From contig NZ_JAMQOT010000001.1 in assembly GCF_029502005.1 (NCBI RefSeq), positions 1 to 64,000 of the forward strand: a stretch of 64,000 nt of DNA, in the 5' to 3' direction. The stretch is from Natrinema salsiterrestre. GTDB taxonomy: Archaea; Halobacteriota; Halobacteria; Halobacteriales; Natrialbaceae. A program made the position numbers and the translations under genes. Shown in pieces: positions 1 through 64,000 of this stretch. The first letter of the stretch is position 1; every line of letters begins with the position of its first letter. The notes beneath the pieces are model-generated. The model saw only the letters and a program-made list of their open reading frames with translations. It was not told where the DNA came from and did not search any database.

Positions 1-175
1 TCTTTAGAGAGATTAAACGTCGTACCTCTTCGTTCTCAAACTGTTTTAGTCACGCAAAACCGTCAACAGCCGAATCGTGGCTCCAAGCCTTCGCCGTCTG
101 GCACAATGCTACAAACTAAACACGACCCCCGCAGTGAGGCGAACCTTCTTACTGGATGCGATACAATATCTACGT

Positions 176-664
176 ATGAATTGCAGGGTCGTCGTCGAAG
201 CTGCCGTGCCGGTATTCGACGTTGAAACGGAAGACGAGGCGATCCGTATCGCCATCTCGAAGACGGGCGAGATGTTGAACCCTGACCTCAATTACGTCGA
301 GATCAACATGGGCGAGCGCACCTCCCCATCGGGAGAGGAGCTCCCCCCCGCGTTCATCGCGGCCGACGAAGCGCTCGTCGCGCTCGAACTGGAGATGACC
401 GTCTTCAACGTCGAGCGCGAGGAACACGCCTCGCGGATCGCACGGAAGGAGATCGGACAGCTCCTCGAGAACATCCCGCTCGAGGTCATCCAGGTCGACG
501 TCCTCGAAGATGAGGATGAGGAGGAGTCGACCGAAACCGACGGCGAGTCGTCCGACAGCGAGCAGTCGGATCAGGGCGGGACGACCAGCGCTTCGGCGGC
601 CGACGAAACTGACGACGCAGAGGACGAAGAGATTCTTCCCGAGTTCGAAGACCTCGTCGAATAA
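176..664 (+). CDS. UPF0212 (DUF555) family protein
   Basis: This is a 162-residue soluble protein of the conserved archaeal UPF0212/DUF555 family, whose function is not established. The conserved part, from the MNCRVVVEAAVPVFDV start to about residue 115, contains two similar halves (VFDVETEDEAIRIAISK and VFNVEREEHASRIARKE), so the fold looks duplicated. The last 45 residues are an acidic D/E/S-rich low-complexity tail typical of haloarchaeal proteins. The frame stays open upstream to 77, but family similarity begins at the ATG at 176, so I chose that start. The next 250 bases hold no gene I recognise. The family call is firm; no function is assigned. Confidence 0.87.
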   Translation: MNCRVVVEAAVPVFDVETEDEAIRIAISKTGEMLNPDLNYVEINMGERTSPSGEELPPAFIAADEALVALELEMTVFNVEREEHASRIARKEIGQLLENIPLEVIQVDVLEDEDEEESTETDGESSDSEQSDQGGTTSASAADETDDAEDEEILPEFEDLVE

Positions 665-917
665 GACACTGCTACCAGTCGAGAAATCTCGTGATCGGAC
701 CGGTCGTTCGATTGCAATCGTTCCGTCCGAAACGTCGAGTAGCCGTGCGAGATCAGACCGCGACGGTACGGTTCCGTCTCAACGAGCGATTATTGCGAGA
801 CAACGATCGGCGAGCCTGCGATCGTGTGACTAATCGGGTCGGCGGCGTTCGATTCGAGCTACCGGCGAACGGTCTCGCCAGTCGGTGATTGGGTGATCTG
901 AGGATGCGACGAGATTC

Positions 918-1154
918 TCAGTCTGCAGTTGCGGCGACTGCTTCCTGCTCCCCTTCCCGCATGTTCGTCGTGATTCCTCCAGCGATCGCAAAAACAGCGG
1001 CCTTGTGGTCGGTTTTCGACTTGTGAATTGATGTCGGCCGGATCCCGAGCGATTCGTATTCATCGAGGTCGATCTGACAATTGTCCCACTCGGCGCACTG
1101 ATTCGATACCTCCGCGAGAAGACCGTGAAGGTGAATGAGCTCCTGCTTCTTCAT
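918..1154 (-). CDS. UPF0058 family protein
   Basis: A 78-residue cytoplasmic protein of the archaeal UPF0058 family. It starts with the characteristic MKKQELIHLHGLL segment, which is probably helical, and ends in an A/E-rich tail. No catalytic motif is visible and the family has no settled function. A second ATG two codons upstream (1160) is possible. The TATA box at 1181-1190 places transcription start near 1160, so the mRNA is leaderless or nearly so with either start. The gene stands alone, and the 290 bases between it and the next gene contain only promoter sequence. Confidence 0.85.
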   Translation of the reverse strand: MKKQELIHLHGLLAEVSNQCAEWDNCQIDLDEYESLGIRPTSIHKSKTDHKAAVFAIAGGITTNMREGEQEAVAATAD

Positions 1155-1180
1155 AACCATCCGGTCCTACCCACTGCAGG

Positions 1181-1190
1181 GTTATATTAT
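1181..1190 (-). promoter_or_regulatory. TATA box for the UPF0058 gene
   Basis: An AT-only decamer (ataatataac on the minus strand) is centred about 25 nt upstream of the ATG at 1160 and 31 nt upstream of the ATG at 1154. That is the expected place for an archaeal TATA box serving a leaderless transcript. Confidence 0.6.
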
Positions 1191-1444
1191 TATCTTGAGT
1201 CGCGTTAACACACAGCCCGTGTTGACCGTTCGGATTGTCACGGAATGAGGGGGTTCGAATGCGGCCCCTACGCGATCGAAATCGAAGGCCACTGTCGGGG
1301 TAGTATCGAATTAGTTGGGGTAATACCCTGTTTCAATCAAGTTTCAGATACGTTGTGTTCGGAGAGTTAAACCGTGACTACTGCCGGAAGGATAGTTGTA
1401 CGGCCGGTGTTATGGCACTTGAGCAACATTATGGCCGCCGCCCC

Positions 1445-1624
1445 CTATCCGAGCTGTTTCAACGTCTGCAGATCGCGATCCGTCCGCATGAACTCGGCCG
1501 TCCGACGGGATGCGTGGCAGTTCGGACAGTGGAACATCTCGGCGGACGCGGGAAGATCGTCCGGGGAATTCTGCCAGTCTTTCGTGCATTCTGGACACAG
1601 CAGTTGGACGGTCGTTCTGTCCAT
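1445..1624 (-). CDS. Small zinc-ribbon-like protein (haloarchaeal, two CPxC knuckles)
   Basis: A 59-residue protein with two cysteine knuckles, CPEC near residue 10 and CPNC near residue 33, spaced as in a zinc ribbon. It probably binds one Zn2+ and may contact nucleic acid or protein partners. It resembles short haloarchaeal zinc-ribbon domains of unknown function. The frame extends to a GTG at 1639, but the TATA-like ttatcaata at 1645-1653 lies 25 nt from the ATG at 1624, so a leaderless start at 1624 is preferred. It precedes the TFB gene on the same strand with its own promoter. Confidence 0.72.
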   Translation of the reverse strand: MDRTTVQLLCPECTKDWQNSPDDLPASAEMFHCPNCHASRRTAEFMRTDRDLQTLKQLG

Positions 1625-1734
1625 GCCATACTCTTTCACATGAGTATTGATAAGCGTTGTCGCAGTTCCACGGACGCAAAAAGACCACCCGCGTCAACGC
1701 GACGCGACAGATGACAGCCGTCGACGCCGCCCGC

Positions 1735-2715
1735 TCAGGCCGGTGCGGCCGTATCCGAGGCCTCGAGCAGCTCCTTGTACCGGTTTCGGATGGTCACTTC
1801 GGAGATGCTGGCGACTTCGCTGACTTCGTTCTGGGTGACCTTCTCGTTGGTCAGGAGCGCGGCGGCGTACACCGCTGCCGCGGCGAGCCCGACCGGCGAC
1901 TTCCCGCTGTGGACGCCCTCCTGACGGGCCGACTCGAGCAGTTCGCGGGCCATGCGCTCGGTCTCGTCGGAGAGGTCGAGGTCGCTGACGAACCGGGGGA
2001 CGTAGTGTTCGGGGTCGGCCGGCTTGACCTCGAGGCCGAGTTCCCGGATGATGTAGCGGTACGTGCGGGTCAGTTCCATCTTCTCGACGCGGGAGACGGC
2101 CGAAATCTCGTCGAGGCTTCGCGGCGTGCCCGCCTGTCGAGCGGCGGCGTACAGCGAGGACGTCGCGACGCCCTCGATGGAGCGGCCCGGCAGCAGGTCC
2201 TCCTCGAGCGCGCGGCGGTAGATGACCGACGCGGTCTCGCGGACGTTCTCGGGGAGGCCGAGCGCGGAGGCCATCCGGTCGATCTCGCCGAGCGCCTGCT
2301 TGAGATTACGCTCCTTGGAGTCGCGGGTGCGGAAGCGCTCGTTCCAGGTTCGCAGGCGCTGCATCTTCTGGCGCTGGCGGCTCGAGAGCGAGCGGCCGTA
2401 GGCGTCCTTGTCCTGCCAACCGATGTTGGTCGAGAGCCCCTGGTCGTGCATCATGTTCGTCGTCGGTGCACCGACGCGGGACTTCTCGTCCTTCTCGGCG
2501 GAGTCGAAGGCGCGCCACTCGGGACCGCGGTCGATCTCGTCTTCCTCGACGACCAGTCCACAGTCCGTACAGACCGTTTCGGCGTGCTCGTCGTCCGAGA
2601 TCAGTCGACCGCCACACTCCGGACAGTGCTCCTGCTCGGAGGATACCGCCGTGCTCTCGTCTTCCGTCTCGGTCTCGTTCTCGTTCGTATATGTTCGGAT
2701 GCTCGTATCTGTCAT
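1735..2715 (-). CDS. tfb: Transcription initiation factor IIB (TFB)
   Basis: TFB bridges TBP-bound promoter DNA and RNA polymerase. This 326-residue protein has the full architecture. An acidic N-terminal extension of about 28 residues is followed by a zinc ribbon (C31, C34, C49, C52), the DRGPEWRAF motif, a B-finger/linker around residues 78-105, and two cyclin folds at about 135-215 and 230-310. Haloarchaea carry several TFB paralogues that support different regulons; which one this is cannot be read from the sequence. An AT-rich double TATA region lies 95-120 bases upstream of the ATG, so the mRNA has a leader, unlike most genes here. The long open frame on the opposite strand is a shadow. 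Confidence 0.95.
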   Translation of the reverse strand: MTDTSIRTYTNENETETEDESTAVSSEQEHCPECGGRLISDDEHAETVCTDCGLVVEEDEIDRGPEWRAFDSAEKDEKSRVGAPTTNMMHDQGLSTNIGWQDKDAYGRSLSSRQRQKMQRLRTWNERFRTRDSKERNLKQALGEIDRMASALGLPENVRETASVIYRRALEEDLLPGRSIEGVATSSLYAAARQAGTPRSLDEISAVSRVEKMELTRTYRYIIRELGLEVKPADPEHYVPRFVSDLDLSDETERMARELLESARQEGVHSGKSPVGLAAAAVYAAALLTNEKVTQNEVSEVASISEVTIRNRYKELLEASDTAAPA

Positions 2716-2802
2716 GGTGTATCGGGTGGGTTACTCGGGGCTCCCGGGTGGGGTAATCCAGAAGAAACCCGGTCGCCTCAGCTAACATAGGGTAAGGCCG
2801 AA

Positions 2803-2836
2803 AGCCATATAAAGGTTTCGCCTACTTTATAAACTA
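2803..2836 (-). promoter_or_regulatory. TFB promoter region with two TATA-like boxes
   Basis: Minus-strand tttatatgg (2806-2814) and tttataaag (around 2826-2834) lie in an AT-rich island upstream of tfb. Either would give a 5' leader of roughly 60-90 nt. This matches a regulated housekeeping factor rather than a leaderless gene. Confidence 0.5.
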
Positions 2837-2931
2837 ACTGGAATTGCTATTATATAGGTTCCGGTTATATATTCATTAATCGTTTACGACTGGACCGGCC
2901 GGACCGACGCCGGTTCGACGAGCCGACGCGA

Positions 2932-3219
2932 TCACTCGACGGTGAAGAGGTGACCGTCCCGCGGGACGTCGAACAGTCCCACTCGAGCACCGGCGTCGAG
3001 CCACGCGTGCCCGTATGAAAACGACGCGAGTGCGTTGACGAGGTCGTCTTGCTCCCGGAAGTGATTGCCGTCCGCCAGATAGGACGCCGCCATCTCGTAG
3101 CAGTCGGCCGCCGCGTCGGCCATCGGGGTTCCCTCCGGCGGTGCGACGGTCGCCGCCTCGAGCGCTTCGGTGAGCAGTTCGCCGTAGCGGTTCGTCTTCT
3201 CCTCGAGCTCGGCGGCCAT
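2932..3219 (-). CDS. DUF357 domain protein
   Basis: A 95-residue soluble helical protein matching the archaeal DUF357 family (MAAELEEKTNRYGELLTEAL near the start, then YEMAASYLADG and FSYGHAWLDAGARVGLF). The family is small and all-helical with no assigned biochemistry. An upstream in-frame ATG at 3273 would add 18 basic residues unlike the family, so 3219 is preferred; a GAGG-like element sits just upstream. The gene lies just upstream of tfb on the same strand, but an AT-rich tract of about 200 bases separates them, so it is probably not in an operon with tfb. Confidence 0.8.
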   Translation of the reverse strand: MAAELEEKTNRYGELLTEALEAATVAPPEGTPMADAAADCYEMAASYLADGNHFREQDDLVNALASFSYGHAWLDAGARVGLFDVPRDGHLFTVE

Positions 3220-3315
3220 GGTCGTTCCTCGTCCCTCGAGTCCGTAAGTGCGTCGTCTCAGCTGATTCGTCATTCAGAGCGTGCACCGGTGGCATGTCGA
3301 TCGGCCGATCGCGCC

Positions 3316-5370
3316 TCAGTCGACGCGTCGGGCGATCGCTGCCGCCGCGAGCAGGGCGACGAGCGCTGCGGTGATACCGAAGCCGGGGACGCTATCGCCC
3401 GATTCCTCGTCCGTCTCGCTATCGTCGTCCTGTTCGTTCATCTCGTTACTGCCGTCTTCACCGTCCATCGAGTCGCCGTCGTCCGTGCTGTCCGTCTCAT
3501 CACCCTCGACCGTGACGCTTGCGGACGCCATGATCGGTCCCCCAGCAGCCGCGTAGGGACCGTCGGACGAACCCTCGCTCTCGAGGAAGTCGTACGTCTC
3601 ATCGGCGTCGGTATCCTGGTGCGCCATCGCGAAGACGTCGTCGTCGGACGTCAGCGGGTCGTCAAGCGTGATCTCGACGTCCTCGTGCGTGCCGGGTCCG
3701 AGGTAGGCGCTCGTGCCGCGAACGCTGTCGAAGACTGCGCCGTCGGCGAGCGTGCTGTCGTGAACCGTCACGAACCCGCCGTCGTGGAGCGTCACCGATT
3801 CGACGGTGATCGTCTCGCCGCCCTCCTGATCCATCGCATCGACCGTCGCCGGAACGGTCAGTTTGGCCGTGTCCACGACGGCGTCACCGTTCGCGGTGTA
3901 CGGTCCGTCGTCTTCGCCCTCGCTGGCGGCGAAGTCGTACGCCTCGTTGTCGTTCGTATCCTGATGCGCCATCGGCACGACCGTCTGGCTGCCCGTCAGG
4001 CGCTCGTCGAACGTGATCTCGACGTCCTCGTGCGTGCCGGCCTCGAGGTACTCGCTCGTGCCGACGACGCTCCCGAAGACGTCTCCCTCGAAGAGGCTGG
4101 CGTCGTGAACCGTCACAAAGCCGCCCTCGGAGAGGTCGACTCGATCGATCGTCATCGTCGTGCCGTCCGACGACTGCGCCGAGGCGGACACGGCGGCCGA
4201 AACCGTCACGTCGCCGTCGTCCATCACGATGTCGCCGTCAGTCGTGTACGGGCCGTCCTCCTCGCCCTCGCTGGCGGGGAAGTCGTACTTGTTGTTGTCG
4301 TTCGTGTCCCGATGTGCCATTCCGAACAGCGCGTCGTCCTCCTCGAGTTCGTCGTCGAGGCGGATCACGACGTCGCGGTGCAGTCCAGCCTCGAGGTACT
4401 CGCTCGTGCCGCGGATGCTCTCGAAGACCGCGCCGTCCGCGATGCTACTGTCGTGCATCGTCACGAAGCCGCCCTCGGGGACGAAGACCTCGTCCACGAC
4501 CACGGAGCTGCCGCCGGAGGATTGGTTCTCGAAGGAGACGGTCGCGTCGTCGCTCACCGTCACGTCAGTCGGGGCCATCACCGGGTCGCCGTTGGCGTTC
4601 GCGTACGGCCCGTCGTCGGCTCCCTCGCTCGTCGCAAAGTCGTACGCCTCGTTGCCGTTCGAATCGCGGTGTGCCATCGGGTACACCGTCTCGTCGCCCT
4701 CGAGGGGCTCGTCGAGGCTCACGCGGACGTTCTCGTGCACGCCGGCCTCGAGGTACTCGCTGGTGCCGCGGATGCTCTCGAAGACCGCGCCGTCCGCGAT
4801 CGAACTGTCGTGGACCGTCACGAAGCCGCCCCCCGCGAGTTCGACGCGATCGACGACGACGCTGTCGCCGGTCGTCGGCTGTTCGGTCATCTCGAGGTCG
4901 GCCGAGACGGTCACCTCGGCGTCCGCCATCACGATGTCACCGTCGACGGTGTAGGGGCCGTCCGCCTCGCCGTTGCTCGAGACGAACGAGTACACTCGGT
5001 CGTCGTCGGAGTCGGTGTGTGCCATTGCGAACAGCGTGTCGTCCTCCGAGATCGGTTTCTCGAGGTCGACGGTGATGTTCTCGTGCGTGCCGGCCTCGAG
5101 ATACGCGCTCGAGCCGACGACGCTGCCGAGCGTCTCACCGTCACCCAGCGAGCTGTCGTGAATCGTCACGAAGCCGCCCTCGGGGAGCGTCACTTCGTCG
5201 ACGACGATGGTCGATCCGCCCGACGTCTGTGCGTCGAAGGTCACTGCCGCCTGGTCGTCCTGTGCTATCGCAGCCGACGCATCCGTCGCGCCGGCTGCAC
5301 CCGCCGTCCCGGCCAGCATCGCGCTGACCAAAACGACGGCTCCCATCAGTACTGCGCTGTATTGGCGCAT
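3316..5370 (-). CDS. Secreted surface protein: five DUF7282-like repeats, PGF-CTERM anchor
   Basis: A 684-residue exported protein with an N-terminal signal peptide ending near AGAAGA. Five tandem repeats of about 115-120 residues follow. Each repeat carries the same landmarks: GGFVT(I/V/M)HDSS, (S/T)xYLEAGTHE, an F/Y-x-MAHxD segment, and Y-F...SEG..DGPY. A D/E/S/N-rich stalk leads to VPGFG plus a hydrophobic helix and basic end, the PGF-CTERM signal processed by archaeosortase. The repeats are beta-rich and unassigned. The frame extends to a GTG at 5379, but the TATA box at 5391-5399 lies 25 nt from the ATG at 5370, giving a leaderless start there. Likely a cell-surface binding or structural protein. 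Confidence 0.85.
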   Translation of the reverse strand: MRQYSAVLMGAVVLVSAMLAGTAGAAGATDASAAIAQDDQAAVTFDAQTSGGSTIVVDEVTLPEGGFVTIHDSSLGDGETLGSVVGSSAYLEAGTHENITVDLEKPISEDDTLFAMAHTDSDDDRVYSFVSSNGEADGPYTVDGDIVMADAEVTVSADLEMTEQPTTGDSVVVDRVELAGGGFVTVHDSSIADGAVFESIRGTSEYLEAGVHENVRVSLDEPLEGDETVYPMAHRDSNGNEAYDFATSEGADDGPYANANGDPVMAPTDVTVSDDATVSFENQSSGGSSVVVDEVFVPEGGFVTMHDSSIADGAVFESIRGTSEYLEAGLHRDVVIRLDDELEEDDALFGMAHRDTNDNNKYDFPASEGEEDGPYTTDGDIVMDDGDVTVSAAVSASAQSSDGTTMTIDRVDLSEGGFVTVHDASLFEGDVFGSVVGTSEYLEAGTHEDVEITFDERLTGSQTVVPMAHQDTNDNEAYDFAASEGEDDGPYTANGDAVVDTAKLTVPATVDAMDQEGGETITVESVTLHDGGFVTVHDSTLADGAVFDSVRGTSAYLGPGTHEDVEITLDDPLTSDDDVFAMAHQDTDADETYDFLESEGSSDGPYAAAGGPIMASASVTVEGDETDSTDDGDSMDGEDGSNEMNEQDDDSETDEESGDSVPGFGITAALVALLAAAAIARRVD

Positions 5371-5390
5371 GACCCACACTGCCCGGAGTA

Positions 5391-5399
5391 CTTAAAAAA
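5391..5399 (-). promoter_or_regulatory. TATA box for the DUF7282-repeat gene
   Basis: Minus-strand ttttttaag centred 25 nt upstream of the ATG at 5370 predicts a leaderless mRNA. The rest of the 5400-5648 gap shows nothing I recognise. Confidence 0.6.
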
Positions 5400-5648
5400 G
5401 GATTTTCCGAACTCGGACCGCACTCCCGTGGGACTCCGACCGGACTCGGACCCAAATTCGACCCGAAACGTCCGTTCGGAGTCGACTATCTCCCGCAAAA
5501 CACATCAGCGCGAGACATCGGCGCAGGATAACCCTGTGCGGTCACTATTGTCGTAGCCGTCGGTGAGAGCACGAACCGGCACCGAACCGTCGGTATCGGA
5601 TTCCGAACTATCGCGGAGAAGGGACCCAGCAGGAAGACGCGAGCGCCC

Positions 5649-5960
5649 TCAGTCGAGGGTGATCCACAGCAGAAAGCTCAGGCCGACCGTCTGCGCGACG
5701 TTGATCGCCATCTGAGTCTGCCAGACGATCATCGGCACCAGCGACTCGTTGTGCCACCACGCCGAGAGGTCCGGATCGATCAGGTAGTAGTAGAGAACGA
5801 GCGCGTTCTCGAGCAACAGAAACGCCGCGAAGACGAGGAGGCCGAGCGTGTGCTTCGATTTGAACGTCAGGTAGTTGCGGCCCCAAATGTAGCCCAACCC
5901 CACCAGTAGCGCGACGTTGAGGGCAGTGGCGATCTTCGCGGCGGCGATCCAGAGGCTCAT
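5649..5960 (-). CDS. Small membrane protein, DUF7521-like, partner of the upstream winged-helix gene
   Basis: A 103-residue integral membrane protein with three predicted helices (about residues 5-25, 35-58 and 75-100) and no catalytic motif. It follows a winged-helix gene by 55 bases on the same strand, an arrangement repeated in many haloarchaeal genomes, which suggests a sensor/regulator or regulated-membrane-protein pair. The frame extends to a TTG at 5978, but a perfect GGAGG (5966-5970) sits five bases before the ATG at 5960. This is one of the few clear Shine-Dalgarno sites in the window and fixes the start, as expected for the second gene of a transcript. Confidence 0.75.
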   Translation of the reverse strand: MSLWIAAAKIATALNVALLVGLGYIWGRNYLTFKSKHTLGLLVFAAFLLLENALVLYYYLIDPDLSAWWHNESLVPMIVWQTQMAINVAQTVGLSFLLWITLD

Positions 5961-6015
5961 CTGTTCCTCCGTTGGCAACCATATGCGATATACTCTTTCC
6001 CAAATTCGTCCATAC

Positions 6016-6291
6016 TTACTCCACCTGCTCGATTATCTGCTCGACTGTGTCCCAATGACGGCGCGTGCGATCCGTCGGCAGGTAAATCGCACCGTAATCG
6101 TCGCCGCTTTTCGTCACGATGTCGTTCTCGAGGAGCACGTCGAGATGGTGACGGATCGTCTTGTAATCGAGCTCGAGCGCCTCCGCGAGTTGGTTGGCGT
6201 TTCGCGGTTGCTCGTCGAGCGCGTTGAGGATGCGGACGCGGTTCGTGCCGCCGCGAGTGCCGGTCAGCACGTACCACAGTGCCGCCTCCAT
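6016..6291 (-). CDS. Winged helix-turn-helix transcription regulator (ArsR-like)
   Basis: A 91-residue DNA-binding protein. Residues 12-65 form an ArsR-type winged helix, with recognition-helix region NANQLAEALELDYKTIRHHLDVL and a wing at IVTKSGDDYGAIY. No metal-binding cysteines are present, so the ligand is unknown. The frame extends to a TTG at 6303, but the TATA box at about 6315-6324 fits the ATG at 6291. It is cotranscribed with the three-helix membrane protein downstream and probably acts with it. Confidence 0.85.
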   Translation of the reverse strand: MEAALWYVLTGTRGGTNRVRILNALDEQPRNANQLAEALELDYKTIRHHLDVLLENDIVTKSGDDYGAIYLPTDRTRRHWDTVEQIIEQVE

Positions 6292-6314
6292 TACCCGGGG
6301 CAACTCACTCGACT

Positions 6315-6324
6315 GTCTTAAATG
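6315..6324 (-). promoter_or_regulatory. TATA box for the winged-helix/membrane-protein operon
   Basis: Minus-strand sequence containing atttaaga lies about 28 nt upstream of the ATG at 6291, supporting that start rather than the TTG at 6303. Confidence 0.5.
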
Positions 6325-6574
6325 ATCACGTATGAGGAATCATAACCGCAATCGACGGACGGAACGCTTTTCATCTGGTCCAGAGCCAGCTGGATCGGTG
6401 CCACTGACCGCGGGTCCCGACGTGTCATTGAGAACTGCCACGTACTCGAGTCGGAGATATCCCGTTCGAGTGGATCGCCACTGCTGTCCGCTCGAGTGAG
6501 CCCTCTCTATCGGACAGAACGGAGAGCAGGGCCGTCGTCGCAACAGGGAGGGCTTGCTGAGAGCGCAAGGGGTT

Positions 6575-6591
6575 TAGGGTACTCTACCCTA
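6575..6591. promoter_or_regulatory. Perfect inverted repeat over the grx-trxB start region
   Basis: tagggta-ctc-taccc ta: two 7-base arms with a 3-base spacer, perfectly symmetric, ending 9 bases before the ATG at 6601. For a leaderless transcript this covers the TATA-to-start interval, so a bound dimeric regulator would block initiation. The bound factor is unknown. Confidence 0.5.
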
Positions 6592-6600
6592 CCCCGATAC

Positions 6601-7926
6601 ATGACCGATCAGCCACGCGTCGAGATATATACCAAAACGGACTGCCCCTATTGTGAGAAGGCCAAGGACCTCTTCGACAGCAAGGGAATCGAGTACGAAA
6701 CGTACAACGTCACCGGCGACGACGACCTCTTCGAGGAGATGGTCGAGCGCGCGGACGGCCGTCAGACCGCCCCCGAAGTGTTCATCGACGACGAACTGAT
6801 CGGCGGCTGGGACGATACCAGCGCACTGAACGAAACGGGCGAACTCGACGAGAAGCTCGGGATCGCAACCGAGGATACCGACGAAATCCTCGAACACCGG
6901 AAACTCATCATCGCCGGCACCGGGATCGCCGGCCTGACGGCCGCGATCTACGCCGGCCGCTCGAACAACGAGCCGCTGGTCATCGAGGGCGACGAGCCCG
7001 GCGGCCAGCTCACCCTGACCACCGACGTCGCCAACTACCCCGGTTTCCCCGAAGGGATCGGTGGCCCGGAGCTAGTCAACAACATGAAAGAGCAGGCCAC
7101 ACAGTTCGGGGCCGAACTCAGAAACGGGATCATCGAGTCCGTCGACGACTCGAGCCGTCCGTTCCGCGTCGAACTCACGAACGGCGACGTCTACACCGCC
7201 GACGCCGTCATCGCCGCCTCGGGTGCCAGCGCCCGAACCCTCGGCATCCCCGGCGAGGACGAGCTCATGGGCTACGGGCTCTCGACCTGTGCGACCTGTG
7301 ACGGCGCGTTCTTCCGCGGCGAGGACATGCTGGTCGTCGGCGGCGGTGACGCCGCCATGGAAGAAGCCACCTTCCTCACGAAGTTCGCCGACACCGTCTA
7401 CATCGCCCACCGCCGCGAGGAGTTCCGCGCGGAGGACTACTGGGTCGACCGCGTCCAGGAGAAGGTCGACGACGGCGAGATCGAGATCATGAAGAACACC
7501 GAACTGATCGAGATCCACGGCTCCCAGGAGGAAGGCGTCGACCACGTCACCCTCGTCGAAAACGAGCAGGGCCACCCCACCGACCGCCTCGACGACCCCG
7601 AAACCGAGGAGTTCGACTTCGACGTCGGGGCCGTCTTCTTCGCGATCGGCCACACCCCGAACACCGATTACCTCGAGGACACCGGCGTCGAAACGGACGA
7701 CGAGGGCTACCTCCGGACCAAAGGCGGCGACGGCGGCGACCAGACCGAAACCGACGTGCCCGGCATCTTCGGCGCCGGCGACGTCGTCGACTACCACTAC
7801 CAGCAGGCCGTGACCGCCGCCGGAATGGGCTCGAAGGCCGCACTGGACGCCGACGAGTACCTCGAGGACCTCGAGCGAGCCGACTCGAGTGCGGAGGAAG
7901 CGGAGCCGGCGGCGGCGGACGACTGA
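6601..7926 (+). CDS. trxB: Glutaredoxin-thioredoxin reductase fusion (FAD-dependent oxidoreductase)
   Basis: A 441-residue fusion. Residues 1-85 are a glutaredoxin domain with a dithiol CPYC centre (C15, C18) and the TAPEVFIDDELIGG substrate-binding segment. Residues 100-425 are a low-molecular-weight thioredoxin reductase: FAD loop GTGIAG (about 106-111), redox CATC (C230, C233), NADPH loop GGGDAAMEEA (about 247), an HRR segment that would contact the NADPH 2'-phosphate, and a C-terminal FAD motif GAGDV. It presumably moves electrons from NADPH through the CATC disulfide to the fused CPYC. The frame opens at 6496, but similarity and the promoter region point to 6601. The A/E-rich C-terminus is the part copied at 11369-11401. 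Confidence 0.9.
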   Translation: MTDQPRVEIYTKTDCPYCEKAKDLFDSKGIEYETYNVTGDDDLFEEMVERADGRQTAPEVFIDDELIGGWDDTSALNETGELDEKLGIATEDTDEILEHRKLIIAGTGIAGLTAAIYAGRSNNEPLVIEGDEPGGQLTLTTDVANYPGFPEGIGGPELVNNMKEQATQFGAELRNGIIESVDDSSRPFRVELTNGDVYTADAVIAASGASARTLGIPGEDELMGYGLSTCATCDGAFFRGEDMLVVGGGDAAMEEATFLTKFADTVYIAHRREEFRAEDYWVDRVQEKVDDGEIEIMKNTELIEIHGSQEEGVDHVTLVENEQGHPTDRLDDPETEEFDFDVGAVFFAIGHTPNTDYLEDTGVETDDEGYLRTKGGDGGDQTETDVPGIFGAGDVVDYHYQQAVTAAGMGSKAALDADEYLEDLERADSSAEEAEPAAADD

Positions 7927-8451
7927 CGACGATCGCGACAGCAGACGAGAGCCGGCTTCGCGAGCGTATCCGATAGTTGCGTCTCGTCGTGAGACCTCGT
8001 TTTCCGGACGTCGATCGTGATTCAACGTCTCTCCAGTACAGCGCGTGTCACCAGCGATTTCGCTGTGGAATCGAGCGGTGATTCGGTACTCCGGAGTAGA
8101 CGATTGCACCGGTGTCTATATCGTGAGTAACCAGCTGGTCGAGAGCACTACCTAGTACAGCCGAGAATAGGCGCGCGCTCGAGGAGCGATATGACGATCC
8201 AGACGAGAGGTCGGTGGGTATCGTCGGTTGGTTGCGACCCACGACTGGAGTTCAGCATTGGCAGGCTGCTTGATCTTGCAGGGCCATGTTATGGTGTACA
8301 GCGTATTTCAAAACAAGGTACTTTTTCGATTCTATCGAACGCTAAGTCTCACATTCTTCGTTTCGCCCGTCAAGTACGGCAGATATCCACTTCATCCCGT
8401 TCATCCTAACTCGGTCGCCGATACGACGCCGTCGCTGGGTGGTGTAGCGTC
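7927..8451. repeat. Duplicated intergenic segment, copy A
   Basis: About 525 bases between convergent trxB and S-layer gene 1 contain no credible ORF. They align along their length with 11403-11971: shared blocks include cgatcgtgattcaacg, tagttgcgtctc(g/a)tcgtg, gtacggcag and ctcggtcgccgatacg. Copy B has about 38 extra bases near 11903-11940. Retained similarity without coding capacity suggests either a young duplication or a conserved untranslated or ncRNA role. Confidence 0.6.
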
Positions 8452-8492
8452 CAATAAAAGAAATCGCGGAATTTAGGGCCGGCGTGAGCCGG
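8452..8492 (-). terminator. Hairpin-T terminator of S-layer gene 1
   Basis: Just past the stop codon on the minus strand, a perfect 5-bp hairpin with a 4-base loop (ccggc-tcac-gccgg, 8479-8492) is followed 15-20 bases later by tttcttttattgg. The same hairpin and T-rich tract are conserved downstream of the second S-layer gene. Confidence 0.6.
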
Positions 8493-8504
8493 TAGTGCTA
8501 CAGC

Positions 8505-10985
8505 TTAGTTCTGGCGGCGGAGTGCCAGCATTGCTGCGCCGAGCAGCGCGACGAGTGCGACGCCGACACCGAAGCCGGGCGTTCCGTCGGAGCCGCCGTC
8601 GTCCGAGCTACCGTCGTCGGACCCGCTTTCGTCGGAGCCACCGGATTCGTCACCGGATCCGCTACCGGATTCGCTACCGGATTCGTCATCGGATTCTTCG
8701 CTGACTGTCAGCGTGCCGGACTCTTCGCTTTCGCCGTCAACGATCAGTTCCCACTCGTAATCGCCTTTCTCAGCGGTCTCGAGGAGCGTTTCGTTGACAA
8801 TCGTCTCGGAACCGTTGCCGTCGAGTTCGACGGTGTCGTTGTAGAGCGTCTCACCGTCGAAGACGAATTCGACGTCTTCGGATTTGCTGACGTCGTTGGG
8901 GTTCTCGACTTCGACCGTTCCAGTCACGTTGTCCCCGACCATCGGCTCTTCAGGGTCGGTCGAGACATCGTAGTTGAACGACTGGAGTGCGTCGCCGGCA
9001 ATCGTTTTGCCGTTGAGACTGTCGCTTGCACCGCCGTCTTCCTCAGCGTCGAGGGAGTACGGGATGCCTTCGCTGTATTCGCTGAGATCGTGAGCGATCT
9101 CGAAGGACCCGTCGTCGGCAACGTACGCGCTTTCGGACTGCGTGAAGTTACCGGACGAACGGAGTCGGTCGCTGACTTCCGTGCCGGGCGCAACGTTGGT
9201 GTCGCCGGTCACGGCTGCCGTAGCGGACGCGGGCAGTTCTTCGTTACTGTCGTCGAGATCGAACTCGCGATCCTCGAGGTCGAAGGAGTCGGTGGACTCC
9301 TCATTTTCTTCGTCTTCCTGGGCCTCTTCGCTCGCGTATTCCCATTCGTGGTCGATGTTGAGCGAGACGTCGTAGGTCTCCTCGGTCGGGAGGTCGTCTT
9401 CGACGTCAGCGTCGTCCTGAATCGAGCTGTAGTCGACGTGGAACAGCATCGTTTCCGTGGACTGGTTCGACTCGATGATCTCGACGTGATCACCGATGTA
9501 GTTGTCATCGCCGTCGGTAGTGGTCCACTCCGGCGGGTTCGCGTTCGGTCCGCTGTCCTCGCCAGAGATGGTCAGGTTGAAGTTTTCACCAGTGAGTCCA
9601 GCGTCTTCGAACGTCTCCGCATCATCGTCGGCGAAGAAGGCGTGGAGACTGTCGCTGCTGACAGAGACCAGGAGGCCGTCGTCTTGAGCGACCGTATCAG
9701 TGTCCGAGATGTTCTCGTCTTCGATCAGTCCCGCGATCGTCTGCTCGTCGGAGTCGAAGTCCCGAATGTCACTGATGCTGTCTGCGGGCGCGACCTGTGC
9801 TTGCACAGCGTCAGAGTTGAGCGTCTGACGGTTCTCGAGCGTCAGGTACGAGGTATCCTCTTCGTTGTCATCGTACACCTCTTCATTGTCCGCGTCGAAA
9901 TCGGTCGAGACCGAAAGCGGATAGTCTCCGGTACCGAGAGCGTCGAGGTCATCAATTGCGTCGGCAGCCACAACCTCGACCGAGTCGTCGCCAGCTGCTG
10001 TGTATGCGTCTGCGCCGTTGAGAGTAGCTGCGTCTCCGCTGGCGGCCGCAACGGTGTTCATCTGGACGAGGACAGTCCCGGTTTCGTCTTCGTTACTGTC
10101 GTCGTCGGTGACTTTGAGAGTGGCCTCGTAGCCGGCCTCATCCATGGTACCGACCTTGAGATAGCCGGTGTCAGTCTCCGAGAGGTCGACACCGATCACA
10201 GCCGTGTTCGTGCGCGTTTCCAGAACGTCCGAATCGGAGAACTCGATGCCCCCAGCCTGTCCTTCGACCACTTCGATCGAAAGGTTCGCTTCGGCGGACG
10301 TATCGGTCGACTCGAGGCTGAAATTGTACTCACCGGTATCGATGCCGGAGAAGTCCGCATCGTACTTCCCGTCGTTGACGTCCTCGAGAGTGAGGACCTC
10401 TCCATCATCGTCCTCCTGCGCGGTCGTGAAGGACTCGTTAAAGATGTTGTGAAGGTCATCGTCGTCGAGACCGTCAGCACTGATGTTCAGGTCGTATTCT
10501 GCGCGGTTGGTGTCGATCTCGAGAGTCGCATTCTCGTTATCGTCGACCGTGTCGTCCTCGAACTCAGCGGTACGGAAATCCATATTTCGGAGTTCGAAGG
10601 ATCGGTCTTCGTCCGATGTATCTCCGTTGTTAGGTCCGTTGATGTAATAATATCCGGTTTCGTAGCCGGTGGTGTCCAGCTCGTGTGTACTGCCATCGGC
10701 AGTGAATTCGTCCTCGAACCGGTCACCTTCGGCTTCACCGTCGCTGTCGAAATCGTCGGCGAAACGGATATCGTAGTCACTACCGTCGTCGAGTCCGGTA
10801 ATAGTGACTGTCTGCCCCTCATAGAAGCCGCTCGAGGAGTCACCATCTGAGTCTTCGAACTGTGCGTTTTCGGCCGCCGCCGCTCCGCCCACGAATGCAG
10901 TGGACATGGCGACAACGGAAAGTACCATAAGCGCGGCCAGGATCGCTGCTCGACCCTTCTCGCGATAGGTTATCTCGTTTGTCAT
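8505..10985 (-). CDS. S-layer/major surface glycoprotein paralogue 1 (BGTF-type domain, PGF-CTERM)
   Basis: An 826-residue exported glycoprotein likely to form or join the S-layer. The N-terminus (MTNEITYREKGRAAILAAL, cleavage after GGAAAA) is the haloarchaeal surface-glycoprotein signal peptide. The mature chain is beta-rich and very acidic with about 13 N-x-S/T sequons, and no catalytic motif. A stalk rich in S, G, D and E (about 750-795) leads to PGFGVG, a hydrophobic helix and RRQN, the archaeosortase PGF-CTERM anchor. It is a tandem paralogue of the next gene, similar over the whole length. It has its own promoter and a leader of about 110 nt. Which paralogue dominates the lattice cannot be told from sequence. 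Confidence 0.9.
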   Translation of the reverse strand: MTNEITYREKGRAAILAALMVLSVVAMSTAFVGGAAAAENAQFEDSDGDSSSGFYEGQTVTITGLDDGSDYDIRFADDFDSDGEAEGDRFEDEFTADGSTHELDTTGYETGYYYINGPNNGDTSDEDRSFELRNMDFRTAEFEDDTVDDNENATLEIDTNRAEYDLNISADGLDDDDLHNIFNESFTTAQEDDDGEVLTLEDVNDGKYDADFSGIDTGEYNFSLESTDTSAEANLSIEVVEGQAGGIEFSDSDVLETRTNTAVIGVDLSETDTGYLKVGTMDEAGYEATLKVTDDDSNEDETGTVLVQMNTVAAASGDAATLNGADAYTAAGDDSVEVVAADAIDDLDALGTGDYPLSVSTDFDADNEEVYDDNEEDTSYLTLENRQTLNSDAVQAQVAPADSISDIRDFDSDEQTIAGLIEDENISDTDTVAQDDGLLVSVSSDSLHAFFADDDAETFEDAGLTGENFNLTISGEDSGPNANPPEWTTTDGDDNYIGDHVEIIESNQSTETMLFHVDYSSIQDDADVEDDLPTEETYDVSLNIDHEWEYASEEAQEDEENEESTDSFDLEDREFDLDDSNEELPASATAAVTGDTNVAPGTEVSDRLRSSGNFTQSESAYVADDGSFEIAHDLSEYSEGIPYSLDAEEDGGASDSLNGKTIAGDALQSFNYDVSTDPEEPMVGDNVTGTVEVENPNDVSKSEDVEFVFDGETLYNDTVELDGNGSETIVNETLLETAEKGDYEWELIVDGESEESGTLTVSEESDDESGSESGSGSGDESGGSDESGSDDGSSDDGGSDGTPGFGVGVALVALLGAAMLALRRQN

Positions 10986-11083
10986 TTATGTTTTTAGTAT
11001 TGTATTTCGGTTGGTTAGCACACGATTCGTCTGAAGGCGACCGTCCGCGTGGTATCGACGGTTCATCGTCCACCGACGGGCCT

Positions 11084-11127
11084 CCGGGTAGGGGTAATAG
11101 AACGGTCTTTCCACTCAAGTAATAAGT
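11084..11127 (-). promoter_or_regulatory. S-layer gene 1 promoter and conserved leader start
   Basis: Minus-strand acttattac (11118-11127) is the likely TATA box. About 25-30 nt downstream lies acccctacccgg (11084-11095), a 12-mer conserved exactly upstream of S-layer gene 2 (14644-14655). The predicted mRNA has a 5' leader of roughly 100-110 nt, unlike the leaderless genes nearby. Confidence 0.5.
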
Positions 11128-11368
11128 TTTGTGTTCTATTACTATAGTATTGCATCAATCTATTTTTCACTGTACGCGCGTGCGAAGCCTTCGTGATCTG
11201 TTCACGATACTCACATAATCACAGTCGGAAGCGGAATGGGAGTTCGATGAATTCATTTCAGTTTGGGGTAACCCACAGAACGCCGAAATGGTACCAGACA
11301 AAGCGCGTCGCCCGAGAGCGAGCTTCCGGGGTAGGGACCGTAGTTTTTCTCCTCCCACGGCGTGCTTT

Positions 11369-11401
11369 TGCGGAAGAAGCGGACCCGGCGGCGAACGACT
11401 G
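11369..11401 (+). pseudogene. Remnant of the trxB 3' end carried by the tandem duplication
   Basis: Thirty-three bases here match the last codons of trxB at 7890-7925 (tgcgga(a/g)gaagcgga then c/g ccggcggc), with a 3-base deletion and the TGA stop changed to TGG. The sequence directly beyond continues to match trxB's downstream region. It is a non-functional fragment that marks the left end of duplication copy B. Confidence 0.7.
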
Positions 11402-11402
11402 G

Positions 11403-11971
11403 CGACGACCTCGACAACAGACGAGAGCCGTCATTCCGAACGCATCCGGTAGTTGCGTCTCATCGTGCGACCTCGTTTTCGAGAAGTCGATCGTGATTCA
11501 ACGACCACTCAGCACAGTACGCGTCACCAGTGAGTTCATCACGTCGTCGAACGGCGACTCAGCAGCTCGAAGTACACGAGTGTGCTGGCGACAGTATCGA
11601 GAGCAACTAGTTGATCGGGGAGCAAACCGGATCTACAGCCGGGATAGGTACGCGTGCTCGACGAGAGATGTGGAGATCCAGTCGAGACGGCGACTGGGTC
11701 TCGATAGGTGGCTGCAACTCACGACTGCAGTTCGGTCTTGGTGAGTTACTCGAGCGCATTCGGCCGCGATACGGTATCAGGGTAGTCTCAAATCACGGTA
11801 CTTTTCTGCACTCATCGGACGCTGAATCTCGTACTCTCTGTTTCGACCGCCGAGTACGGCAGTGATTCCGCGTCACTCGTTCGTATCAACTCGGTCGCCG
11901 ATACGCCGTCAGTAAATCGGTTACGACCAGTTGCTGAGTGACACGACGCTGTCGCTGGGTGGTGTAGCGTC
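11403..11971. repeat. Duplicated intergenic segment, copy B
   Basis: Counterpart of 7927-8451, lying between the S-layer gene 2 terminator and the S-layer gene 1 promoter. It has no credible coding sequence. About 38 bases near 11903-11940 are absent from copy A, and the last 30 bases before the terminator are nearly identical in both. Confidence 0.6.
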
Positions 11972-12012
11972 CAATAAAAGAAACCGCGGAAGTTAGGGCC
12001 GGCGTGAGCCGG
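11972..12012 (-). terminator. Hairpin-T terminator of S-layer gene 2
   Basis: Same ccggc-tcac-gccgg hairpin (11999-12012) and downstream tttcttttattgg as after S-layer gene 1, positioned just beyond the stop codon. Termination here would separate the two paralogous transcripts. Confidence 0.6.
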
Positions 12013-12024
12013 TGGTTCGACAGC

Positions 12025-14541
12025 TTAGTTCTGGCGGCGGAGTGCCAGCATGGCTGCGCCGAGCAGCGCGACGAGTGCGACGCCGACACCGAAGCCGGGC
12101 GTTCCGTCGGAGCTACCGGAGTCGTCCGAGCCGGAATCGTCGCTACCGGAGTCGTCCGAGCCGGAATCGTCGCTACCGGAGTCGTCCGAGCCGGAATCGT
12201 CGCTACCGGAGTCGTCGGACTCCTCAGCAACGGTCAGCGTGCCGGACTCTTCGGTTTCGCCGTCAACGATCAGTTCCCACTCGTAGTCGCCTGCTTCGGC
12301 GTCTTCGAGAAGGGTTGCGTCGACCGAGGTGCTTGCGCCGCCCTCGAGTTCGACGGTGTCGTTGTAGAGCGTCTCACCGTCGAAGACGAATTCGACGTCT
12401 TCGGAGACGGCTCCCTCATCGTTGGGGTTCTCAACAGCGATCGTACCCGTGACGTCGTCGCCAACGACCGGTTCTGCTGGGTCGGGGGTGACGTCGTAGG
12501 TCAGCGACTGCAGTTCTTCGCCGCCGATCGTTTTGCCGTTGAGACTGTCACTTGCACCGCCGTCTTCCTCGGCGTTGAGGGAGTACGGGATGTCAGCGCT
12601 GTATTCGCTGAGATCGTGAGCGATCTCGAAGGTTCCGTCGTCGGCAACGTACGCGCTTTCGGACTGCGTGAAGTTACCGGACGAGCGGAGTCGATCCGTG
12701 ACTTCCGTGCCGGGCGCAACGTTAGTCTCGCCGCTCACGGTCGCCGTGGCGGACGCGGGCAGTTCTTCGTTGCTGCTGTCGAGGTCGAACTCACGGTCCT
12801 CGAGGGTGACGGTGTCCGTAGACACTTCGTCTTCCTCGTTGTCCTGGGCCTCATCGCTTGCGTATTCCCAGTCCTGGTCGACGTTGAGCGAGACATCGTA
12901 GGTCTCGTCAGTCGAGATGTTGTCGGTGACGTTGAGATCAGCGTTATCGTAGTCGCTCTGGATTCCCACGTAGTTGATGTGGAACAGCATCGTTCCAGTA
13001 GACTGGTTCGATTCGACGATCTCGACGTTGTCACCGATGTAGTTATCAGTAACAGTGTCGTTACCGGTGGTAGTCCACTCCGGCGGGTTCGCGTTCGGTC
13101 CGCTGTCCTCGCCAGAGATGGTCAGGTTGAAAGCGGAGGTATTGAGTCCAGCCTCTTCGAACGTCTCTGCATCGTCATCAGCGAAGAAGGCGTGGAGACT
13201 GTCGCTGTCAACCGAGACCAGGAGGCCGTCGTTCTGAGCGACCGTGTCAGTTTCCGAGATGTTCTCGTCTTCGATCAGTCCCGCGATCGTCTGATCGTCG
13301 GGGTCGAAGTTCTGAATGTCACTGAGGCTGTCTGCGGGCGCTGTGTGCGCCGTCACAGCATCAGAGCCGAGCGCCTCACGCTGTTCGAGCGTCAGGTATG
13401 AGGTGTCCTGTTCGTTGTCATCGTAGACGGACGGACTGCCATCTTCCCAGTCGCTCGAGACGGAGAGCGGGTAGTCTCCCGTACCGAGGCTGTTGAGATC
13501 GTCGTTACCGTCGATAGCTACGACCTCGACAGAGTCGTCGGTGTCGGCCGTCGTGAACGCACCTGAGCTGTCGACAGTAGCCGCGTTACCATCCATCGCG
13601 GCTGCGATGGTGTTCATCTGGACGAGGACAGTACCGGTTTCGTCTTCGTTACTGTCGTCGTCGGTGACTTTGAGGGTGGCCTCGTAGCCGGCCTCATCTA
13701 TCGTACCAACCTTGAGGTAGCCGGTGTCAGTATCCGTGAGATCGACACCGATCACAGCCGTGTTCGTGCGCGTCTCGATGACGTCCGAGCTGGAGAATTC
13801 GATTCCACCAGCCTGACCTTCGGTCACTTCGATCGAAGCGTTCGTCTCGGCGGACGTATCGTTCGATTCGATGCTGAAGTTGTACTCACCAGTGTCGATA
13901 TCGGTGAAGTTCGCGTTGAACTCTCCGTCTTCAACGTTCTGGAGGGTGAGGACTTCTTCTTCCTCGTCATACATTGCAGTGTTGAAGTCCTCACCGAAGA
14001 TGCTGTCGAGGTTATCTTCGTCGAGGCCGTCAGCACTGACGTTCAGATCGTAGGTCCCACGGTTGGTGTCGAGTTCGAACGTTGCGTTCTCGTCGTTGTC
14101 AACCGTGTCGTCCGCGAATCCAGCTGTGCGGAACTCCATGCTGCGGAGTTCGAAGGAACGGTTTTCGTCAGATTCACCAGCGTCGTTGGGGCCGCTGATG
14201 TAGTAGTAACCAGTTTCGTAGCCGGTGGTGTCCAGTTCGTGCGTACTGCCATCGGCAGTAAACTCGTCTTCGAACCGGTCATTTTCGGCTTCACCGTTAT
14301 TGTCGAAATCCTCAGCGTATCGGATATCGTACTGATCTCCGTCGTTGAGACCGGTGATTGTGACGGTCTGGCCTTCGTAGAAGCCAGACGCGACGTTACC
14401 ATCTGAGTCTTCGAATTCCGCGTTTTCGGCCGCCGCCGCTCCGCCCGCGAACGCTGCGGACATGGCGACAACGGATAGTACCATAAGCGCGGCAAGGATC
14501 ATTGCACGACCCTTCTCGCGATAGGTTATGTCGTCTGTCAT
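12025..14541 (-). CDS. S-layer/major surface glycoprotein paralogue 2 (BGTF-type domain, PGF-CTERM)
   Basis: An 838-residue exported glycoprotein paralogous to the 826-residue product downstream. It has the same surface-glycoprotein signal peptide (MTDDITYREKGRAMILAAL...), the same acidic beta-rich ectodomain with blocks such as SGFYEGQTVTITGL and ATLKVTDDDSNEDETGTVLVQMNT, about 15 sequons, and an identical PGF-CTERM end. The main differences are substitutions in the middle and a stalk built from a regular DDSGS repeat encoded by a perfect 30-bp tandem repeat. It is transcribed from its own promoter and ends at its own hairpin. Sequons are not fully shared, so the glycan pattern would differ between paralogues. 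Confidence 0.9.
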   Translation of the reverse strand: MTDDITYREKGRAMILAALMVLSVVAMSAAFAGGAAAAENAEFEDSDGNVASGFYEGQTVTITGLNDGDQYDIRYAEDFDNNGEAENDRFEDEFTADGSTHELDTTGYETGYYYISGPNDAGESDENRSFELRSMEFRTAGFADDTVDNDENATFELDTNRGTYDLNVSADGLDEDNLDSIFGEDFNTAMYDEEEEVLTLQNVEDGEFNANFTDIDTGEYNFSIESNDTSAETNASIEVTEGQAGGIEFSSSDVIETRTNTAVIGVDLTDTDTGYLKVGTIDEAGYEATLKVTDDDSNEDETGTVLVQMNTIAAAMDGNAATVDSSGAFTTADTDDSVEVVAIDGNDDLNSLGTGDYPLSVSSDWEDGSPSVYDDNEQDTSYLTLEQREALGSDAVTAHTAPADSLSDIQNFDPDDQTIAGLIEDENISETDTVAQNDGLLVSVDSDSLHAFFADDDAETFEEAGLNTSAFNLTISGEDSGPNANPPEWTTTGNDTVTDNYIGDNVEIVESNQSTGTMLFHINYVGIQSDYDNADLNVTDNISTDETYDVSLNVDQDWEYASDEAQDNEEDEVSTDTVTLEDREFDLDSSNEELPASATATVSGETNVAPGTEVTDRLRSSGNFTQSESAYVADDGTFEIAHDLSEYSADIPYSLNAEEDGGASDSLNGKTIGGEELQSLTYDVTPDPAEPVVGDDVTGTIAVENPNDEGAVSEDVEFVFDGETLYNDTVELEGGASTSVDATLLEDAEAGDYEWELIVDGETEESGTLTVAEESDDSGSDDSGSDDSGSDDSGSDDSGSDDSGSDDSGSSDGTPGFGVGVALVALLGAAMLALRRQN
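12121..12210. repeat. Perfect 30-bp tandem repeat, three units
   Basis: Three identical 30-bp units (12121-12150, 12151-12180, 12181-12210), with partial units on each side, encode the DSGS stalk of S-layer gene 2. Unit length is a multiple of three, so gain or loss of units would change stalk length without a frameshift. Confidence 0.9.
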
Positions 14542-14643
14542 TATGTTGTTGTATTATCGTTGTATTTCGGTTAGTTAGCGATCGATTCATCGGGAGTGCG
14601 AGTCATCGTCGGCACCGCATCGATTCCGACTTCGGGACTCACA

Positions 14644-14686
14644 CCGGGTAGGGGTGTTCCATTCTTTTTAAGCTTTGAGTAATAAG
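14644..14686 (-). promoter_or_regulatory. S-layer gene 2 promoter and conserved leader start
   Basis: Minus-strand cttattac (about 14679-14686) and gcttaaaaag (14663-14672) are candidate TATA boxes. acccctacccgg at 14644-14655 is identical to the 12-mer upstream of S-layer gene 1. The predicted leader is about 100 nt. Confidence 0.5.
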
Positions 14687-14690
14687 CTTT

Positions 14691-14979
14691 CTGGAAACAC
14701 AGTCCGCTGATATTACTCGGTAAGAACCTACTAATCGACGTGCTAAAGTCCATTTCCAGCACTAATAGTGTGGTGTGGGAGATATCAATCACTCAATATC
14801 TATGCCGGCGGTCTGCTGGTCTTGTTGCTATTATATCATTTAATGGCGTGACCGTTAGCCGGGGCTGTTTTCATGGTCCGGTATCAGACCTCTCGGTAAT
14901 AGATTATTACCAAAATTACATATCTAAAACCAGTAAGCTTGGAAATAAGAAAGTGGACAGAGATTTAATATAAATGGCG
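14691..14979. other. AT-rich intergenic region with a perfect inverted repeat
   Basis: This 290-base gap between S-layer gene 2 and the TetR gene is distinctly less G+C rich than its surroundings. It includes ggtaata-gat-tattacc at 14895-14911 (7-base arms, 3-base spacer). A 77-codon plus-strand open frame inside it has no family resemblance and an atypical composition. Most likely a regulatory spacer; a remnant of transferred DNA is possible. Confidence 0.4.
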
Positions 14980-15594
14980 CTACTGGCTGCGCTCTCGCGC
15001 GTGTACGAGCGAATCGAGATATGAGTCGAGTTCAGCGTGAACGTCCGTGAGCCACTCGTCGTCGTCAGTACTCGAGCGCCGCAGGACCGTCCCGATAAAC
15101 ACCGTCTGCAGCGTCTCGGCGATGGCGTCCGGATCGCACTCGCGGAACGCACCGCTATCGATTCCCGCCCGGAGAACCGTTGCCAGTGACTCTTTGAAAA
15201 TTCGGTCGCTTCTGGTGAAGTGCTCCCGATACTCCGAGTCGTGGACCGCACGGGCCCGAAGCTCGAGGATCGTTGTCAGAAATCCGTGCCACTCGTCGTC
15301 GACGTCGGTCGCGAACCACCACTCGAGAATCTCCTCGAGTTGCCCTTTCGGGTCGTCGACTGCGTCGTTTCCGAACTCGGATTCGAACTGCTCAAGGAGG
15401 TATTCGAGACACGCGAGTACCAGCGCGTCCTTGTTCTCGTAGTGATGATAGACGAGTGATGGACTCTGCTCGAGTTCGTCGCCGATCGTCTGCATCGTCA
15501 GACCGGCGTAGCCGTGCTCGTTGAGACTCCGATAGGTCGCCGCCAGAATCTTTTCGCGGGTGTCCGTCGGATCGTCGAAGACGTCACTGGGCAC
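14980..15594 (-). CDS. TetR/AcrR family transcription regulator
   Basis: A 204-residue repressor-type protein. Residues 12-58 are the TetR HTH (REKILAATYRSLNEHGYAGL then MQTIGDELEQSPSLVYHHYENKDAL). The remainder is an all-helical ligand-binding and dimerisation domain with variable sequence, so the inducer is unknown. The start is a GTG. It diverges from the COG1361/RND exporter genes, and a palindrome between them (15728-15743) is its probable operator, implying that it represses the exporter until a substrate binds. Confidence 0.9.
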   Translation of the reverse strand: MPSDVFDDPTDTREKILAATYRSLNEHGYAGLTMQTIGDELEQSPSLVYHHYENKDALVLACLEYLLEQFESEFGNDAVDDPKGQLEEILEWWFATDVDDEWHGFLTTILELRARAVHDSEYREHFTRSDRIFKESLATVLRAGIDSGAFRECDPDAIAETLQTVFIGTVLRRSSTDDDEWLTDVHAELDSYLDSLVHARERSQ

Positions 15595-15727
15595 TGTCGT
15601 CCACCTCCCGCCTCATCTTCGCTACCGAGTCGGACCGCGGGAGGCGCGAGTCGGTCGGGAACGCCACTATTGAGTCGTACGGGATCATTCAGCGATACAT
15701 CACGCTACGGTGGTATAATCGATTTGA

Positions 15728-15755
15728 TTGAACGTTCATTCAAAGAAGTTATACC
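15728..15755 (+). promoter_or_regulatory. Putative TetR operator and adjacent TATA box for the exporter operon
   Basis: tgaacgttca (15729-15738) is a perfect 10-base palindrome within the near-symmetric ttgaacgttcattcaa (15728-15743). Immediately downstream, gttatacc (15748-15755) has the form of a TATA box and lies about 27 nt before an ATG at 15779. Repressor binding next to the TATA box would block TBP/TFB access. Confidence 0.55.
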
Positions 15756-15778
15756 GGTGGCGTCCCGCTTGTATTGCA

Positions 15779-15865
15779 ATGAGTGACGGTCAGTTTCGCG
15801 AACATATTTTTCGAGAAACGTGGGCGATAGCGACGGTCGAGTCGAACGCGGGGTGGTGTTGGTGA
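15779..15865 (+). CDS. Possible 28-codon leader ORF overlapping the exporter operon start
   Basis: An ATG at 15779 sits exactly where a leaderless message from the 15748-15755 TATA box would begin. It opens a 28-codon frame whose TGA (15863-15865) overlaps the GTG at 15862, where the signal peptide of the next protein starts (GTGA overlap). This geometry allows translational coupling. The encoded peptide resembles nothing I know, and a second AT-rich element at 15803-15809 could instead start transcription downstream. Confidence 0.3.
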   Translation: MSDGQFREHIFRETWAIATVESNAGWCW

Positions 15866-17469
15866 ATCATCGCCGCGGTGTCGCCCTCACACTCGCCGTC
15901 GTGACTATCGTCGGAATCCTCGCTCCCCTCACCGTGACGGCGACGCTGGCACAGCAAGGCGGCGAGTTGACGAAAGGCGAACCCGACCTCGAACTTGTCG
16001 ACTCGAACCCGGATGTCACCCCGGGAACGGAGACGACTCTCGAGGTGAGTATCAAAAACGACGGCGACCTGCAAACCGGCGCGCGGGCGGATCGGGTGCT
16101 CACGGCTCGCGGTGTGACCGCCGAGATTTCTGACGCCGATCCGTTCGAAGCAGCGTCTGGTGAAGTCGCAGTCGGCCCGATCCAGGACGGGGCAATCGGA
16201 ACGGCCCCGCTTGCGATCGAGGTTCCGGAAGACGTCGAATCCGGAACCCACGTGATACAAGTCGACGTCGAGTACGCCTACACGAATCGCGTCTCGGACG
16301 CCTCGAGCTCCCAGCAACGACTCACGAGGACCAAGACCCTGGATCTCCGTGTAACGGTTCCCGACGAGCCCCGGTTCGACGTCTCGGACGTCACGACCGA
16401 CGTCGCTCCCGGCGAGAGCGGCGACGTGACGATGGAGATCGAGAACACGGGTGGTAAACCGGCAAATCATACGCGCGCGTCCGCGACCGGGTTCGGCGGC
16501 GTGACGATCGACGGCGGAACGAGTCGGATCGCCCTCGGCGACCTCGCACCCAACGAATCGACGACGACCACCGTCGAGGCGGCGATCGCCGAGTCGACCA
16601 GCGCGACGGACAAGCCCCTCGAGGTATCGTTCACGTACGCGGACGAAGCCGGTATCGATCGGACGACCGACCCCGTTCGAACGACGATGTCACTGACGGC
16701 GGCCCAGTCGTTCTCGATTCGAGACCTCGAGGAAACCCTCGCCGTCGGATACGAGGGAGACGTGACGGGGGAACTCGTCAACGACGGGCCGGGTCCCATC
16801 GACGATGCGGTGCTCGTCGTCGAGCCGATGAGCGATTCGCTGTTCGTCGAGGACACCCGGTACGCCCTCCCCGAACTGAAGCAGGGCGAGGCCGCCGACT
16901 TCCGGTACCCGACCGACGTGAGCGGGCAGGCCGACGCGGGGGCGCGCCAGCTCCGCTTTACCGTCGAATACACCGGAAGCGGCGACGCGACGCTCCAGGA
17001 CGGCCCGATCTCCGAGCGGGTCGTCGTCGACGACCGGACCGACGAGTTCTCGATCAGCGACGACGGCGCGTCGGTCCGCCAGGGCGAAACCAGCGACCTC
17101 GTGCTCGAGATCACGAACGAACGCCCGGAGACGCTGTCGAACATCGATGCCAGACTGTACACCGAGGGGGCGCTCGACGCTCCCGACGACGAGGCGTTCG
17201 TCAAGGAACTCGAGCCGGGTGAATCGGCCGAGATTCCGTTCGAGATCACGGCCGGATCGGACGCGAGCGTCGAGACGCATCCGGTCGAGCTCGACTTCGA
17301 GTACGACACCGAACGGGGAGAGACGGTCCTCTCGGACGTCTACCAGCACCCGATCGAGGTCGAAGCCGGCGAGGACGACGGCGGCGGGTTCTCGTCGATC
17401 ATCGTCGGGATACTCGGTGCGCTCGCAGTGAGCGGAATCGGCATCGGCCTCTGGGTGCGACAACGCTAA
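15862..17469 (+). CDS. COG1361-type surface protein, exporter-associated
   Basis: A 535-residue exported protein with an N-terminal signal peptide (NHRRGVALTLAVVTIVGIL), several tandem CARDB/NEW3-like beta-sandwich domains (typical phrases GTETTLEVSIKNDGDL, APGESGDVTMEIENTGG and RQGETSDLVLEITNE), and a C-terminal membrane helix ending in RQR. COG1361 proteins often sit directly upstream of RND transporters in archaea and may act as an outer, cell-wall-side partner. The frame is open from GTG 15820 and has GTGs at 15853 and 15856; I chose GTG 15862 because it places the signal peptide at the N-terminus and overlaps the leader ORF. The gene ends 3 bases before the exporter. Confidence 0.8.
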   Translation: MNHRRGVALTLAVVTIVGILAPLTVTATLAQQGGELTKGEPDLELVDSNPDVTPGTETTLEVSIKNDGDLQTGARADRVLTARGVTAEISDADPFEAASGEVAVGPIQDGAIGTAPLAIEVPEDVESGTHVIQVDVEYAYTNRVSDASSSQQRLTRTKTLDLRVTVPDEPRFDVSDVTTDVAPGESGDVTMEIENTGGKPANHTRASATGFGGVTIDGGTSRIALGDLAPNESTTTTVEAAIAESTSATDKPLEVSFTYADEAGIDRTTDPVRTTMSLTAAQSFSIRDLEETLAVGYEGDVTGELVNDGPGPIDDAVLVVEPMSDSLFVEDTRYALPELKQGEAADFRYPTDVSGQADAGARQLRFTVEYTGSGDATLQDGPISERVVVDDRTDEFSISDDGASVRQGETSDLVLEITNERPETLSNIDARLYTEGALDAPDDEAFVKELEPGESAEIPFEITAGSDASVETHPVELDFEYDTERGETVLSDVYQHPIEVEAGEDDGGGFSSIIVGILGALAVSGIGIGLWVRQR

Positions 17470-17472
17470 CCG

Positions 17473-20010
17473 ATGCCCGACCTCGACGAGATCTGGGACC
17501 GCGACGCCTCGGCGGAGACCGAGCCCTCCCTCAACAGCCGACTCAATGCCGTCATCACCGACCATCCCTGGCGGATCGTCCTCGCGTTCGCCGTGATCAC
17601 CGTGTTGATGATCGGCGGCATGGGCGGTGGCGGTGGACAGCAGGCCGGCACCGATCAGTTCACCGACGGGCTCGAGGAACAGGAGGCCCTCGAGGACATG
17701 CAGGACGACTTCCAGCGGCAGGGTCGCGACGGCGGCGGCTCGACCGCGAACCTGTTCATCACCGACGAGCGAAACACCCTGTCGAAGGACAGCCTCCTCC
17801 GGATGCTCGAGTTTCAGGAGCGTGCCGAAACCGAAGACGGGCTCAGAGTCACGTCGTCGACGAGCCCGGCGTCACTGGTCGCCCGGCAACTCGATCCGGA
17901 GGCGGACACGCCCGAGGCACAGCGGCGTGTCATCGAACGGACCTCTCAGGGACAGTTAGAAGCGGCGATCGCGGATGCCGACGAGACTGCCGGACTGCCG
18001 GTGAGCACGGATTTCACCCGAGAATCGGCACAGGCGGACGTCGCTCAGATCGCGGTCACCTACGATACGCCGCCGAACGCTGATACCGACGACAGAGCCG
18101 AATTGCAGACCGGGACGGCCGAGCTGGCCGACGAGATCGACGGCTACGAGACGGGCGAGAACGTCGAGGTGTTCGGCGACGCGATCATCGAGCAGGAGAC
18201 GCTCCAGTTACTCGGTGACACTGCGATCGTCGTCTTCCCGGCCGCGCTCGTGTTGATCATGTTCTTCCTGCTGGTCGCCTATCGGGACCCGATCGATCTC
18301 ACGCTGGGCCTGATCGCACTGGTGATGACGATGATCTGGACGTTCGGGTTCATGGGCTATGCCGGGATCCCGTTCTCGGATTCGCTGATTACGGTGTTCC
18401 CGCTGTTGCTCGCCGTCGGAATCGACTTCGGCATCCACATCATCAATCGGTATCGCGAAGAACGAGCCGCGGGAGCGGCGATCGGCGACGCGATGGGCAT
18501 CACGACGAGACAGCTCTCGGGGGCGTTCCTGATCGTCACGATAACGACCGTCATCGGGTTCGCCGCGAACCTGACGAGTTCGCTGTCGCAACTCCGGGAC
18601 TTCGGCATCGTCGCCGCCGTCGGCATCATCTTCACGTTCCTCATCTTCGGCGTCTTCCTGCCGGCCGGCAAGGTCGGACTGGATCGATTACGGGCGGGGA
18701 CTCGGATCCCGAACTTCGGAACGAGCCCGCTCGGAAGCGAGGATTCGATACTCGGCCGGATCCTGCCCGTCGGAACGAAGGCCGCGCGGGTCGCTCCGGT
18801 GATCGTCCTCGTGAGCGCGCTCGTCTTCGGCGGCGCAGCGGCCGGCTACGGAACCGGCGTCGACACGGAGTTCTCCCAGGAGGCGTTCTTCCCGGACGAA
18901 GATCGGATCGCTCAGTACGAACGCCTCCCCGAACCGTTCGCACCCAGCGAGTACACGTTCATGACCGTGCTCGAGTACCTCGAGGAGGACTTCGATCAGG
19001 GATTCGTGGGATCGGTGACAGTCTACGTCGACGATCCCGACGTGCGATCAGACGCCGCCTTCCGCGAGGTCGACCGCGCGATCACGAATCCCCCCGACGC
19101 GTTCGTCCAGAGCGACCGGCGCGCGGACGCCGACAGCATCATCAGCGTCATGGAGCAGCGCGAGGACACCGATCCCGAGTTCGCGGCGACCGTCACGCGA
19201 ACAGACTCCAACAACGACGGCTTGCCCGATCGAGACGCCGATCGGGTCTACGACGAGCTGCTCGAGGAGGACGACGCGCGGCAGTACGTCACGAGCGATC
19301 GCAGCGCGACCCGGATCGTGTATCAGGTCGACGTCGACGCGGATCAGACCGAGGCGACGAACGCAGCCGAGGAGGTCGCGGACGGAATGCGGATGGATGC
19401 GACGGCAACCGGTAGCCTGGTCGTCAATCAGGCCGTCATCGACCGCATCAGCGAATCCGCGATCACGAGCCTGATCGTCGCGTTCGTCCTCACCGCGATC
19501 TTCCTGATGCTCTCCTACTGGTGGCTCGAGGGCCGGATGATCTACGGCGTGATCAACCTCGTTCCGGTCCTCGTCACGGTCGCGATGCTCGCCGCGTCGA
19601 TGCGCCTCTTCGACGTGCCGCTCTCGCCGTTCAACGCTCCCATCCTGTCGGTCTCGATCGGACTGGGCGTCGACTACACGGTGCACTTCATGCACCGGTT
19701 CGTCGACGAGTACGAGGCAGGGGCCGACGTGCATCAGGCGCTGGCGGTGACGGTTCGCGGGACCGGCGGCGCGCTGACCGGCAGTATGCTCACGACCGTC
19801 TGCGGACTCGGCGTGTTGTACCTCGCCTTGATCCCGCTGATCATGGAGTTCGGACTCCTGCTCGCGCTCGGTGTCTTCTACGCCTACCTCACGTCGATCC
19901 TCCTACTCCCGTCGACGATCGTCGTCTGGGATCGCCTCGAGCGGCGGTTCGGTCCGATCGGCGACGTTCGGTGGCGGGCGGCGGCCCGCTCCTTGACTGG
20001 GAGAGAGTAG
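17473..20010 (+). CDS. RND/MMPL-family exporter (HAE3-like)
   Basis: An 845-residue inner-membrane transporter, probably proton-driven. It is built from two similar halves, each with one helix, a large outside loop, then a bundle of five to six helices: TM1 near 35-55, loop, bundle at about 250-400; second half from about 435 with bundle at about 665-830. Repeated motifs PLLLAVGIDFGIHIINRYREE and SIGLGVDYTVHFMHRF carry the conserved charged residues expected for energy coupling. The length matches archaeal MMPL/HAE3 exporters. It is cotranscribed with the COG1361 protein and presumably controlled by the divergent TetR. The substrate could be a lipid or hydrophobic toxin; the sequence does not say. 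Confidence 0.9.
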   Translation: MPDLDEIWDRDASAETEPSLNSRLNAVITDHPWRIVLAFAVITVLMIGGMGGGGGQQAGTDQFTDGLEEQEALEDMQDDFQRQGRDGGGSTANLFITDERNTLSKDSLLRMLEFQERAETEDGLRVTSSTSPASLVARQLDPEADTPEAQRRVIERTSQGQLEAAIADADETAGLPVSTDFTRESAQADVAQIAVTYDTPPNADTDDRAELQTGTAELADEIDGYETGENVEVFGDAIIEQETLQLLGDTAIVVFPAALVLIMFFLLVAYRDPIDLTLGLIALVMTMIWTFGFMGYAGIPFSDSLITVFPLLLAVGIDFGIHIINRYREERAAGAAIGDAMGITTRQLSGAFLIVTITTVIGFAANLTSSLSQLRDFGIVAAVGIIFTFLIFGVFLPAGKVGLDRLRAGTRIPNFGTSPLGSEDSILGRILPVGTKAARVAPVIVLVSALVFGGAAAGYGTGVDTEFSQEAFFPDEDRIAQYERLPEPFAPSEYTFMTVLEYLEEDFDQGFVGSVTVYVDDPDVRSDAAFREVDRAITNPPDAFVQSDRRADADSIISVMEQREDTDPEFAATVTRTDSNNDGLPDRDADRVYDELLEEDDARQYVTSDRSATRIVYQVDVDADQTEATNAAEEVADGMRMDATATGSLVVNQAVIDRISESAITSLIVAFVLTAIFLMLSYWWLEGRMIYGVINLVPVLVTVAMLAASMRLFDVPLSPFNAPILSVSIGLGVDYTVHFMHRFVDEYEAGADVHQALAVTVRGTGGALTGSMLTTVCGLGVLYLALIPLIMEFGLLLALGVFYAYLTSILLLPSTIVVWDRLERRFGPIGDVRWRAAARSLTGRE

Positions 20011-20159
20011 ACTGTCTCGGCCAATCGATTGTTCGCCTCCCCGTTCTTCCGTGGTTCTACCTTGTTCAGGTCTGTACCTCACGTTACGCTGATTCGTGTA
20101 CTTTAGCGGTTTTCTGCTACATTAGCCGTCGTTCCACGGGGCGAACGACCTGCATTGAG

Positions 20160-20191
20160 TTTTTACGCGTGCATGTAGTACTGTGTACTAC
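20160..20191 (+). promoter_or_regulatory. vapBC promoter with perfect operator palindrome
   Basis: tttttacg (20160-20167) is a TATA-like element about 29 nt before the ATG at 20193. gtagtac-tgt-gtactac (20175-20191), with 7-base arms and a 3-base spacer, ends one base before the start codon. This is the expected place for VapB/VapBC autorepression. The 150 bases upstream show nothing else. Confidence 0.65.
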
Positions 20192-20192
20192 G

Positions 20193-20453
20193 ATGGCGAC
20201 GAAAACGATTTCACTCGACGAAGAAGCCTATGAGCGGCTAAAAGCCCGAAAAAAAGAGGGAGAAAGCTTCAGTGAAACCATCAAGCGCCTTGCTGGAGAA
20301 CGCTCGTGGAACGAGATCATAGGAATCCTCTCTGAGGACGAGGCGGCAGACCTCGAGGGCACTATCGAGGAGGGACGAACAAAGTCCAGAGAGCGGAGTG
20401 ATCGACTCACGGCAGAGTTAGACGAAGCCGTAGACGACGAGACATCGGAATGA
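20193..20453 (+). CDS. vapB: VapB-type antitoxin
   Basis: An 86-residue antitoxin. Its N-terminus (MATKTISLDEEAYERLKARK) is a ribbon-helix-helix/AbrB-like DNA-binding start typical of archaeal VapB, followed by FSETIKRLAGE. Its acidic, helical C-terminal half would wrap around and inhibit the toxin. Its TGA overlaps the toxin ATG (ATGA), so the pair is translated together. The palindrome covering the start region is the likely autoregulatory operator. The frame remains open far upstream inside the exporter gene in another frame; the real start is 20193. Confidence 0.85.
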   Translation: MATKTISLDEEAYERLKARKKEGESFSETIKRLAGERSWNEIIGILSEDEAADLEGTIEEGRTKSRERSDRLTAELDEAVDDETSE

Positions 20454-20842
20454 TTCAGGACACATCATTCATTATCGACTTATTACGTGGCGATGAAAAT
20501 GCAGAGCGACTTCTCGATATCGTTGAGAAGGAAGCACGACCACAAAAAGTGTCCTCCGTGACGGTTTTGGAACTCTACGAGGGCGTTGCTCGGTCTCAAA
20601 CACCGGATACGAAGCGAGAGCGCATTCTCGGGATACTAGAAACGAAGCACGTCGTGAGTGCCGACCACACCGTAATGCGAAAAGCCGGAAAGCTCTCCAG
20701 TGAGCTGATCAATGGCGGCGAACGGATTGAGCGAGAAGACTGTATTATCGCCGCGACTGCGCTTCTCAACGACGAACCGGTCATCACAAGAAATACCACG
20801 CACTTCGGGCGTATCGACGGCCTCGAAGTACGATCTTACTAA
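20450..20842 (+). CDS. vapC: VapC-type PIN-domain toxin (ribonuclease)
   Basis: A 130-residue PIN-domain protein expected to be a Mg2+-dependent RNase held inactive by VapB. The acidic active-site residues are present: D4 (MIQDTSFIIDLL), E41 (VLELYEG) and D97 (REDCIIAATAL), followed by TRNTTHF near 113-119. So the toxin appears intact. VapC targets are usually tRNA or rRNA; the target here is unknown. It overlaps vapB by 4 bases. Confidence 0.9.
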   Translation: MIQDTSFIIDLLRGDENAERLLDIVEKEARPQKVSSVTVLELYEGVARSQTPDTKRERILGILETKHVVSADHTVMRKAGKLSSELINGGERIEREDCIIAATALLNDEPVITRNTTHFGRIDGLEVRSY

Positions 20843-20862
20843 GAGTTTGATTGCGTGAGATG

Positions 20863-21198
20863 TCACCTATTTTCACGCTGCTCAACTTTGTTCAGTTCGA
20901 TCAGCAGCCGAAAGATCGCCTTCACGAGGTTCGCGTCCACGTCGAACTGCTCGGCGTTGTTCCCCGCTCGCTCCATGACCTGCTGTTCCTGTTTCTCGTC
21001 GGTCGTCGGCAGGCCCCGTTCGTCTTTGACCGCCGCGATCGTGTCCGCGACGTAGGTTCGCTGTGCGATCAGTTCGACGATCTCCTGATCGATCGTCCGA
21101 ATCTCCTCGCGCAGTTCGTCGAGGTCCATCTCCTCGGGCGTGCGATCCTCGTCGTCAATTCCGCCGTCCGTCTCCGTGTCCGTTGGCTCTCGAGTCAT
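20863..21198 (-). CDS. Chorismate mutase, AroQ type
   Basis: A 111-residue protein converting chorismate to prephenate, toward phenylalanine and tyrosine. After an acidic N-terminal tail of about 25 residues comes the AroQ helical fold: LDELREEIRTIDQEIVELIAQR, then TYVADTIAAVKDERGLPTTDEKQE, with the R, K and E/Q residues that line the active site. The ATG at 21198 overlaps the stop of the upstream kinase gene (ATGA), so they are coupled. The frame extends to 21261 but that would overlap the kinase coding sequence. Pairing with shikimate kinase is a common archaeal arrangement. Confidence 0.9.
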   Translation of the reverse strand: MTREPTDTETDGGIDDEDRTPEEMDLDELREEIRTIDQEIVELIAQRTYVADTIAAVKDERGLPTTDEKQEQQVMERAGNNAEQFDVDANLVKAIFRLLIELNKVEQRENR

Positions 21199-22067
21199 GT
21201 CGTTCGTGTTCCGTCCGTTCTCGTCCCCAGTAATCGTGTCGTTCCGTCGCGCTCGTCCCACCGATCCCGGACCGCCTCGAGCGAGTCGCGATCCCCGACG
21301 GCGACGTAACTCGGGCCCGTTCCGGACAGGGAGACGCCGGCGACGTTGGGCAAGGCGTCGATCATCGGTCCGGTGGAGAACTCGAGCGCGGCCGCGAAGG
21401 CGAAGCCGTTGACGGTCATCGCCTCGCCGTAGCGGCCGTCGAGCGCGAGTTCTTCGACGAGTCGGGCCATCGGGGCGACTCGTTCGCAGGCCGAAACGTC
21501 GGCGTCGGCGCTGTAGGACTGCTCGGGCGGGGTGTAGACCAGTGCGTGCCAGTCGAGTTCCTCGCGCGCGAGCAACGCGTCGGCCGTGTTGTCGGTGACC
21601 GTCACGCCGCCGAGCATGCTCGCGCTGGCGTCGTCGAACGCGCCGGTGACCGTTACGCCGGCGTCACGAGCGGCCCGAACGCCGAGGCGACAGGCGTCGA
21701 TCCGGTCGACCGACCCGGCGACCTCGAGGGCGTCCAGCGTCGCGAGCACCGTCGCGTTGGCCGCCGCGCTGGAACTCTTCAGCCCGGACGCCATCGGTAC
21801 CTCGCTTTCGGTCCGGACGCGAGCCCCGACGTCGGCCTCGTCCAGCCCGGCCTGCTCGGCGTACTCGTCGATCGTCAGGACAGCACAGCGTTCGACGAGC
21901 GTCGCGTCGGCCTCGGGTTGGCCGGCGATCTCTCCGACGACGTCGCTGTCGCCCGTGAGTTCGACGGTCGCCGTCGTCTCGAGGTCGATCGCGAACGCCG
22001 AGCCGGTCCCGGTCGCGAGCGCGTTGAGCACCGTCCCCGCTGCGGGTGCGACAGCACGGCCATCCAT
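21195..22067 (-). CDS. aroK: Shikimate kinase, archaeal GHMP type
   Basis: A 290-residue kinase that phosphorylates shikimate in the aromatic pathway. Archaea use this GHMP-superfamily enzyme instead of the bacterial P-loop AroK. The ATP-binding GHMP loop PMASGLKSSSAAANA lies at about residues 92-106, after MDGRAVAPAAGTVLNAL at the start, and the C-terminal GHMP segment SLSGTGPSYVAVGD near 265. The length is typical. It is the first gene of a two-gene unit, overlapping chorismate mutase by 4 bases. Confidence 0.92.
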   Translation of the reverse strand: MDGRAVAPAAGTVLNALATGTGSAFAIDLETTATVELTGDSDVVGEIAGQPEADATLVERCAVLTIDEYAEQAGLDEADVGARVRTESEVPMASGLKSSSAAANATVLATLDALEVAGSVDRIDACRLGVRAARDAGVTVTGAFDDASASMLGGVTVTDNTADALLAREELDWHALVYTPPEQSYSADADVSACERVAPMARLVEELALDGRYGEAMTVNGFAFAAALEFSTGPMIDALPNVAGVSLSGTGPSYVAVGDRDSLEAVRDRWDERDGTTRLLGTRTDGTRTT

Positions 22068-22204
22068 ACACGGACACTCTCAGAGGGCGTACTTACGGCT
22101 GACGATCCGGGGAAATCGCGGCTCGGCGGTCCGGGCGGTACCGATCGCCCCGCCGCGAGCGACGGAGCACACCGCTTTTGCCCCGTCCGATCCAAGACGC
22201 GACA

Positions 22205-22636
22205 ATGAGCGCGCGCAACGACGTCGCCCCCAGCACGATCGGTGTCGACCTCGTCGACGGTGGCGTGGTCGTCGAGTACCACGACGGTCGAGAGGTGTTC
22301 TACCACGGTCCCCCCGAGACGGTCGAGGGACCGCTGACGACCCCGCCGGGCAAGGAGGTACACGTCCTCGTCACCGATCCCGACGGCGTCGAGGGCGTCA
22401 TGACCTACGTCAACGATCGCAACACCCACGACGATATCCTCGAGACGACCGGCGTCGGCCGCGTAATGCTCGATCGCGACGACGAAGAGGAACTATTTCC
22501 CGGCGTGACCGTCGCGACGGAGGCGTACTCGATCCGCGTCGAGGCCGATCTCTCGCTCGTCGACGGCCGGGTGTTCGTCTTCGCGGAGGACGAAATGAGC
22601 GAACACGCCTACGAACTCGTCGAGGACGCCGACTGA
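22205..22636 (+). CDS. DUF5796 family protein
   Basis: A 143-residue soluble haloarchaeal protein with no recognised catalytic motif. The ordered part includes STIGVDLVDGGVVVEYHDGREVFYHGPPE and VHVLVTDPDGVEGVMTYVNDRNTHDDILE and looks like a small alpha/beta or beta-barrel fold. The start is the ATG at 22205; the frame extends to 22178 without family similarity. It is followed at once by a second small gene through a TGATG overlap, so the two are co-translated. Function unknown. Confidence 0.8.
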   Translation: MSARNDVAPSTIGVDLVDGGVVVEYHDGREVFYHGPPETVEGPLTTPPGKEVHVLVTDPDGVEGVMTYVNDRNTHDDILETTGVGRVMLDRDDEEELFPGVTVATEAYSIRVEADLSLVDGRVFVFAEDEMSEHAYELVEDAD

Positions 22637-22881
22637 TGCCGCTGCAGAAACCCTGGCGCGACCTCGAGCGCGAGACGGTCGCCCGCGCACCGGACAGACC
22701 CGGCGTCTACGAACTCGGCGACGGGTCGGGAACGGTGATAGCGGTCGATCACGGCGTTCTCAGGGACGAACTCAAGACCGCACTGGCGTACGGAGACGGC
22801 GACCGCGTCCGCTGGACGGAAGCCCACACCCTCGATCAGGCGCGCGAACTCGCAGCCGACCACCGCGAGCGACTCGAGTAG
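22636..22881 (+). CDS. DUF7508 protein, GIY-YIG-like small domain
   Basis: An 81-residue protein overlapping the preceding stop (TGATG). Its middle, RPGVYELGDGSGTVIAVDHGVLRDELKTAL, resembles the first strands of a GIY-YIG domain (PGVYxL...GxVxxV), but the second tyrosine motif is IAV and the usual catalytic arginine and glutamate positions are not evident. So it may be a catalytically dead relative or an unrelated fold. No neighbour indicates a nuclease pathway. Confidence 0.7.
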   Translation: MPLQKPWRDLERETVARAPDRPGVYELGDGSGTVIAVDHGVLRDELKTALAYGDGDRVRWTEAHTLDQARELAADHRERLE

Positions 22882-22883
22882 CG

Positions 22884-23018
22884 CTACTGGATGTAGGTCG
22901 GACCGGACCCGTCACACCGCTTCTCGTGTTCCGCCGCATCCGACCGCTCGTCGAAGAGGAGGCCGCAGGTTTCGCACTCGTACCAGGTGGCGTCGTCGCG
23001 CTCGGTCTGGACGACCAT
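22884..23018 (-). CDS. 44-residue zinc-finger protein (DUF7128-like)
   Basis: A very short gene on the minus strand: start CAT at 23016-23018, stop at 22884-22886. The product (MVVQTERDDATWYECETCGL...) carries C-x2-C (CETC) followed about 16 residues later by H-x4-C (HEKRC), a C2HC-type zinc finger. It ends with PTYIQ. Codon usage and composition match its neighbours. It converges with the DUF5796/DUF7508 pair, leaving two bases between stop codons. Function unknown; size and fold suggest a nucleic-acid or protein adaptor. Confidence 0.75.
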   Translation of the reverse strand: MVVQTERDDATWYECETCGLLFDERSDAAEHEKRCDGSGPTYIQ

Positions 23019-23109
23019 AGTAGCTCATCGAACACGAACGGCAAAAGGCGTTTCTCCGGTTGCTGTCCGCGAACCCGACGAAAGACCGGGGTTCCGCGGA
23101 TCGCCGTCG

Positions 23110-24012
23110 CTACGCCTCGAGCTGGGTCAGCTCTTCGACGTCCGGAATCTTCTCGCTCGCGGAGGTGATCTGTTGCATTCGCTGTTGGTGTTTCGTGTAC
23201 GCGTACTCGGCCAGATCGGAGGGGCTCGGGCCGGGACCGTCTTCGGAACTCGCTCCCTCGTCGCCGCTCAGACTATCCTGGACCAGGGGAACCAGTTCGT
23301 CGACCGTTTCTCGGAGGAGGTCGGGTTCGACCTCGCCGTCGGCCACGAGCGACTTGAGCTTCGCCATCCCGAAGCCGACGTGGCGTCCCTCGTCGCTTCG
23401 AACCAGTTTGAGTCCCTCGACGAGTCCCGGCAGATCCGGCAGTTCGGGCTCGTTCTCACCGTACGCGAGCGTGAGTCCGTAGTAACCGGTCTGGGCCAGA
23501 ATGCCCTCGATCGTCAGGTGGTAGTGGCAGTGGGCTTTGGCTCGATTTTCCGGCGTGTCCTCCTCGAGCAGTCGCGCCATCGCCTGCTCGTTGCGCTCGA
23601 ACAGTTCGTCGTAGGGCTCGTTGAACCACTTCTCGTCCGTCGGCGACGAGAGTTCTTGCCCGCGTCGCTCCTCCTCAGTGTGGATCACGTCGCGCCAGTA
23701 GCGATCGAAGAAGTCGGTGTGTTTGGACTCCTCGTAGAGCTGCGTGGTGAGGAACAGCTGGTCGTCGATGTCCTCGAGGACGACCGCGAGCGGCGCGAGG
23801 TCCTCCGTCACCGACTCCTCGCCCGCGCCGAACAGCGCGAGCGACTGCTTGAGACCGGTAAAGGCCGGTTCGGGGAGTTCGGCGGCTCCCTCGAGGTCGG
23901 CCGAGAGATCGATCTCGTGTGGGTCCCAGTGTTTCTCGACTGCGTTTCGGTAGTAATTGTTCGATCGCGTCCCCGTATTCAGTTGCATCTCAGGGTGGTC
24001 GCTGGTAGCCAT
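23110..24012 (-). CDS. R2-like ligand-binding oxidase (R2lox) candidate
   Basis: A 300-residue ferritin-like dimetal protein, often annotated as ribonucleotide reductase beta. All six expected metal ligands are visible: E65, E95 and H98 (EESKH), E169, E208 and H211 (DEGRH). It also has V68, three residues after E65, and Y164, five before E169. Those are the positions of the Val-Tyr crosslink in R2lox, a Mn/Fe oxidase that holds a fatty-acid-like ligand. No R1 (alpha) subunit gene is nearby. The C-terminus is Q/E-rich. It diverges from a Bat-HTH regulator with back-to-back TATA boxes. R2lox is the better call than RNR, but oxidase substrate and physiology are unknown. Confidence 0.8.
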   Translation of the reverse strand: MATSDHPEMQLNTGTRSNNYYRNAVEKHWDPHEIDLSADLEGAAELPEPAFTGLKQSLALFGAGEESVTEDLAPLAVVLEDIDDQLFLTTQLYEESKHTDFFDRYWRDVIHTEEERRGQELSSPTDEKWFNEPYDELFERNEQAMARLLEEDTPENRAKAHCHYHLTIEGILAQTGYYGLTLAYGENEPELPDLPGLVEGLKLVRSDEGRHVGFGMAKLKSLVADGEVEPDLLRETVDELVPLVQDSLSGDEGASSEDGPGPSPSDLAEYAYTKHQQRMQQITSASEKIPDVEELTQLEA

Positions 24013-24055
24013 TCGTACCCGAACATATGCGTCGCCGTCCGATCAGCCTGTATCT

Positions 24056-24075
24056 CATATATTAGGGTATTTAAG
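24056..24075. promoter_or_regulatory. Back-to-back TATA boxes between R2lox and the Bat-HTH gene
   Basis: Minus-strand taatatatg (24056-24064) serves the R2lox gene with a leader of about 20 nt. Plus-strand tatttaag (24068-24075) lies 27 nt before the ATG at 24099 and gives a leaderless regulator mRNA. The boxes are four bases apart, so the two genes compete for, or share, initiation complexes. Confidence 0.55.
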
Positions 24076-24098
24076 TATGGCCGGGCTGAGCCGGTCGT

Positions 24099-24731
24099 AT
24101 GGGTCTCATCGCGGAATTTCAGCTCGACTCGCCGGATCTGCCGTTGACGGACGCAGTTGCGGCCGTCTCGGATATCACGCTCTACATCGAACGGATCCTC
24201 GTCGTCGATCCCGATCGGCCGGTCGTCCTCTGTCGCGCCGTCGGGGCGATCGACGGCTTTCCGGAGGCGCTTACGCACGATCCGACGGTCGAGGCGTATA
24301 CGATGCTGGACGGGACGAACGGCGGCGCGATGTATCGACTCAGATTGCGGGATCCCCCGCTTCCGATCTATCGGAAGTACGTCGAACTGGGGACGACCCC
24401 GCTCGGCGGGATCGTAACCGTCGACGGCTGGTGGGGACGTGCGCGGTTTCCCGACCGAGAGGCGCTCGCGGAGTACCGCGCGTTCTGTACGGACCGCGGC
24501 GGGACGTTCAAACTCGAGCGATTGACTCGAGAGTCATCGACGGACGATCCGCCGTTCGGACTCACCGACGAACAGCACGAGGCGCTGGTCGCGGCTCGAG
24601 AGGCGGGCTACTTCGCGGTGCCACGGGAGGCCTCGACGGAAGAGATCGGCGACCGACTGGGGATTTCGGCACCGTCGGCCTCCGAGCGGCTGCGACGCGG
24701 AATCGATCGGCTGCTCGAGAACGCGCTGTGA
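24099..24731 (+). CDS. Bat-type HTH transcription regulator
   Basis: A 210-residue haloarchaeal regulator. The N-terminal 150 residues form the conserved but ligand-unassigned sensor half found with bacterio-opsin-activator HTH domains. The C-terminal HTH (about 155-208: LTDEQHEALVAAREAGYFAVPREASTEEIGDRL then ISAPSASERLRRGIDRLL) is the HTH_10/Bat type. It diverges from the R2lox gene with adjacent TATA boxes, so regulation of that gene is plausible but unproven. There is no photosensory PAS or GAF domain. Confidence 0.88.
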   Translation: MGLIAEFQLDSPDLPLTDAVAAVSDITLYIERILVVDPDRPVVLCRAVGAIDGFPEALTHDPTVEAYTMLDGTNGGAMYRLRLRDPPLPIYRKYVELGTTPLGGIVTVDGWWGRARFPDREALAEYRAFCTDRGGTFKLERLTRESSTDDPPFGLTDEQHEALVAAREAGYFAVPREASTEEIGDRLGISAPSASERLRRGIDRLLENAL

Positions 24732-24824
24732 TCCGAGCCGACCGGTCGCGAACCGGTGGACTGTGACGGAAGTCACTCGCCCGATGGGACAATTCTCAAG
24801 GCGACCGGCCCGAAAGGAACGGGT

Positions 24825-27059
24825 ATGAGTTCGTCGGAACCGGACGGCGTGACCCTGTCCGTTCGCGCCGCGGAGAAAGGAGACGCGGGTCGGGGCGTCG
24901 CCCGGATCCCCGAAGCGGCGCGGCGACAGCTCGGGGTTCTCAGCGGCGACACCGTCGTGATCGAGGGGGACGAGACCACGGTCGCCAAGATGTGGCCGGC
25001 CGATCAGTCGGTCCCGGACACCGCCGTGCAGATCGACGGCGACACGCGTGCGAACGCCGGCGTTCACGTCGGCGATACGGTATCCGTCCGGGCGAAGGAC
25101 AAATCGACGATCGCCGACGCCGAGAGAGTCACGCTGATCGCACCGCCGGGACTGCCCGACCGCCAGCGCCGGGCCGCCGAGAGCGAGGCGACGGAGAAAC
25201 TTCGAAACCGGCCGGTACGAGCCGGCGAGCAGGTTCGTATCGAGGGGATCGATCAGCAGCCGTTCCGCGTTACCGACACGGACCCGAGGGGCGACGTTCG
25301 AATCACGAACGGGACGTCGATCCGGATCGCCGACGGCGGCGGGGGATCGGGGAACACTGCGACTCCGGCCGCTTCCGGAGCCACCGAGCGTGACCGCACG
25401 TCCGGCAGTTCGTCGGACACACCGGCCACGGTCGACTCAGATACGGAGGCGACTATCGACGGAGTCAGCTCGAACTCCGGCGTCACCTACGAGGACATCG
25501 GCGGGCTCGACGAGGAACTCGAGCTCGTCCGGGAGATGATCGAACTCCCGCTGTCGGAACCGGAGCTGTTCCGCCGGCTCGGGGTCGAGCCACCGTCGGG
25601 GGTCCTCCTCTACGGGCCGCCGGGGACCGGGAAGACCCTGATCGCCCGCGCCGTGGCCAACGAGGTCGACGCAAACTTCGAGACGATCTCGGGGCCGGAG
25701 ATCATGTCGAAATACAAAGGCGAGAGCGAGGAGCGACTCCGCGAGGTGTTCGAAACGGCTGAGGCGAACGCGCCGACGATAATCTTCTTCGACGAGATCG
25801 ACTCGATTGCCGGCACGCGCGACGACGAGGGTGACGCCGAAAACCGGATCGTCGGCCAACTGTTGACCCTGATGGACGGCCTCGACGCCCGCGGCGAAGT
25901 GATCGTCATCGGCGCGACCAACCGCGTGGACACGATCGATCCCGCGCTCCGCAGGGGCGGCCGCTTCGACCGCGAGATCCAGATCGGCGTCCCCGACGAG
26001 GAAGGCCGCCGGGAGATCCTCGAGGTCCACACGCGCGGGATGCCGCTCGCCGACGACGTGGACGTCGACGCAATCGCGCGGCGAACGCACGGCTTCGTCG
26101 GGGCGGATCTCGACGCCGTCGCGAGCGAGGCCGCGATGGCCGCCATTCGGGATCGGCCGACAGAGACGGACGACCTCGACGAGTGGAACCGGAATCCGAC
26201 GGTTCGAAAGACGCACTTCGATTCCGCGCTCGCGTCCGTCGAGCCCTCCGCGATGCGAGAGTACGTCGCGGAATCGCCGTCTACCGACTTTTCCGACGTC
26301 GGCGGCCTCGAGGCGGCGAAACAGACCCTTCGCGAGTCGGTCGAGTGGCCGCTGACCTACGATCGCCTCTTCGAGGAGACCAATACGAATCCGCCGTCGG
26401 GCGTCTTGCTGTACGGTCCGCCGGGGACCGGCAAGACGTTGCTCGCGCGCGCGCTCGCCGGCGAGACCGACGTCAACTTCGTCCGCGTCGACGGGCCCGA
26501 AATCGTCGATCGCTACGTCGGCGAGAGCGAGAAGGCGATCCGCGAGGTGTTCGAGCGCGCCCGCCAGTCGGCCCCGTCGATCGTCTTCTTCGACGAGATC
26601 GACGCCATCACCGCCGCCCGCGGCGAGGGTCACGAGGTGACCGAACGCGTCGTCTCACAGCTCCTGACCGAGCTCGACGGGATGCGGGAGAACCCCAACC
26701 TCGTCGTCCTGGCTGCGACCAACCGCAAAGACCAGATCGATCCCGCGCTGTTGCGACCCGGCCGGCTCGACACGCACGTCTTCGTCGGCGAACCCGACCG
26801 CGAGGCTCGCGAAAAGATCCTCGCGGTCCACGCGGATGGGAAACCCCTCGCCGACGACGCCGACGTCGCCGAGCTCGCGGCGGAACTCGAGGGGTACACC
26901 GGTGCCGACCTCGAGGCGCTGGTCAGAGACGCCTCGATGCGGGCGATCCGCGAGGTCGCCGACGAGTACGGTCCCGAGACGGCCAACGAGAAGGCATCGG
27001 AGGTGCGCATCGAGCGCCGTCATCTCGAGGCGGCTCGCGAGGAGACGGACGCGTCGTAA
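24825..27059 (+). CDS. AAA+ ATPase, Cdc48/VCP-like (paralogue A)
   Basis: A 744-residue double-ring ATPase that unfolds or remodels protein complexes. The N-terminal double-psi barrel (about 1-115) is followed by a non-canonical S/T/P-rich linker (about 165-220), then D1 (Walker A GPPGTGKT near 263, Walker B FFDEID) and D2 (second [14 protein letters not shown]) with sensor and arginine-finger segments (GGRFDREI, RPGRLDTHVF). Both ATPase sites look intact. The frame opens at 24756, but the ATG at 24825 begins the barrel. It converges with a second full-length Cdc48, so paralogue-specific roles are likely; the linker is the main difference. Confidence 0.92.
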   Translation: MSSSEPDGVTLSVRAAEKGDAGRGVARIPEAARRQLGVLSGDTVVIEGDETTVAKMWPADQSVPDTAVQIDGDTRANAGVHVGDTVSVRAKDKSTIADAERVTLIAPPGLPDRQRRAAESEATEKLRNRPVRAGEQVRIEGIDQQPFRVTDTDPRGDVRITNGTSIRIADGGGGSGNTATPAASGATERDRTSGSSSDTPATVDSDTEATIDGVSSNSGVTYEDIGGLDEELELVREMIELPLSEPELFRRLGVEPPSGVLLYGPPGTGKTLIARAVANEVDANFETISGPEIMSKYKGESEERLREVFETAEANAPTIIFFDEIDSIAGTRDDEGDAENRIVGQLLTLMDGLDARGEVIVIGATNRVDTIDPALRRGGRFDREIQIGVPDEEGRREILEVHTRGMPLADDVDVDAIARRTHGFVGADLDAVASEAAMAAIRDRPTETDDLDEWNRNPTVRKTHFDSALASVEPSAMREYVAESPSTDFSDVGGLEAAKQTLRESVEWPLTYDRLFEETNTNPPSGVLLYGPPGTGKTLLARALAGETDVNFVRVDGPEIVDRYVGESEKAIREVFERARQSAPSIVFFDEIDAITAARGEGHEVTERVVSQLLTELDGMRENPNLVVLAATNRKDQIDPALLRPGRLDTHVFVGEPDREAREKILAVHADGKPLADDADVAELAAELEGYTGADLEALVRDASMRAIREVADEYGPETANEKASEVRIERRHLEAAREETDAS

Positions 27060-27212
27060 TCGATTTTTCACACCGGTGCTCCGACGCTCGAGTCCCGCGG
27101 TCGCAGTGCTCGAGCCACTGGCATCGCGATCGCTCGAGGAGTTACCAGCGCTGAAAACGGAACCGCGATTCGACGAATCGATCCGGAAACGGAACCGACG
27201 GAGAAACCGCGA

Positions 27213-29441
27213 CTATTGGAATCCGATGCGGCTGCCGCGACGACCCGTCGGGTCGGGGCCGCTCGTGCCGCCCTGGAACTCCTCTTCGATCTGCTCGTAG
27301 TAGTCGAGGATGTCGTCGGTGATCGTCGGCCGGACGTTCTCCATGGCCTGTCGGAAGTGGCGCATCTCGACGATGTCGGCCTCCTCGTCCTCGCGGAGTG
27401 CCTCGATAGCCGCTTCGCGGGCGATCGACTCGAGGTCGCTGCCGACGTAGCCGTCCGTGATCTCGGCGATCTCGCGCAGCGTGACGTCCGCGGCCAGCGG
27501 CGTGTCCTCGGTGTGGATCTCGAGGATCTTCTCGCGGCCGTCGACGTCGGGTTCGCCGATCATGACCAGCCGGTCGAACCGACCCGAGCGCAGCAGTGCG
27601 GGGTCGATCATGTCCGGCCGGTTGGTCGCGCCGATGACCATGACGTTGCCCATCTCCTCTAACCCGTCGAGTTCGGTCAGGAGCTGGTTGACGACCCGCT
27701 CGGAGACGTTCGAGCCGGTTTCGCCGCCCCGGCCCGGCGCGAGCGCGTCGAGCTCGTCGAAGAAGATGACCGTCGGCGAGACCTGGCGGGCCTTGCGGAA
27801 GGTCTGGCGGATGGCCTTCTCCGATTCGCCGACCCACTTCGAGAGGAGCTGCGGGCCGCGCACCGAGATGAAGTTCGCGTTGGTCTCGTTGGCGACGGCC
27901 TTCGCCATCAGCGTCTTCCCGGTGCCGGGCGGGCCGTAGAGCAGGACGCCGGCCGGCGGGTCGACGCCGAGCCGGTCGAAGCGCTCGGGGTTCGAGAGCG
28001 GCCACTCGACGGACTCCTGGACCTGCTCTTTGGCCTCGTGGAGGCCGCCAACGTCGTCCCAGGAGATCTTCGGGAGTTCGACGAGGACCTCCCGCATCGC
28101 CGACGGCTCGACCTCGTTCAGCGCGCCGCGGAAGTCCTCCCGCTTGACGATCATCCGATCGATCAGGCTCGGCGGGATGTCCTCCTCGTCAAGGTCGATC
28201 TCGGGGAGGTATCGGCGGAGCGCCTTCATCGCCGCTTCCTTGGTGAGGCTCTCGATGTCGGCCCCGACGAAGCCGTGGGTCTCGTCGGCGAGGTTACCGA
28301 GGGTGACGTCGTCCGAGAGGGGCATGCCGCGGGTGTGGATCTGCAGGATCTCCTCGCGGCCCGTCTCGTCGGGGACGCCGATCTCGATCTCGCGGTCGAA
28401 GCGGCCCGGGCGGCGCAGCGCCGGATCGACGCTGTCGACGCGGTTGGTCGCCGCGATGACGATGACCTGGCCCCGGGACTCGAGGCCGTCCATCATCGTC
28501 AGCAGCTGGGCGACGACCCGGCGTTCGACCTCGCCGGTGACGTCCTCGCGTTTCGGGGCGATGGAGTCGAGTTCGTCGATGAAGATGATCGACGGCGACT
28601 CCTCGGTGGCGTCCTCGAAGATCTCCCTGAGTTGCTGTTCGGACTCGCCGTAGTACTTCGAGATGATCTCCGGGCCAGCGATAGAGAAGAAGCTGGCGGA
28701 GGTTTCGTTGGCGACTGCCTTGGCGAGCAGGGTCTTCCCGGTGCCCGGCGGGCCGTGCAGGAGGACGCCCTGTGGCGGCTCGATGCCGAGCTTCTTGAAG
28801 ATCTGCGGGTGCTTCATCGGGAGTTCGACCATCTCCCGGACCCGCTGGATCTCGTTTTGCAGGCCGCCGATGTCCTCGTAGGTGATCCCGCCCCCGGTCT
28901 TCTCGAAGCCCGAGATGGGTTCCTCGCGGAGTTCGACGTCGGTGTCTTCGGTGATGAGGACGACGCCGTCGGGTTCCGTCTCGACGGCGATCAGCGGGAT
29001 CGCCTGCCCCGGCGACCGCATGAACGGGTGGTTCGTCGAGCTCATCACGGGAACGATGTCGCGGCCGACGACCGGACGCTTGAGGATCTGCCGTTTCACC
29101 ATCCCGGCGGCGTCCGAGCCGAACTGGACCGACGCCTCCTCCGGCGGGGCGAGTACCAACTTGTCCGCTTTCGTCGCTTCCGCCTTGCGGATCGTCACCC
29201 GTTCGCCGATACCGACGTCGGCGTTCTGCCGGGTGAATCCGTCGATGCGGACGGTATCCGTGTTCCAGTCCTGCCGGTCTGCCCGCCAGACCTTCGCGGC
29301 AGTCGTATCTGCGCCCTCGATTTCGATGATGTCGCCCGGGCTGAGCTTCAGATGCAACAGCGTGTCCGGGTCGAGCCGGGCGATACCACGACCCGAGTCG
29401 TTCGGGTATGCCTTCGCAACCTCCAGTTGGACTTCGTTCAT
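27213..29441 (-). CDS. AAA+ ATPase, canonical Cdc48/VCP (paralogue B)
   Basis: A 742-residue Cdc48. The N-terminal barrel starts [24 protein letters not shown]1 has [27 protein letters not shown] and [14 protein letters not shown]2 has a second [27 protein letters not shown] and [12 protein letters not shown]. It is the more conserved, presumably housekeeping form, a segregase working with the proteasome. There is no S/T-rich insert between N domain and D1. It converges with paralogue A, about 150 bases of non-coding sequence lying between the stops, including a T-rich tract at 27062-27068. The opposite-strand long frames are shadows. Confidence 0.94.
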
Positions 29442-29652
29442 GATTTAGGGACGGCGATGTCAATGACTCCGATTCGTGACCGGATAGGTTTTTTGCTAGG
29501 TCGAGTCATTTCCTGTGCTAGTGGCTAACATACAATGGTACGGCTGGACGCTACAAAGATGTACCGGCCTCGGTTGGTTTTGGCCCTATCGACACCGTGG
29601 CCGTGGGCTGCAGAGAGGTGGCTTTTTGCGTCTGCCGCCCCGGAGTGATCCC

Positions 29653-31023
29653 ATGCGAGTCCTCGCCTTCGACGGCCGCATGGGAGCCAGCGGCGACATG
29701 CTCCTCGCGGCCCTCCTCGATGCCGGTGCCGACTCCGACGCCCTCGAGCCCGTTACCGACGCCCTCGACGTCGAATATCGGATCGACGAGGCCGAAAAGA
29801 GCGGTATCGCCGCGACGACGGTCGACGTGCTCCTGACGGACGAGAAGCCGGACAGTGATCGTTCACACGGCCGCGACGAACCCGACGGCGGACACGACCA
29901 CGAACACGGAAATCACGACCACGCCGACGGAACCCACGACCACGAGCACGGCGACGCGAATCACGATCACGACGACCACGACGGCGTTCGCGCCGAAGGC
30001 CACGGCCCCCATCGCAGCTATCTCGAGGTCCGCGAGATCGTCGCCGACATGGGCCTCGAGCCGAGGGTCGAACGCGACGCGCTCGCGATCTTCGAGCTGC
30101 TCGGCGAGGCGGAAGCGAGCGTTCACGGCGAGGCCCTCGACGAGATACACTTCCACGAGGTCGGGGCCGACGACGCGATCGCGGACGTCGTCGGTGCGGT
30201 CGCGTTGCTTCACGACCTCGAGCCCGAGCGGATCGTGACGACGCCGCTCGCGACCGGCGGCGGAACGGTGTCGATGAGCCACGGCGAGTATCCGGTCCCG
30301 ACGCCGGCGGTCATCGAGATCGCCCAGCGGGCAGACTGGTCGCTACGCGGCGGACCGGTCGACGCGGAACTGTTGACGCCGACCGGTGCGGCGATCCTGG
30401 GCCACGTCGCCGACGGCGTCGACTCGCTTCCCGCGCTCGACCTCGAGGACTCCGGCTACGGTGCGGGCGGCTACGACCTCGATCCCCATCCGAACGTGCT
30501 TCGGGTGCTCTTCGGGACCGCCGAGGACGGCAGTGAACTGGTGAAAGACGATATCGCCGTCCTCGAGACGAACCTCGACGATGCGACGCCCGAGGTGCTC
30601 GGCGGGCTACAGGAGACTCTCGCGGACGCGGGCGCGAGAGACGTCTCGATTCTCCCCGCGACGATGAAGAAGTCCCGCCCCGGTCATCTCGTGAAGGTGA
30701 TCTGCAAGCCGGCGGATCGGGAACGGGTGGCTCGAGCACTGGCTGAAGAGACCGGAACGCTCGGCGTTCGCGACGCGGGCGTGACTCATCGCTGGATCGC
30801 GAACCGGGAGTTCGAGACGGTGACCGTCGAAATCGCGGGAAAGTCCCACGAGGTGACTGTCAAAATCGCGAGCGACAGCGATGGGGACGTGTACGATATC
30901 AGTACCGAGTACGATGATGCGCGGGCGATCGCCACCGAAACGGGGGTCCCGATCCGCGACGTTATACGACGCGCCGAACGGGTCGCTCGATCGCTACTCG
31001 AAACACGGGACCGGCAACAGTGA
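29653..31023 (+). CDS. larC: Nickel-pincer cofactor biosynthesis protein LarC
   Basis: A 456-residue LarC-family protein, which in characterised systems inserts nickel into the lactate racemase pincer cofactor using CTP. The N-terminus MRVLAFDGRMGASGDMLLAALLDAG and the core DEIHFHEVGADDAIADVVG and HRWIANREFETVTV are conserved. Residues about 72-120 are a His/Asp-rich insert with many HDH and HEH groups, presumably a metal-storing loop. The frame opens upstream at 29515 but family similarity begins at 29653. No larA, larB or larE lies in the window, so the racemase partner must be elsewhere or the role differs. Confidence 0.88.
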   Translation: MRVLAFDGRMGASGDMLLAALLDAGADSDALEPVTDALDVEYRIDEAEKSGIAATTVDVLLTDEKPDSDRSHGRDEPDGGHDHEHGNHDHADGTHDHEHGDANHDHDDHDGVRAEGHGPHRSYLEVREIVADMGLEPRVERDALAIFELLGEAEASVHGEALDEIHFHEVGADDAIADVVGAVALLHDLEPERIVTTPLATGGGTVSMSHGEYPVPTPAVIEIAQRADWSLRGGPVDAELLTPTGAAILGHVADGVDSLPALDLEDSGYGAGGYDLDPHPNVLRVLFGTAEDGSELVKDDIAVLETNLDDATPEVLGGLQETLADAGARDVSILPATMKKSRPGHLVKVICKPADRERVARALAEETGTLGVRDAGVTHRWIANREFETVTVEIAGKSHEVTVKIASDSDGDVYDISTEYDDARAIATETGVPIRDVIRRAERVARSLLETRDRQQ

Positions 31024-31186
31024 CTGACGACCGAATTCTATCGGTCTGTGACAGCGGTATCGCAGGGCGGGTATCGATCACGTGACGCACCGTGCGTCCG
31101 AGACTCTCTCGGAGGGGATGTCTCTGTCTTCACGCGATACGCGGTAAAAATAGCGAAATCGGAGTGGCCGCGATCTGTCGTCAGTC

Positions 31187-31594
31187 TCAGAGCGAGGCCA
31201 AGATGGCCTGGACGTTGTCGCCCGTCGTGGCGTTCGTTTCCGCATCTATGTCAGCGGAGTTAGACTGAGTGACGTCTTGGTCCTGAACCACCACGGAGGT
31301 CGCATCAGAAGCGCTAAAGGCTTCGCCAGCCCCGCCGTGCTTGGTGTAATATGAACCCAGCGACGCAGCTTCCGAGGTCGCCTCCGCGTTAGACACTCCT
31401 ACCTGGGCGTTGTTATTGTCCTGGTCGACGTCGATATTCGTCGTCGCATTGGCGTCGCCGCTCGTTTGGTCTCCGAAGTCGATGTCGTTGAGATTGACAT
31501 CCTGTGCCGCAGCTGTTCCGGCAAACCCCATGAACGTGAGGCCGCCGAACAGCGCTACCGTCAGCGTGATTGTCAGGGCGCGTTGCAGTTTCAT
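31187..31594 (-). CDS. Small secreted protein with curlin-like N/Q/D repeats
   Basis: A 135-residue exported protein. The signal peptide (MKLQRALTITLTVALFGGL..., cleavage after GTAAA) precedes a mature chain of about 105 residues rich in N, D, Q, S, A and T. Phrases such as DQDNNNAQVGVSNAEA and QDQDVTQSNSADIDAETNA have the alternating N/Q-x-A/V pattern of curlin-type amyloid repeats, though the spacing is imperfect and there is no CsgA hallmark of a conserved S-x5-Q. No Csg secretion partner is near. TATA-like tataag at 31684-31693 gives a leader of about 65-90 nt. Biofilm fibre is an inference only. Confidence 0.6.
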   Translation of the reverse strand: MKLQRALTITLTVALFGGLTFMGFAGTAAAQDVNLNDIDFGDQTSGDANATTNIDVDQDNNNAQVGVSNAEATSEAASLGSYYTKHGGAGEAFSASDATSVVVQDQDVTQSNSADIDAETNATTGDNVQAILASL

Positions 31595-32360
31595 AGTTGA
31601 TCACCGTGCGTAGGCACGCATCGTACCGACGCAGTCTGTTGGTACTGTGATGCGTTGCCCGGTCGAAGCCAATCACAGGTACCGACTTATATCCGGAGAA
31701 TGGTTGCATCGGTAATCACCGAATGAAATGAGAAATGGGCCTCAAATGCGAGTGCCCACCCGCGCGATGACCACTCCGGTCACGCAGCCGCTCATCGAAT
31801 CGATCCCGAGACGCCGCTGCTCAGGGTCAACTGGCACTGCGAGCGCGTTCCACCGACCGGCTCCCGAATACCCCGGACCGACGCGGTTCGCCACCCGGGG
31901 AGAACGGGTAATTTATCCAGACTGAAAGGACTGGTTTCCAGCCACGAGTTTCCGACCTCGAGTACGAACACGGTATTCTGATCGTTTCCATTCGCTACTT
32001 CCAATGGCGTATAAGATACCCACTTCCGACGAGCATAGATATGACGGAGTCGACTACGGTCGTACCATTCGCTGCGGGCGAAACCGGCTCGTGGCAACTG
32101 ATACATCGCCCGCGGGAGTCGGTTCCCTCGGCCGTGCCGAAATCGGTCCCCGAGATCCGGTTTGACCGGCTTATACGCGCGGAAATCGGTAGTTTCGCCC
32201 GAACAGCCGTGAGAGCGCATCCCCACGCGTCCCGAATCGGGTCGATAGTCGAATCGGAGGCGGCGATTTCCGCCGGGTCTCGAGACGGTCACGTCGACGA
32301 CCGTTCCGCCGAGAGCGGATCGCTCGACGTGCCGGTAACTCGAACGGAGGTCCGATCGTG
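31595..32360. other. Long intergenic region upstream of glmS
   Basis: About 765 bases separate the secreted protein from glmS. Apart from the promoter at 31684-31693, I see AT-rich spots at 31909-31916 and 32005-32014 that could be TATA boxes. A plus-strand frame of 106 codons (32041-32361) runs to the glmS start and a 166-codon minus-strand frame overlaps it; neither resembles a family or has convincing composition. The region could contain a glmS leader. Confidence 0.5.
31684..31693 (-). promoter_or_regulatory. TATA box for the curlin-like gene
   Basis: Minus-strand gatataagtc lies about 90 nt upstream of the ATG at 31594, implying a 5' leader of about 65 nt. Confidence 0.45.
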
Positions 32361-34157
32361 ATGTGTGGGATCATCGGATACGCGTCGCCGCGGAGTGGTC
32401 GAAACGTTCGCGACGTCCTCCTCGATGGCCTCTCGTGTCTCGAGTATCGCGGATACGATTCGGCGGGTGTCGCGGTCGCGAACTCGTCGATCGCAGTGCA
32501 CAAGCGAGAGGGGGAAGTGTCGACCCTCGAGGACGCGCTTCCGGATCGCGCTCCCGACGGCTACGCGGGGATCGGCCACACGCGCTGGAGCACGCACGGA
32601 CAGCCGTCGGACAGGAATGCGCACCCCCATACCGACTGTGACGACCGAATCGCAGTCGTTCACAACGGCATCATCGAGAACGCCCACACGTTGCGGGACG
32701 CTCTCGAGGCGGACGGGCACACGTTCACCAGCGAAACCGACACGGAGGTCATTCCGCATCTCATCGAGAAAGGGCTCGATCGGGGCGACGACGTCGAGAC
32801 GGCATTTCGCCGGGCGGTCGATCGCCTCGAGGGGAGCTACGCGGTCGCCGCGGTCTGTGCCGGACACAGGACGATATACGCGACGCGACAGCAGTCCCCG
32901 CTCGTGATCGGGGTCGACGGCGGCCGTTATTTCCTCGCGAGCGACGTCCCGGCGTTCCTCGAGTACACTGACGACGTGATATACCTCGAAGACGGACAGT
33001 TCGCGGCGATACGCCCGCCCGATGTCGAAGTGACCGACCGACACGGCGGTCTCGTCGAGACCGACGTCGAAACGGTCGACTGGGATCCCGAAGACGCGAC
33101 CAAAAACGGCTACGACCACTACATGCTCAAGGAGATACGCGAACAACCACACGCGCTGCGGAAGTGCCTTCGCGGGCGAGTGGACGCGCCCGGCCGGTCC
33201 GTCTCGATCGACGCGGTCGAGGCGATCACGGAACCGAACCACGTCCACTTCGTCGCGTGCGGAACGTCGTATCACGCCTCCCTCTACGCCGCACGACTGT
33301 TTCGTGAACGGGGGATGCGTGCGACCCCGTTTCTGGCGAGTCAATACGATCTCGATGCGATCCCGATCGGGACGGACACCCTGGTCGTCGGCGTTACCCA
33401 GAGCGGCGAGACGGCCGATACGGTGAGCGCGCTCCAGGTCGCGAACGACGTCGGTGCGACGACGCTCACCGTGACGAACGTCGTCGGCAGCTCGGCCACC
33501 CGCGAGGCGGATCACGCGATGTACATCCGCGCCGGACCCGAGATCAGTGTCGCGGCGACGAAGACGTTCGTCTCGCAGCAGGCCGCACTGGCGATGCTCT
33601 CGAGCGCGTTCAGTGGGGAGTGCACTCGCGAGTTCGTCACGGGTATCCGTGCGCTTCCCGATCGGATACAGTCGATCCTGGATCAGTCGCGCGCGAAGGC
33701 GATCGCCGCGGAATACGCGGACGCAGACGCGTACTTTCCGATCGGTCGCGGCTCCAACGCGGCGGCCGCGCTCGAGGGGGCGCTCAAGATCAAAGAGATC
33801 ACGTACAAACACGCCGAGGGGTTTCCGGCCGGCGAGTTGAAGCACGGACCGCTGGCGTTGGTCACCGATCGAACACCCGTCTTCGCGATAGTCGACGGTG
33901 ATTCGGAAGCCGAGACGATGATCGGGACGCTAAACGAAGTCGACGCACGCGGGGCACCGGTGATCGCAGTGACCGATTGTCCGGAGACGATCGAACCCCA
34001 CGCCGATCACGTACTGGAAGTACCGGAGACCGACAGCCGATTCACTCCGATCCTCGCGACCGTGCAGTTGCAATTGGTCTCCTACTGGATCGCGAACCGA
34101 CTGGGACGATCGATCGATAAACCCAGAAACCTCGCGAAGAGCGTGACCGTGGAGTGA
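32361..34157 (+). CDS. glmS: Glutamine-fructose-6-phosphate aminotransferase (isomerizing)
   Basis: A 598-residue enzyme making glucosamine-6-phosphate from fructose-6-phosphate and glutamine, the entry step to UDP-GlcNAc. The N-terminal Ntn glutaminase begins MCGIIGY with the nucleophile Cys after Met removal, followed by LEYRGYDSAG and TRWSTHGQPS. The isomerase half has two SIS domains with CGTSYHASLYAAR and QSGETADT, and ends KPRNLAKSVTVE. The frame allows one Met more (32358), but the Cys must become N-terminal, so 32361 is right. It heads the surface-glycan locus and would supply its aminosugar. Confidence 0.93.
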   Translation: MCGIIGYASPRSGRNVRDVLLDGLSCLEYRGYDSAGVAVANSSIAVHKREGEVSTLEDALPDRAPDGYAGIGHTRWSTHGQPSDRNAHPHTDCDDRIAVVHNGIIENAHTLRDALEADGHTFTSETDTEVIPHLIEKGLDRGDDVETAFRRAVDRLEGSYAVAAVCAGHRTIYATRQQSPLVIGVDGGRYFLASDVPAFLEYTDDVIYLEDGQFAAIRPPDVEVTDRHGGLVETDVETVDWDPEDATKNGYDHYMLKEIREQPHALRKCLRGRVDAPGRSVSIDAVEAITEPNHVHFVACGTSYHASLYAARLFRERGMRATPFLASQYDLDAIPIGTDTLVVGVTQSGETADTVSALQVANDVGATTLTVTNVVGSSATREADHAMYIRAGPEISVAATKTFVSQQAALAMLSSAFSGECTREFVTGIRALPDRIQSILDQSRAKAIAAEYADADAYFPIGRGSNAAAALEGALKIKEITYKHAEGFPAGELKHGPLALVTDRTPVFAIVDGDSEAETMIGTLNEVDARGAPVIAVTDCPETIEPHADHVLEVPETDSRFTPILATVQLQLVSYWIANRLGRSIDKPRNLAKSVTVE

Positions 34158-34400
34158 GACGCCGTCCGCAGGTGGCGCTGATACCGTCCGTGCTATCGCT
34201 GTCGTCTCGGTTACGACTGCACCGCCAACGCGGATGCAGTAGACGCGCCACTCCCCCGTTCCGAACCCGCTTCAGACGGTAACTCCGTAGCGGCCGCTCG
34301 AGTGCGAATCGATTTTCGAGACGGGACTGCCTTCGGAACTCGATCCGAACACTCCACGACCGTCCGGAAGACCTGAAATAAACGGACCCGCTAACAAAGG

Positions 34401-34406
34401 TTTATC
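34401..34406 (+). promoter_or_regulatory. TATA box for the sugar transferase gene
   Basis: tttatc about 30 nt before the ATG at 34434 suggests a leaderless transcript. The rest of 34158-34400 shows no gene, though it may contain decayed upstream codons of the transferase. Confidence 0.4.
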
Positions 34407-34433
34407 AGATCGATCGGAAAAAGACGCCACGCT

Positions 34434-35834
34434 ATGGTAATACGGGTCGGCAATTATACGATCGGCGGCATCCCGGAACTTGTCTATACCATCATCGGAG
34501 CGGTGCTTTCGGTCGTCAGTGGAACGAAAACCGAGGCCCACCGCCTCCGATCGGCTATCAGGACCCAGAGGCCTATGACAGGCGGCTGCGTCGGACTACC
34601 GGACCTGTGGTTCCTCGGCAGTCGCCACGGAACGGGTACAGGAGCGATTTCGCTCGTCGGTCCGCTCGTCTTCGGAACCGCGTTCTCGGAACGGAGGCGA
34701 TCACGCCCTCGAGACGATACTGCACGGGGGACGCTGATCGTCGGCGACGATCCGACCCTCATCGGGGAGACCATCGAGTCACTTCCCGTGACACCGGTTG
34801 GACTGCTGTCGCCGCCGATCGATCCGTCGTCGACACGATCGGCGGACCGCTCCACCGCCGGACGCGACCCGCTCGATGCGGATACGACGCCCGTCGAGCG
34901 GAGAGATCGAGGCTCCGGAACCGAGAACCGGTCACGGAACCGCGAGGAAGCCGGGGAATCGACGGTCACTGGGGACGGAGCTCCCGTCGTCACACGACGC
35001 TCCGTCCCGTTCGACGGCGTCGAGCGGCTCGGTCCCCCGTCCCGACTTCGCGGCGTACTCCGTGACCGCGATATCGATACCGTCGTCCTCGCCGTCGAAG
35101 AGCCCGACAGAGAGGTGTTCTTCGAGTCGATGCGTATCTGTCGCGATGTCGGGGTCGACGTGATGGCCCACGAGCGACATCGGGAGAGTCTCCTCGTCTC
35201 CGACGACGCGGCCGGCGATCTGGTGACCGTCGACGTCGATCCGTGGGGCGGGTTCGATCGGCTCTGGAAGCGGCTGTTCGACGTCGTCGTCGCCGGCGGT
35301 TCGCTGTTGCTCTGTCTCCCGGCGGTCGTCCTCCTCGGTCTCGCGATCAGGATCGAAGGAGCGGGACCCGTCTTCTTCAGTCAGACGCGGACCTCGATCT
35401 TCGGAAACACGTTTCCGATACGGAAATTCCGCACGCTCAAGCCGAAGCGAGGCGGTGAAGTCGGAACCGAAATCGACGAGGACCGCTACACGACGCTGGG
35501 TCGGTTCCTTCGAACGACTCACCTCGACGAAATTCCACAGCTCTGGTCGATCCTCGTCGGAGAGATGAGCATCGTCGGTCCGCGACCCGCACAGACGGAA
35601 CTCGAGCCGGAATTCGAACGCGAAGCGCCCGGATGGCGACGGCGATGGTTCGTCAAGCCCGGGCTGACCGGACTCGCACAGATACACGGGGCGACGAGTT
35701 CGGAACCGCAAGCGAAGCTCGAGTGCGATCTCGAGTACATTCGTCGCCGGTCGCTCCGGTTCGATCTGCGAATCGTCGGCAGGCAACTTCACACCGTCGT
35801 CGTCGACGTCGTCGACCTCCTTTCGAGCGAGTGA
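34434..35834 (+). CDS. Polyprenyl-phosphate sugar phosphate transferase (initiating sugar transferase), N-terminus altered
   Basis: A 466-residue glycan-initiating enzyme transferring a sugar-1-phosphate to a lipid carrier. The C-terminal catalytic part is intact: KRLFDVVVAGGSLLLCLPAVVLL with one membrane helix, QTRTSIFGNTFPIRKFRTLK, THLDEIPQLWSILVGEMSIVGPRP, RRRWFVKPGLTGLAQIHG. Residues 90-270 match the Rossmann-like middle domain, but the first 90 residues lack the four or five membrane helices such proteins usually carry and are compositionally odd, with a long R/D/S-rich insert at about 150-200. Possibly truncated or fused at the 5' end. It belongs to the surface-glycan locus. Confidence 0.8.
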   Translation: MVIRVGNYTIGGIPELVYTIIGAVLSVVSGTKTEAHRLRSAIRTQRPMTGGCVGLPDLWFLGSRHGTGTGAISLVGPLVFGTAFSERRRSRPRDDTARGTLIVGDDPTLIGETIESLPVTPVGLLSPPIDPSSTRSADRSTAGRDPLDADTTPVERRDRGSGTENRSRNREEAGESTVTGDGAPVVTRRSVPFDGVERLGPPSRLRGVLRDRDIDTVVLAVEEPDREVFFESMRICRDVGVDVMAHERHRESLLVSDDAAGDLVTVDVDPWGGFDRLWKRLFDVVVAGGSLLLCLPAVVLLGLAIRIEGAGPVFFSQTRTSIFGNTFPIRKFRTLKPKRGGEVGTEIDEDRYTTLGRFLRTTHLDEIPQLWSILVGEMSIVGPRPAQTELEPEFEREAPGWRRRWFVKPGLTGLAQIHGATSSEPQAKLECDLEYIRRRSLRFDLRIVGRQLHTVVVDVVDLLSSE

Positions 35835-36391
35835 TCGATCGGGACGACAGCCGAGGACGGCAGTATCGGGACGGAGTGTCGACTCTCGGTCCCTGACATA
35901 CGACTGGTCAGACGCCGGTGTCCTCGGTTGCAGTTCCGTCGTCGAGATCCGCGACGGCCGCATCGGTCTCGGAAACCGCTAACCCGACCGGAACGACCCG
36001 AATCGGTCATTACCGTGACCCTCGACCGGTTAGCGATGCAGGACCTCGCTGCTGTACCCGGACCCAAATGGCTCGACATGCGCGTTCTACACGGAGCAAG
36101 CGACGGAACGGTCGCCGTCTCTCGGCGGCTCCGACTCACCGCCCGGTCTCGTGCGTACCGTTCCGACCACCCGCTACGAGAGGTTCCTGTCGAACTGGCC
36201 ACCAGGGGACCCCCGATCTCCGATACTGGTGGTACAATCACCGCTCCACCGGGACGCAACGAGTCGCCGTTCCTCGGCACTGATCGTTTTCCGTTTGAAC
36301 AGCACGTTATCAGCCGTGTACGGGACGTAATACGCACTGAAACTGCGTAACAGTCGCTGTCACTCTTGGGCAATTGCGATCTGTGGAGGGT
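35835..36391. other. Intergenic region without a recognisable gene
   Basis: About 557 bases between the sugar transferase and the nucleotide-sugar dehydrogenase. Overlapping open frames on both strands (up to 194 codons) have no family similarity and low plausibility. No hairpin or repeat stands out. Confidence 0.5.
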
Positions 36392-37810
36392 ATGGAGAAC
36401 CGAGAAGAATTGGAAATTACCGAAACGAACGAGCCGTCCCTCTCACAAGTCGCCTGTATCGGACTCGGGTTCGTCGGATACCACTCGGCGATCGCGTTCT
36501 GCGAGTCCGGGAAGGCCGTCGTCGGGATCGACATCGACGACGACCACATCAGAACCGTCCGAAACGGCACCCATCCCTTCGAAACGAACGGGCTTCGAGA
36601 GTTCCTCGACCGGGAAACCTGCACACTCAGTACGCGGGTCTCCGACGCCGCTGACTGTGACTGCTACGTCATCAGCGTTCCGACGCCGCTCGACGAGCGC
36701 GACTCCCCGGACCTCTCCGCGCTCCGCGACGCCTGTCAGCAGGTCTCGACGGTCCTCGACGACGGCGATCTAGTGGTCCTCCAGAGTACCGTCTATCCGG
36801 GGTGCACGCGCGACGAACTCCGGCCGATCCTCGAGCGATCGGGGCTCGAGGCGGGAGCCGACTTCGGACTCTCTCACGTTCCCGAACGATACAGTCCGAG
36901 TGACGAGCGATCCAGGCGAGCCCCTCGCGTCGTGGGATCGATCGACGAGGACTGGCGAGCGGTGACCGCTGCGATGTATCGGGACGTCACCCGGTCGACG
37001 GTACCGGTGTCATCGCTCGAGGTCGCCGAGGCGATCAAGCTCGTCGAGAACATCCAGCGTGACGTCAATATCGCCGTCCTCAACGAGCTGACGACGGTAA
37101 CGGACGCACTCGGTATCGACATCTGGAACGTGATCGAGGGCGCGGAGACGAAGTGGAACTTCCACCGGTACGAACCCAGACTCGGCGTCGGCGGTCACTG
37201 CCTGCCGGTCGATCCCCATTACTTTCGCACGGCGACCGACCACCTCGACGAAGACCTCGAGCTCGTCATGACGGCGCGAGACGTCAACGGCTCGATGCCG
37301 GGATACTACGGCGATCGAATCGCCGAGTATCTCGCGTCGGTCGACAAACCGGTCTCGGAGGCGACCGTCGCCGTGCTGGGCCTCTCGTACAAACCGAACG
37401 TCGAAGATCCGCGAAACAGCCCTTCGGTGACCTTGATCCGTCACCTCCGTCCGAACGATATCGACGTGGCCGCGTTCGATCCGCAGTTCCAACCGAACGC
37501 GGAGATCGAAGGGATCGGCATCGAAAACGGGACCGACGCGGTCTCGACCGTTCGGAACGCGGACGTCACCGTCGTTGGCACTGGCCACGACGACTTCCAA
37601 CGGCTTCAGCCGGCGACTCTGGGGGACCTGATGGCGGACGATCCGCTGCTCGTGGACGTGGCGCGGCTGCTGGACACCGACGCCGTCGACGACAGCGATC
37701 TGGTGAGGCTGCGCGACTACCTGACGACCGACCGCGCGAATTCCCCTCGAGACGATCATAACGGAGAGACGTCGGCTGCCGACGCGAACCAGGGGTGGAA
37801 CGATGAGTAG
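36392..37810 (+). CDS. Nucleotide-sugar dehydrogenase (UDP-sugar 6-dehydrogenase type)
   Basis: A 472-residue NAD-dependent dehydrogenase oxidising a UDP-hexose to a uronate. The Rossmann start is VACIGLGFVGYHSAIAFC, the central domain contains KLVENIQRDVNIAVLNEL, and the active-site cysteine is in GVGGHCLPVDPHYF, a signature closer to the WecC/UDP-ManNAc-type dehydrogenases than to UDP-glucose dehydrogenase; the exact substrate is not certain. ATG 36392 is preferred to TTG 36374. The 3' end overlaps the epimerase gene by 8 bases, so the two are translated together. Confidence 0.88.
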   Translation: MENREELEITETNEPSLSQVACIGLGFVGYHSAIAFCESGKAVVGIDIDDDHIRTVRNGTHPFETNGLREFLDRETCTLSTRVSDAADCDCYVISVPTPLDERDSPDLSALRDACQQVSTVLDDGDLVVLQSTVYPGCTRDELRPILERSGLEAGADFGLSHVPERYSPSDERSRRAPRVVGSIDEDWRAVTAAMYRDVTRSTVPVSSLEVAEAIKLVENIQRDVNIAVLNELTTVTDALGIDIWNVIEGAETKWNFHRYEPRLGVGGHCLPVDPHYFRTATDHLDEDLELVMTARDVNGSMPGYYGDRIAEYLASVDKPVSEATVAVLGLSYKPNVEDPRNSPSVTLIRHLRPNDIDVAAFDPQFQPNAEIEGIGIENGTDAVSTVRNADVTVVGTGHDDFQRLQPATLGDLMADDPLLVDVARLLDTDAVDDSDLVRLRDYLTTDRANSPRDDHNGETSAADANQGWNDE

Positions 37811-38759
37811 CGGGACGCGAGTCCTCGTCACCGGCGGCGGTGGCTTCATCGGAAGCCACGTGGCCGAAGCGCTCGCACCCGACAACACGGTAACCGTCCT
37901 CGACGATTTTTCGACCGGGAGCAAAGCGCACGTCCAGTTCCTGCCGGCGGATCGGATCGTCGACGCCGACGTTCGGGACCGCGAGGCCGTCGCGTCCGCC
38001 GTCGCCGGTCAGGACGTCGTCGTTCACATGGCCGCACTGATGGGCGTGCGCCGAACCCTGGAGCGGCCGCTCGAGGTGTTGCAAATCAACATCGACGGCG
38101 TCCGGAACGTGATGCGGGAGGCGGCTCGGGCGGACGTCGAGCGCGTCTGCGTCGCGTCCACGTCGGAAGTGTATGGCGACGCGCCGGCGGCCCCCTACGG
38201 CGAGGACGACGTTCAGGCACCGGAGACCAACTACGCCGTCGCGAAGCGAGCGGGCGAGCGCTTCGCTCGAGCCTATGCGGCGACCCATGACCTCGATCAC
38301 ACGATCCTCCGGTACTTCAACGTCTACGGCCCGCGACAGGACTCCTCGGCGTACGGCTACGTCATTCCGAAGTTCGTCGACCGGGCGCTGTCCGGCGACC
38401 CGATCGAGATCCACGGCGACGGACACCAGACGCGAGATTTCACGTACATCTCCGACGCCGTGGACTGTACGATCGCCGCGCTCGGTCCGGACGGGGCGAA
38501 CGAGACGTTCAATATCGGAACCGGGACCGAAACGAAGATCCGAACCCTCGCGGAAGCGGTCGCCGACGCCGTCGGTGGGGCGGAGACGGTCCACGTCCCG
38601 CATCCGCGACCGTACGTGATCGAACGCCGTCTCGCGGACGTGACCAAGGCGGTGTCGATGCTCGGGTACGAGCCGACGGTCTCGCTGGAAGACGGTATCG
38701 AGGCGACGGTCGAGTACCTCTCAGCGGGCGGGCGGAGCGATCAGTATACCGTTCGGTGA
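37803..38759 (+). CDS. NAD-dependent nucleotide-sugar epimerase/dehydratase (extended SDR)
   Basis: A 318-residue extended short-chain dehydrogenase. It has the NAD loop TGGGGFIGSH, catalytic YxxxK (YAVAKRAGE), a serine/threonine in ASTSEVYG, and substrate-binding NVYGPRQ and GDGHQTRDFTYISD. It is closest to UDP-glucose/UDP-GlcNAc 4-epimerases and UDP-uronate epimerases. Coupling to the dehydrogenase by an 8-base overlap suggests that it epimerises that product. The substrate cannot be fixed from sequence. Confidence 0.88.
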   Translation: MSSGTRVLVTGGGGFIGSHVAEALAPDNTVTVLDDFSTGSKAHVQFLPADRIVDADVRDREAVASAVAGQDVVVHMAALMGVRRTLERPLEVLQINIDGVRNVMREAARADVERVCVASTSEVYGDAPAAPYGEDDVQAPETNYAVAKRAGERFARAYAATHDLDHTILRYFNVYGPRQDSSAYGYVIPKFVDRALSGDPIEIHGDGHQTRDFTYISDAVDCTIAALGPDGANETFNIGTGTETKIRTLAEAVADAVGGAETVHVPHPRPYVIERRLADVTKAVSMLGYEPTVSLEDGIEATVEYLSAGGRSDQYTVR

Positions 38760-38906
38760 GTCGGTCGGCGCTCCACCCGTAGTAGCCACTGACGGTCACT
38801 GCCACCCGATCGCGCGGCGGCCGTGCGATCGGTGTGTGAATCGTTTCAGTTGTGGGGCCGGTTCGGCAGTTCGATCCGAGTTCGCCCCATAGATCTCGGG
38901 TGCCGA

Positions 38907-40340
38907 TCAGCGGCCCAGATCGTCCCCGATCGCGGTCCAGTCTCCACTGATGAACCCCAGCGCTAGCAGGAGCGGGAGCGCGAGCTGCAGGAGGTTCGTG
39001 ACGAGCTGTGAGACGTTCCCGTAGAGGATACCGAACACGAAGGTGGTCGCGAATATCGAATAGATGAGCGTGCGGGGGAGACCGCCGGATCCCGGTTCAC
39101 AGTAGTTGTAGCCGATTCTGATACAGGCACCGAAGAGGAACATCCCGACGAGGACGCCGGGGATCCAGAAATTGAGGTAGAGTTCCGCGGGAACCGGTGG
39201 CGGCGTTCCACCGCCGACGGTTCCGACGCCCTGATGGAATATTCGTTCGCCGAGTACCTGACCGATGTCTCTGGGTTTTCCGGGCCACAGCTGTCGAGGG
39301 ATCGGACGGGTCACCCACGAAAGCAGCGTTGTGCCGTACTGAAACCCGATTCGATCGGGTACCACGTGAAACAGGTGCGCGTGGACGGTGACGCCGGTCC
39401 GTCTCGCTCCGAAAAAGTCACCGATGGCACCCGGACGAAGGGTCGTCGATGGGTCCAGTGCGGACGCCCCCATCCACGACGCTTTCCGAAGGGAGCCCAT
39501 GACGTTTATCGTCACGACTCCGAGCGGAACGAGCGCGAGCAGGTGGGCGAGTTTCACTCGCCGTTCGGTGTAGTGATACACCACTACCAGCGAGATCAGG
39601 AAGAGCAGCAACGAGCTCCGGATGCTCCTGTAAAACGGCGGAATACACGCGATGGCCACGAGTGCGCCCGTAACGGCGACCCTGTTACGCGACCGGTCCG
39701 TCCGCCGTACCACCGTCCCCAAATCGACGAGCGCTGCAACGAACAGGAGTTTCGTCCCCCAGGCGATGTACTCCGTCGGTGGTCGTCGTTTCGCGGACAG
39801 TTCGGAGAGAGCGGTCGGAACGCCTCCCGTCGTCCAGAACAACAGGAACAGCGAACCGACGCCGATCGTCGTACACAGGGCGACGACGCGGTTCGCTCGA
39901 TCATCGTCCCACTCGCGGCGAAACGTCGGGATCCGTGCGACGATCCGATCCGCCGGTGTCCAACACATTCCGACGGCGAGACATCCGATCCCAGCCACTG
40001 CGAGGACGAGCGGCGAGACGAGGTACTCGAGCCCCTGCCCCAACAACACGTCGGTAGTGTCCCCGGTGGCGACGAAATCGACGACCGGACCGAACCACCC
40101 CATGAGATACGCCAGCCCCACGAAGGCCGCCGGCGAAAACACGTCGCCGGAGCCGAGGTACAAGACGACGAGCGGTATCCCGGCGAGGCCGACGAGAATC
40201 ATCAGCGTGGGGCCCGTCGGTATCGGGAGGAGCGCGACGATGACGGAGAGAACGACCAGCACGCTGCAGCCGATTACTGCTCGGTGATGGGACTGATCGA
40301 TCCGTCCGTCCGGTAGCGACCGAGTCGAGGGTAGACTCAT
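38907..40340 (-). CDS. Wzy-like oligosaccharide repeat-unit polymerase
   Basis: A 477-residue multi-helix membrane protein, with about 11-12 predicted helices. Late loops hold PIPRQLWPGKPRDIGQVLGERIFHQ and PPPVPAELYLNFWIPGVLVGMFLFG, a pattern of O-antigen-type polymerases where a periplasmic-side loop with basic residues (RRTGVTVHAHLFH) handles the lipid-linked glycan. Wzy sequences are poorly conserved, so family assignment rests on the overall pattern and on the flippase and initiator next to it. Transcribed divergently from the flippase; a TATA-like tttatta-like element at 40421-40430 gives a leader of about 60 nt. Confidence 0.78.
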   Translation of the reverse strand: MSLPSTRSLPDGRIDQSHHRAVIGCSVLVVLSVIVALLPIPTGPTLMILVGLAGIPLVVLYLGSGDVFSPAAFVGLAYLMGWFGPVVDFVATGDTTDVLLGQGLEYLVSPLVLAVAGIGCLAVGMCWTPADRIVARIPTFRREWDDDRANRVVALCTTIGVGSLFLLFWTTGGVPTALSELSAKRRPPTEYIAWGTKLLFVAALVDLGTVVRRTDRSRNRVAVTGALVAIACIPPFYRSIRSSLLLFLISLVVVYHYTERRVKLAHLLALVPLGVVTINVMGSLRKASWMGASALDPSTTLRPGAIGDFFGARRTGVTVHAHLFHVVPDRIGFQYGTTLLSWVTRPIPRQLWPGKPRDIGQVLGERIFHQGVGTVGGGTPPPVPAELYLNFWIPGVLVGMFLFGACIRIGYNYCEPGSGGLPRTLIYSIFATTFVFGILYGNVSQLVTNLLQLALPLLLALGFISGDWTAIGDDLGR

Positions 40341-40664
40341 GGGTCAACGTGAATCCGATTCGGACGCGAAACCGCGCATCCATCGGTTTCTCCGCGTTGA
40401 AAGCTACGGTTCTCGCGAAGTCTAATAAGCGTTAGTTTCGATTTCTCGCGTACGAGGGGCTTACTCCGATCCGGCTTCTGGCGGGACGGGGATCGTCGAT
40501 ACTCGCCGGCGCGTTTCGACTCCCAGTCAGGAGGGACGCGAACGAACGGTAGCATGCCGACAGTAGCGCCGTCGTGAACGCGACTCGTGCGATCGGTCCG
40601 GTCGGTACGTTCCTGCTACAGGGTGACACTTTTGCCACGCGGTACAGTCCCCACGTGACGAACT
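40341..40664. other. Divergent promoter region between polymerase and flippase
   Basis: This gap of about 325 bases contains a minus-strand TATA-like gcttattaga at 40421-40430 for the polymerase. A plus-strand box for the flippase is not obvious. No gene is recognisable. Confidence 0.45.
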
Positions 40665-42170
40665 GTGATCTCCCGGGACTCGGTTATCGGGCAGTCGGTG
40701 CTACCCAATTCCGTATTCGTCCTCGTTAGCATCGCGCTGATCGGGCGGGTCATCGGAATGGGACTGCGGTATCTGTTGCAGTTCGTCATCGCGACCGGAC
40801 TCGGTGCGAGCGCCGTCGGGCTCTTCGCGGTCGGGCTGGTGGCGGTCAAAATCGGCGCGCAGTTCGCGCGCGCCGGGCTTAACATGGCCGCGGAGAAGTA
40901 CGTCTCTATCTACGAGTCCGAAGGGGATGACCCGAAGTTGACCGGGACGATCCTGTCCACATTTCTCTTTTCGGTCGTGTTCGGAACGGTGACGGTAATC
41001 GCGCTCAACCTCGGGCTCGAGGTGTTCGAGGGAGTGGTCGGCGACTACCGACCGACCGTCCGACGCATCTCGATCGGCGTTCCGCTGTTCGCGCTCATGA
41101 TGATCGGCATCCACGCGACCAGGGGGTTCAAGGAAACGAAATATTCGGTCTATACGCGCGATTTCGGTCAATCGGGGATCGCACTCCTCCTCGCCGTCGT
41201 CTCGGTGGTCGTCTTCGAGAGCCTCGAGCTCGTGATCTACGGTTACGTTCTCTCGCTGGCGTTCGGGACCGGACTGGCCGTCTACTACATTTACCGATTG
41301 GGCGGATTCGAGGCGCTCCGAACCCCCGAGTTCCAGTCCCGGACGATCCTCGCGTATTCGCTCCCGCTTCTGTTCGCGGGCGTCTCGACGTATGCCGCGT
41401 CGTGGATCGACATCGTATTCCTCGGCGTATTCGTGACGCCCGCAGACGTCGGCGTCTACCAGATCGCGTTTCAGACGTCGATGTTACTGACCGTCCTCCT
41501 GCAGGCGGCGAACGTGATCGTGCCGAGCCTCGTCGCGGAAGCGTACAGCGACGGGGCCCGGACGTATCTCGACGGGTTGTACACGGCCGTCACGAAGTGG
41601 ACGGCGTACCTGACGCTCCTCGTCGCCCTCTTCGTGATCGCGTTCGCGACGGATCTCCTGGCGCTGTTCGGCCCGGAGTTTACCCGAGGCGCGACAACGC
41701 TCACCGTTCTCGTCCTCGGGCAATCGGTTATTGCCATCACGGGTCCGTCGGGTGTCGTTCTGAAAATGACCGATTTCGAGCGACTGGAGCTGTACAACTC
41801 CGTCGGCATGGTCATCGCGAACGTCTCCCTGAACTACGTTCTCATCCAGTCGTACGGCATCCTCGGCGCCGCCGTCGCGACGGCAGTTTCCCTTTCGGCA
41901 CTCAATCTCGCTCGGCTTCTCGAGACCAGGTACTTCGTCGGCGTCGTGCCCTACTCCAGGGCATACTGGAAGGGAGCCGTCGCGTTGCTCGGTCCGGGTA
42001 TGTGGTTCCTACTGGCCGCGGAGCTCTCGAACGGGATCGTCACGATGGTCGGATCGGGACTCGTCGGCGCCCTCGCGTTTGCGGTGACGATCTACACGCT
42101 CGGACTCGAGGACGACGACCGGCTGCTCGTCGAAGCGATCGAGACCGATTCGAGCGATATCGAACGCTAA
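40665..42170 (+). CDS. Wzx-like polysaccharide flippase (MOP superfamily)
   Basis: A 501-residue, about 14-helix membrane protein of the oligosaccharide flippase family. It moves a lipid-linked repeat unit across the membrane. The first helices (LIGRVIGMGLRYLLQFVIATGLGASAVGLF) and the middle segment AVTKWTAYLTLLVALFVIAFATDLLALFGPEF are typical. The start is a GTG at 40665. It is divergent from the Wzy-like polymerase and completes a Wzx/Wzy pair. Specificity is unknown. Confidence 0.86.
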   Translation: MISRDSVIGQSVLPNSVFVLVSIALIGRVIGMGLRYLLQFVIATGLGASAVGLFAVGLVAVKIGAQFARAGLNMAAEKYVSIYESEGDDPKLTGTILSTFLFSVVFGTVTVIALNLGLEVFEGVVGDYRPTVRRISIGVPLFALMMIGIHATRGFKETKYSVYTRDFGQSGIALLLAVVSVVVFESLELVIYGYVLSLAFGTGLAVYYIYRLGGFEALRTPEFQSRTILAYSLPLLFAGVSTYAASWIDIVFLGVFVTPADVGVYQIAFQTSMLLTVLLQAANVIVPSLVAEAYSDGARTYLDGLYTAVTKWTAYLTLLVALFVIAFATDLLALFGPEFTRGATTLTVLVLGQSVIAITGPSGVVLKMTDFERLELYNSVGMVIANVSLNYVLIQSYGILGAAVATAVSLSALNLARLLETRYFVGVVPYSRAYWKGAVALLGPGMWFLLAAELSNGIVTMVGSGLVGALAFAVTIYTLGLEDDDRLLVEAIETDSSDIER

Positions 42171-42332
42171 CAGCAGTTTCGGCCGTTACGCTGTGGGTGT
42201 AGATGGAACGGCGTGGACTCCGTTTTCGATGGCGACGATACCGGCGGGAATCTCGAGTCGGTGTCGGCCGGAGACACGAACCCGCCGGAGAACACGGAGG
42301 TATGACCGACCTACCGAACCGAAAAGTGCCAG

Positions 42333-42342
42333 TAGTAATTAC
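42333..42342 (+). promoter_or_regulatory. TATA box for the subtilase gene
   Basis: tagtaattac is centred 29 nt before the ATG at 42367, giving a leaderless mRNA and supporting that start rather than the frame opening at 42193. Confidence 0.5.
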
Positions 42343-42366
42343 CTCTCTCGTGAGTGTAACGCGAGG

Positions 42367-44361
42367 ATGCCATTCAGAAATTCCGACCGGACGAGACGAG
42401 AAGTCCTCGCGAACGGTGCCGCTGTCGGACCGATCGGTATCGTTCTCAGATCTGACGACGGAGAGACGGAATCGAACACGGATCGGCGGAGCAAGGTACC
42501 CATTCCCGAAGGATCGGCGGATCACCTGAACCCGGACCGCCACATCGTCGGGACGAAGTCGGCGTCGGTCGCGAAACGTGTTCAGAAACGAGCGAAATCG
42601 GTCCGGCGGATCCTCGATTTCGGACGGCGGGGAGACGGCGTCGTCGGCCGATTCGATGCCGAGGACCTGGACGAGATACGGGGGATGTCGGGCGTTCGCT
42701 ACGTCGAGCGGGACGGCACGGTGCGTGCGCTTCAACAACGCGTCCCCTGGGGAATCTCCCGAATAGGCGCGAGAGACGCTCACAGCGGTAGTATAGTCGG
42801 GTACGGTGCGAACGTGTCCGTGATCGACACCGGGATCGACGCCGACCACCCGGACCTCCGGGAGAATCTCGGCGTCGGAAACGCGATCGTCCAGTGTTCG
42901 GGCTCGTGTGCAGAACCCTGGGACGACGACAACGGCCACGGGACCCACGTCGCGGGCACCGTGGGTGCGTTCAACAACGACATCGGCGTCGTCGGCGTCG
43001 CCCCGCGAGCGACGCTCCACGCCGTCAAGGCACTGGACGAGCAAGGGGGCGGGACGATATCTGGGATCGCCGAGGCCATCACCTGGACGGCCGATCAGGG
43101 ATACGACGTCGCCAACCTGAGCCTCGGGACACCGTCGTCCGCGGAAGTGCTCGCAGATGCCTGTTCGTACGCGTACGAGGAAGGGGTGCTCCTCGTCGCC
43201 GCGGCCGGCAACGATTCCCGCGGGCCCGTCAACTATCCCGCCGCCTACGAGACCGTGATCGCGGTCAGTTCGACGACGCGGTCGGACTCACTCTCCTCGT
43301 TTTCCAACGTCGGCCCGGAGATCGAACTCGCCGCGCCCGGATCGGAGATCGAATCGACCATCCCCGGCGGCTACGACACGTTCTCGGGAACCTCGATGGC
43401 GACACCGCACGTCGCCGGCACCGGCGCACTGCTGATGGGGCACGGCGACTCCAACGTCCGGGCTCGCAACCGGCTGCGAAACACCGCCGAAGACATCGGT
43501 CTCTCGAGCGAGGAGCAGGGCAACGGACTGGTAAACGCCGACGCAGCAGTGCACGCGGCGAGCGTCGGTGAACTCGGCTCCGTCACCACGAACCAACCGG
43601 ACGGGGAGACGTGGTTCACCGTCTCCCTGGAGGGCCGGTACGACGATCCCGTCGTAATCATGAGCCCGGTCTCGACGAATCTCGGTGCACCCGTCCACAC
43701 GCGCGTTCGGAACGTGACCGGCAACAGCTTCGAGTTCCAGCTCGAGAAATGGCGGTACCTCGACGACAGCCATCCCACCGAACGGGTCTCCTATCTGGTC
43801 GTCGAGTCGGGAACGCACACGTTCCGGAACGGCCGTCTGCTACAGGCGGGGCGGACGGCCGTGAATGACGGGTTCCGGCAAGTCGATTTCCCCCAGCAAT
43901 TCAGTGCACCGCCGGTCGTCTTCACGCAGTCACAGACGGTCAACGGCTCGGATCCGATCGTCACGCGCCAGCGGCAGACGAGTCGGAGCGGGTTCGAGGT
44001 TCGCCTGCAAGAAGAGGAGGCCCTCGGGCCGCACGTGAACGAGGCCGTCGGCTGGATCGCGCTCCTGCCGTACGTCGGACAGACCGACAGCGGGATTCCG
44101 TTCGAGGTCCGCCGGACGCAGCGGGAGATCACGCATCGCTGGCACCGGACCTCGTTCACTCGCGGGTACAGTTCGAATCCGGTCTTCGTCGGAACTGTGC
44201 AGACGTTCGTCGACGCCGATCCGATCGAACTCCGATATCGGAACCTGACCGACGACGGCGTCGAGCTCCGCGTCGTGGAGGACCGAAGCGTCGAGTTCGA
44301 TCCGGCCCACGGCAGGGAACGCGTCGGGTACGTCGTCGCGAGACGGGGCGGCTTGCTGTGA
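42367..44361 (+). CDS. Tat-exported subtilisin-like serine protease with three C-terminal repeats
   Basis: A 664-residue S8 protease. Residues 1-25 contain a twin-arginine motif (RTRREVLANG) and are followed by an I9-like propeptide (about 50-120). The catalytic core has D154 (VIDTGID), H191 (NGHGTHVAGT), N282 (AAAGND) and S343 (SGTSMATPHVAG), all intact. Residues about 380-664 form three similar modules, each with PVV..TQSQT-like strand, DPIVTR/DPIELR and an ERVGY or AVGWIAL ending, perhaps carbohydrate-binding beta sandwiches. Position inside the glycan locus suggests surface-protein processing or release. The frame opens at 42193, but signal and promoter fix 42367. Confidence 0.88.
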   Translation: MPFRNSDRTRREVLANGAAVGPIGIVLRSDDGETESNTDRRSKVPIPEGSADHLNPDRHIVGTKSASVAKRVQKRAKSVRRILDFGRRGDGVVGRFDAEDLDEIRGMSGVRYVERDGTVRALQQRVPWGISRIGARDAHSGSIVGYGANVSVIDTGIDADHPDLRENLGVGNAIVQCSGSCAEPWDDDNGHGTHVAGTVGAFNNDIGVVGVAPRATLHAVKALDEQGGGTISGIAEAITWTADQGYDVANLSLGTPSSAEVLADACSYAYEEGVLLVAAAGNDSRGPVNYPAAYETVIAVSSTTRSDSLSSFSNVGPEIELAAPGSEIESTIPGGYDTFSGTSMATPHVAGTGALLMGHGDSNVRARNRLRNTAEDIGLSSEEQGNGLVNADAAVHAASVGELGSVTTNQPDGETWFTVSLEGRYDDPVVIMSPVSTNLGAPVHTRVRNVTGNSFEFQLEKWRYLDDSHPTERVSYLVVESGTHTFRNGRLLQAGRTAVNDGFRQVDFPQQFSAPPVVFTQSQTVNGSDPIVTRQRQTSRSGFEVRLQEEEALGPHVNEAVGWIALLPYVGQTDSGIPFEVRRTQREITHRWHRTSFTRGYSSNPVFVGTVQTFVDADPIELRYRNLTDDGVELRVVEDRSVEFDPAHGRERVGYVVARRGGLL

Positions 44362-44368
44362 CGCTCGG

Positions 44369-45682
44369 CTACGGGTTGGACTGCCGCGGCTCCGCATCCG
44401 CTTCCGTCTCGAGCCCGCGGTCCGGTTCCGCACCGCGATCCGGGACGAGCGCTCGGACGACGTCGCGATACGCCTCGACCGCGATCTCCCTGGTGTACCG
44501 CGAGTCGAAGACCGCTCGCGCCGCCTCGCCCATCTCGTCGACGCGGTCGGGATTGGCGAGCCAGAAGCGAACGGCGTCCTCGATCCCGTCCGCGTCACCC
44601 GGGTCGACGCGAACGCCGCAGTCGGTTCGCTCGACGACCCGGCCGATTTCGGAGTCCGCGGTCGCGACGGCGAGGATCGCCTGCCCGCTCGCGAGTGCGG
44701 TGTAGAACTTGCTGGGAACGCACAGCCCCTCGACCGAGCGGTCCATCGTGACGAGGGCGACGTCGCCGCTCGTGAGCGACCGCGGCAGCACCGACTCGGG
44801 CTGGTACGGGAGGAACGTGACCGACTCGAGGTCGTACTCCCGAGCCAGGTCTCGCAATCGTTCTTTCTTCCCGCCGTCGCCGATGAACGAGAACCGAACC
44901 GGGTCGGTGTCGGCGTCTTCGAGCGCCGCTGCGGCCTCGACGGCGCTCTCGAGTTCGTGATGGTGACCGAGGTTCCCCGAGTACAGGACGGTGAGTTGCT
45001 CGTCGAAGCCGTGTCGCCGCGCGAACTCGTTGTCCGACTTCGCCCGCGGCCGGATGAACTCGCCGTCCTCCCAGTTGTGGATGACCCGGACCGGGATCGG
45101 TCCGTACTCCGACTGGAGGCGTTCCGCCATGGTCTCGCCGATCGCGATCGTCACGGACGCGCGGCGATAGGCGCGGCGGTTGAACCAGTCCCAGACGTGA
45201 CGAACGGGGCTGTCGGCGTCGATGTACTCGAGTGCGACCGCCATGGGCGGATAGAGGTCCATCACGACCGGAACGGGTCGGTAGCCCCGCCACCGGAGCG
45301 GCAACCCGGCGATGGGGAGGAACGTCGGCGTGGTCAGGAGGAAGGCGACGTCTCCGCGCCGACGGACGAGGAGGTAGGCGAGCGCCGTCAGGAAGAACGT
45401 GAGTTCGTTGAGCATCCGTTTCACGGTTCCCTCGGTTCGATCGAATCGGGTGGCGGGGAGCCGCCTGATGTCGACGCCGTCGACGGTCTCGGTCGTCGGC
45501 ACCGTCGCCTGCCGGTCTTCCGTCGTGTACGACGGATCGGTCGTCACGACGGAGACGTCGACGCCCCGTTCGGCCAGCCCGGTTGCGAGCTCGGTCAGGA
45601 CCGTCGCATTGGCTGACGTATCGGGCCGGTAGTACTGGGAGACGAAGACGACGGACGGCTCGGACGTGGCCGATTTCGGCAT
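44369..45682 (-). CDS. Glycosyltransferase family 4 (WbuB-like)
   Basis: A 437-residue cytoplasmic GT-B retaining glycosyltransferase. N-terminal half has VVFVSQYYRPDTSANATVLTEL and the C-terminal half the GT4 donor motif YSGNLGHHHELES and E-x7-E-like EGLCVPSKFYTALASG, which is typical of WbuB-like transferases that add amino or deoxy sugars. The donor is unknown; the GDP-mannose-derived sugar genes lie next to it. It converges with the protease gene, separated by only 7 bases. Confidence 0.86.
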   Translation of the reverse strand: MPKSATSEPSVVFVSQYYRPDTSANATVLTELATGLAERGVDVSVVTTDPSYTTEDRQATVPTTETVDGVDIRRLPATRFDRTEGTVKRMLNELTFFLTALAYLLVRRRGDVAFLLTTPTFLPIAGLPLRWRGYRPVPVVMDLYPPMAVALEYIDADSPVRHVWDWFNRRAYRRASVTIAIGETMAERLQSEYGPIPVRVIHNWEDGEFIRPRAKSDNEFARRHGFDEQLTVLYSGNLGHHHELESAVEAAAALEDADTDPVRFSFIGDGGKKERLRDLAREYDLESVTFLPYQPESVLPRSLTSGDVALVTMDRSVEGLCVPSKFYTALASGQAILAVATADSEIGRVVERTDCGVRVDPGDADGIEDAVRFWLANPDRVDEMGEAARAVFDSRYTREIAVEAYRDVVRALVPDRGAEPDRGLETEADAEPRQSNP

Positions 45683-45764
45683 GCAGATGCGGTATCACAC
45701 GTGGGGAGTAAGTCGTTGGGACGCGTACGGGACCGGGAATGTAACGAGACGCCACCTATGCAAC

Positions 45765-45774
45765 GGTTATAACC
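45765..45774 (+). promoter_or_regulatory. Palindromic TATA box for the GDP-sugar dehydratase operon
   Basis: ggttataacc is a perfect 10-base palindrome centred about 26 nt before the ATG at 45796, predicting a leaderless mRNA for the dehydratase/synthase pair. Confidence 0.6.
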
Positions 45775-45795
45775 TATGGTGTTGTTTCCCCGTCC

Positions 45796-46857
45796 ATGGA
45801 GCCCTCCAAGCGGTTGACCCAACGGCCCGTGTTCGTAACCGGTGCGGACGGATTCGTCGGTTCACACCTCGTCGAGCGACTCGTCGAGCTCGACGCGGAC
45901 GTCCACGCGCTCGTCCGCGCCACGTCCAGCGGCGAACTCAAGAACATCCGCCGCCACGGCGACGACATCACGGTCCACCGCGGCGATCTCCGCGACAAAC
46001 ACTCCGTCGAACGGGCGCTCCGTCCGCTTTCCGACCACGGCGACTCGCTGATATTCCATCTCGGTGCGCAGGCTCACGTCGGCGAGTCGTGGGAACGGCC
46101 GTACGAGACGGTCGATACGAACGTCAACGGGACGCTCAACCTCCTCCAGTCGATCGTCGACCTCGATCTCGACATCGCGAAGTTCGACATGGCCGGGACC
46201 AGCGAGGAGTACGGGAACATGAACGACGAAATGGTCGAGAAATACGAGTTCGACGGCGACGACCGCGTTCTCCTCAGCGAACGATCGCCGGTCAATCCGA
46301 CGAGCATCTACGCGACGTCGAAGCTGGCGAGTGACTTCCTGACGATGAACTACCACGACGCCTACGGACTGCCGACCGTGACGACCCGGATGTTCAACAA
46401 CTACGGCCCGAGGCAGAATCCCCGGTACATCACCGGCACGATCATCACGCAGGCGCTCGAGCGGGACGTCGTCGAACTCGGCAATCTAACTCCCAAACGC
46501 GACATGTGCTACGTCAGCGACGGTGTCCGCGGTCACCTGCACGTCGCGCTCGAGGGCAATCCCGGCGAACAGTACGTGTACGGATACGGCGAGAACGTGT
46601 CGATGCGGGAGTGGACGGAGACGATCCTCGAGGTCGGCGTCGAGGAGGGGTACTGGGAACCGACCGACATCGTGCAGTCGGAAGAGCGGTTCCGACCCGG
46701 GGACAGCGACGTCGAGGAACTGCTCGTCGGGTACGAGAAGCTCCACGAAGAGACCGGCTGGAAACCCACCGTCTCCTGGCGCGAGGGCATCCGTCGGACG
46801 ATCGACTGGTACGCGAACAACCGCCGCAGCTGGTACGGACGGGTCGATTGGCGATGA
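45796..46857 (+). CDS. GDP-mannose 4,6-dehydratase-like SDR
   Basis: A 353-residue extended SDR. It has the NAD loop [10 protein letters not shown], dehydratase acids in TSEEYG, catalytic [16 protein letters not shown] and VSDGVRGH. It is closest to GDP-mannose or dTDP-glucose 4,6-dehydratases; the fucose-synthase-like gene right after it favours GDP-mannose, giving GDP-4-keto-6-deoxymannose. It overlaps the next gene by 4 bases (ATGA). Confidence 0.86.
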
Positions 46858-47801
46858 CGACGTACTGGGACGACACGACCGTTATGGTGACCGGTGGCGC
46901 GGGGTTCCTCGGCAGCCACCTCGTCGAGGAACTGCGATCGCGATCGGCTGACGTGGCGATCTTCGTCCCCCGGAGCAGCGAGTACGATCTCCGGCGGCGA
47001 CCCGCGATCGACCGCGCGCTCGAGGACGCCGATCCCGACGTCGTCATCCACCTCGCGGCGTCCGTCGGCGGGATCGGTGCCAACAGGGACAACCCCGGTC
47101 GCTACTTCTACGACAACGCGGTGATGGGGATCGAACTGATCGAGGCCGCCCGCCAGTACGGCGTCGAGAAGGCCACGATCCTCGGCACGATCTGTGCGTA
47201 CCCGAAGCACGCACCCGTTCCGTTCAGCGAGGAGGATCTCTTCGAGGGGTACCCCGAAGAGACGAACGCTCCCTACGGCATCGCGAAGAAGGCGCTGCTG
47301 ACCCAGTCGCGGGCCTACCGGAAACAGTGGGGGTTCGACAGCATCTACCTCCTGCCGGTGAACCTGTACGGCCCGCGGGACGATTTCGACCTCGAGTCCG
47401 CCCACGTGATTCCGGCGATCGTCCGCAAGTGCATCGAGGCCCGCGAGCGCGGCGACGACGCGATCACGGCGTGGGGAACCGGCGAGCCGACCCGGGAATT
47501 CCTCTTCGTCACGGACGCCGCCGAGGGGATTCTGGACGCGACCGAGCGATACGACTCTTCGGACCCGGTCAACCTCGGGAGCGGCGAGGAGATCAGCATC
47601 CGGACGCTGGTCGAGACCATCGCGGCGGAGACGGGCTTCGAAGGCGATATTGAGTGGGACACCTCGAAACCCGACGGCCAGCCGCGGCGGAGACTCGACA
47701 CGTCCCGCGCGGCGGAGCGGTTCGGCTGGACGGCCTCGACGTCGTTTCGGGAGGGCCTCCGGGAGACGATCCGGTGGTACGAACGGTTCCGGAACGGATA
47801 G
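46854..47801 (+). CDS. GDP-L-fucose synthase-like epimerase/reductase
   Basis: A 315-residue SDR with [10 protein letters not shown], the serine/cysteine-containing loop [22 protein letters not shown], catalytic YGIAKK and [19 protein letters not shown], all typical of GDP-4-keto-6-deoxymannose 3,5-epimerase/4-reductase (GDP-fucose synthase). It could yield GDP-fucose or a related 6-deoxyhexose. Its ATG at 46854 overlaps the dehydratase TGA. The upstream part of this open frame (46506-46853) is a shadow of the preceding gene. Confidence 0.85.
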
Positions 47802-47847
47802 TCGCCTGACCGGGAAGAGCCGAAGATCGTTCGCAGACAAGAGCCAG

Positions 47848-48990
47848 TCATCCCCCTGCGAGTTCGGTATACAACCCGTCGATCTCGTCGAAATAGGCCT
47901 CCGGATCGAACCGTGCAGCCGAGCGCCGTCGCGCCTCGCGCCCGAGTCGGTCCCGGAGCGTTGAATCGCCCGCGAGATCGCGGAGTCGTTCGACGACCGT
48001 CCCGATATCGCCCGTCTTCGCGACGAGATAGCCGGTCTCGCCGTCGTCGATCTGTTCCGGAATTCCGCCGCTTTGCGAGCCGATCACCGGCAACCCGGCC
48101 GCCATCCCTTCCAGTACGACGCCCGGGAACGGGTCCTCGTGCCTCGGGAGGTGAACCAGCACGTCCGCGGCACCGAGTACCTCGGGGAGGTCCTCGTAAA
48201 ACCCCGTCAGGGTCACGTTTTCCAGCTCTCGGACCCGCCGCTCGAGCGCCCGCGCGTACGCCTCGTGTCCCTCCACGGTTCCGCCGACCACCGCGAACTC
48301 GAGGTCCTCATCGCGCAGCCTCCTTGCCGCGTCCAGCAGCCGATCCTGCCCCTTGTCGCGGATGAGCTTCGAGACGCATACCGCGAGGGGCGCGTCCTCG
48401 TCGATACCGAACTCGGATCTGAACGCGGTACCAGCCGGGAGGTCACTGAACCGGTCCGGTGACGGCAGCCCGTCGTGGAGAACCTCGATATTCGATTCGT
48501 AGCCGACGGTTCGAAACATCACGTCCGCCGTTCGATGTGAGACGCAGACGACCCGATCGCTCAAATGGGCTCCCATCGCACCGAACGCTTTTCGCAAGTG
48601 ATAGGGATTCAAACACATCCGAACGTGGCCGATCGTTCGGCTCTGGCTCGTCGTGCCGGCGAGCAACGCGGACGGATACCTGAGCTCGTTCACGTGGACG
48701 AGATCGACGCTCTCGGTCCGAATCAGTCGGCGCAACCGACGGACGTTCTCGAGGACGCGAAACGGATACTGTAACTGATCGATAGCCGGACGACGGCTGA
48801 TCGGGTCGCCCTCGAGAACGTACGTCGGAATCCCCGCCTCCGCGTACCACGCCGCGATCCCGTCCGTTCCCGGAACCACGGCGATAGTGTCGTGACCGTA
48901 CTCGCGCATCCGGTCGGCCAGCCGGTACATCCACTGGGCCGCACCGCTGTGGATCTGCGTGGAGGTGCCGTAGTACAGGACGGTAGCCAT
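47848..48990 (-). CDS. Glycosyltransferase family 4
   Basis: A 380-residue GT-B transferase. N-terminal MATVLYYGTSTQIHSGAAQWMYRLADR; C-terminal donor half has VCVSKLIRDKGQDRLLDA and the E-x7-E motif EDPFPGVVLEGMAAGLPVIGS. The frame opens at 49122, but the ATG at 48990 begins the glycosyltransferase fold. It faces the 'sulfatase-like' gene pair divergently and converges with the fucose-synthase-like gene. Confidence 0.87.
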   Translation of the reverse strand: MATVLYYGTSTQIHSGAAQWMYRLADRMREYGHDTIAVVPGTDGIAAWYAEAGIPTYVLEGDPISRRPAIDQLQYPFRVLENVRRLRRLIRTESVDLVHVNELRYPSALLAGTTSQSRTIGHVRMCLNPYHLRKAFGAMGAHLSDRVVCVSHRTADVMFRTVGYESNIEVLHDGLPSPDRFSDLPAGTAFRSEFGIDEDAPLAVCVSKLIRDKGQDRLLDAARRLRDEDLEFAVVGGTVEGHEAYARALERRVRELENVTLTGFYEDLPEVLGAADVLVHLPRHEDPFPGVVLEGMAAGLPVIGSQSGGIPEQIDDGETGYLVAKTGDIGTVVERLRDLAGDSTLRDRLGREARRRSAARFDPEAYFDEIDGLYTELAGG

Positions 48991-49060
48991 TGGCAGTAAC
49001 CGAACGTATCGGCTCGTAAAACAGTACGGTTTTGGATATGATATTTTCAAACCACAAAAA

Positions 49061-49068
49061 AGTATAAC
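49061..49068 (+). promoter_or_regulatory. TATA box for the phosphatase-superfamily gene pair
   Basis: agtataac lies about 40 nt before the ATG at 49104, giving a leader of about 15 nt. A minus-strand ttttacg at 49015-49021 may serve the divergent GT4 gene. Confidence 0.45.
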
Positions 49069-49103
49069 AGCGGGGTCGTGGACGACAGTTCCATAGCGAA
49101 ACC

Positions 49104-50297
49104 ATGGGAGAGCCACTATCATCGCTGGACGTGTCCAACGTCTTCGTCTACGTCGGCGATGCAGTCCGCTGGGATCACACTCCTCGATCGGTACTGGATC
49201 GCGGACTCTCGTCGAAATCGATCGCCGCGTCGACGCACAGCCCGACGTCGTTCGCGTCGCTCGTCACCGGTCTCCATCCGCCCCGACACGGCGTCGACGA
49301 CTTCACGAACCGGCTGGCCGACGAGACCTACCGCCTGTTCGACGTACCGGGATACGAGACCCGATTCGTCAACTCCGTCCGAGACACGCCGGCGGGGACC
49401 GACACCGATCCGATCTTCTCGGTTCTCGACGTCCGGCCGCCGGCCGTCGACGAGCCGTTTCGGGACATCGAGGAACCGTTCGTACTCATGGAACGCGGCC
49501 CTGGTGGGCACGCGCCCTACGGCGACTTCGACGGCAGCGCCTGGGACTACTTCGAACGACGCGGTGCCCAGCCCGCCAGTGCGTATCGCGAGGAGTACGC
49601 CCGGTCCGTCGACCGCGACGCCGCCCTGTTCGCCGAGCGCCTCGAGGACCTGGCCGATCGCGGCCTCCGGGAGGACACGCTCGTCGTCTACACCGCCGAC
49701 CACGGCGAGCTGCTCGGCGAACTCGGGCTGCTCGGCCACAACGGCCCGATGCATCCGGCCCTCGTCGAGGTTCCCGCGGTGTTCGTCCATCCGGACCTCT
49801 CGACAGGTCGGCTGACCAACGGCGTGGTCAGGCACGTCGATCTGCTTCCGACGGTGCTCGACTGCCTCGACGAGAGCGGCGGTCCGACGGACGGCACGAG
49901 TATCGCGTCCGGACCGGCACGCGATCGCGGGCTCTCTTTTTATCGCTCGTCACTGCCGACCGGACCGATCGCGGGATTTAGCGGAGCGCTCGCCTACGAC
50001 GGCGTGTGGGAACTCGACGGCGGCCACGTTTTCGCTCGCACGCCGACGCACGAACGGCTCGCGGCAGTGCTGGGGACGCTCTCGAAGAGCCCGAAGCGGT
50101 CCTATCTGCGCGCGAACCTCTCGAAGGCGATCGGCGCGTACGCTGCCGGCCACCGAACCTACGGTAGGCCGTCGATAGACGCCGACGATGCCCGAACGCT
50201 CGTCGCGGAGACGCGTCGCGGAGAATCGAGCGGGCGTCAGATCGAGCTCTCCGAGGACCAGCGCACTCACCTCGAGGACTTGGGGTATCTCTCATGA
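49104..50297 (+). CDS. Alkaline-phosphatase-superfamily hydrolase/transferase ('sulfatase-like') 1
   Basis: A 397-residue metalloenzyme of the sulfatase/phosphatase superfamily. Metal-site segments are visible: D19 (YVGDAVRWDH) and YTADHGELLGE near 195, and a nucleophile region HSPTSFASLVTG (T48/S49) before RHG. There is no C-x-P-x-R or S-x-P-x-R, so it cannot make formylglycine like true sulfatases; a Ser/Thr nucleophile suggests a phosphatase, phosphodiesterase or phosphoglycerol/ethanolamine transferase. It ends with LEDLGYLS. ATGA overlap couples it to the next gene. No signal peptide is evident. Confidence 0.8.
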   Translation: MGEPLSSLDVSNVFVYVGDAVRWDHTPRSVLDRGLSSKSIAASTHSPTSFASLVTGLHPPRHGVDDFTNRLADETYRLFDVPGYETRFVNSVRDTPAGTDTDPIFSVLDVRPPAVDEPFRDIEEPFVLMERGPGGHAPYGDFDGSAWDYFERRGAQPASAYREEYARSVDRDAALFAERLEDLADRGLREDTLVVYTADHGELLGELGLLGHNGPMHPALVEVPAVFVHPDLSTGRLTNGVVRHVDLLPTVLDCLDESGGPTDGTSIASGPARDRGLSFYRSSLPTGPIAGFSGALAYDGVWELDGGHVFARTPTHERLAAVLGTLSKSPKRSYLRANLSKAIGAYAAGHRTYGRPSIDADDARTLVAETRRGESSGRQIELSEDQRTHLEDLGYLS

Positions 50298-51703
50298 GCA
50301 CCACGAGCGACGGCTACAACGTGATCCTCGTCGTTCTGGACACGGTTCGGGCGTGCCAGCTCGGACTGTACGGCCGCGAGCGCGATCCGATGCCGACCCT
50401 CTCCCGGTTCGGTGACGACGCGACGGTATTCGACCGGGCCTACACGAACGCCCCGTGGACGATGCCGGCTCACGCGTCGCTGTTCACCGGGAAGATTCCG
50501 TCGGAACACGGCTGTCACGGCGGGTCGCTCGGATTCACCACCGACCACGAGGCGCTCGCGGAGACCTTCTCGGAACGCGGGTATCGGACGTACGGGCTCA
50601 GCAACAACGTCTGGATCAGCGATCACTTCCGGTTCGATACCGGATTCGACGAGTTCTACAAGGAGTGGCAGCTGTTCAGACAGTCTCGGGAGATCGGACA
50701 CACGCTGAAGGGAGCGGACACCTCGAAGCGAGACGTACTCGAAACGCTCGCTCGAGGAAACCCGCTCGTCAACGTTCTCAACGGGCTGTACGGAAAGTAC
50801 CTGTATCGGCGCACCGACTTCGGCGGGGCACGGACGACGAACCACGTCGCAAGGTTGCTCGAGGACCGCACCGAGCCGTTCTTCCTGTTCGTCAATTACA
50901 TGGAGGGGCACGCGCCGTTCGTCGAGCACGACTGTTCGGAGCGGTTCCTCCCGAACGACCTCGAGGACGCCTCGCGATACACCGCCCTCAGCGGGAACAG
51001 CCTCGACTACCACACCGGGCGAACGGAGATTTCGGATTCGGCGTTCGAGCGCATCGAATCGCTGTACGACGGCGAACTCGCGTACCTCGACCGGCGCCTC
51101 GGACAGCTATTCGAAACGTTGCGTGCTCGAGGGTTGTTGTCGGAGTCGATCGTCGTGGTTGTCGGCGATCACGGGGAGAACGTCGGCGATCACGGGCTCA
51201 TGGCACACCGGTTTTCCGTCCACGATACGCTGTTGCACGTCCCGCTCGTCGTTCGACACCCGGACGACGGACGCGGGGAGCGCGTCGAGGAGCTGGTCGA
51301 TTTCACCGATCTCCACCGCTGGCTGGTGACCGTCCCGACGGGGCCGGCGGATCCGACGAGGATTCCGTCCGACGATCCCGTCGTCGCGGAATATCTGTCG
51401 ACGACGTACACGCCGGAGGCACAGGACGACGCGTTCGACTTCGCCGGAAGCGACTACGATCGTCGCTTACAGGCCGTCCTCACGTCGGAGCACAAGCTCA
51501 CCGTTGCCGACGACGGTGAGACGGCGCTGTACGCGTACGACGGCGGTCCGGACTTCGAACGAGACGGGGATCGGATTTCCGACGCTGCCGTCGAGTCCCG
51601 TCTCCGGGACCACTGTCCGGGATTCGAGGAAGCGTCCACCGCGAGTATCGACGAACGCGAGGCCGTCGAAGACCATCTCAAAAAGCTCGGATACATGGAC
51701 TGA
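50294..51703 (+). CDS. Alkaline-phosphatase-superfamily hydrolase/transferase ('sulfatase-like') 2
   Basis: A 469-residue relative of the preceding protein. It carries D16 (VVLDTVRA), the APWTMPAHASLFTG loop with T56 as presumed nucleophile, and GDHGENVGDHGLMAH for metal binding. Again the sulfatase cysteine/serine signature is missing. The C-terminus reads VEDHLKKLGYMD, the same LGY motif as its neighbours. It is translationally coupled to gene 1 and converges with the FkbM gene. Substrate unknown; modification of a surface glycan is inferred from context. Confidence 0.82.
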   Translation: MSTTSDGYNVILVVLDTVRACQLGLYGRERDPMPTLSRFGDDATVFDRAYTNAPWTMPAHASLFTGKIPSEHGCHGGSLGFTTDHEALAETFSERGYRTYGLSNNVWISDHFRFDTGFDEFYKEWQLFRQSREIGHTLKGADTSKRDVLETLARGNPLVNVLNGLYGKYLYRRTDFGGARTTNHVARLLEDRTEPFFLFVNYMEGHAPFVEHDCSERFLPNDLEDASRYTALSGNSLDYHTGRTEISDSAFERIESLYDGELAYLDRRLGQLFETLRARGLLSESIVVVVGDHGENVGDHGLMAHRFSVHDTLLHVPLVVRHPDDGRGERVEELVDFTDLHRWLVTVPTGPADPTRIPSDDPVVAEYLSTTYTPEAQDDAFDFAGSDYDRRLQAVLTSEHKLTVADDGETALYAYDGGPDFERDGDRISDAAVESRLRDHCPGFEEASTASIDEREAVEDHLKKLGYMD

Positions 51704-51814
51704 CGTCTTCGACGAGTGAGCCTCACGGGCGTGACGTGACGATCGAGTCAATCGATAGGGACCTCTGAACGGGCGTACAGCCCTGGCAGCGGTCTGTGGT
51801 CGGACCGGCGCGCT

Positions 51815-52648
51815 TCACGACCGCTGTCGTGCGAAAACGATACCGTCGTCGGTGGCGGTCGCGTATCCGCGATCCTCCAGGATCGTTCTGACGTCCTCGA
51901 CGGTCGACGTCCCGCGTCGCTCGGGGCGACTGTCGACGGCGAGCTTCCGGATCCCGATCCCGCTTGTCCCCGCCAACACTTCCGGTTCCGCGCCCTCGGC
52001 ATCGAGCTTCAGGAAGTCGATCTCGTCGAGACCACGTTCGGACGCGAGGGCGTCGAGACGATCCGCGGGGACCGGCACGCGGCGGCCCGTCGCCTCGTCG
52101 TCGACGTCGATCAGCGAGTGATCGCTCGCGTCGGCTCCGAGGCGTAACTGGAGGGGTTTCGACTCGCTCCAGAGCGCCCCGTGTATCGCAGTGACGTTGG
52201 AGAGGCGGCTCGTGTTGAGCTTCAGCGCGTGAAGCGTCGCGGGACTGGGTTCGATAGCGAGGACCCTCGCGGCCGTGCTCGCCGCTCCCCGCGTGAACGC
52301 GCCGACGAACGCCCCCGCGTCGACCACCGTATCGTCGGGTTCGATTTCGACGACCCCCTCGAGCGTGTACTTCGAAATCATGTTGTCCGCGTACCCCTGA
52401 CTCACCTGCCGATACTGGCCGGCGTGTGGACAGCGCGGAAAGTGGTACACGTCGCCGGTCGAACCGTTCGCCGCCACCCACGTCTCCCCCGCGGGCGTGA
52501 TACGAACGAAATCGTGAGCGGGACTCAGTCGGTGAAGGACCATCTCGTACGGGATCGCCACCGAGGTCGGAAACCGCACCCCTCCCTTCGAAAGCGCTTC
52601 CGTCACTCCGTCTCGGCGGATGGTATCGATCGCGTTGGCGGTAGCCAT
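51815..52648 (-). CDS. FkbM-family methyltransferase
   Basis: A 277-residue SAM-dependent O-methyltransferase. The FkbM core contains DDTVVDAGAFVGAFTRGAA, AIEPSPATLHALKLN, DRLDALASERGLDEIDFLKLDAEGAEPEVLAG, where the glycine-rich loop binds SAM and the acidic DAEGAE segment is typical. The long frame opens at 52837, but Met codons at 52660, 52654 and 52648 are followed by the fold; 52648 is preferred. In glycan loci FkbM enzymes methylate sugars. Confidence 0.8.
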   Translation of the reverse strand: MATANAIDTIRRDGVTEALSKGGVRFPTSVAIPYEMVLHRLSPAHDFVRITPAGETWVAANGSTGDVYHFPRCPHAGQYRQVSQGYADNMISKYTLEGVVEIEPDDTVVDAGAFVGAFTRGAASTAARVLAIEPSPATLHALKLNTSRLSNVTAIHGALWSESKPLQLRLGADASDHSLIDVDDEATGRRVPVPADRLDALASERGLDEIDFLKLDAEGAEPEVLAGTSGIGIRKLAVDSRPERRGTSTVEDVRTILEDRGYATATDDGIVFARQRS

Positions 52649-52833
52649 AACCATCCACATCACAGCCGAGTACTTACCTTTTCCACACGGTTGCACGGGA
52701 GAGACGTGAAGGCCACCCGTAACTCGTCCGGACGACATCCCCGTCCTCGAGAAATGTCCGGACGAGTCGTCGAGGACCCGAGTAACCACCGTCTTTCCTG
52801 ACTCAACCTGTCGATGCCGGAACGAACGCGGCG

Positions 52834-53736
52834 TCACATGTATCCTAACTGTTCCAGACGCGTCTCGACGGCGACCGAGTCGTAATCGTCGTCGGTCCGT
52901 TCCGGCGGTTCCGAGACGATCGTCCGCCGCGGCTCGCTCTCACAGACCATCCACGGAACGTCGACCAGTTTCGGATGGTAGACGCGCGTCGGATGGCCGT
53001 AATGTTTCACGGCGGCCGGAAAGACGCGCTCGCCCGCCATATTGCCGTGGTCGGACGAAATGACCGCCTTCCCGTCGAGTTCGTCGGCGAGCGGTATCGC
53101 CTCGTCCAGGACGAGCTCGAGGTTTTCGATGAAACACCGCCAGAGCAGCTCGTCGTCGACCCGTTCGGTCCCCCGCATCACGTGATACCACAGCGCTTGC
53201 TGTGGTTCCGGGAGCTCGCGAGCGCTCGGACCGAGAAACGGAAGATGGGGTTGCAGAAAGTGGGCGAGGATTCGCTTGTTGGGGTACTCCGCTGCTGCGG
53301 TCCGTGTCACGGACGCCATCGCCTCGGGCGGCACCGTATCCAGGTCGTCGTCCCAGTGGGTTCGCCACACGTCGTACGTCGCGTGAAATTCGACGTCGAG
53401 ATCGTCGAAGTGATTGACGAACTGCGGGTTTCCAGCGAGGTACACCACGTCGTAGAGCTCTCGCCCGTCGAAATTCGCTTTCAGCCACTCGGACGTGGCG
53501 GATCCTCGAGACGTTCGCCTTTCGATGCGGGCGTCGGGTCCGACGACCTCTCGAAACATATCGTAGCGACAGGCGTCCAGTATGAGGAGATGATCCCAAT
53601 CTGCCTCGATGACGTCGATTCCGTCGGGGCAGTGTGGTCGGGACCACGCGCGCGAATAATAGAGTTGATTCAGCTTTCTCGCGACGAGCGAGGGGCTCCG
53701 GATCCCGCGTAGTAGCTTCCGCACTGATTCCCTCAT
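52834..53736 (-). CDS. Alkaline-phosphatase-superfamily protein 3
   Basis: A 300-residue shorter member of the same superfamily. D54 and R57 (LILDACRYD) and SSDHGNMAGER near 230 provide the metal-site skeleton, and RRTSRGSATSEW (about 73-84) is where a Ser/Thr nucleophile would be. A motif FLQPHLPFLGP resembles phosphatase-type loops. It ends VETRLEQLGYM, sharing the LGY C-terminus with genes 1 and 2. It precedes fkbM and follows the STT3-like gene on the same strand with about 100-180 base gaps. Activity uncertain. Confidence 0.72.
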   Translation of the reverse strand: MRESVRKLLRGIRSPSLVARKLNQLYYSRAWSRPHCPDGIDVIEADWDHLLILDACRYDMFREVVGPDARIERRTSRGSATSEWLKANFDGRELYDVVYLAGNPQFVNHFDDLDVEFHATYDVWRTHWDDDLDTVPPEAMASVTRTAAAEYPNKRILAHFLQPHLPFLGPSARELPEPQQALWYHVMRGTERVDDELLWRCFIENLELVLDEAIPLADELDGKAVISSDHGNMAGERVFPAAVKHYGHPTRVYHPKLVDVPWMVCESEPRRTIVSEPPERTDDDYDSVAVETRLEQLGYM

Positions 53737-53853
53737 GGCCGCCTAGTCAGGGAGCGAGTCCAAATATTATTTCTATCGTACAGATAACTTATCAACGGCG
53801 GTTGGAATACCGTCACCACCGGGTGTCCGAACGGATACCGATTTCCATCGATA

Positions 53854-56310
53854 TCAGTCCGGACGGATGACATCGCCGTTTTCGACGGCCGCCCTCGAAA
53901 CATCGACCTCGGTTTCGCCTACCGTGTATTCACCCGGGTACGGGACCGTCGCGACTACTCGACCGTCCGAATCCGGCGTGACGGTTCGCTCGTACGGAAT
54001 CGCCTCACCCGAGACGACGACCTCGGTTTCGATCGCGACCGTCTCGTTCGGGTCCGTCACGTCGGGCTGGTTCTCGATAATCGTCGCACCCGGAACGACC
54101 GCAAACGCCGTCACCTCGTCGTCGACGAACACCGCCCGATAGTGCTCGAGTGGGGGTCCGTCCTCGCCGCCGGCACCGAGCTCGTCGTGAAGCCGTGCGT
54201 ACGTGCTCGTCGCGTCGTACTCGTTCGAGTCGGTTACGACGACGTAGCCGACGTCGGTGTTGTTGAACTGGTGGTACCAGCCGTCCGGATCGTCGCCCGC
54301 TCGGAACTCGCCGAAGTTCTGCCGGGCGTACGAGTACCGCTCCGCCCCACCGTTGACGAAATAGTTGTACATGCGGTTGTCGCCCCAGTGACTCAGGACG
54401 TACGTCTCCGGGCTCTCGCGGCCGACGTCTTCCGCGTGGTCGTCGATGGCCATCGCGGCATCGAACTGCGCGTCGCTGTGGGTCGTCTGGGCGAGCATCG
54501 ACGGCACGAAAAAGAGGTTCAGGCCACAGACTAACAGTCCGATCCAGAGCAACGCGACGAGCGTCCGGGTGTCGGTCGGGACGACGATACTCGGAACGGA
54601 CCGTTCACCACCGTCTGCGGCGGTTCCACGTCCTTCCCCACGGTTCTCGAGCCCGCTCTCGTCGCCGTCCCGAAAGAGCGCCGGTTCCCTGACGAGGTCG
54701 GCCCACGCGAGGAGCCACACGAACCCGAGCCCGCCGAGTACGGACAGCGGTATCGCCAGTTGCGCCGCGAACCGACCCTGAATCGCCGCCAGCGCGAGCC
54801 AGAACGCGCCGTAGACGGCGAGTAACAGCCATCTGGGTTCGTATCGCCGGTACGCGGCCCAGCAGGCCCATCCGAGAACCAGGATCCCGAGATAAAACCC
54901 GAGACCGAACTGCGACAGCGGTCCGAAGACGACCCCGTTTTCCAGCGCGAGTATCGATTTCGTCTCCGCCATCCCCTCCCTGTAGAAGAGTTCACCAGCG
55001 CGTTGCGCGAGTCGTGCCCAGGTGTCCGGACGGAGGGAGCGGAAGGCGACGAGCGCAACGCCGGCGACGAGCGCTTCGGATCCGAGAAGGCCTATCGCGG
55101 GCCACTCGAGGCGTCGCCACAACTCCCCCAGACCGACGACGTTTACGGCACCCGCTACGACGAGCAGGGAGACGGCCGACGTGAGGGGTTCGTGCCACCC
55201 CCAGTGGACGTGCATGGCGACGATGAGCGCGCCGCCGAGTCCGATCCCGGCCAGAAGCGGACCGTTCGTCAGGAGGGGTGAGAGGCCGGCCCGGATGTCG
55301 GCGATGACCTTCAGTCCGATGTATCCCGCGACGGGAACGAGCAATAGTATCGACCCGCCCCACGCGTGCACCGAGACGGCGAGTGCGATCCCCAACGCAC
55401 CGGCGGCGACCCACGTCGCCGGTTCGCGGCGGTGAGCGCGAGTGGCCGTTTCCGGCGTCGCATCCCGATCGAACCGCCGCTGGAAGTCCACGGCGAGCCA
55501 CGCAAGCGCGAGCAGCGTCACTCCCATGAAGACGTACTGGTAGAGGCGGTGTTCGAGAAATCCGAGCCCCGTGTAAACGGCGTGAACCGGGGTGAGTGCG
55601 AGCATCACCACTGCTGCGATCCCGACTCGGACGTCGTCCGTAACGACGACCGTCAGCCAGTAGACGACGGCGCCGAGGGCGACCGCCATGACGACCGGCA
55701 GCCACACGGCTACCGTGTTCGCCGCCCACTGATCGCCGCCGAGCAACGCGGCGGCGAACCAGTTCGCGGCGTGGGTAAACGGCCGGAGTTCGGCTGCACC
55801 CTCCGGCAGATTCGTCACGACGCTCCAGTCCGTCGGATCGCTCGATTCGGCGAGCAGTTCCTCCAGCCAGTACCGGTAGTAATAGGGATCGTTGGCCGGC
55901 GATACGACGTGATCACCGCGAACAACCGACCGATAGTTCAGGGATCGCATTACGAATACCAGTACCAACGCTCCGACGAGGCCGACGGCGGCACGCGGAT
56001 CGAACGCGATGGGAACCGACAGGTCGAATCCGGACGCCGATCGGTCCTCGGACACGGGCTCGCCGTCGAGCCCCGCTCGGACGCCGCGACGACTCGCGAC
56101 GCGATATTCGTCGCCGACCGCCGTCACGATCCCTCGTGAAACGAGTTCGCCGAACGTTCCCGAATCGAGCGGGAGATCGTCGAAGCACCAGGTGTCGCGC
56201 TCGGCGTCCACCTCGAGAACGGTTTCGAGAGCGCGCTCGCCGCTTTCGTACTCCTCACAGAAGGTCGCTGTCGCGTCGGCCACTGTGGCGGGATCCGGTT
56301 CGTCAGCCAT
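53854..56310 (-). CDS. STT3/AglB-like oligosaccharyltransferase with altered motifs
   Basis: An 818-residue membrane protein. Residues 1-80 are a soluble winged-helix-like segment not present in canonical AglB. From about 105 the STT3 membrane domain follows, with the first-loop motif as DPYYY (D141) and a later MAETKSI segment for the catalytic glutamate. The second-loop acid/histidine motif reads GFLEHRLYQ (E253) instead of D-x-H. The acceptor-site WWDYG position is replaced by SHWGDNRMYN (640-649). The frame opens at 56463, but the TATA box at 56333-56342 is 27 nt from the ATG at 56310. It is likely a divergent glycan-to-protein (or other acceptor) transferase. Confidence 0.78.
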   Translation of the reverse strand: MADEPDPATVADATATFCEEYESGERALETVLEVDAERDTWCFDDLPLDSGTFGELVSRGIVTAVGDEYRVASRRGVRAGLDGEPVSEDRSASGFDLSVPIAFDPRAAVGLVGALVLVFVMRSLNYRSVVRGDHVVSPANDPYYYRYWLEELLAESSDPTDWSVVTNLPEGAAELRPFTHAANWFAAALLGGDQWAANTVAVWLPVVMAVALGAVVYWLTVVVTDDVRVGIAAVVMLALTPVHAVYTGLGFLEHRLYQYVFMGVTLLALAWLAVDFQRRFDRDATPETATRAHRREPATWVAAGALGIALAVSVHAWGGSILLLVPVAGYIGLKVIADIRAGLSPLLTNGPLLAGIGLGGALIVAMHVHWGWHEPLTSAVSLLVVAGAVNVVGLGELWRRLEWPAIGLLGSEALVAGVALVAFRSLRPDTWARLAQRAGELFYREGMAETKSILALENGVVFGPLSQFGLGFYLGILVLGWACWAAYRRYEPRWLLLAVYGAFWLALAAIQGRFAAQLAIPLSVLGGLGFVWLLAWADLVREPALFRDGDESGLENRGEGRGTAADGGERSVPSIVVPTDTRTLVALLWIGLLVCGLNLFFVPSMLAQTTHSDAQFDAAMAIDDHAEDVGRESPETYVLSHWGDNRMYNYFVNGGAERYSYARQNFGEFRAGDDPDGWYHQFNNTDVGYVVVTDSNEYDATSTYARLHDELGAGGEDGPPLEHYRAVFVDDEVTAFAVVPGATIIENQPDVTDPNETVAIETEVVVSGEAIPYERTVTPDSDGRVVATVPYPGEYTVGETEVDVSRAAVENGDVIRPD

Positions 56311-56332
56311 CGAGACCGCTATCGATGGTCTG

Positions 56333-56342
56333 GTAAATAAAA
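56333..56342 (-). promoter_or_regulatory. TATA box for the STT3-like gene
   Basis: Minus-strand tttatttac is centred 27 nt before the ATG at 56310, consistent with a leaderless mRNA and deciding the start. Confidence 0.55.
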
Positions 56343-57135
56343 GGAGAACACAGCCATCAATCCGGGAACAGGTTAGGTAATACCTATCGGTTATTCGGTC
56401 GCTCGCGAAGGGAGTGTTCCGCCGTGATGGTGGATCGGTACCGGCCGCAGCCACCGGATACAACGGCGTTCACACGTGTATCGCTGGGGGTCGAGTGGCG
56501 ATGATCCCGGATGGAGCGAGACCGTTTTCGATTCCCCAGTTCGGGTATTCCGTCACACCAGTCTCATTCGGGACGCAACTCACTCGAGTTCGTACCGACG
56601 TCGACTCACTGTAGTCGTTACTGGAGTACACTGTACACCGAATCATATGACCGCGCTGGGACTGACATGTGATCGCATCAGTGACTACGGTAGTGTCCTG
56701 TGTATTGATTATTGTGTATAGTAATAGAACATTTATTCGCAGACCGATCGGGTGCTATTTACAACAGGGTAGTACGATACCGCGAACGATCGCTAGTTCG
56801 ATCCCCGATCGTTTCGGACCGTGGCTCCGTCCGTGGGGATTCCAAAGAGGCCCGGGGGCGCTCGAGCCGTCGGTGTTCCGTGTTGACGGCGAACTGCCGT
56901 CCAACAGGTGGGTGGAATGCCTCTGACAGCCTGCAGCCGTGCGACCGCCGTCCGATGCCACGGCCGATCACAGGCTGTTATTACTTAAACAAACGGCTAT
57001 AAACGTGTTGTGGATTTTAACCCCCTCCCCCGGATCGCGAGCTCGGGACCACGAATCCGTGAGTGAGTCGGGAGTACCAGCGGTCTCGTGACGATCAGGG
57101 CCGACGAGAGTGTTCCGTGAGCTCCCCTACGCAAT
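56343..57135. other. Long non-coding gap upstream of the STT3-like gene
   Basis: Nearly 800 bases with no gene I recognise. Short open frames on both strands (60-96 codons) have no family resemblance. AT-rich spots occur at 56708-56733 and 56975-57000. The gap lies between the STT3-like gene's promoter and the 3' end of the metalloprotease gene. Could hold an ncRNA or decayed gene. Confidence 0.5.
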
Positions 57136-58293
57136 CTAGTCGGCGACGCTGACGGACGACGTCGACGGCGTAAACAGCTGCTCGTCGAGGGCGCTCCAGT
57201 CATCGAAGTCGTCACTGCCGTCGCCAGCGGAGAATCCGTAGTACTCTCCCGGTGCGTTGTAATTCATCACGCTCGGGTAACTGCCGAAGGAGTATCGATC
57301 GGTGTCGATCCCCTCGAAATCGGCGCTCGAGAGCCCGAGCGAGTGGCCCAGTTCGTGCATCGCGACCGATCCCGTTCGGTCGCGACCCGGCAGGGATTCG
57401 ACCATCATCGTTCCAGGTCTGGCTCTCCCGATGACGTTCGTTCGTCTCGTGTCCCCGCCGACGTCCTCGACGATGACCAGATAGTGATATCCCATGCCTC
57501 TCCGATCGAAGTACCGCGATCTGTATCCGTTCAGATCGGCGGTCGTAGTCGACGATTCCCACGGCACTGTTCCACCGTCGATCAGGTGGAGGGTCACACC
57601 GGTCGACCCGTCGGGGTTTCCCAGCGGGGCCGCGTCGAATTCGGCGACGATCCGCTCCCGTTCGCCCTCCTCGAAATGAGTCCGCTCCATCGTATCGATC
57701 TCGACGTAGATATCGGTCCTGAGCGGATCGGCGTCGGGAAAGAGATCCTGCCGGTGAACCTCGGCACCGTCGGACAATCCGTCGCCGTCGCTATCGGAAT
57801 CCGTCGGATCGGTCCCGTGTTCGGTGACCTCCGGGCCGTCGTCGAGCCCGTCATCGTCCGTATCAGCCACGGTTGGATCGCTTCCGTGCTCGAGCAGCTC
57901 CGTACCGTCAGCGAGCCCGTCCCCGTCGGTATCCGCACTCGTGGGGTCGGTGCCGTACTCCTCGATTTCGTCGGGATCGGAGAGGCCGTCCCCGTCGGTA
58001 TCCGCCTCGAGCGGATCCGTCCCGTGTTCGGCCACCTCTCGCCCGTCTGCGAGGCCATCGTCGTCGGTATCGGCAGCGGTCGGGTCGGTCCCGTATCGCT
58101 TTTCTGCACCGTCCTCGAGCCCGTCGTCGTCCGTGTCCGCATCGAAGACCGCGGTGCCGTCGCGCAGTTCGACCAGCGGGGGGACGCCGTCGGAATCGGG
58201 ATCGAGAACGGTCGTGCCGCCGGCGACCCCGCCCGTAACGAGACCGGCGACGAGAACGAGAACGAAGATACCGGTGCCCCGCGACGGTAACAT
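57136..58293 (-). CDS. Secreted metalloprotease with thrombospondin-type-3 calcium repeats
   Basis: A 385-residue exported protein. After a signal peptide (residues 1-25) come about six TSP3-like repeats (D-x-D-x-DG-L-x-DG, for example DTDDDGLEDGAE, DTDGDGLSDPDE) that bind Ca2+ (about 30-175). The C-terminal metzincin-like protease has HELGH (H313, E314, H317) and a Met-turn SVMNY. The canonical third ligand position of HExxHxxGxxH is Ser; a nearby Asp (D325) or other residue may serve. A surface-linked, calcium-stabilised protease is likely. It diverges from the Lhr helicase gene. Confidence 0.85.
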   Translation of the reverse strand: MLPSRGTGIFVLVLVAGLVTGGVAGGTTVLDPDSDGVPPLVELRDGTAVFDADTDDDGLEDGAEKRYGTDPTAADTDDDGLADGREVAEHGTDPLEADTDGDGLSDPDEIEEYGTDPTSADTDGDGLADGTELLEHGSDPTVADTDDDGLDDGPEVTEHGTDPTDSDSDGDGLSDGAEVHRQDLFPDADPLRTDIYVEIDTMERTHFEEGERERIVAEFDAAPLGNPDGSTGVTLHLIDGGTVPWESSTTTADLNGYRSRYFDRRGMGYHYLVIVEDVGGDTRRTNVIGRARPGTMMVESLPGRDRTGSVAMHELGHSLGLSSADFEGIDTDRYSFGSYPSVMNYNAPGEYYGFSAGDGSDDFDDWSALDEQLFTPSTSSVSVAD

Positions 58294-58466
58294 TTCCTGA
58301 GAGTCTCGAACGGGGGGATAACTGTATTGTGGCCCCGCCGACGGCCAGTGGATCTCCGTCGAGTTCGCGCGACGGACTCCCGGCCGCGACCGCCCCGCTT
58401 CCCGACCGTTTCACTTCCGCTCCGCTGTCCAAACCCTCTTACACGCCGGCCCCCGAAACGGGGATA

Positions 58467-61400
58467 ATGCACGGGATCGAGGGCCTCGAGTTGCCGGTCG
58501 CAGACGATGCCCTCCCCTTCGATCCGGCCGCCGCAGCGATCGAGGACGGCGACGTCTTCGAGCTGCTCGAGCCCGCGGTCCAAGAGTGGTGGCTCGAGGA
58601 GTTCGGCGAGTTCGTCCCCGAGAACGAGGGGTTCTTCACGCCGCCACAGCGGGGCGCGATCCCGAAGATACACGACGGGACGAACACGCTGGTCTGTGCG
58701 CCGACCGGGAGCGGGAAGTGCGTCAAACCGGACACACCGATGATCGTTCGAGACGAGGGTGAAGCAGCAGTCCTTCGAGCGGAGGAGCTTCTCGAACGGC
58801 GGAACCGAAAGGTCGCGGACGTCGATGCGGACGGAGAACTGTACACGAGTTCGGTCGACGCGTACTCACTCGACGAAGAAGACCTCACGCTCCGTCGGTC
58901 GATGGTATACTCGGAGAGCTACGACGGGACCATTCATCGCATCCGAACGTCGTACGGGAGAGAAGTCGACGTCACACCGGATCATCCGCTCCTCGTCGAG
59001 ACGCCGTCCGGACCCGAGTGGCGCTCGGCGGCAGAGATCGAGGAAGGCGATCGGATCGGCGTTCCGACTCGTATCGAACTCCCCGAGCGGGACATCGACC
59101 TCGACGTTCGCGCTGCGCTGGATCGACTTCGATCCGAATTCCCGCTCGTCGCGACCGAGGCGGAATCGGATCGCGTCGTCGCTCGTCTCGAAGACGAGGC
59201 ACCGATTTCGGCGTTCGACGAGTCCGAGCGGAGGTTCGCACTTGCGCTCGCTGGGCTCTCGATGTCCGACGTAGCGGATCGGCTGTCGATCGGCGTTTCG
59301 TCCGTCTGGAAACTAGTGACCGGTGAAACCGAGTACTGTGCTGAGGAGTTCCTCTCGTTGCTTCGAGCGAGGTGTACGCCGCTCGAGCCTGGAGAGGTAC
59401 TCGTGAAAACCGACAACGGTCGTCTGTCCCGCTTTCGGTATCCGACGACGCTCGATTCCGAACTCGCAGAACTGGCCGCGTTCGTCCTCGCGGAGGGCCT
59501 GATCGGCGCGTACGATCGGACCCGTTTCGTCCAGGTAACCCAGAAGAACCGGACCGAACTTCTCGAACGTGCGAAGGAGACGATGTGGGATCGGTTCGGT
59601 ATCGAATTCGATCGAAAGTCGGAGATCGACTACGTCGTTTCCGACGCAGCGTTTTCCGTGTTCTTTTCGGAATTACTGGATCTCGAACCGGGACCGAGCC
59701 GCGACGTGCCGCTCCCGAACTGGGTGCTGAACGCGTCGAAACGGATTAAACGGTCGTTCCTCTCGACGTTTCTATCGCTGGAGAGCGAGGTGCGATCCAA
59801 CGAAGTCCGCCTCATACAGGCCAACGAGTTGAAGATAGAGCAGTTGTCGTACCTCTTGCTCTCGTTCGGGATCCTCCCCGCTCGCGGCCGACGGGTGAAG
59901 TACGCGACGAATACGGACGAACGGACGAGACGGGAGTATCACTCTCTCGTCGTCAGAGGGACCGAGAATCTGTCGACGCTCCTGTCGGAGTGTTCGATCG
60001 TCCATCCGAAAATCGACGAACTGGAAGCACACGCCGCCGGGCAGAGCAACGGTAATCACATCGGGCGACACACCTTCGACTATCGAGACGTTCGAACGCT
60101 GTCGAAGTACTTCGAGAACGACCGAGCGTTCAATGCCGAGCTCGGGAACATTTACGAAGTCGCCAGACGCAGCGGATACCTCACGGAACGGGCGCTGAGA
60201 AAACTGTCTACGAAACTCCAGTCGCTCCCATCTGACGAGACGACTCGTGAACTTGCGGCGCAAATCGACGAGATACGCCGTCGGAACGTCGCCTGGGTAA
60301 CCGTCGAATCGAACGAGACGTCTCGCTATAGCGGTCGAATCGTCGATCTCAGTGTTCCGGATACGCACAACTTCGTCGGTGGTCGCGGCGGACTGTACCT
60401 TCACAATACGCTTGCGTCCTTTACCTCGATCATCAACGACCTCTATCGACGGGATCGCGGCGCCGAGGACGGCCTCGAGAACTCCGTCTACTGCCTCTAC
60501 GTCTCGCCGCTGAAATCCCTCGCGAACGACATTCACCGCAATCTCGAGGTACCCCTCGAGGGGATCGAGGAGATCGTCGCCGAGCGCGACGGCGAGGAGT
60601 CGATGGGAGAGATCCGCCACGCGATCCGCCACGGCGACACCTCCTCGAGCGACCGCCAGAAGATGCTCGAGGAGACGCCCCACATTCTCAACACCACGCC
60701 CGAGACCCTCGCGATCCTGCTCAACTCGCCCAAGTTCCGCGAGAAGCTCCGCACCGTCGAGTACGTCATCGTCGACGAGATTCACTCGCTGGCGGCGGGA
60801 AAGCGCGGCACGCACCTCTCGGTCAGCCTCGAACGGCTCGAGGCCATGGCCGAGGGCGACATCACGCGGATCGGCTGTTCCGCGACGATCGAGCCGCTGT
60901 CCCGCGTGGCGGAGTTCCTCGTCGGGTGCGAGACGCCACGCGTCTCGGAAGAATCGAGTAGCGAGGGACGAGACGCGTCCCTCGAACCATGCGAGCGGAT
61001 CGAAGATCCGCGAGCAGACGGGGAGCAGAGCGACCCGCGAGATTGCGAGAAACCCGATGGTGCTCCCCGCGACTACGAGATCGTCGACGCGCGCTTCGCC
61101 CGCGAGTTCGATATGCGACTCGAGTGTCCGACGGACGACCTGATCCACACGCCCCGCGAGGTCGTCCAGGACCGGTTCTACCGGATGCTTCACGATCACA
61201 TCCAAGAGCACACGAACACGCTGGTATTCACGAACACGCGCTCGGGCGCAGAACGGGTCCTCCACAACCTTCGGGAGCGCTTCGACGCCTACGACGAGGA
61301 CAACTCGGGCTGTCACCACGGGAGCCTCTCGAAGGAGGTCAGACAGGACATCGAGGGCCGACTGAAAGAGGGCGATCTCGACGTGGTCACCACCTCGACC

Positions 61401-63053
61401 AGCCTCGAGCTGGGGATCGACATGCCCCACGTCGACCTCGTCGTGCAGGTCGGCTCGCCCAAGTCGGTGGCGGCCCTGCTCCAGCGGATCGGGCGCGCGG
61501 GCCACCGCGTCGGCCAGACCGTCACGGGGCGAGTGATCGCGCTCGACCGGGACGAACTGCTCGAGTGTGCGGTGATGCTGAAGAAGGCCACCGAGGGGTT
61601 CGTCGACTCGGTGTCGATCCCCGAGAACGCTCAGGACGTGGCGGCCCAGCACGTCTACGGCATGGCGATCGCAGAAATTCGGCCCGAGGCCGACCTGAAG
61701 GCGACGCTCCGCCGGGCCTATCCCTACCGCAACTACACCGACGACGAGTACGAGTCGCTCATGCGGTACCTCACCGCAGAGTACGCCGGGCTCGAGGAGA
61801 AGAACGTCTACGCCAAGGTCTGGCGCGACGAGAACGACCCGCCCGACGGGCAACACCACCACGAGGCGTTCCCGGTCGGCGAGCCGCTGATCGGCAAGCG
61901 CGGTCGGCTCGCGCGGGTGATCTACATGACCAACATCGGGACGATCCCGGACTCCTTCACGTGCGACGTCAACACGCGCGCGAGCGACGAGTGGGTCGGC
62001 CAGTTAGACGAGGAGTACCTCGACACCCTCGAGAAGGGCGACGTCTTCGTTCTCGGCGGTGACAGCTTCGAGTACCGCTATCGGCGCGGCTCGAAGGTCT
62101 ACGTCGACCGCACGAGCGCCCGTCCCACCGTTCCGTCGTGGTACTCCGAACGGCTCCCGCTGTCGTACGACCTCGGCCGCGAGATCCTCGCGTTTCAGGG
62201 CGACCTCCTCGAGCGCTACGTGGCCGGCGGCCCGCCGCGGGTCCGCGCCTGGCTCCGGGAGTTCCCGCTCGACGACGACAGCGTGCGGGCGATCGCCCGG
62301 CTGTTCGACCACCAGATCCAGTACGCCGGGACGGAGAGCGTGAGTACGACCGATCGGCTGGCGATCGAAGTCGTCCGCGATCGCGACGAGTACGAACGCC
62401 ACTACTACGTCCACTCGACGTACGGCCGCAAGGTCAACGACGGACTCTCGCGACTGCTCGCCTACCGCTGTGCCCAGGAGGCGACGGCGAACGTCCGCGT
62501 GGCCGTCGCGGACAACGGGTTCGTCCTCTCCATGCCGCTGAACCGGAAAGTCGACATCGACGGGATCGTCGCGGACCTCGAGGCCGAGCAGGTCCGCGAC
62601 GATCTCCGCGCATCGCTCTCGGGCACCGACCTGCTCCAGCGGTACTTCCGGATCAACGCGACCCGCTCGCTGATGATCCTCAAGCGCTACAAGGGCTACG
62701 AGAAGTCCGCGAGCGAACAGCAGGTCTCCAGCGAGATGCTGCTGGGCTTCGCCGAGGACCTCGAGAACTTCGCCGTAATCGAGGAGACCTACCGCGAGAT
62801 CCTCGAGGACAAACTGAACGTGGCCGAGATCGAGGCCATCGTCGATGCGATCGATTCGGGCGGGCTCGACGTGTCACGGCAACTCCTCGATTCGCCGACG
62901 CCGCGGGCGTTCGGCCTCGCGACGCTGTCGGCCAGCGACGTGGTCCTCGCCGAGGACGAGAGCGCCGCGCTCCAGTCGTTCCACGAGGACGTCCTCGCGG
63001 AGATCGGCGGGGAGTCACTCGACGGGCTGTCGACGAGTTCGGACCCCGAGTAG
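58467..63053 (+). CDS. Lhr-type DEAD/H-box helicase interrupted by an intein
   Basis: A 1528-residue precursor; removing the intein (58719-60407) leaves a 965-residue Lhr-like superfamily 2 DNA helicase, typical length. Extein motifs: APTGSGK|TLASFTS (Walker A, split by the intein), DEIHSLAAGKRGTH, CSATIEPL, TNTRSGAERV, TSTSLELGID and QRIGRAGHR, followed by the Lhr C-terminal winged-helix and unassigned domains. Lhr unwinds DNA-RNA hybrids and branched DNA in repair. A disordered insert of about 40 residues (60930-61060) separates the two RecA folds. The frame opens at 58329, but MHGIEGL at 58467 is the likely start. The helicase cannot bind ATP until the intein is spliced out. Confidence 0.9.
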   Translation: MHGIEGLELPVADDALPFDPAAAAIEDGDVFELLEPAVQEWWLEEFGEFVPENEGFFTPPQRGAIPKIHDGTNTLVCAPTGSGKCVKPDTPMIVRDEGEAAVLRAEELLERRNRKVADVDADGELYTSSVDAYSLDEEDLTLRRSMVYSESYDGTIHRIRTSYGREVDVTPDHPLLVETPSGPEWRSAAEIEEGDRIGVPTRIELPERDIDLDVRAALDRLRSEFPLVATEAESDRVVARLEDEAPISAFDESERRFALALAGLSMSDVADRLSIGVSSVWKLVTGETEYCAEEFLSLLRARCTPLEPGEVLVKTDNGRLSRFRYPTTLDSELAELAAFVLAEGLIGAYDRTRFVQVTQKNRTELLERAKETMWDRFGIEFDRKSEIDYVVSDAAFSVFFSELLDLEPGPSRDVPLPNWVLNASKRIKRSFLSTFLSLESEVRSNEVRLIQANELKIEQLSYLLLSFGILPARGRRVKYATNTDERTRREYHSLVVRGTENLSTLLSECSIVHPKIDELEAHAAGQSNGNHIGRHTFDYRDVRTLSKYFENDRAFNAELGNIYEVARRSGYLTERALRKLSTKLQSLPSDETTRELAAQIDEIRRRNVAWVTVESNETSRYSGRIVDLSVPDTHNFVGGRGGLYLHNTLASFTSIINDLYRRDRGAEDGLENSVYCLYVSPLKSLANDIHRNLEVPLEGIEEIVAERDGEESMGEIRHAIRHGDTSSSDRQKMLEETPHILNTTPETLAILLNSPKFREKLRTVEYVIVDEIHSLAAGKRGTHLSVSLERLEAMAEGDITRIGCSATIEPLSRVAEFLVGCETPRVSEESSSEGRDASLEPCERIEDPRADGEQSDPRDCEKPDGAPRDYEIVDARFAREFDMRLECPTDDLIHTPREVVQDRFYRMLHDHIQEHTNTLVFTNTRSGAERVLHNLRERFDAYDEDNSGCHHGSLSKEVRQDIEGRLKEGDLDVVTTSTSLELGIDMPHVDLVVQVGSPKSVAALLQRIGRAGHRVGQTVTGRVIALDRDELLECAVMLKKATEGFVDSVSIPENAQDVAAQHVYGMAIAEIRPEADLKATLRRAYPYRNYTDDEYESLMRYLTAEYAGLEEKNVYAKVWRDENDPPDGQHHHEAFPVGEPLIGKRGRLARVIYMTNIGTIPDSFTCDVNTRASDEWVGQLDEEYLDTLEKGDVFVLGGDSFEYRYRRGSKVYVDRTSARPTVPSWYSERLPLSYDLGREILAFQGDLLERYVAGGPPRVRAWLREFPLDDDSVRAIARLFDHQIQYAGTESVSTTDRLAIEVVRDRDEYERHYYVHSTYGRKVNDGLSRLLAYRCAQEATANVRVAVADNGFVLSMPLNRKVDIDGIVADLEAEQVRDDLRASLSGTDLLQRYFRINATRSLMILKRYKGYEKSASEQQVSSEMLLGFAEDLENFAVIEETYREILEDKLNVAEIEAIVDAIDSGGLDVSRQLLDSPTPRAFGLATLSASDVVLAEDESAALQSFHEDVLAEIGGESLDGLSTSSDPE
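58719..60407 (+). other. Intein in the Walker A motif of Lhr, with LAGLIDADG-like endonuclease
   Basis: A 563-residue in-frame intein. It starts CVKPDTPMIV (block A, C1), has TPDHPLLVETPSG (block B), and ends RYSGRIVDLSVPDTHNFVGGR...LYLHN with T as +1 residue. So the host Walker A is rebuilt as GSGK-T. Mid-region motifs LAAFVLAEGLIG and FLSTFLSLES look like two LAGLIDADG helices with acidic residues retained, suggesting an active or recently active homing endonuclease. An HTH-like segment (SMSDVADRLSIGVSSVWKLV) sits between HINT and endonuclease parts. Confidence 0.88.
60962..61011. repeat. Two hairpin-forming palindromes inside the Lhr coding sequence
   Basis: cgagggac...gtccctcg (60962-60969 with 60977-60984) and gcggatc-gaa-gatccgc (60995-61001 with 61005-61011) are perfect inverted repeats in the insert encoding SSSEGRDASLEPCERIEDPR. 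They keep the reading frame. The pattern fits a short palindromic element inserted in a loop. Confidence 0.6.
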
Positions 63054-63313
63054 CAACCGCCGGGTGTCGTTCCGACGAGCGTTCGGCCACTGCGGCCCGC
63101 ATCAGTCACTCGTCGTCCCGGTTTCGGAACACCGGATCGGTTAACAGCGGTAGTCCTCTCCCAAACTGACTTTATGTTGGAAACTGAATTGGCGGTGTGT
63201 CACCAATTATGGTGCGAGAGCAATTCACATCGTCCGGCCGTGCGAGCCAGTCTCGACGAATCGACGACACGAACCGGGTCTCAACAGCGGCGTCGGTAGA
63301 CGGGGGGAACTGA

Positions 63314-64000
63314 ATGGTCGATCACGAAACCTGGAGCGAGGAGCAGGCGTCGACGACGGTCTCGGTCGACGGACACGACCTCGAGGTCGCCTATCACAAC
63401 GATGGCCCGGCCCAGAGCGACGAGCCGCCGGTCGTCTTCGTCCACGGCATTCCCACGTGGTCGTTCCTCTGGCGGGACATCGTTCCCGCGGTCGCCGAGG
63501 ACCGACGCACCATCGCCCCCGACATGGTCGGCTACGGCAACTCCGCGATGCGCGACGGGTTCGACCGGTCGATCCGCGCTCAGGAGGAGATGCTCGCGGC
63601 GCTGCTCGACGATCTCGACGTCGAGGAGATCGCACTGGTCGCCCACGACATCGGCGGCGGCGTCGCGTTGCGATTCGCGGCGCACAATCCCGAGATGGTC
63701 GACCAGCTCGTCCTCTCGAACGCCGTCTGTTACGACTCCTGGCCGGTCGAGTTCGTCTCGAACCTGGGCCTCCCGTCGACCGCCGATCTCGAGCGGGAGG
63801 AACTCGAGGGTCGCCTCGACGCGGCGTTCGTCGAGGGGGCCTACGGCGAGGCCGATCCCGAGTTCGTCGACGGAATGAAAGCCCCGTGGCTGACCGACGA
63901 GGGTCACCTGTCGCTCGTTCGCAACGCCGTCTCGACGAACACGAACCACACGACGGAAATCGATTACGGCGCGATCACCGCGGAGACGCTCCTGCTGTGG
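63314..64000 (+). CDS. Alpha/beta hydrolase, haloalkane-dehalogenase-like (partial, cut by window end)
   Basis: The first 229 residues of an alpha/beta hydrolase. HGIPTWSFLWRD (about 44-55) is the oxyanion and entry motif and VAHDIGGG places D112 as the nucleophile. An Asp, not Ser, nucleophile and the HGxPTxSxLWR pattern point to haloalkane dehalogenase or epoxide hydrolase relatives. The start is the ATG at 63314, one codon after an in-frame TGA. The catalytic His would lie beyond the window, so completeness cannot be judged. The 260 bases upstream show no recognised gene. Confidence 0.83.
   Translation, partial: MVDHETWSEEQASTTVSVDGHDLEVAYHNDGPAQSDEPPVVFVHGIPTWSFLWRDIVPAVAEDRRTIAPDMVGYGNSAMRDGFDRSIRAQEEMLAALLDDLDVEEIALVAHDIGGGVALRFAAHNPEMVDQLVLSNAVCYDSWPVEFVSNLGLPSTADLEREELEGRLDAAFVEGAYGEADPEFVDGMKAPWLTDEGHLSLVRNAVSTNTNHTTEIDYGAITAETLLLW

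Follow-up and report, generated by a model that had tools for sequence, protein, structure and literature searches.

An open reading frame in the DNA stretch analysed here (the window, 64,000 nucleotides of Natrinema salsiterrestre from the start of contig C11, in a haloarchaeal genome of 4.8 Mb) was found by sequence comparison and structural modelling to encode a member of a widespread, uncharacterised haloarchaeal STT3 clade that is distinct from the AglB oligosaccharyltransferases carrying the WWDYG motif. From genomic associations we infer, with a probability of about 0.55 and with the NRC-1 and R1 chromosomes unsearched, that this family is a second, non-AglB haloarchaeal oligosaccharyltransferase and the enzyme behind the Asn-2 glycan of the Halobacterium salinarum S-layer protein. 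The family is considered probably active and probably specialised for both its donor and its acceptor; transferase activity is inferred without biochemistry, and the supporting associations, although strong, carry no correction for phylogeny.

An initial annotation, made from sequence alone, had placed an STT3-like transferase at 53854-56310. The coordinates held, and we add that the frame lies on the minus strand, where an ATG start gives 818 aa and an alternative TTG start a longer product of 869 aa. A phmmer search of the protein against the PDB sequences returned no match. The AlphaFold2 model, which was built on 39 sequences from our own loci and reached a mean pLDDT of 88, had as its best structural match A. 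fulgidus AglB (7e9s; Z 32.7, rmsd 4.3, 647 residues, model residues 101-818), with eukaryotic STT3 and PglB as the next-best matches in the PDB, so that the STT3-like assignment also held at the level of a predicted structure. Because the model matches A. fulgidus AglB over residues 101-818, the STT3 fold spans the protein apart from its first 100 residues. Of the criteria for the STT3/AglB/PglB superfamily, an STT3 fold with a C-terminal globular domain is met in the predicted model, and metal-site DXD motifs with a TIXE/SVSE glutamate are met as well. The protein scored 19.2 bits against Pfam STT3 (cut-off 24.5) and 137.4 bits against NCBIfam archaeo_STT3 (TIGR04154, curated cut-off 450), and since both scores are sub-cut-off, routine annotation may overlook the family or label it vaguely. 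Six haloarchaeal records in a plasmid collection were labelled 'STT3 domain-containing protein', 'hypothetical protein' or 'LamG-like jellyroll fold'.

The active-site ligands of A. fulgidus AglB are Asp47, Asp161, His163 and Glu360, and its WWDYG motif together with the DK/MI motif makes up the pocket for the sequon Ser/Thr (PMC8342417). Conservation of the corresponding positions was counted over 85 distinct family members (Table 1). The initial annotation had listed D141, GFLEHR, a distal glutamate (E449) and SHWGDNRMYN, all of which are present. Besides the fold over residues 101-818, the family shares with AglB (GT66; TIGR04154; 7e9s, 3waj, 5gmy) the first DXD aspartate, the TIXE-type glutamate and the arginine of QxRF, whereas WWDYG is absent from the window protein and from all 27 listed family rows (one a fragment), the family consensus at its position being SxWGxNR(M/V)YNYFV. 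The claim of an altered WWDYG thus held, the motif being replaced across the family with W642 retained. Because the Asp, Glu and Arg are kept and WWDYG is replaced, the family looks competent for catalysis and does not seem to recognise a +2 Ser/Thr in the manner known so far, an inference not backed by biochemistry. The initial annotation gave weight to GFLEHR, which is not shared by the whole family. The second metal motif was Asp-His-His in 41 members, Glu-His-Arg (the window type) in 34, Asp-His-Gln in 7 and another sequence in 3, with H254 kept in all 85; GFLEHR as a new catalytic type was therefore rejected, as it is a subclade state in a family whose commonest motif is Asp-His-His.

Table 1. 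Positions in the window of the oligosaccharyltransferase-like (OST) gene, its motifs and the surrounding glycan and S-layer-like genes (fractions count the 85 distinct family members)
Feature	Position	Strand	Evidence or conservation
STT3-fold oligosaccharyltransferase-like protein, 818 aa, without WWDYG	53854..56310	-	sequence, model, alignment
N-terminal, winged-helix-like domain (residues 1-82), akin to the first part of an EMC3/TMCO1-type membrane protein from haloarchaea	56065..56310	-	model, profile match
D141, aligned with AglB Asp47 (first DXD)	55888..55890	-	85/85
GFLEHR (250-255), aligned with the second DXD of AglB (Asp161-His-His163)	55546..55563	-	DHH in 41/85 relatives
E449, candidate TIXE glutamate (EL5)	54964..54966	-	83/85
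R513 of QxRF, common to the genome's own AglB	54772..54774	-	85/85
SHWGDNRMYNY (640-650) where AglB has WWDYG	54361..54393	-	W642 84/85; R646 and N649 85/85
FkbM methyltransferase and 300-aa protein without a Pfam hit, both on the OST strand and downstream of that gene	51815..53736	-	
Two sulfatase-fold proteins	49104..51703	+	
GT4-type glycosyltransferase	47848..49122	-	
Two nucleotide-sugar epimerase/dehydratase genes (45796-46857; 46506-47801 as longest ORF)	45796..47801	+	
GT4-type glycosyltransferase	44369..45682	-	
Wzx-type flippase, PF01943	40665..42170	+	Pfam
Putative O-antigen-polymerase-like (Wzy-type) protein, PF01901	38907..40340	-	33.9 bits (cut-off 24.2)
UDP-sugar dehydrogenase gene and NAD-dependent epimerase gene	36374..38759	+	
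Polyprenyl glycosylphosphotransferase, PF02397 (expected maker of the pyrophosphate-linked first sugar)	34434..35834	+	170 bits
GlmS-like aminotransferase (HexNAc supply)	32358..34157	+	
S-layer-like PGF-CTERM protein; candidate acceptor whose mature form starts near ENAEFEDSD	12025..14541	-	
Second S-layer-like PGF-CTERM protein; candidate acceptor whose mature form starts near ENAQFEDSD	8505..10985	-	

Relatives of the window protein were found in 158 of the 292 genomes sampled from the class, well past what chance could produce, and these spread over 53 of 77 genera; two of the 158 (G069 and G286) had only fragment or AglB-type hits. Against the family profile, full-length members scored at least 683 bits and one fragment 347, compared with at most 144 for all other STT3 rows. 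In a tree built by a quick maximum-likelihood method with a midpoint root, one branch with an SH-aLRT of 100 divided the rows into 45 of the family and 62 of the AglB type. The initial annotation had proposed a phylogeny against AglB and a search of the genome for a second, WWDYG-bearing AglB as checks; the former came out in its favour, the window gene lying outside the AglB clade, and the latter identified a canonical WWDYG AglB at C11:172951-175611 (876 bits), the only gene of this genome above the TIGR04154 cut-off. Across the sample, AglB above that cut-off was present in 287 of 292 genomes, and the possibility that the family replaces AglB was rejected on this ground. A spread beyond the haloarchaea was likewise rejected: in a 196-genome sample of the phylum, rows from outside the order scored at most 95 bits, versus at least 684 for full-length members. 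Apart from the replaced WWDYG, the family thus differs from AglB in its extra N-terminal domain, its own clade, its sub-cut-off scores, its patchy distribution and its position adjoining glycan and S-layer genes. The window genome holds a second family member (C21:30800-33235, 52% identical) that lies by an ABC transporter and NeuB, which acts in the synthesis of sialic-acid-type sugars (locus L082, G000:C21:20001-40000), and because of these neighbours it is possible that the two copies handle different glycans. Another genome was observed to carry, besides an intact copy, a decayed second copy with internal TGA, TAG and TAA codons (G085:C1:2937861-2940281).

PF02397 enzymes transfer sugar phosphate to polyprenyl phosphate and therefore leave a pyrophosphate link. 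A gene of this type was the commonest companion of the family, present in 28 of the 40 neighbourhoods and often sharing the strand of the family gene at a distance of a few hundred bases (in two of the 40, L062 and L072, the ORF picker missed the family gene itself); the assignment was checked with Pfam in the window, in the Halobacterium-type genome described below and at the C21 locus. Across the 292 genomes, both genes were present in 150, the family alone in 8, PF02397 alone in 27 and neither in 107, a co-occurrence with an odds ratio of 74 (p 2e-43, uncorrected for kinship). Within the genus of the window, the four listed family-negative genomes (G025, G028, G091 and G107) also lacked PF02397, and no PF02397 hit was obtained in the Haloferax volcanii control genome. 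When the 27 PF02397-only genomes were re-searched with the family profile, no divergent member was found, only AglB-type or partial hits. The island of the window (Table 1) fits a repeating-unit glycan because GlmS, a dehydrogenase, epimerases, two GT4 enzymes, Wzx and a Wzy-like protein are all encoded there. This island also contains a gene (window:42193-44361, plus strand) for a subtilase that weakly matches an H-type lectin.

Linkage to S-layer genes was assessed in the family-positive genomes that had an S-layer glycoprotein above the TIGR04216 cut-off and a known family-gene position; G212, G270, G240 and G281, which have such an S-layer hit but no available family-gene position, were left out, and genes on different contigs were counted as unlinked. 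An S-layer gene lay within 25 kb of the family gene in 8 of 23 genomes, where random placement predicts 0.44. The mature N-termini of S-layer-type proteins came from the highest-scoring rows that two family searches returned (60 loci, 100 further stretches and the 2 window genes, with repeats merged) and not from all genomes, with cleavage sites set by a motif rule and not measured; G059 and G066, with no recognised cleavage motif, and L096, L101 and L114, with no recognised signal, were left out. An Asn at one of mature positions 1-3 was seen in 49 of 72 family-positive versus 12 of 75 family-negative N-termini (p 9e-11; an earlier parse gave 50/69 versus 11/73), and such an Asn stood outside N-x-S/T in 33/72 versus 6/75. 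No difference was seen at positions 4-6, 7-9, 10-12 and 13-15 (14/12, 12/14, 13/11 and 17/15 with/without the family, respectively). The genus means of the Asn fraction were 0.62 over 25 genera with the family and 0.17 over 22 without it, and among nine genera holding both states, seven followed the expected direction, one was a tie and one (g54) was opposite, at 0/4 versus 1/2. The remaining 23 of the 72 family-positive N-termini had no Asn among the first three residues, and none of the PF02397, S-layer linkage and N-terminal Asn associations was corrected for phylogeny. The suggestion of the initial annotation that the enzyme may use a different acceptor therefore receives only indirect support, from these S-layer N-termini, and the acceptor remains inferred. 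The two neighbouring S-layer-like proteins of the window, whose genes lie ~39 kb from the OST gene, resemble each other and carry an Asn near the mature N-terminus with no sequon there.

The H. salinarum S-layer protein bears at Asn-2 a repeating-unit glycan that is assembled on dolichyl pyrophosphate, and Asn-2 is still glycosylated when Ser-4 is changed to Val, Leu or Asn (PMC2952790). A 2010 review offered 'No suitable explanation' for the dispensability of Ser-4 and stated that genome sequencing gave a single oligosaccharyltransferase gene (PMC2952790); a 2019 paper held it not clear whether AglB handles the Asn-2 repeating-unit glycan (PMC6591318). In the open-licence literature searched, no paper contained the phrase 'second oligosaccharyltransferase'. 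One Halobacterium-type genome of our sample (G018) is identical over 3208 bases to the H. salinarum plasmid pNRC200, and its strain is not proven; the tested piece of the R1 plasmid PHS1 was absent from it, and a degenerate pattern for an H. salinarum S-layer N-terminus gave no match in it. A 14-kb stretch of this genome (locus L080) holds the S-layer gene (4446-6986), a family member (10302-12623), glmS, two nucleotidyltransferases and a PF02397 gene (16960-18375). By the motif rule, its S-layer protein has the mature start ANAD, that is, an Asn-2 without a sequon; the published H. salinarum start is Asn-Ala-Ser. The pyrophosphate carrier, the N-terminal S-layer Asn and the Ser-independence of the unassigned H. 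salinarum activity fit the genomic associations of the family. The tie to this gene family is an inference, which rests on the match of the donor, acceptor and distribution associations and of the G018 locus to the Asn-2 case. The unidentified low-salt oligosaccharyltransferase of Hfx. volcanii (Asn-498) is alike in performing AglB-independent N-glycosylation of an S-layer protein (PMC3871713), and AglB is the only STT3 homologue reported in that species (PMC3871713). The family as this missing low-salt enzyme is unsupported, the sampled Haloferax-like (g40) genomes all being family-negative.

In the mechanism proposed, the donor would be a dolichyl-pyrophosphate glycan that is begun by the PF02397 phosphotransferase and then flipped and polymerised by the Wzx/Wzy-like proteins of the same island, and the acceptor would be the Asn that stands near position 2 once the S-layer glycoprotein is mature, recognised by its N-terminal place and not by a Ser/Thr at +2. 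Standing against this reading, besides the exceptions given above, are the Glu-x-Arg that the window subclade has for the metal ligand Asp-x-His, the ~39 kb between the OST gene and the S-layer-like genes of the window, and the 27 genomes with PF02397 but without the family. In donor, acceptor and genome distribution, a concrete gene family lying under the usual annotation cut-offs matches the decades-old Asn-2 problem. If the reading is true, the family would be an STT3-type enzyme with an acceptor rule other than N-x-S/T, which would help in understanding how sequons are read and would be useful for glycoprotein engineering.

The extra, winged-helix-like N-terminal segment described in the initial annotation was supported by the secondary structure of the model, in which residues 7-82 form three helices, two short strands and one helix, and by F53, V57 and V62, which are invariant in the 39-sequence alignment. 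A Pfam search of the N-terminal stretch of the window protein found no family. The first 110 positions of the family profile also match the N-termini of ~300-aa haloarchaeal proteins, and the one such match that was checked (L316, a 304-aa ORF) is of the EMC3/TMCO1 type in the Oxa1 superfamily (PF01956, 157 bits). Since a cytosolic domain would be common to an insertase relative and a glycosyltransferase, it can be speculated that this domain docks at the translocon, the place where Asn-2 is the first to emerge. A bolder reading, which we consider clearly less likely than not, is that the domain holds the enzyme at the translocon for a position-read, sequon-free capping of the freshly cleaved S-layer protein, in which a pyrophosphate-linked polysaccharide that has already been polymerised is added near Asn-2.

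Among the rival explanations, it remains possible that the family is specialised for its donor only, transferring pyrophosphate-linked glycans to ordinary N-x-S/T acceptors, with the N-terminal S-layer Asn as a by-product. The PF02397 co-occurrence taken alone would be satisfied by this, and in the earlier parse 16 of the 50 N-terminal Asn of family-positive genomes lay within sequons; however, the Ser/Thr-pocket motif is replaced throughout the family, and the excess of N-terminal Asn is also seen for those lacking a sequon. Less credible is a surface-polysaccharide ligase acting on a non-protein acceptor (lipid or another glycan) in a role like that of the bacterial O-antigen ligases. An island with Wzx-/Wzy-like, sulfatase-fold and PF02397 genes does resemble an exopolysaccharide locus, but the full-length match to protein-modifying STT3 enzymes, C-terminal globular domain included, and the linkage with S-layer genes speak against this role.

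We regard two further rivals as very improbable. S-layer linkage would also suit an O-glycosylation enzyme that modifies S-layer proteins in their Thr-rich region, but the Hfx. volcanii S-layer has O-linked disaccharides although AglB is reported as the only STT3 homologue of that species (PMC3871713), and a donor made through PF02397 and Wzy is expected to be polymeric. A relative of AglB that has lost catalysis and serves in regulation or as a scaffold is suggested by the Glu-x-Arg at the second metal motif in 34 of 85 members and by the broken copy in G085; against it, the first Asp, the TIXE-type Glu and the QxRF Arg are kept in nearly all members and 41 of the 85 retain Asp-His-His.

Two other genes of the window were recorded. 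A secreted protein at window:57136-58293 (minus strand) carries TSP3-type calcium repeats (PF18884) followed by a zinc-protease-like motif, HELGHSLG. A 1574-aa Lhr-like helicase frame at window:58329-63053 (plus strand) contains, right after GSGK, an intein-like insert that begins with CVKPDTP, has a terminal HN and ends before TLASF.
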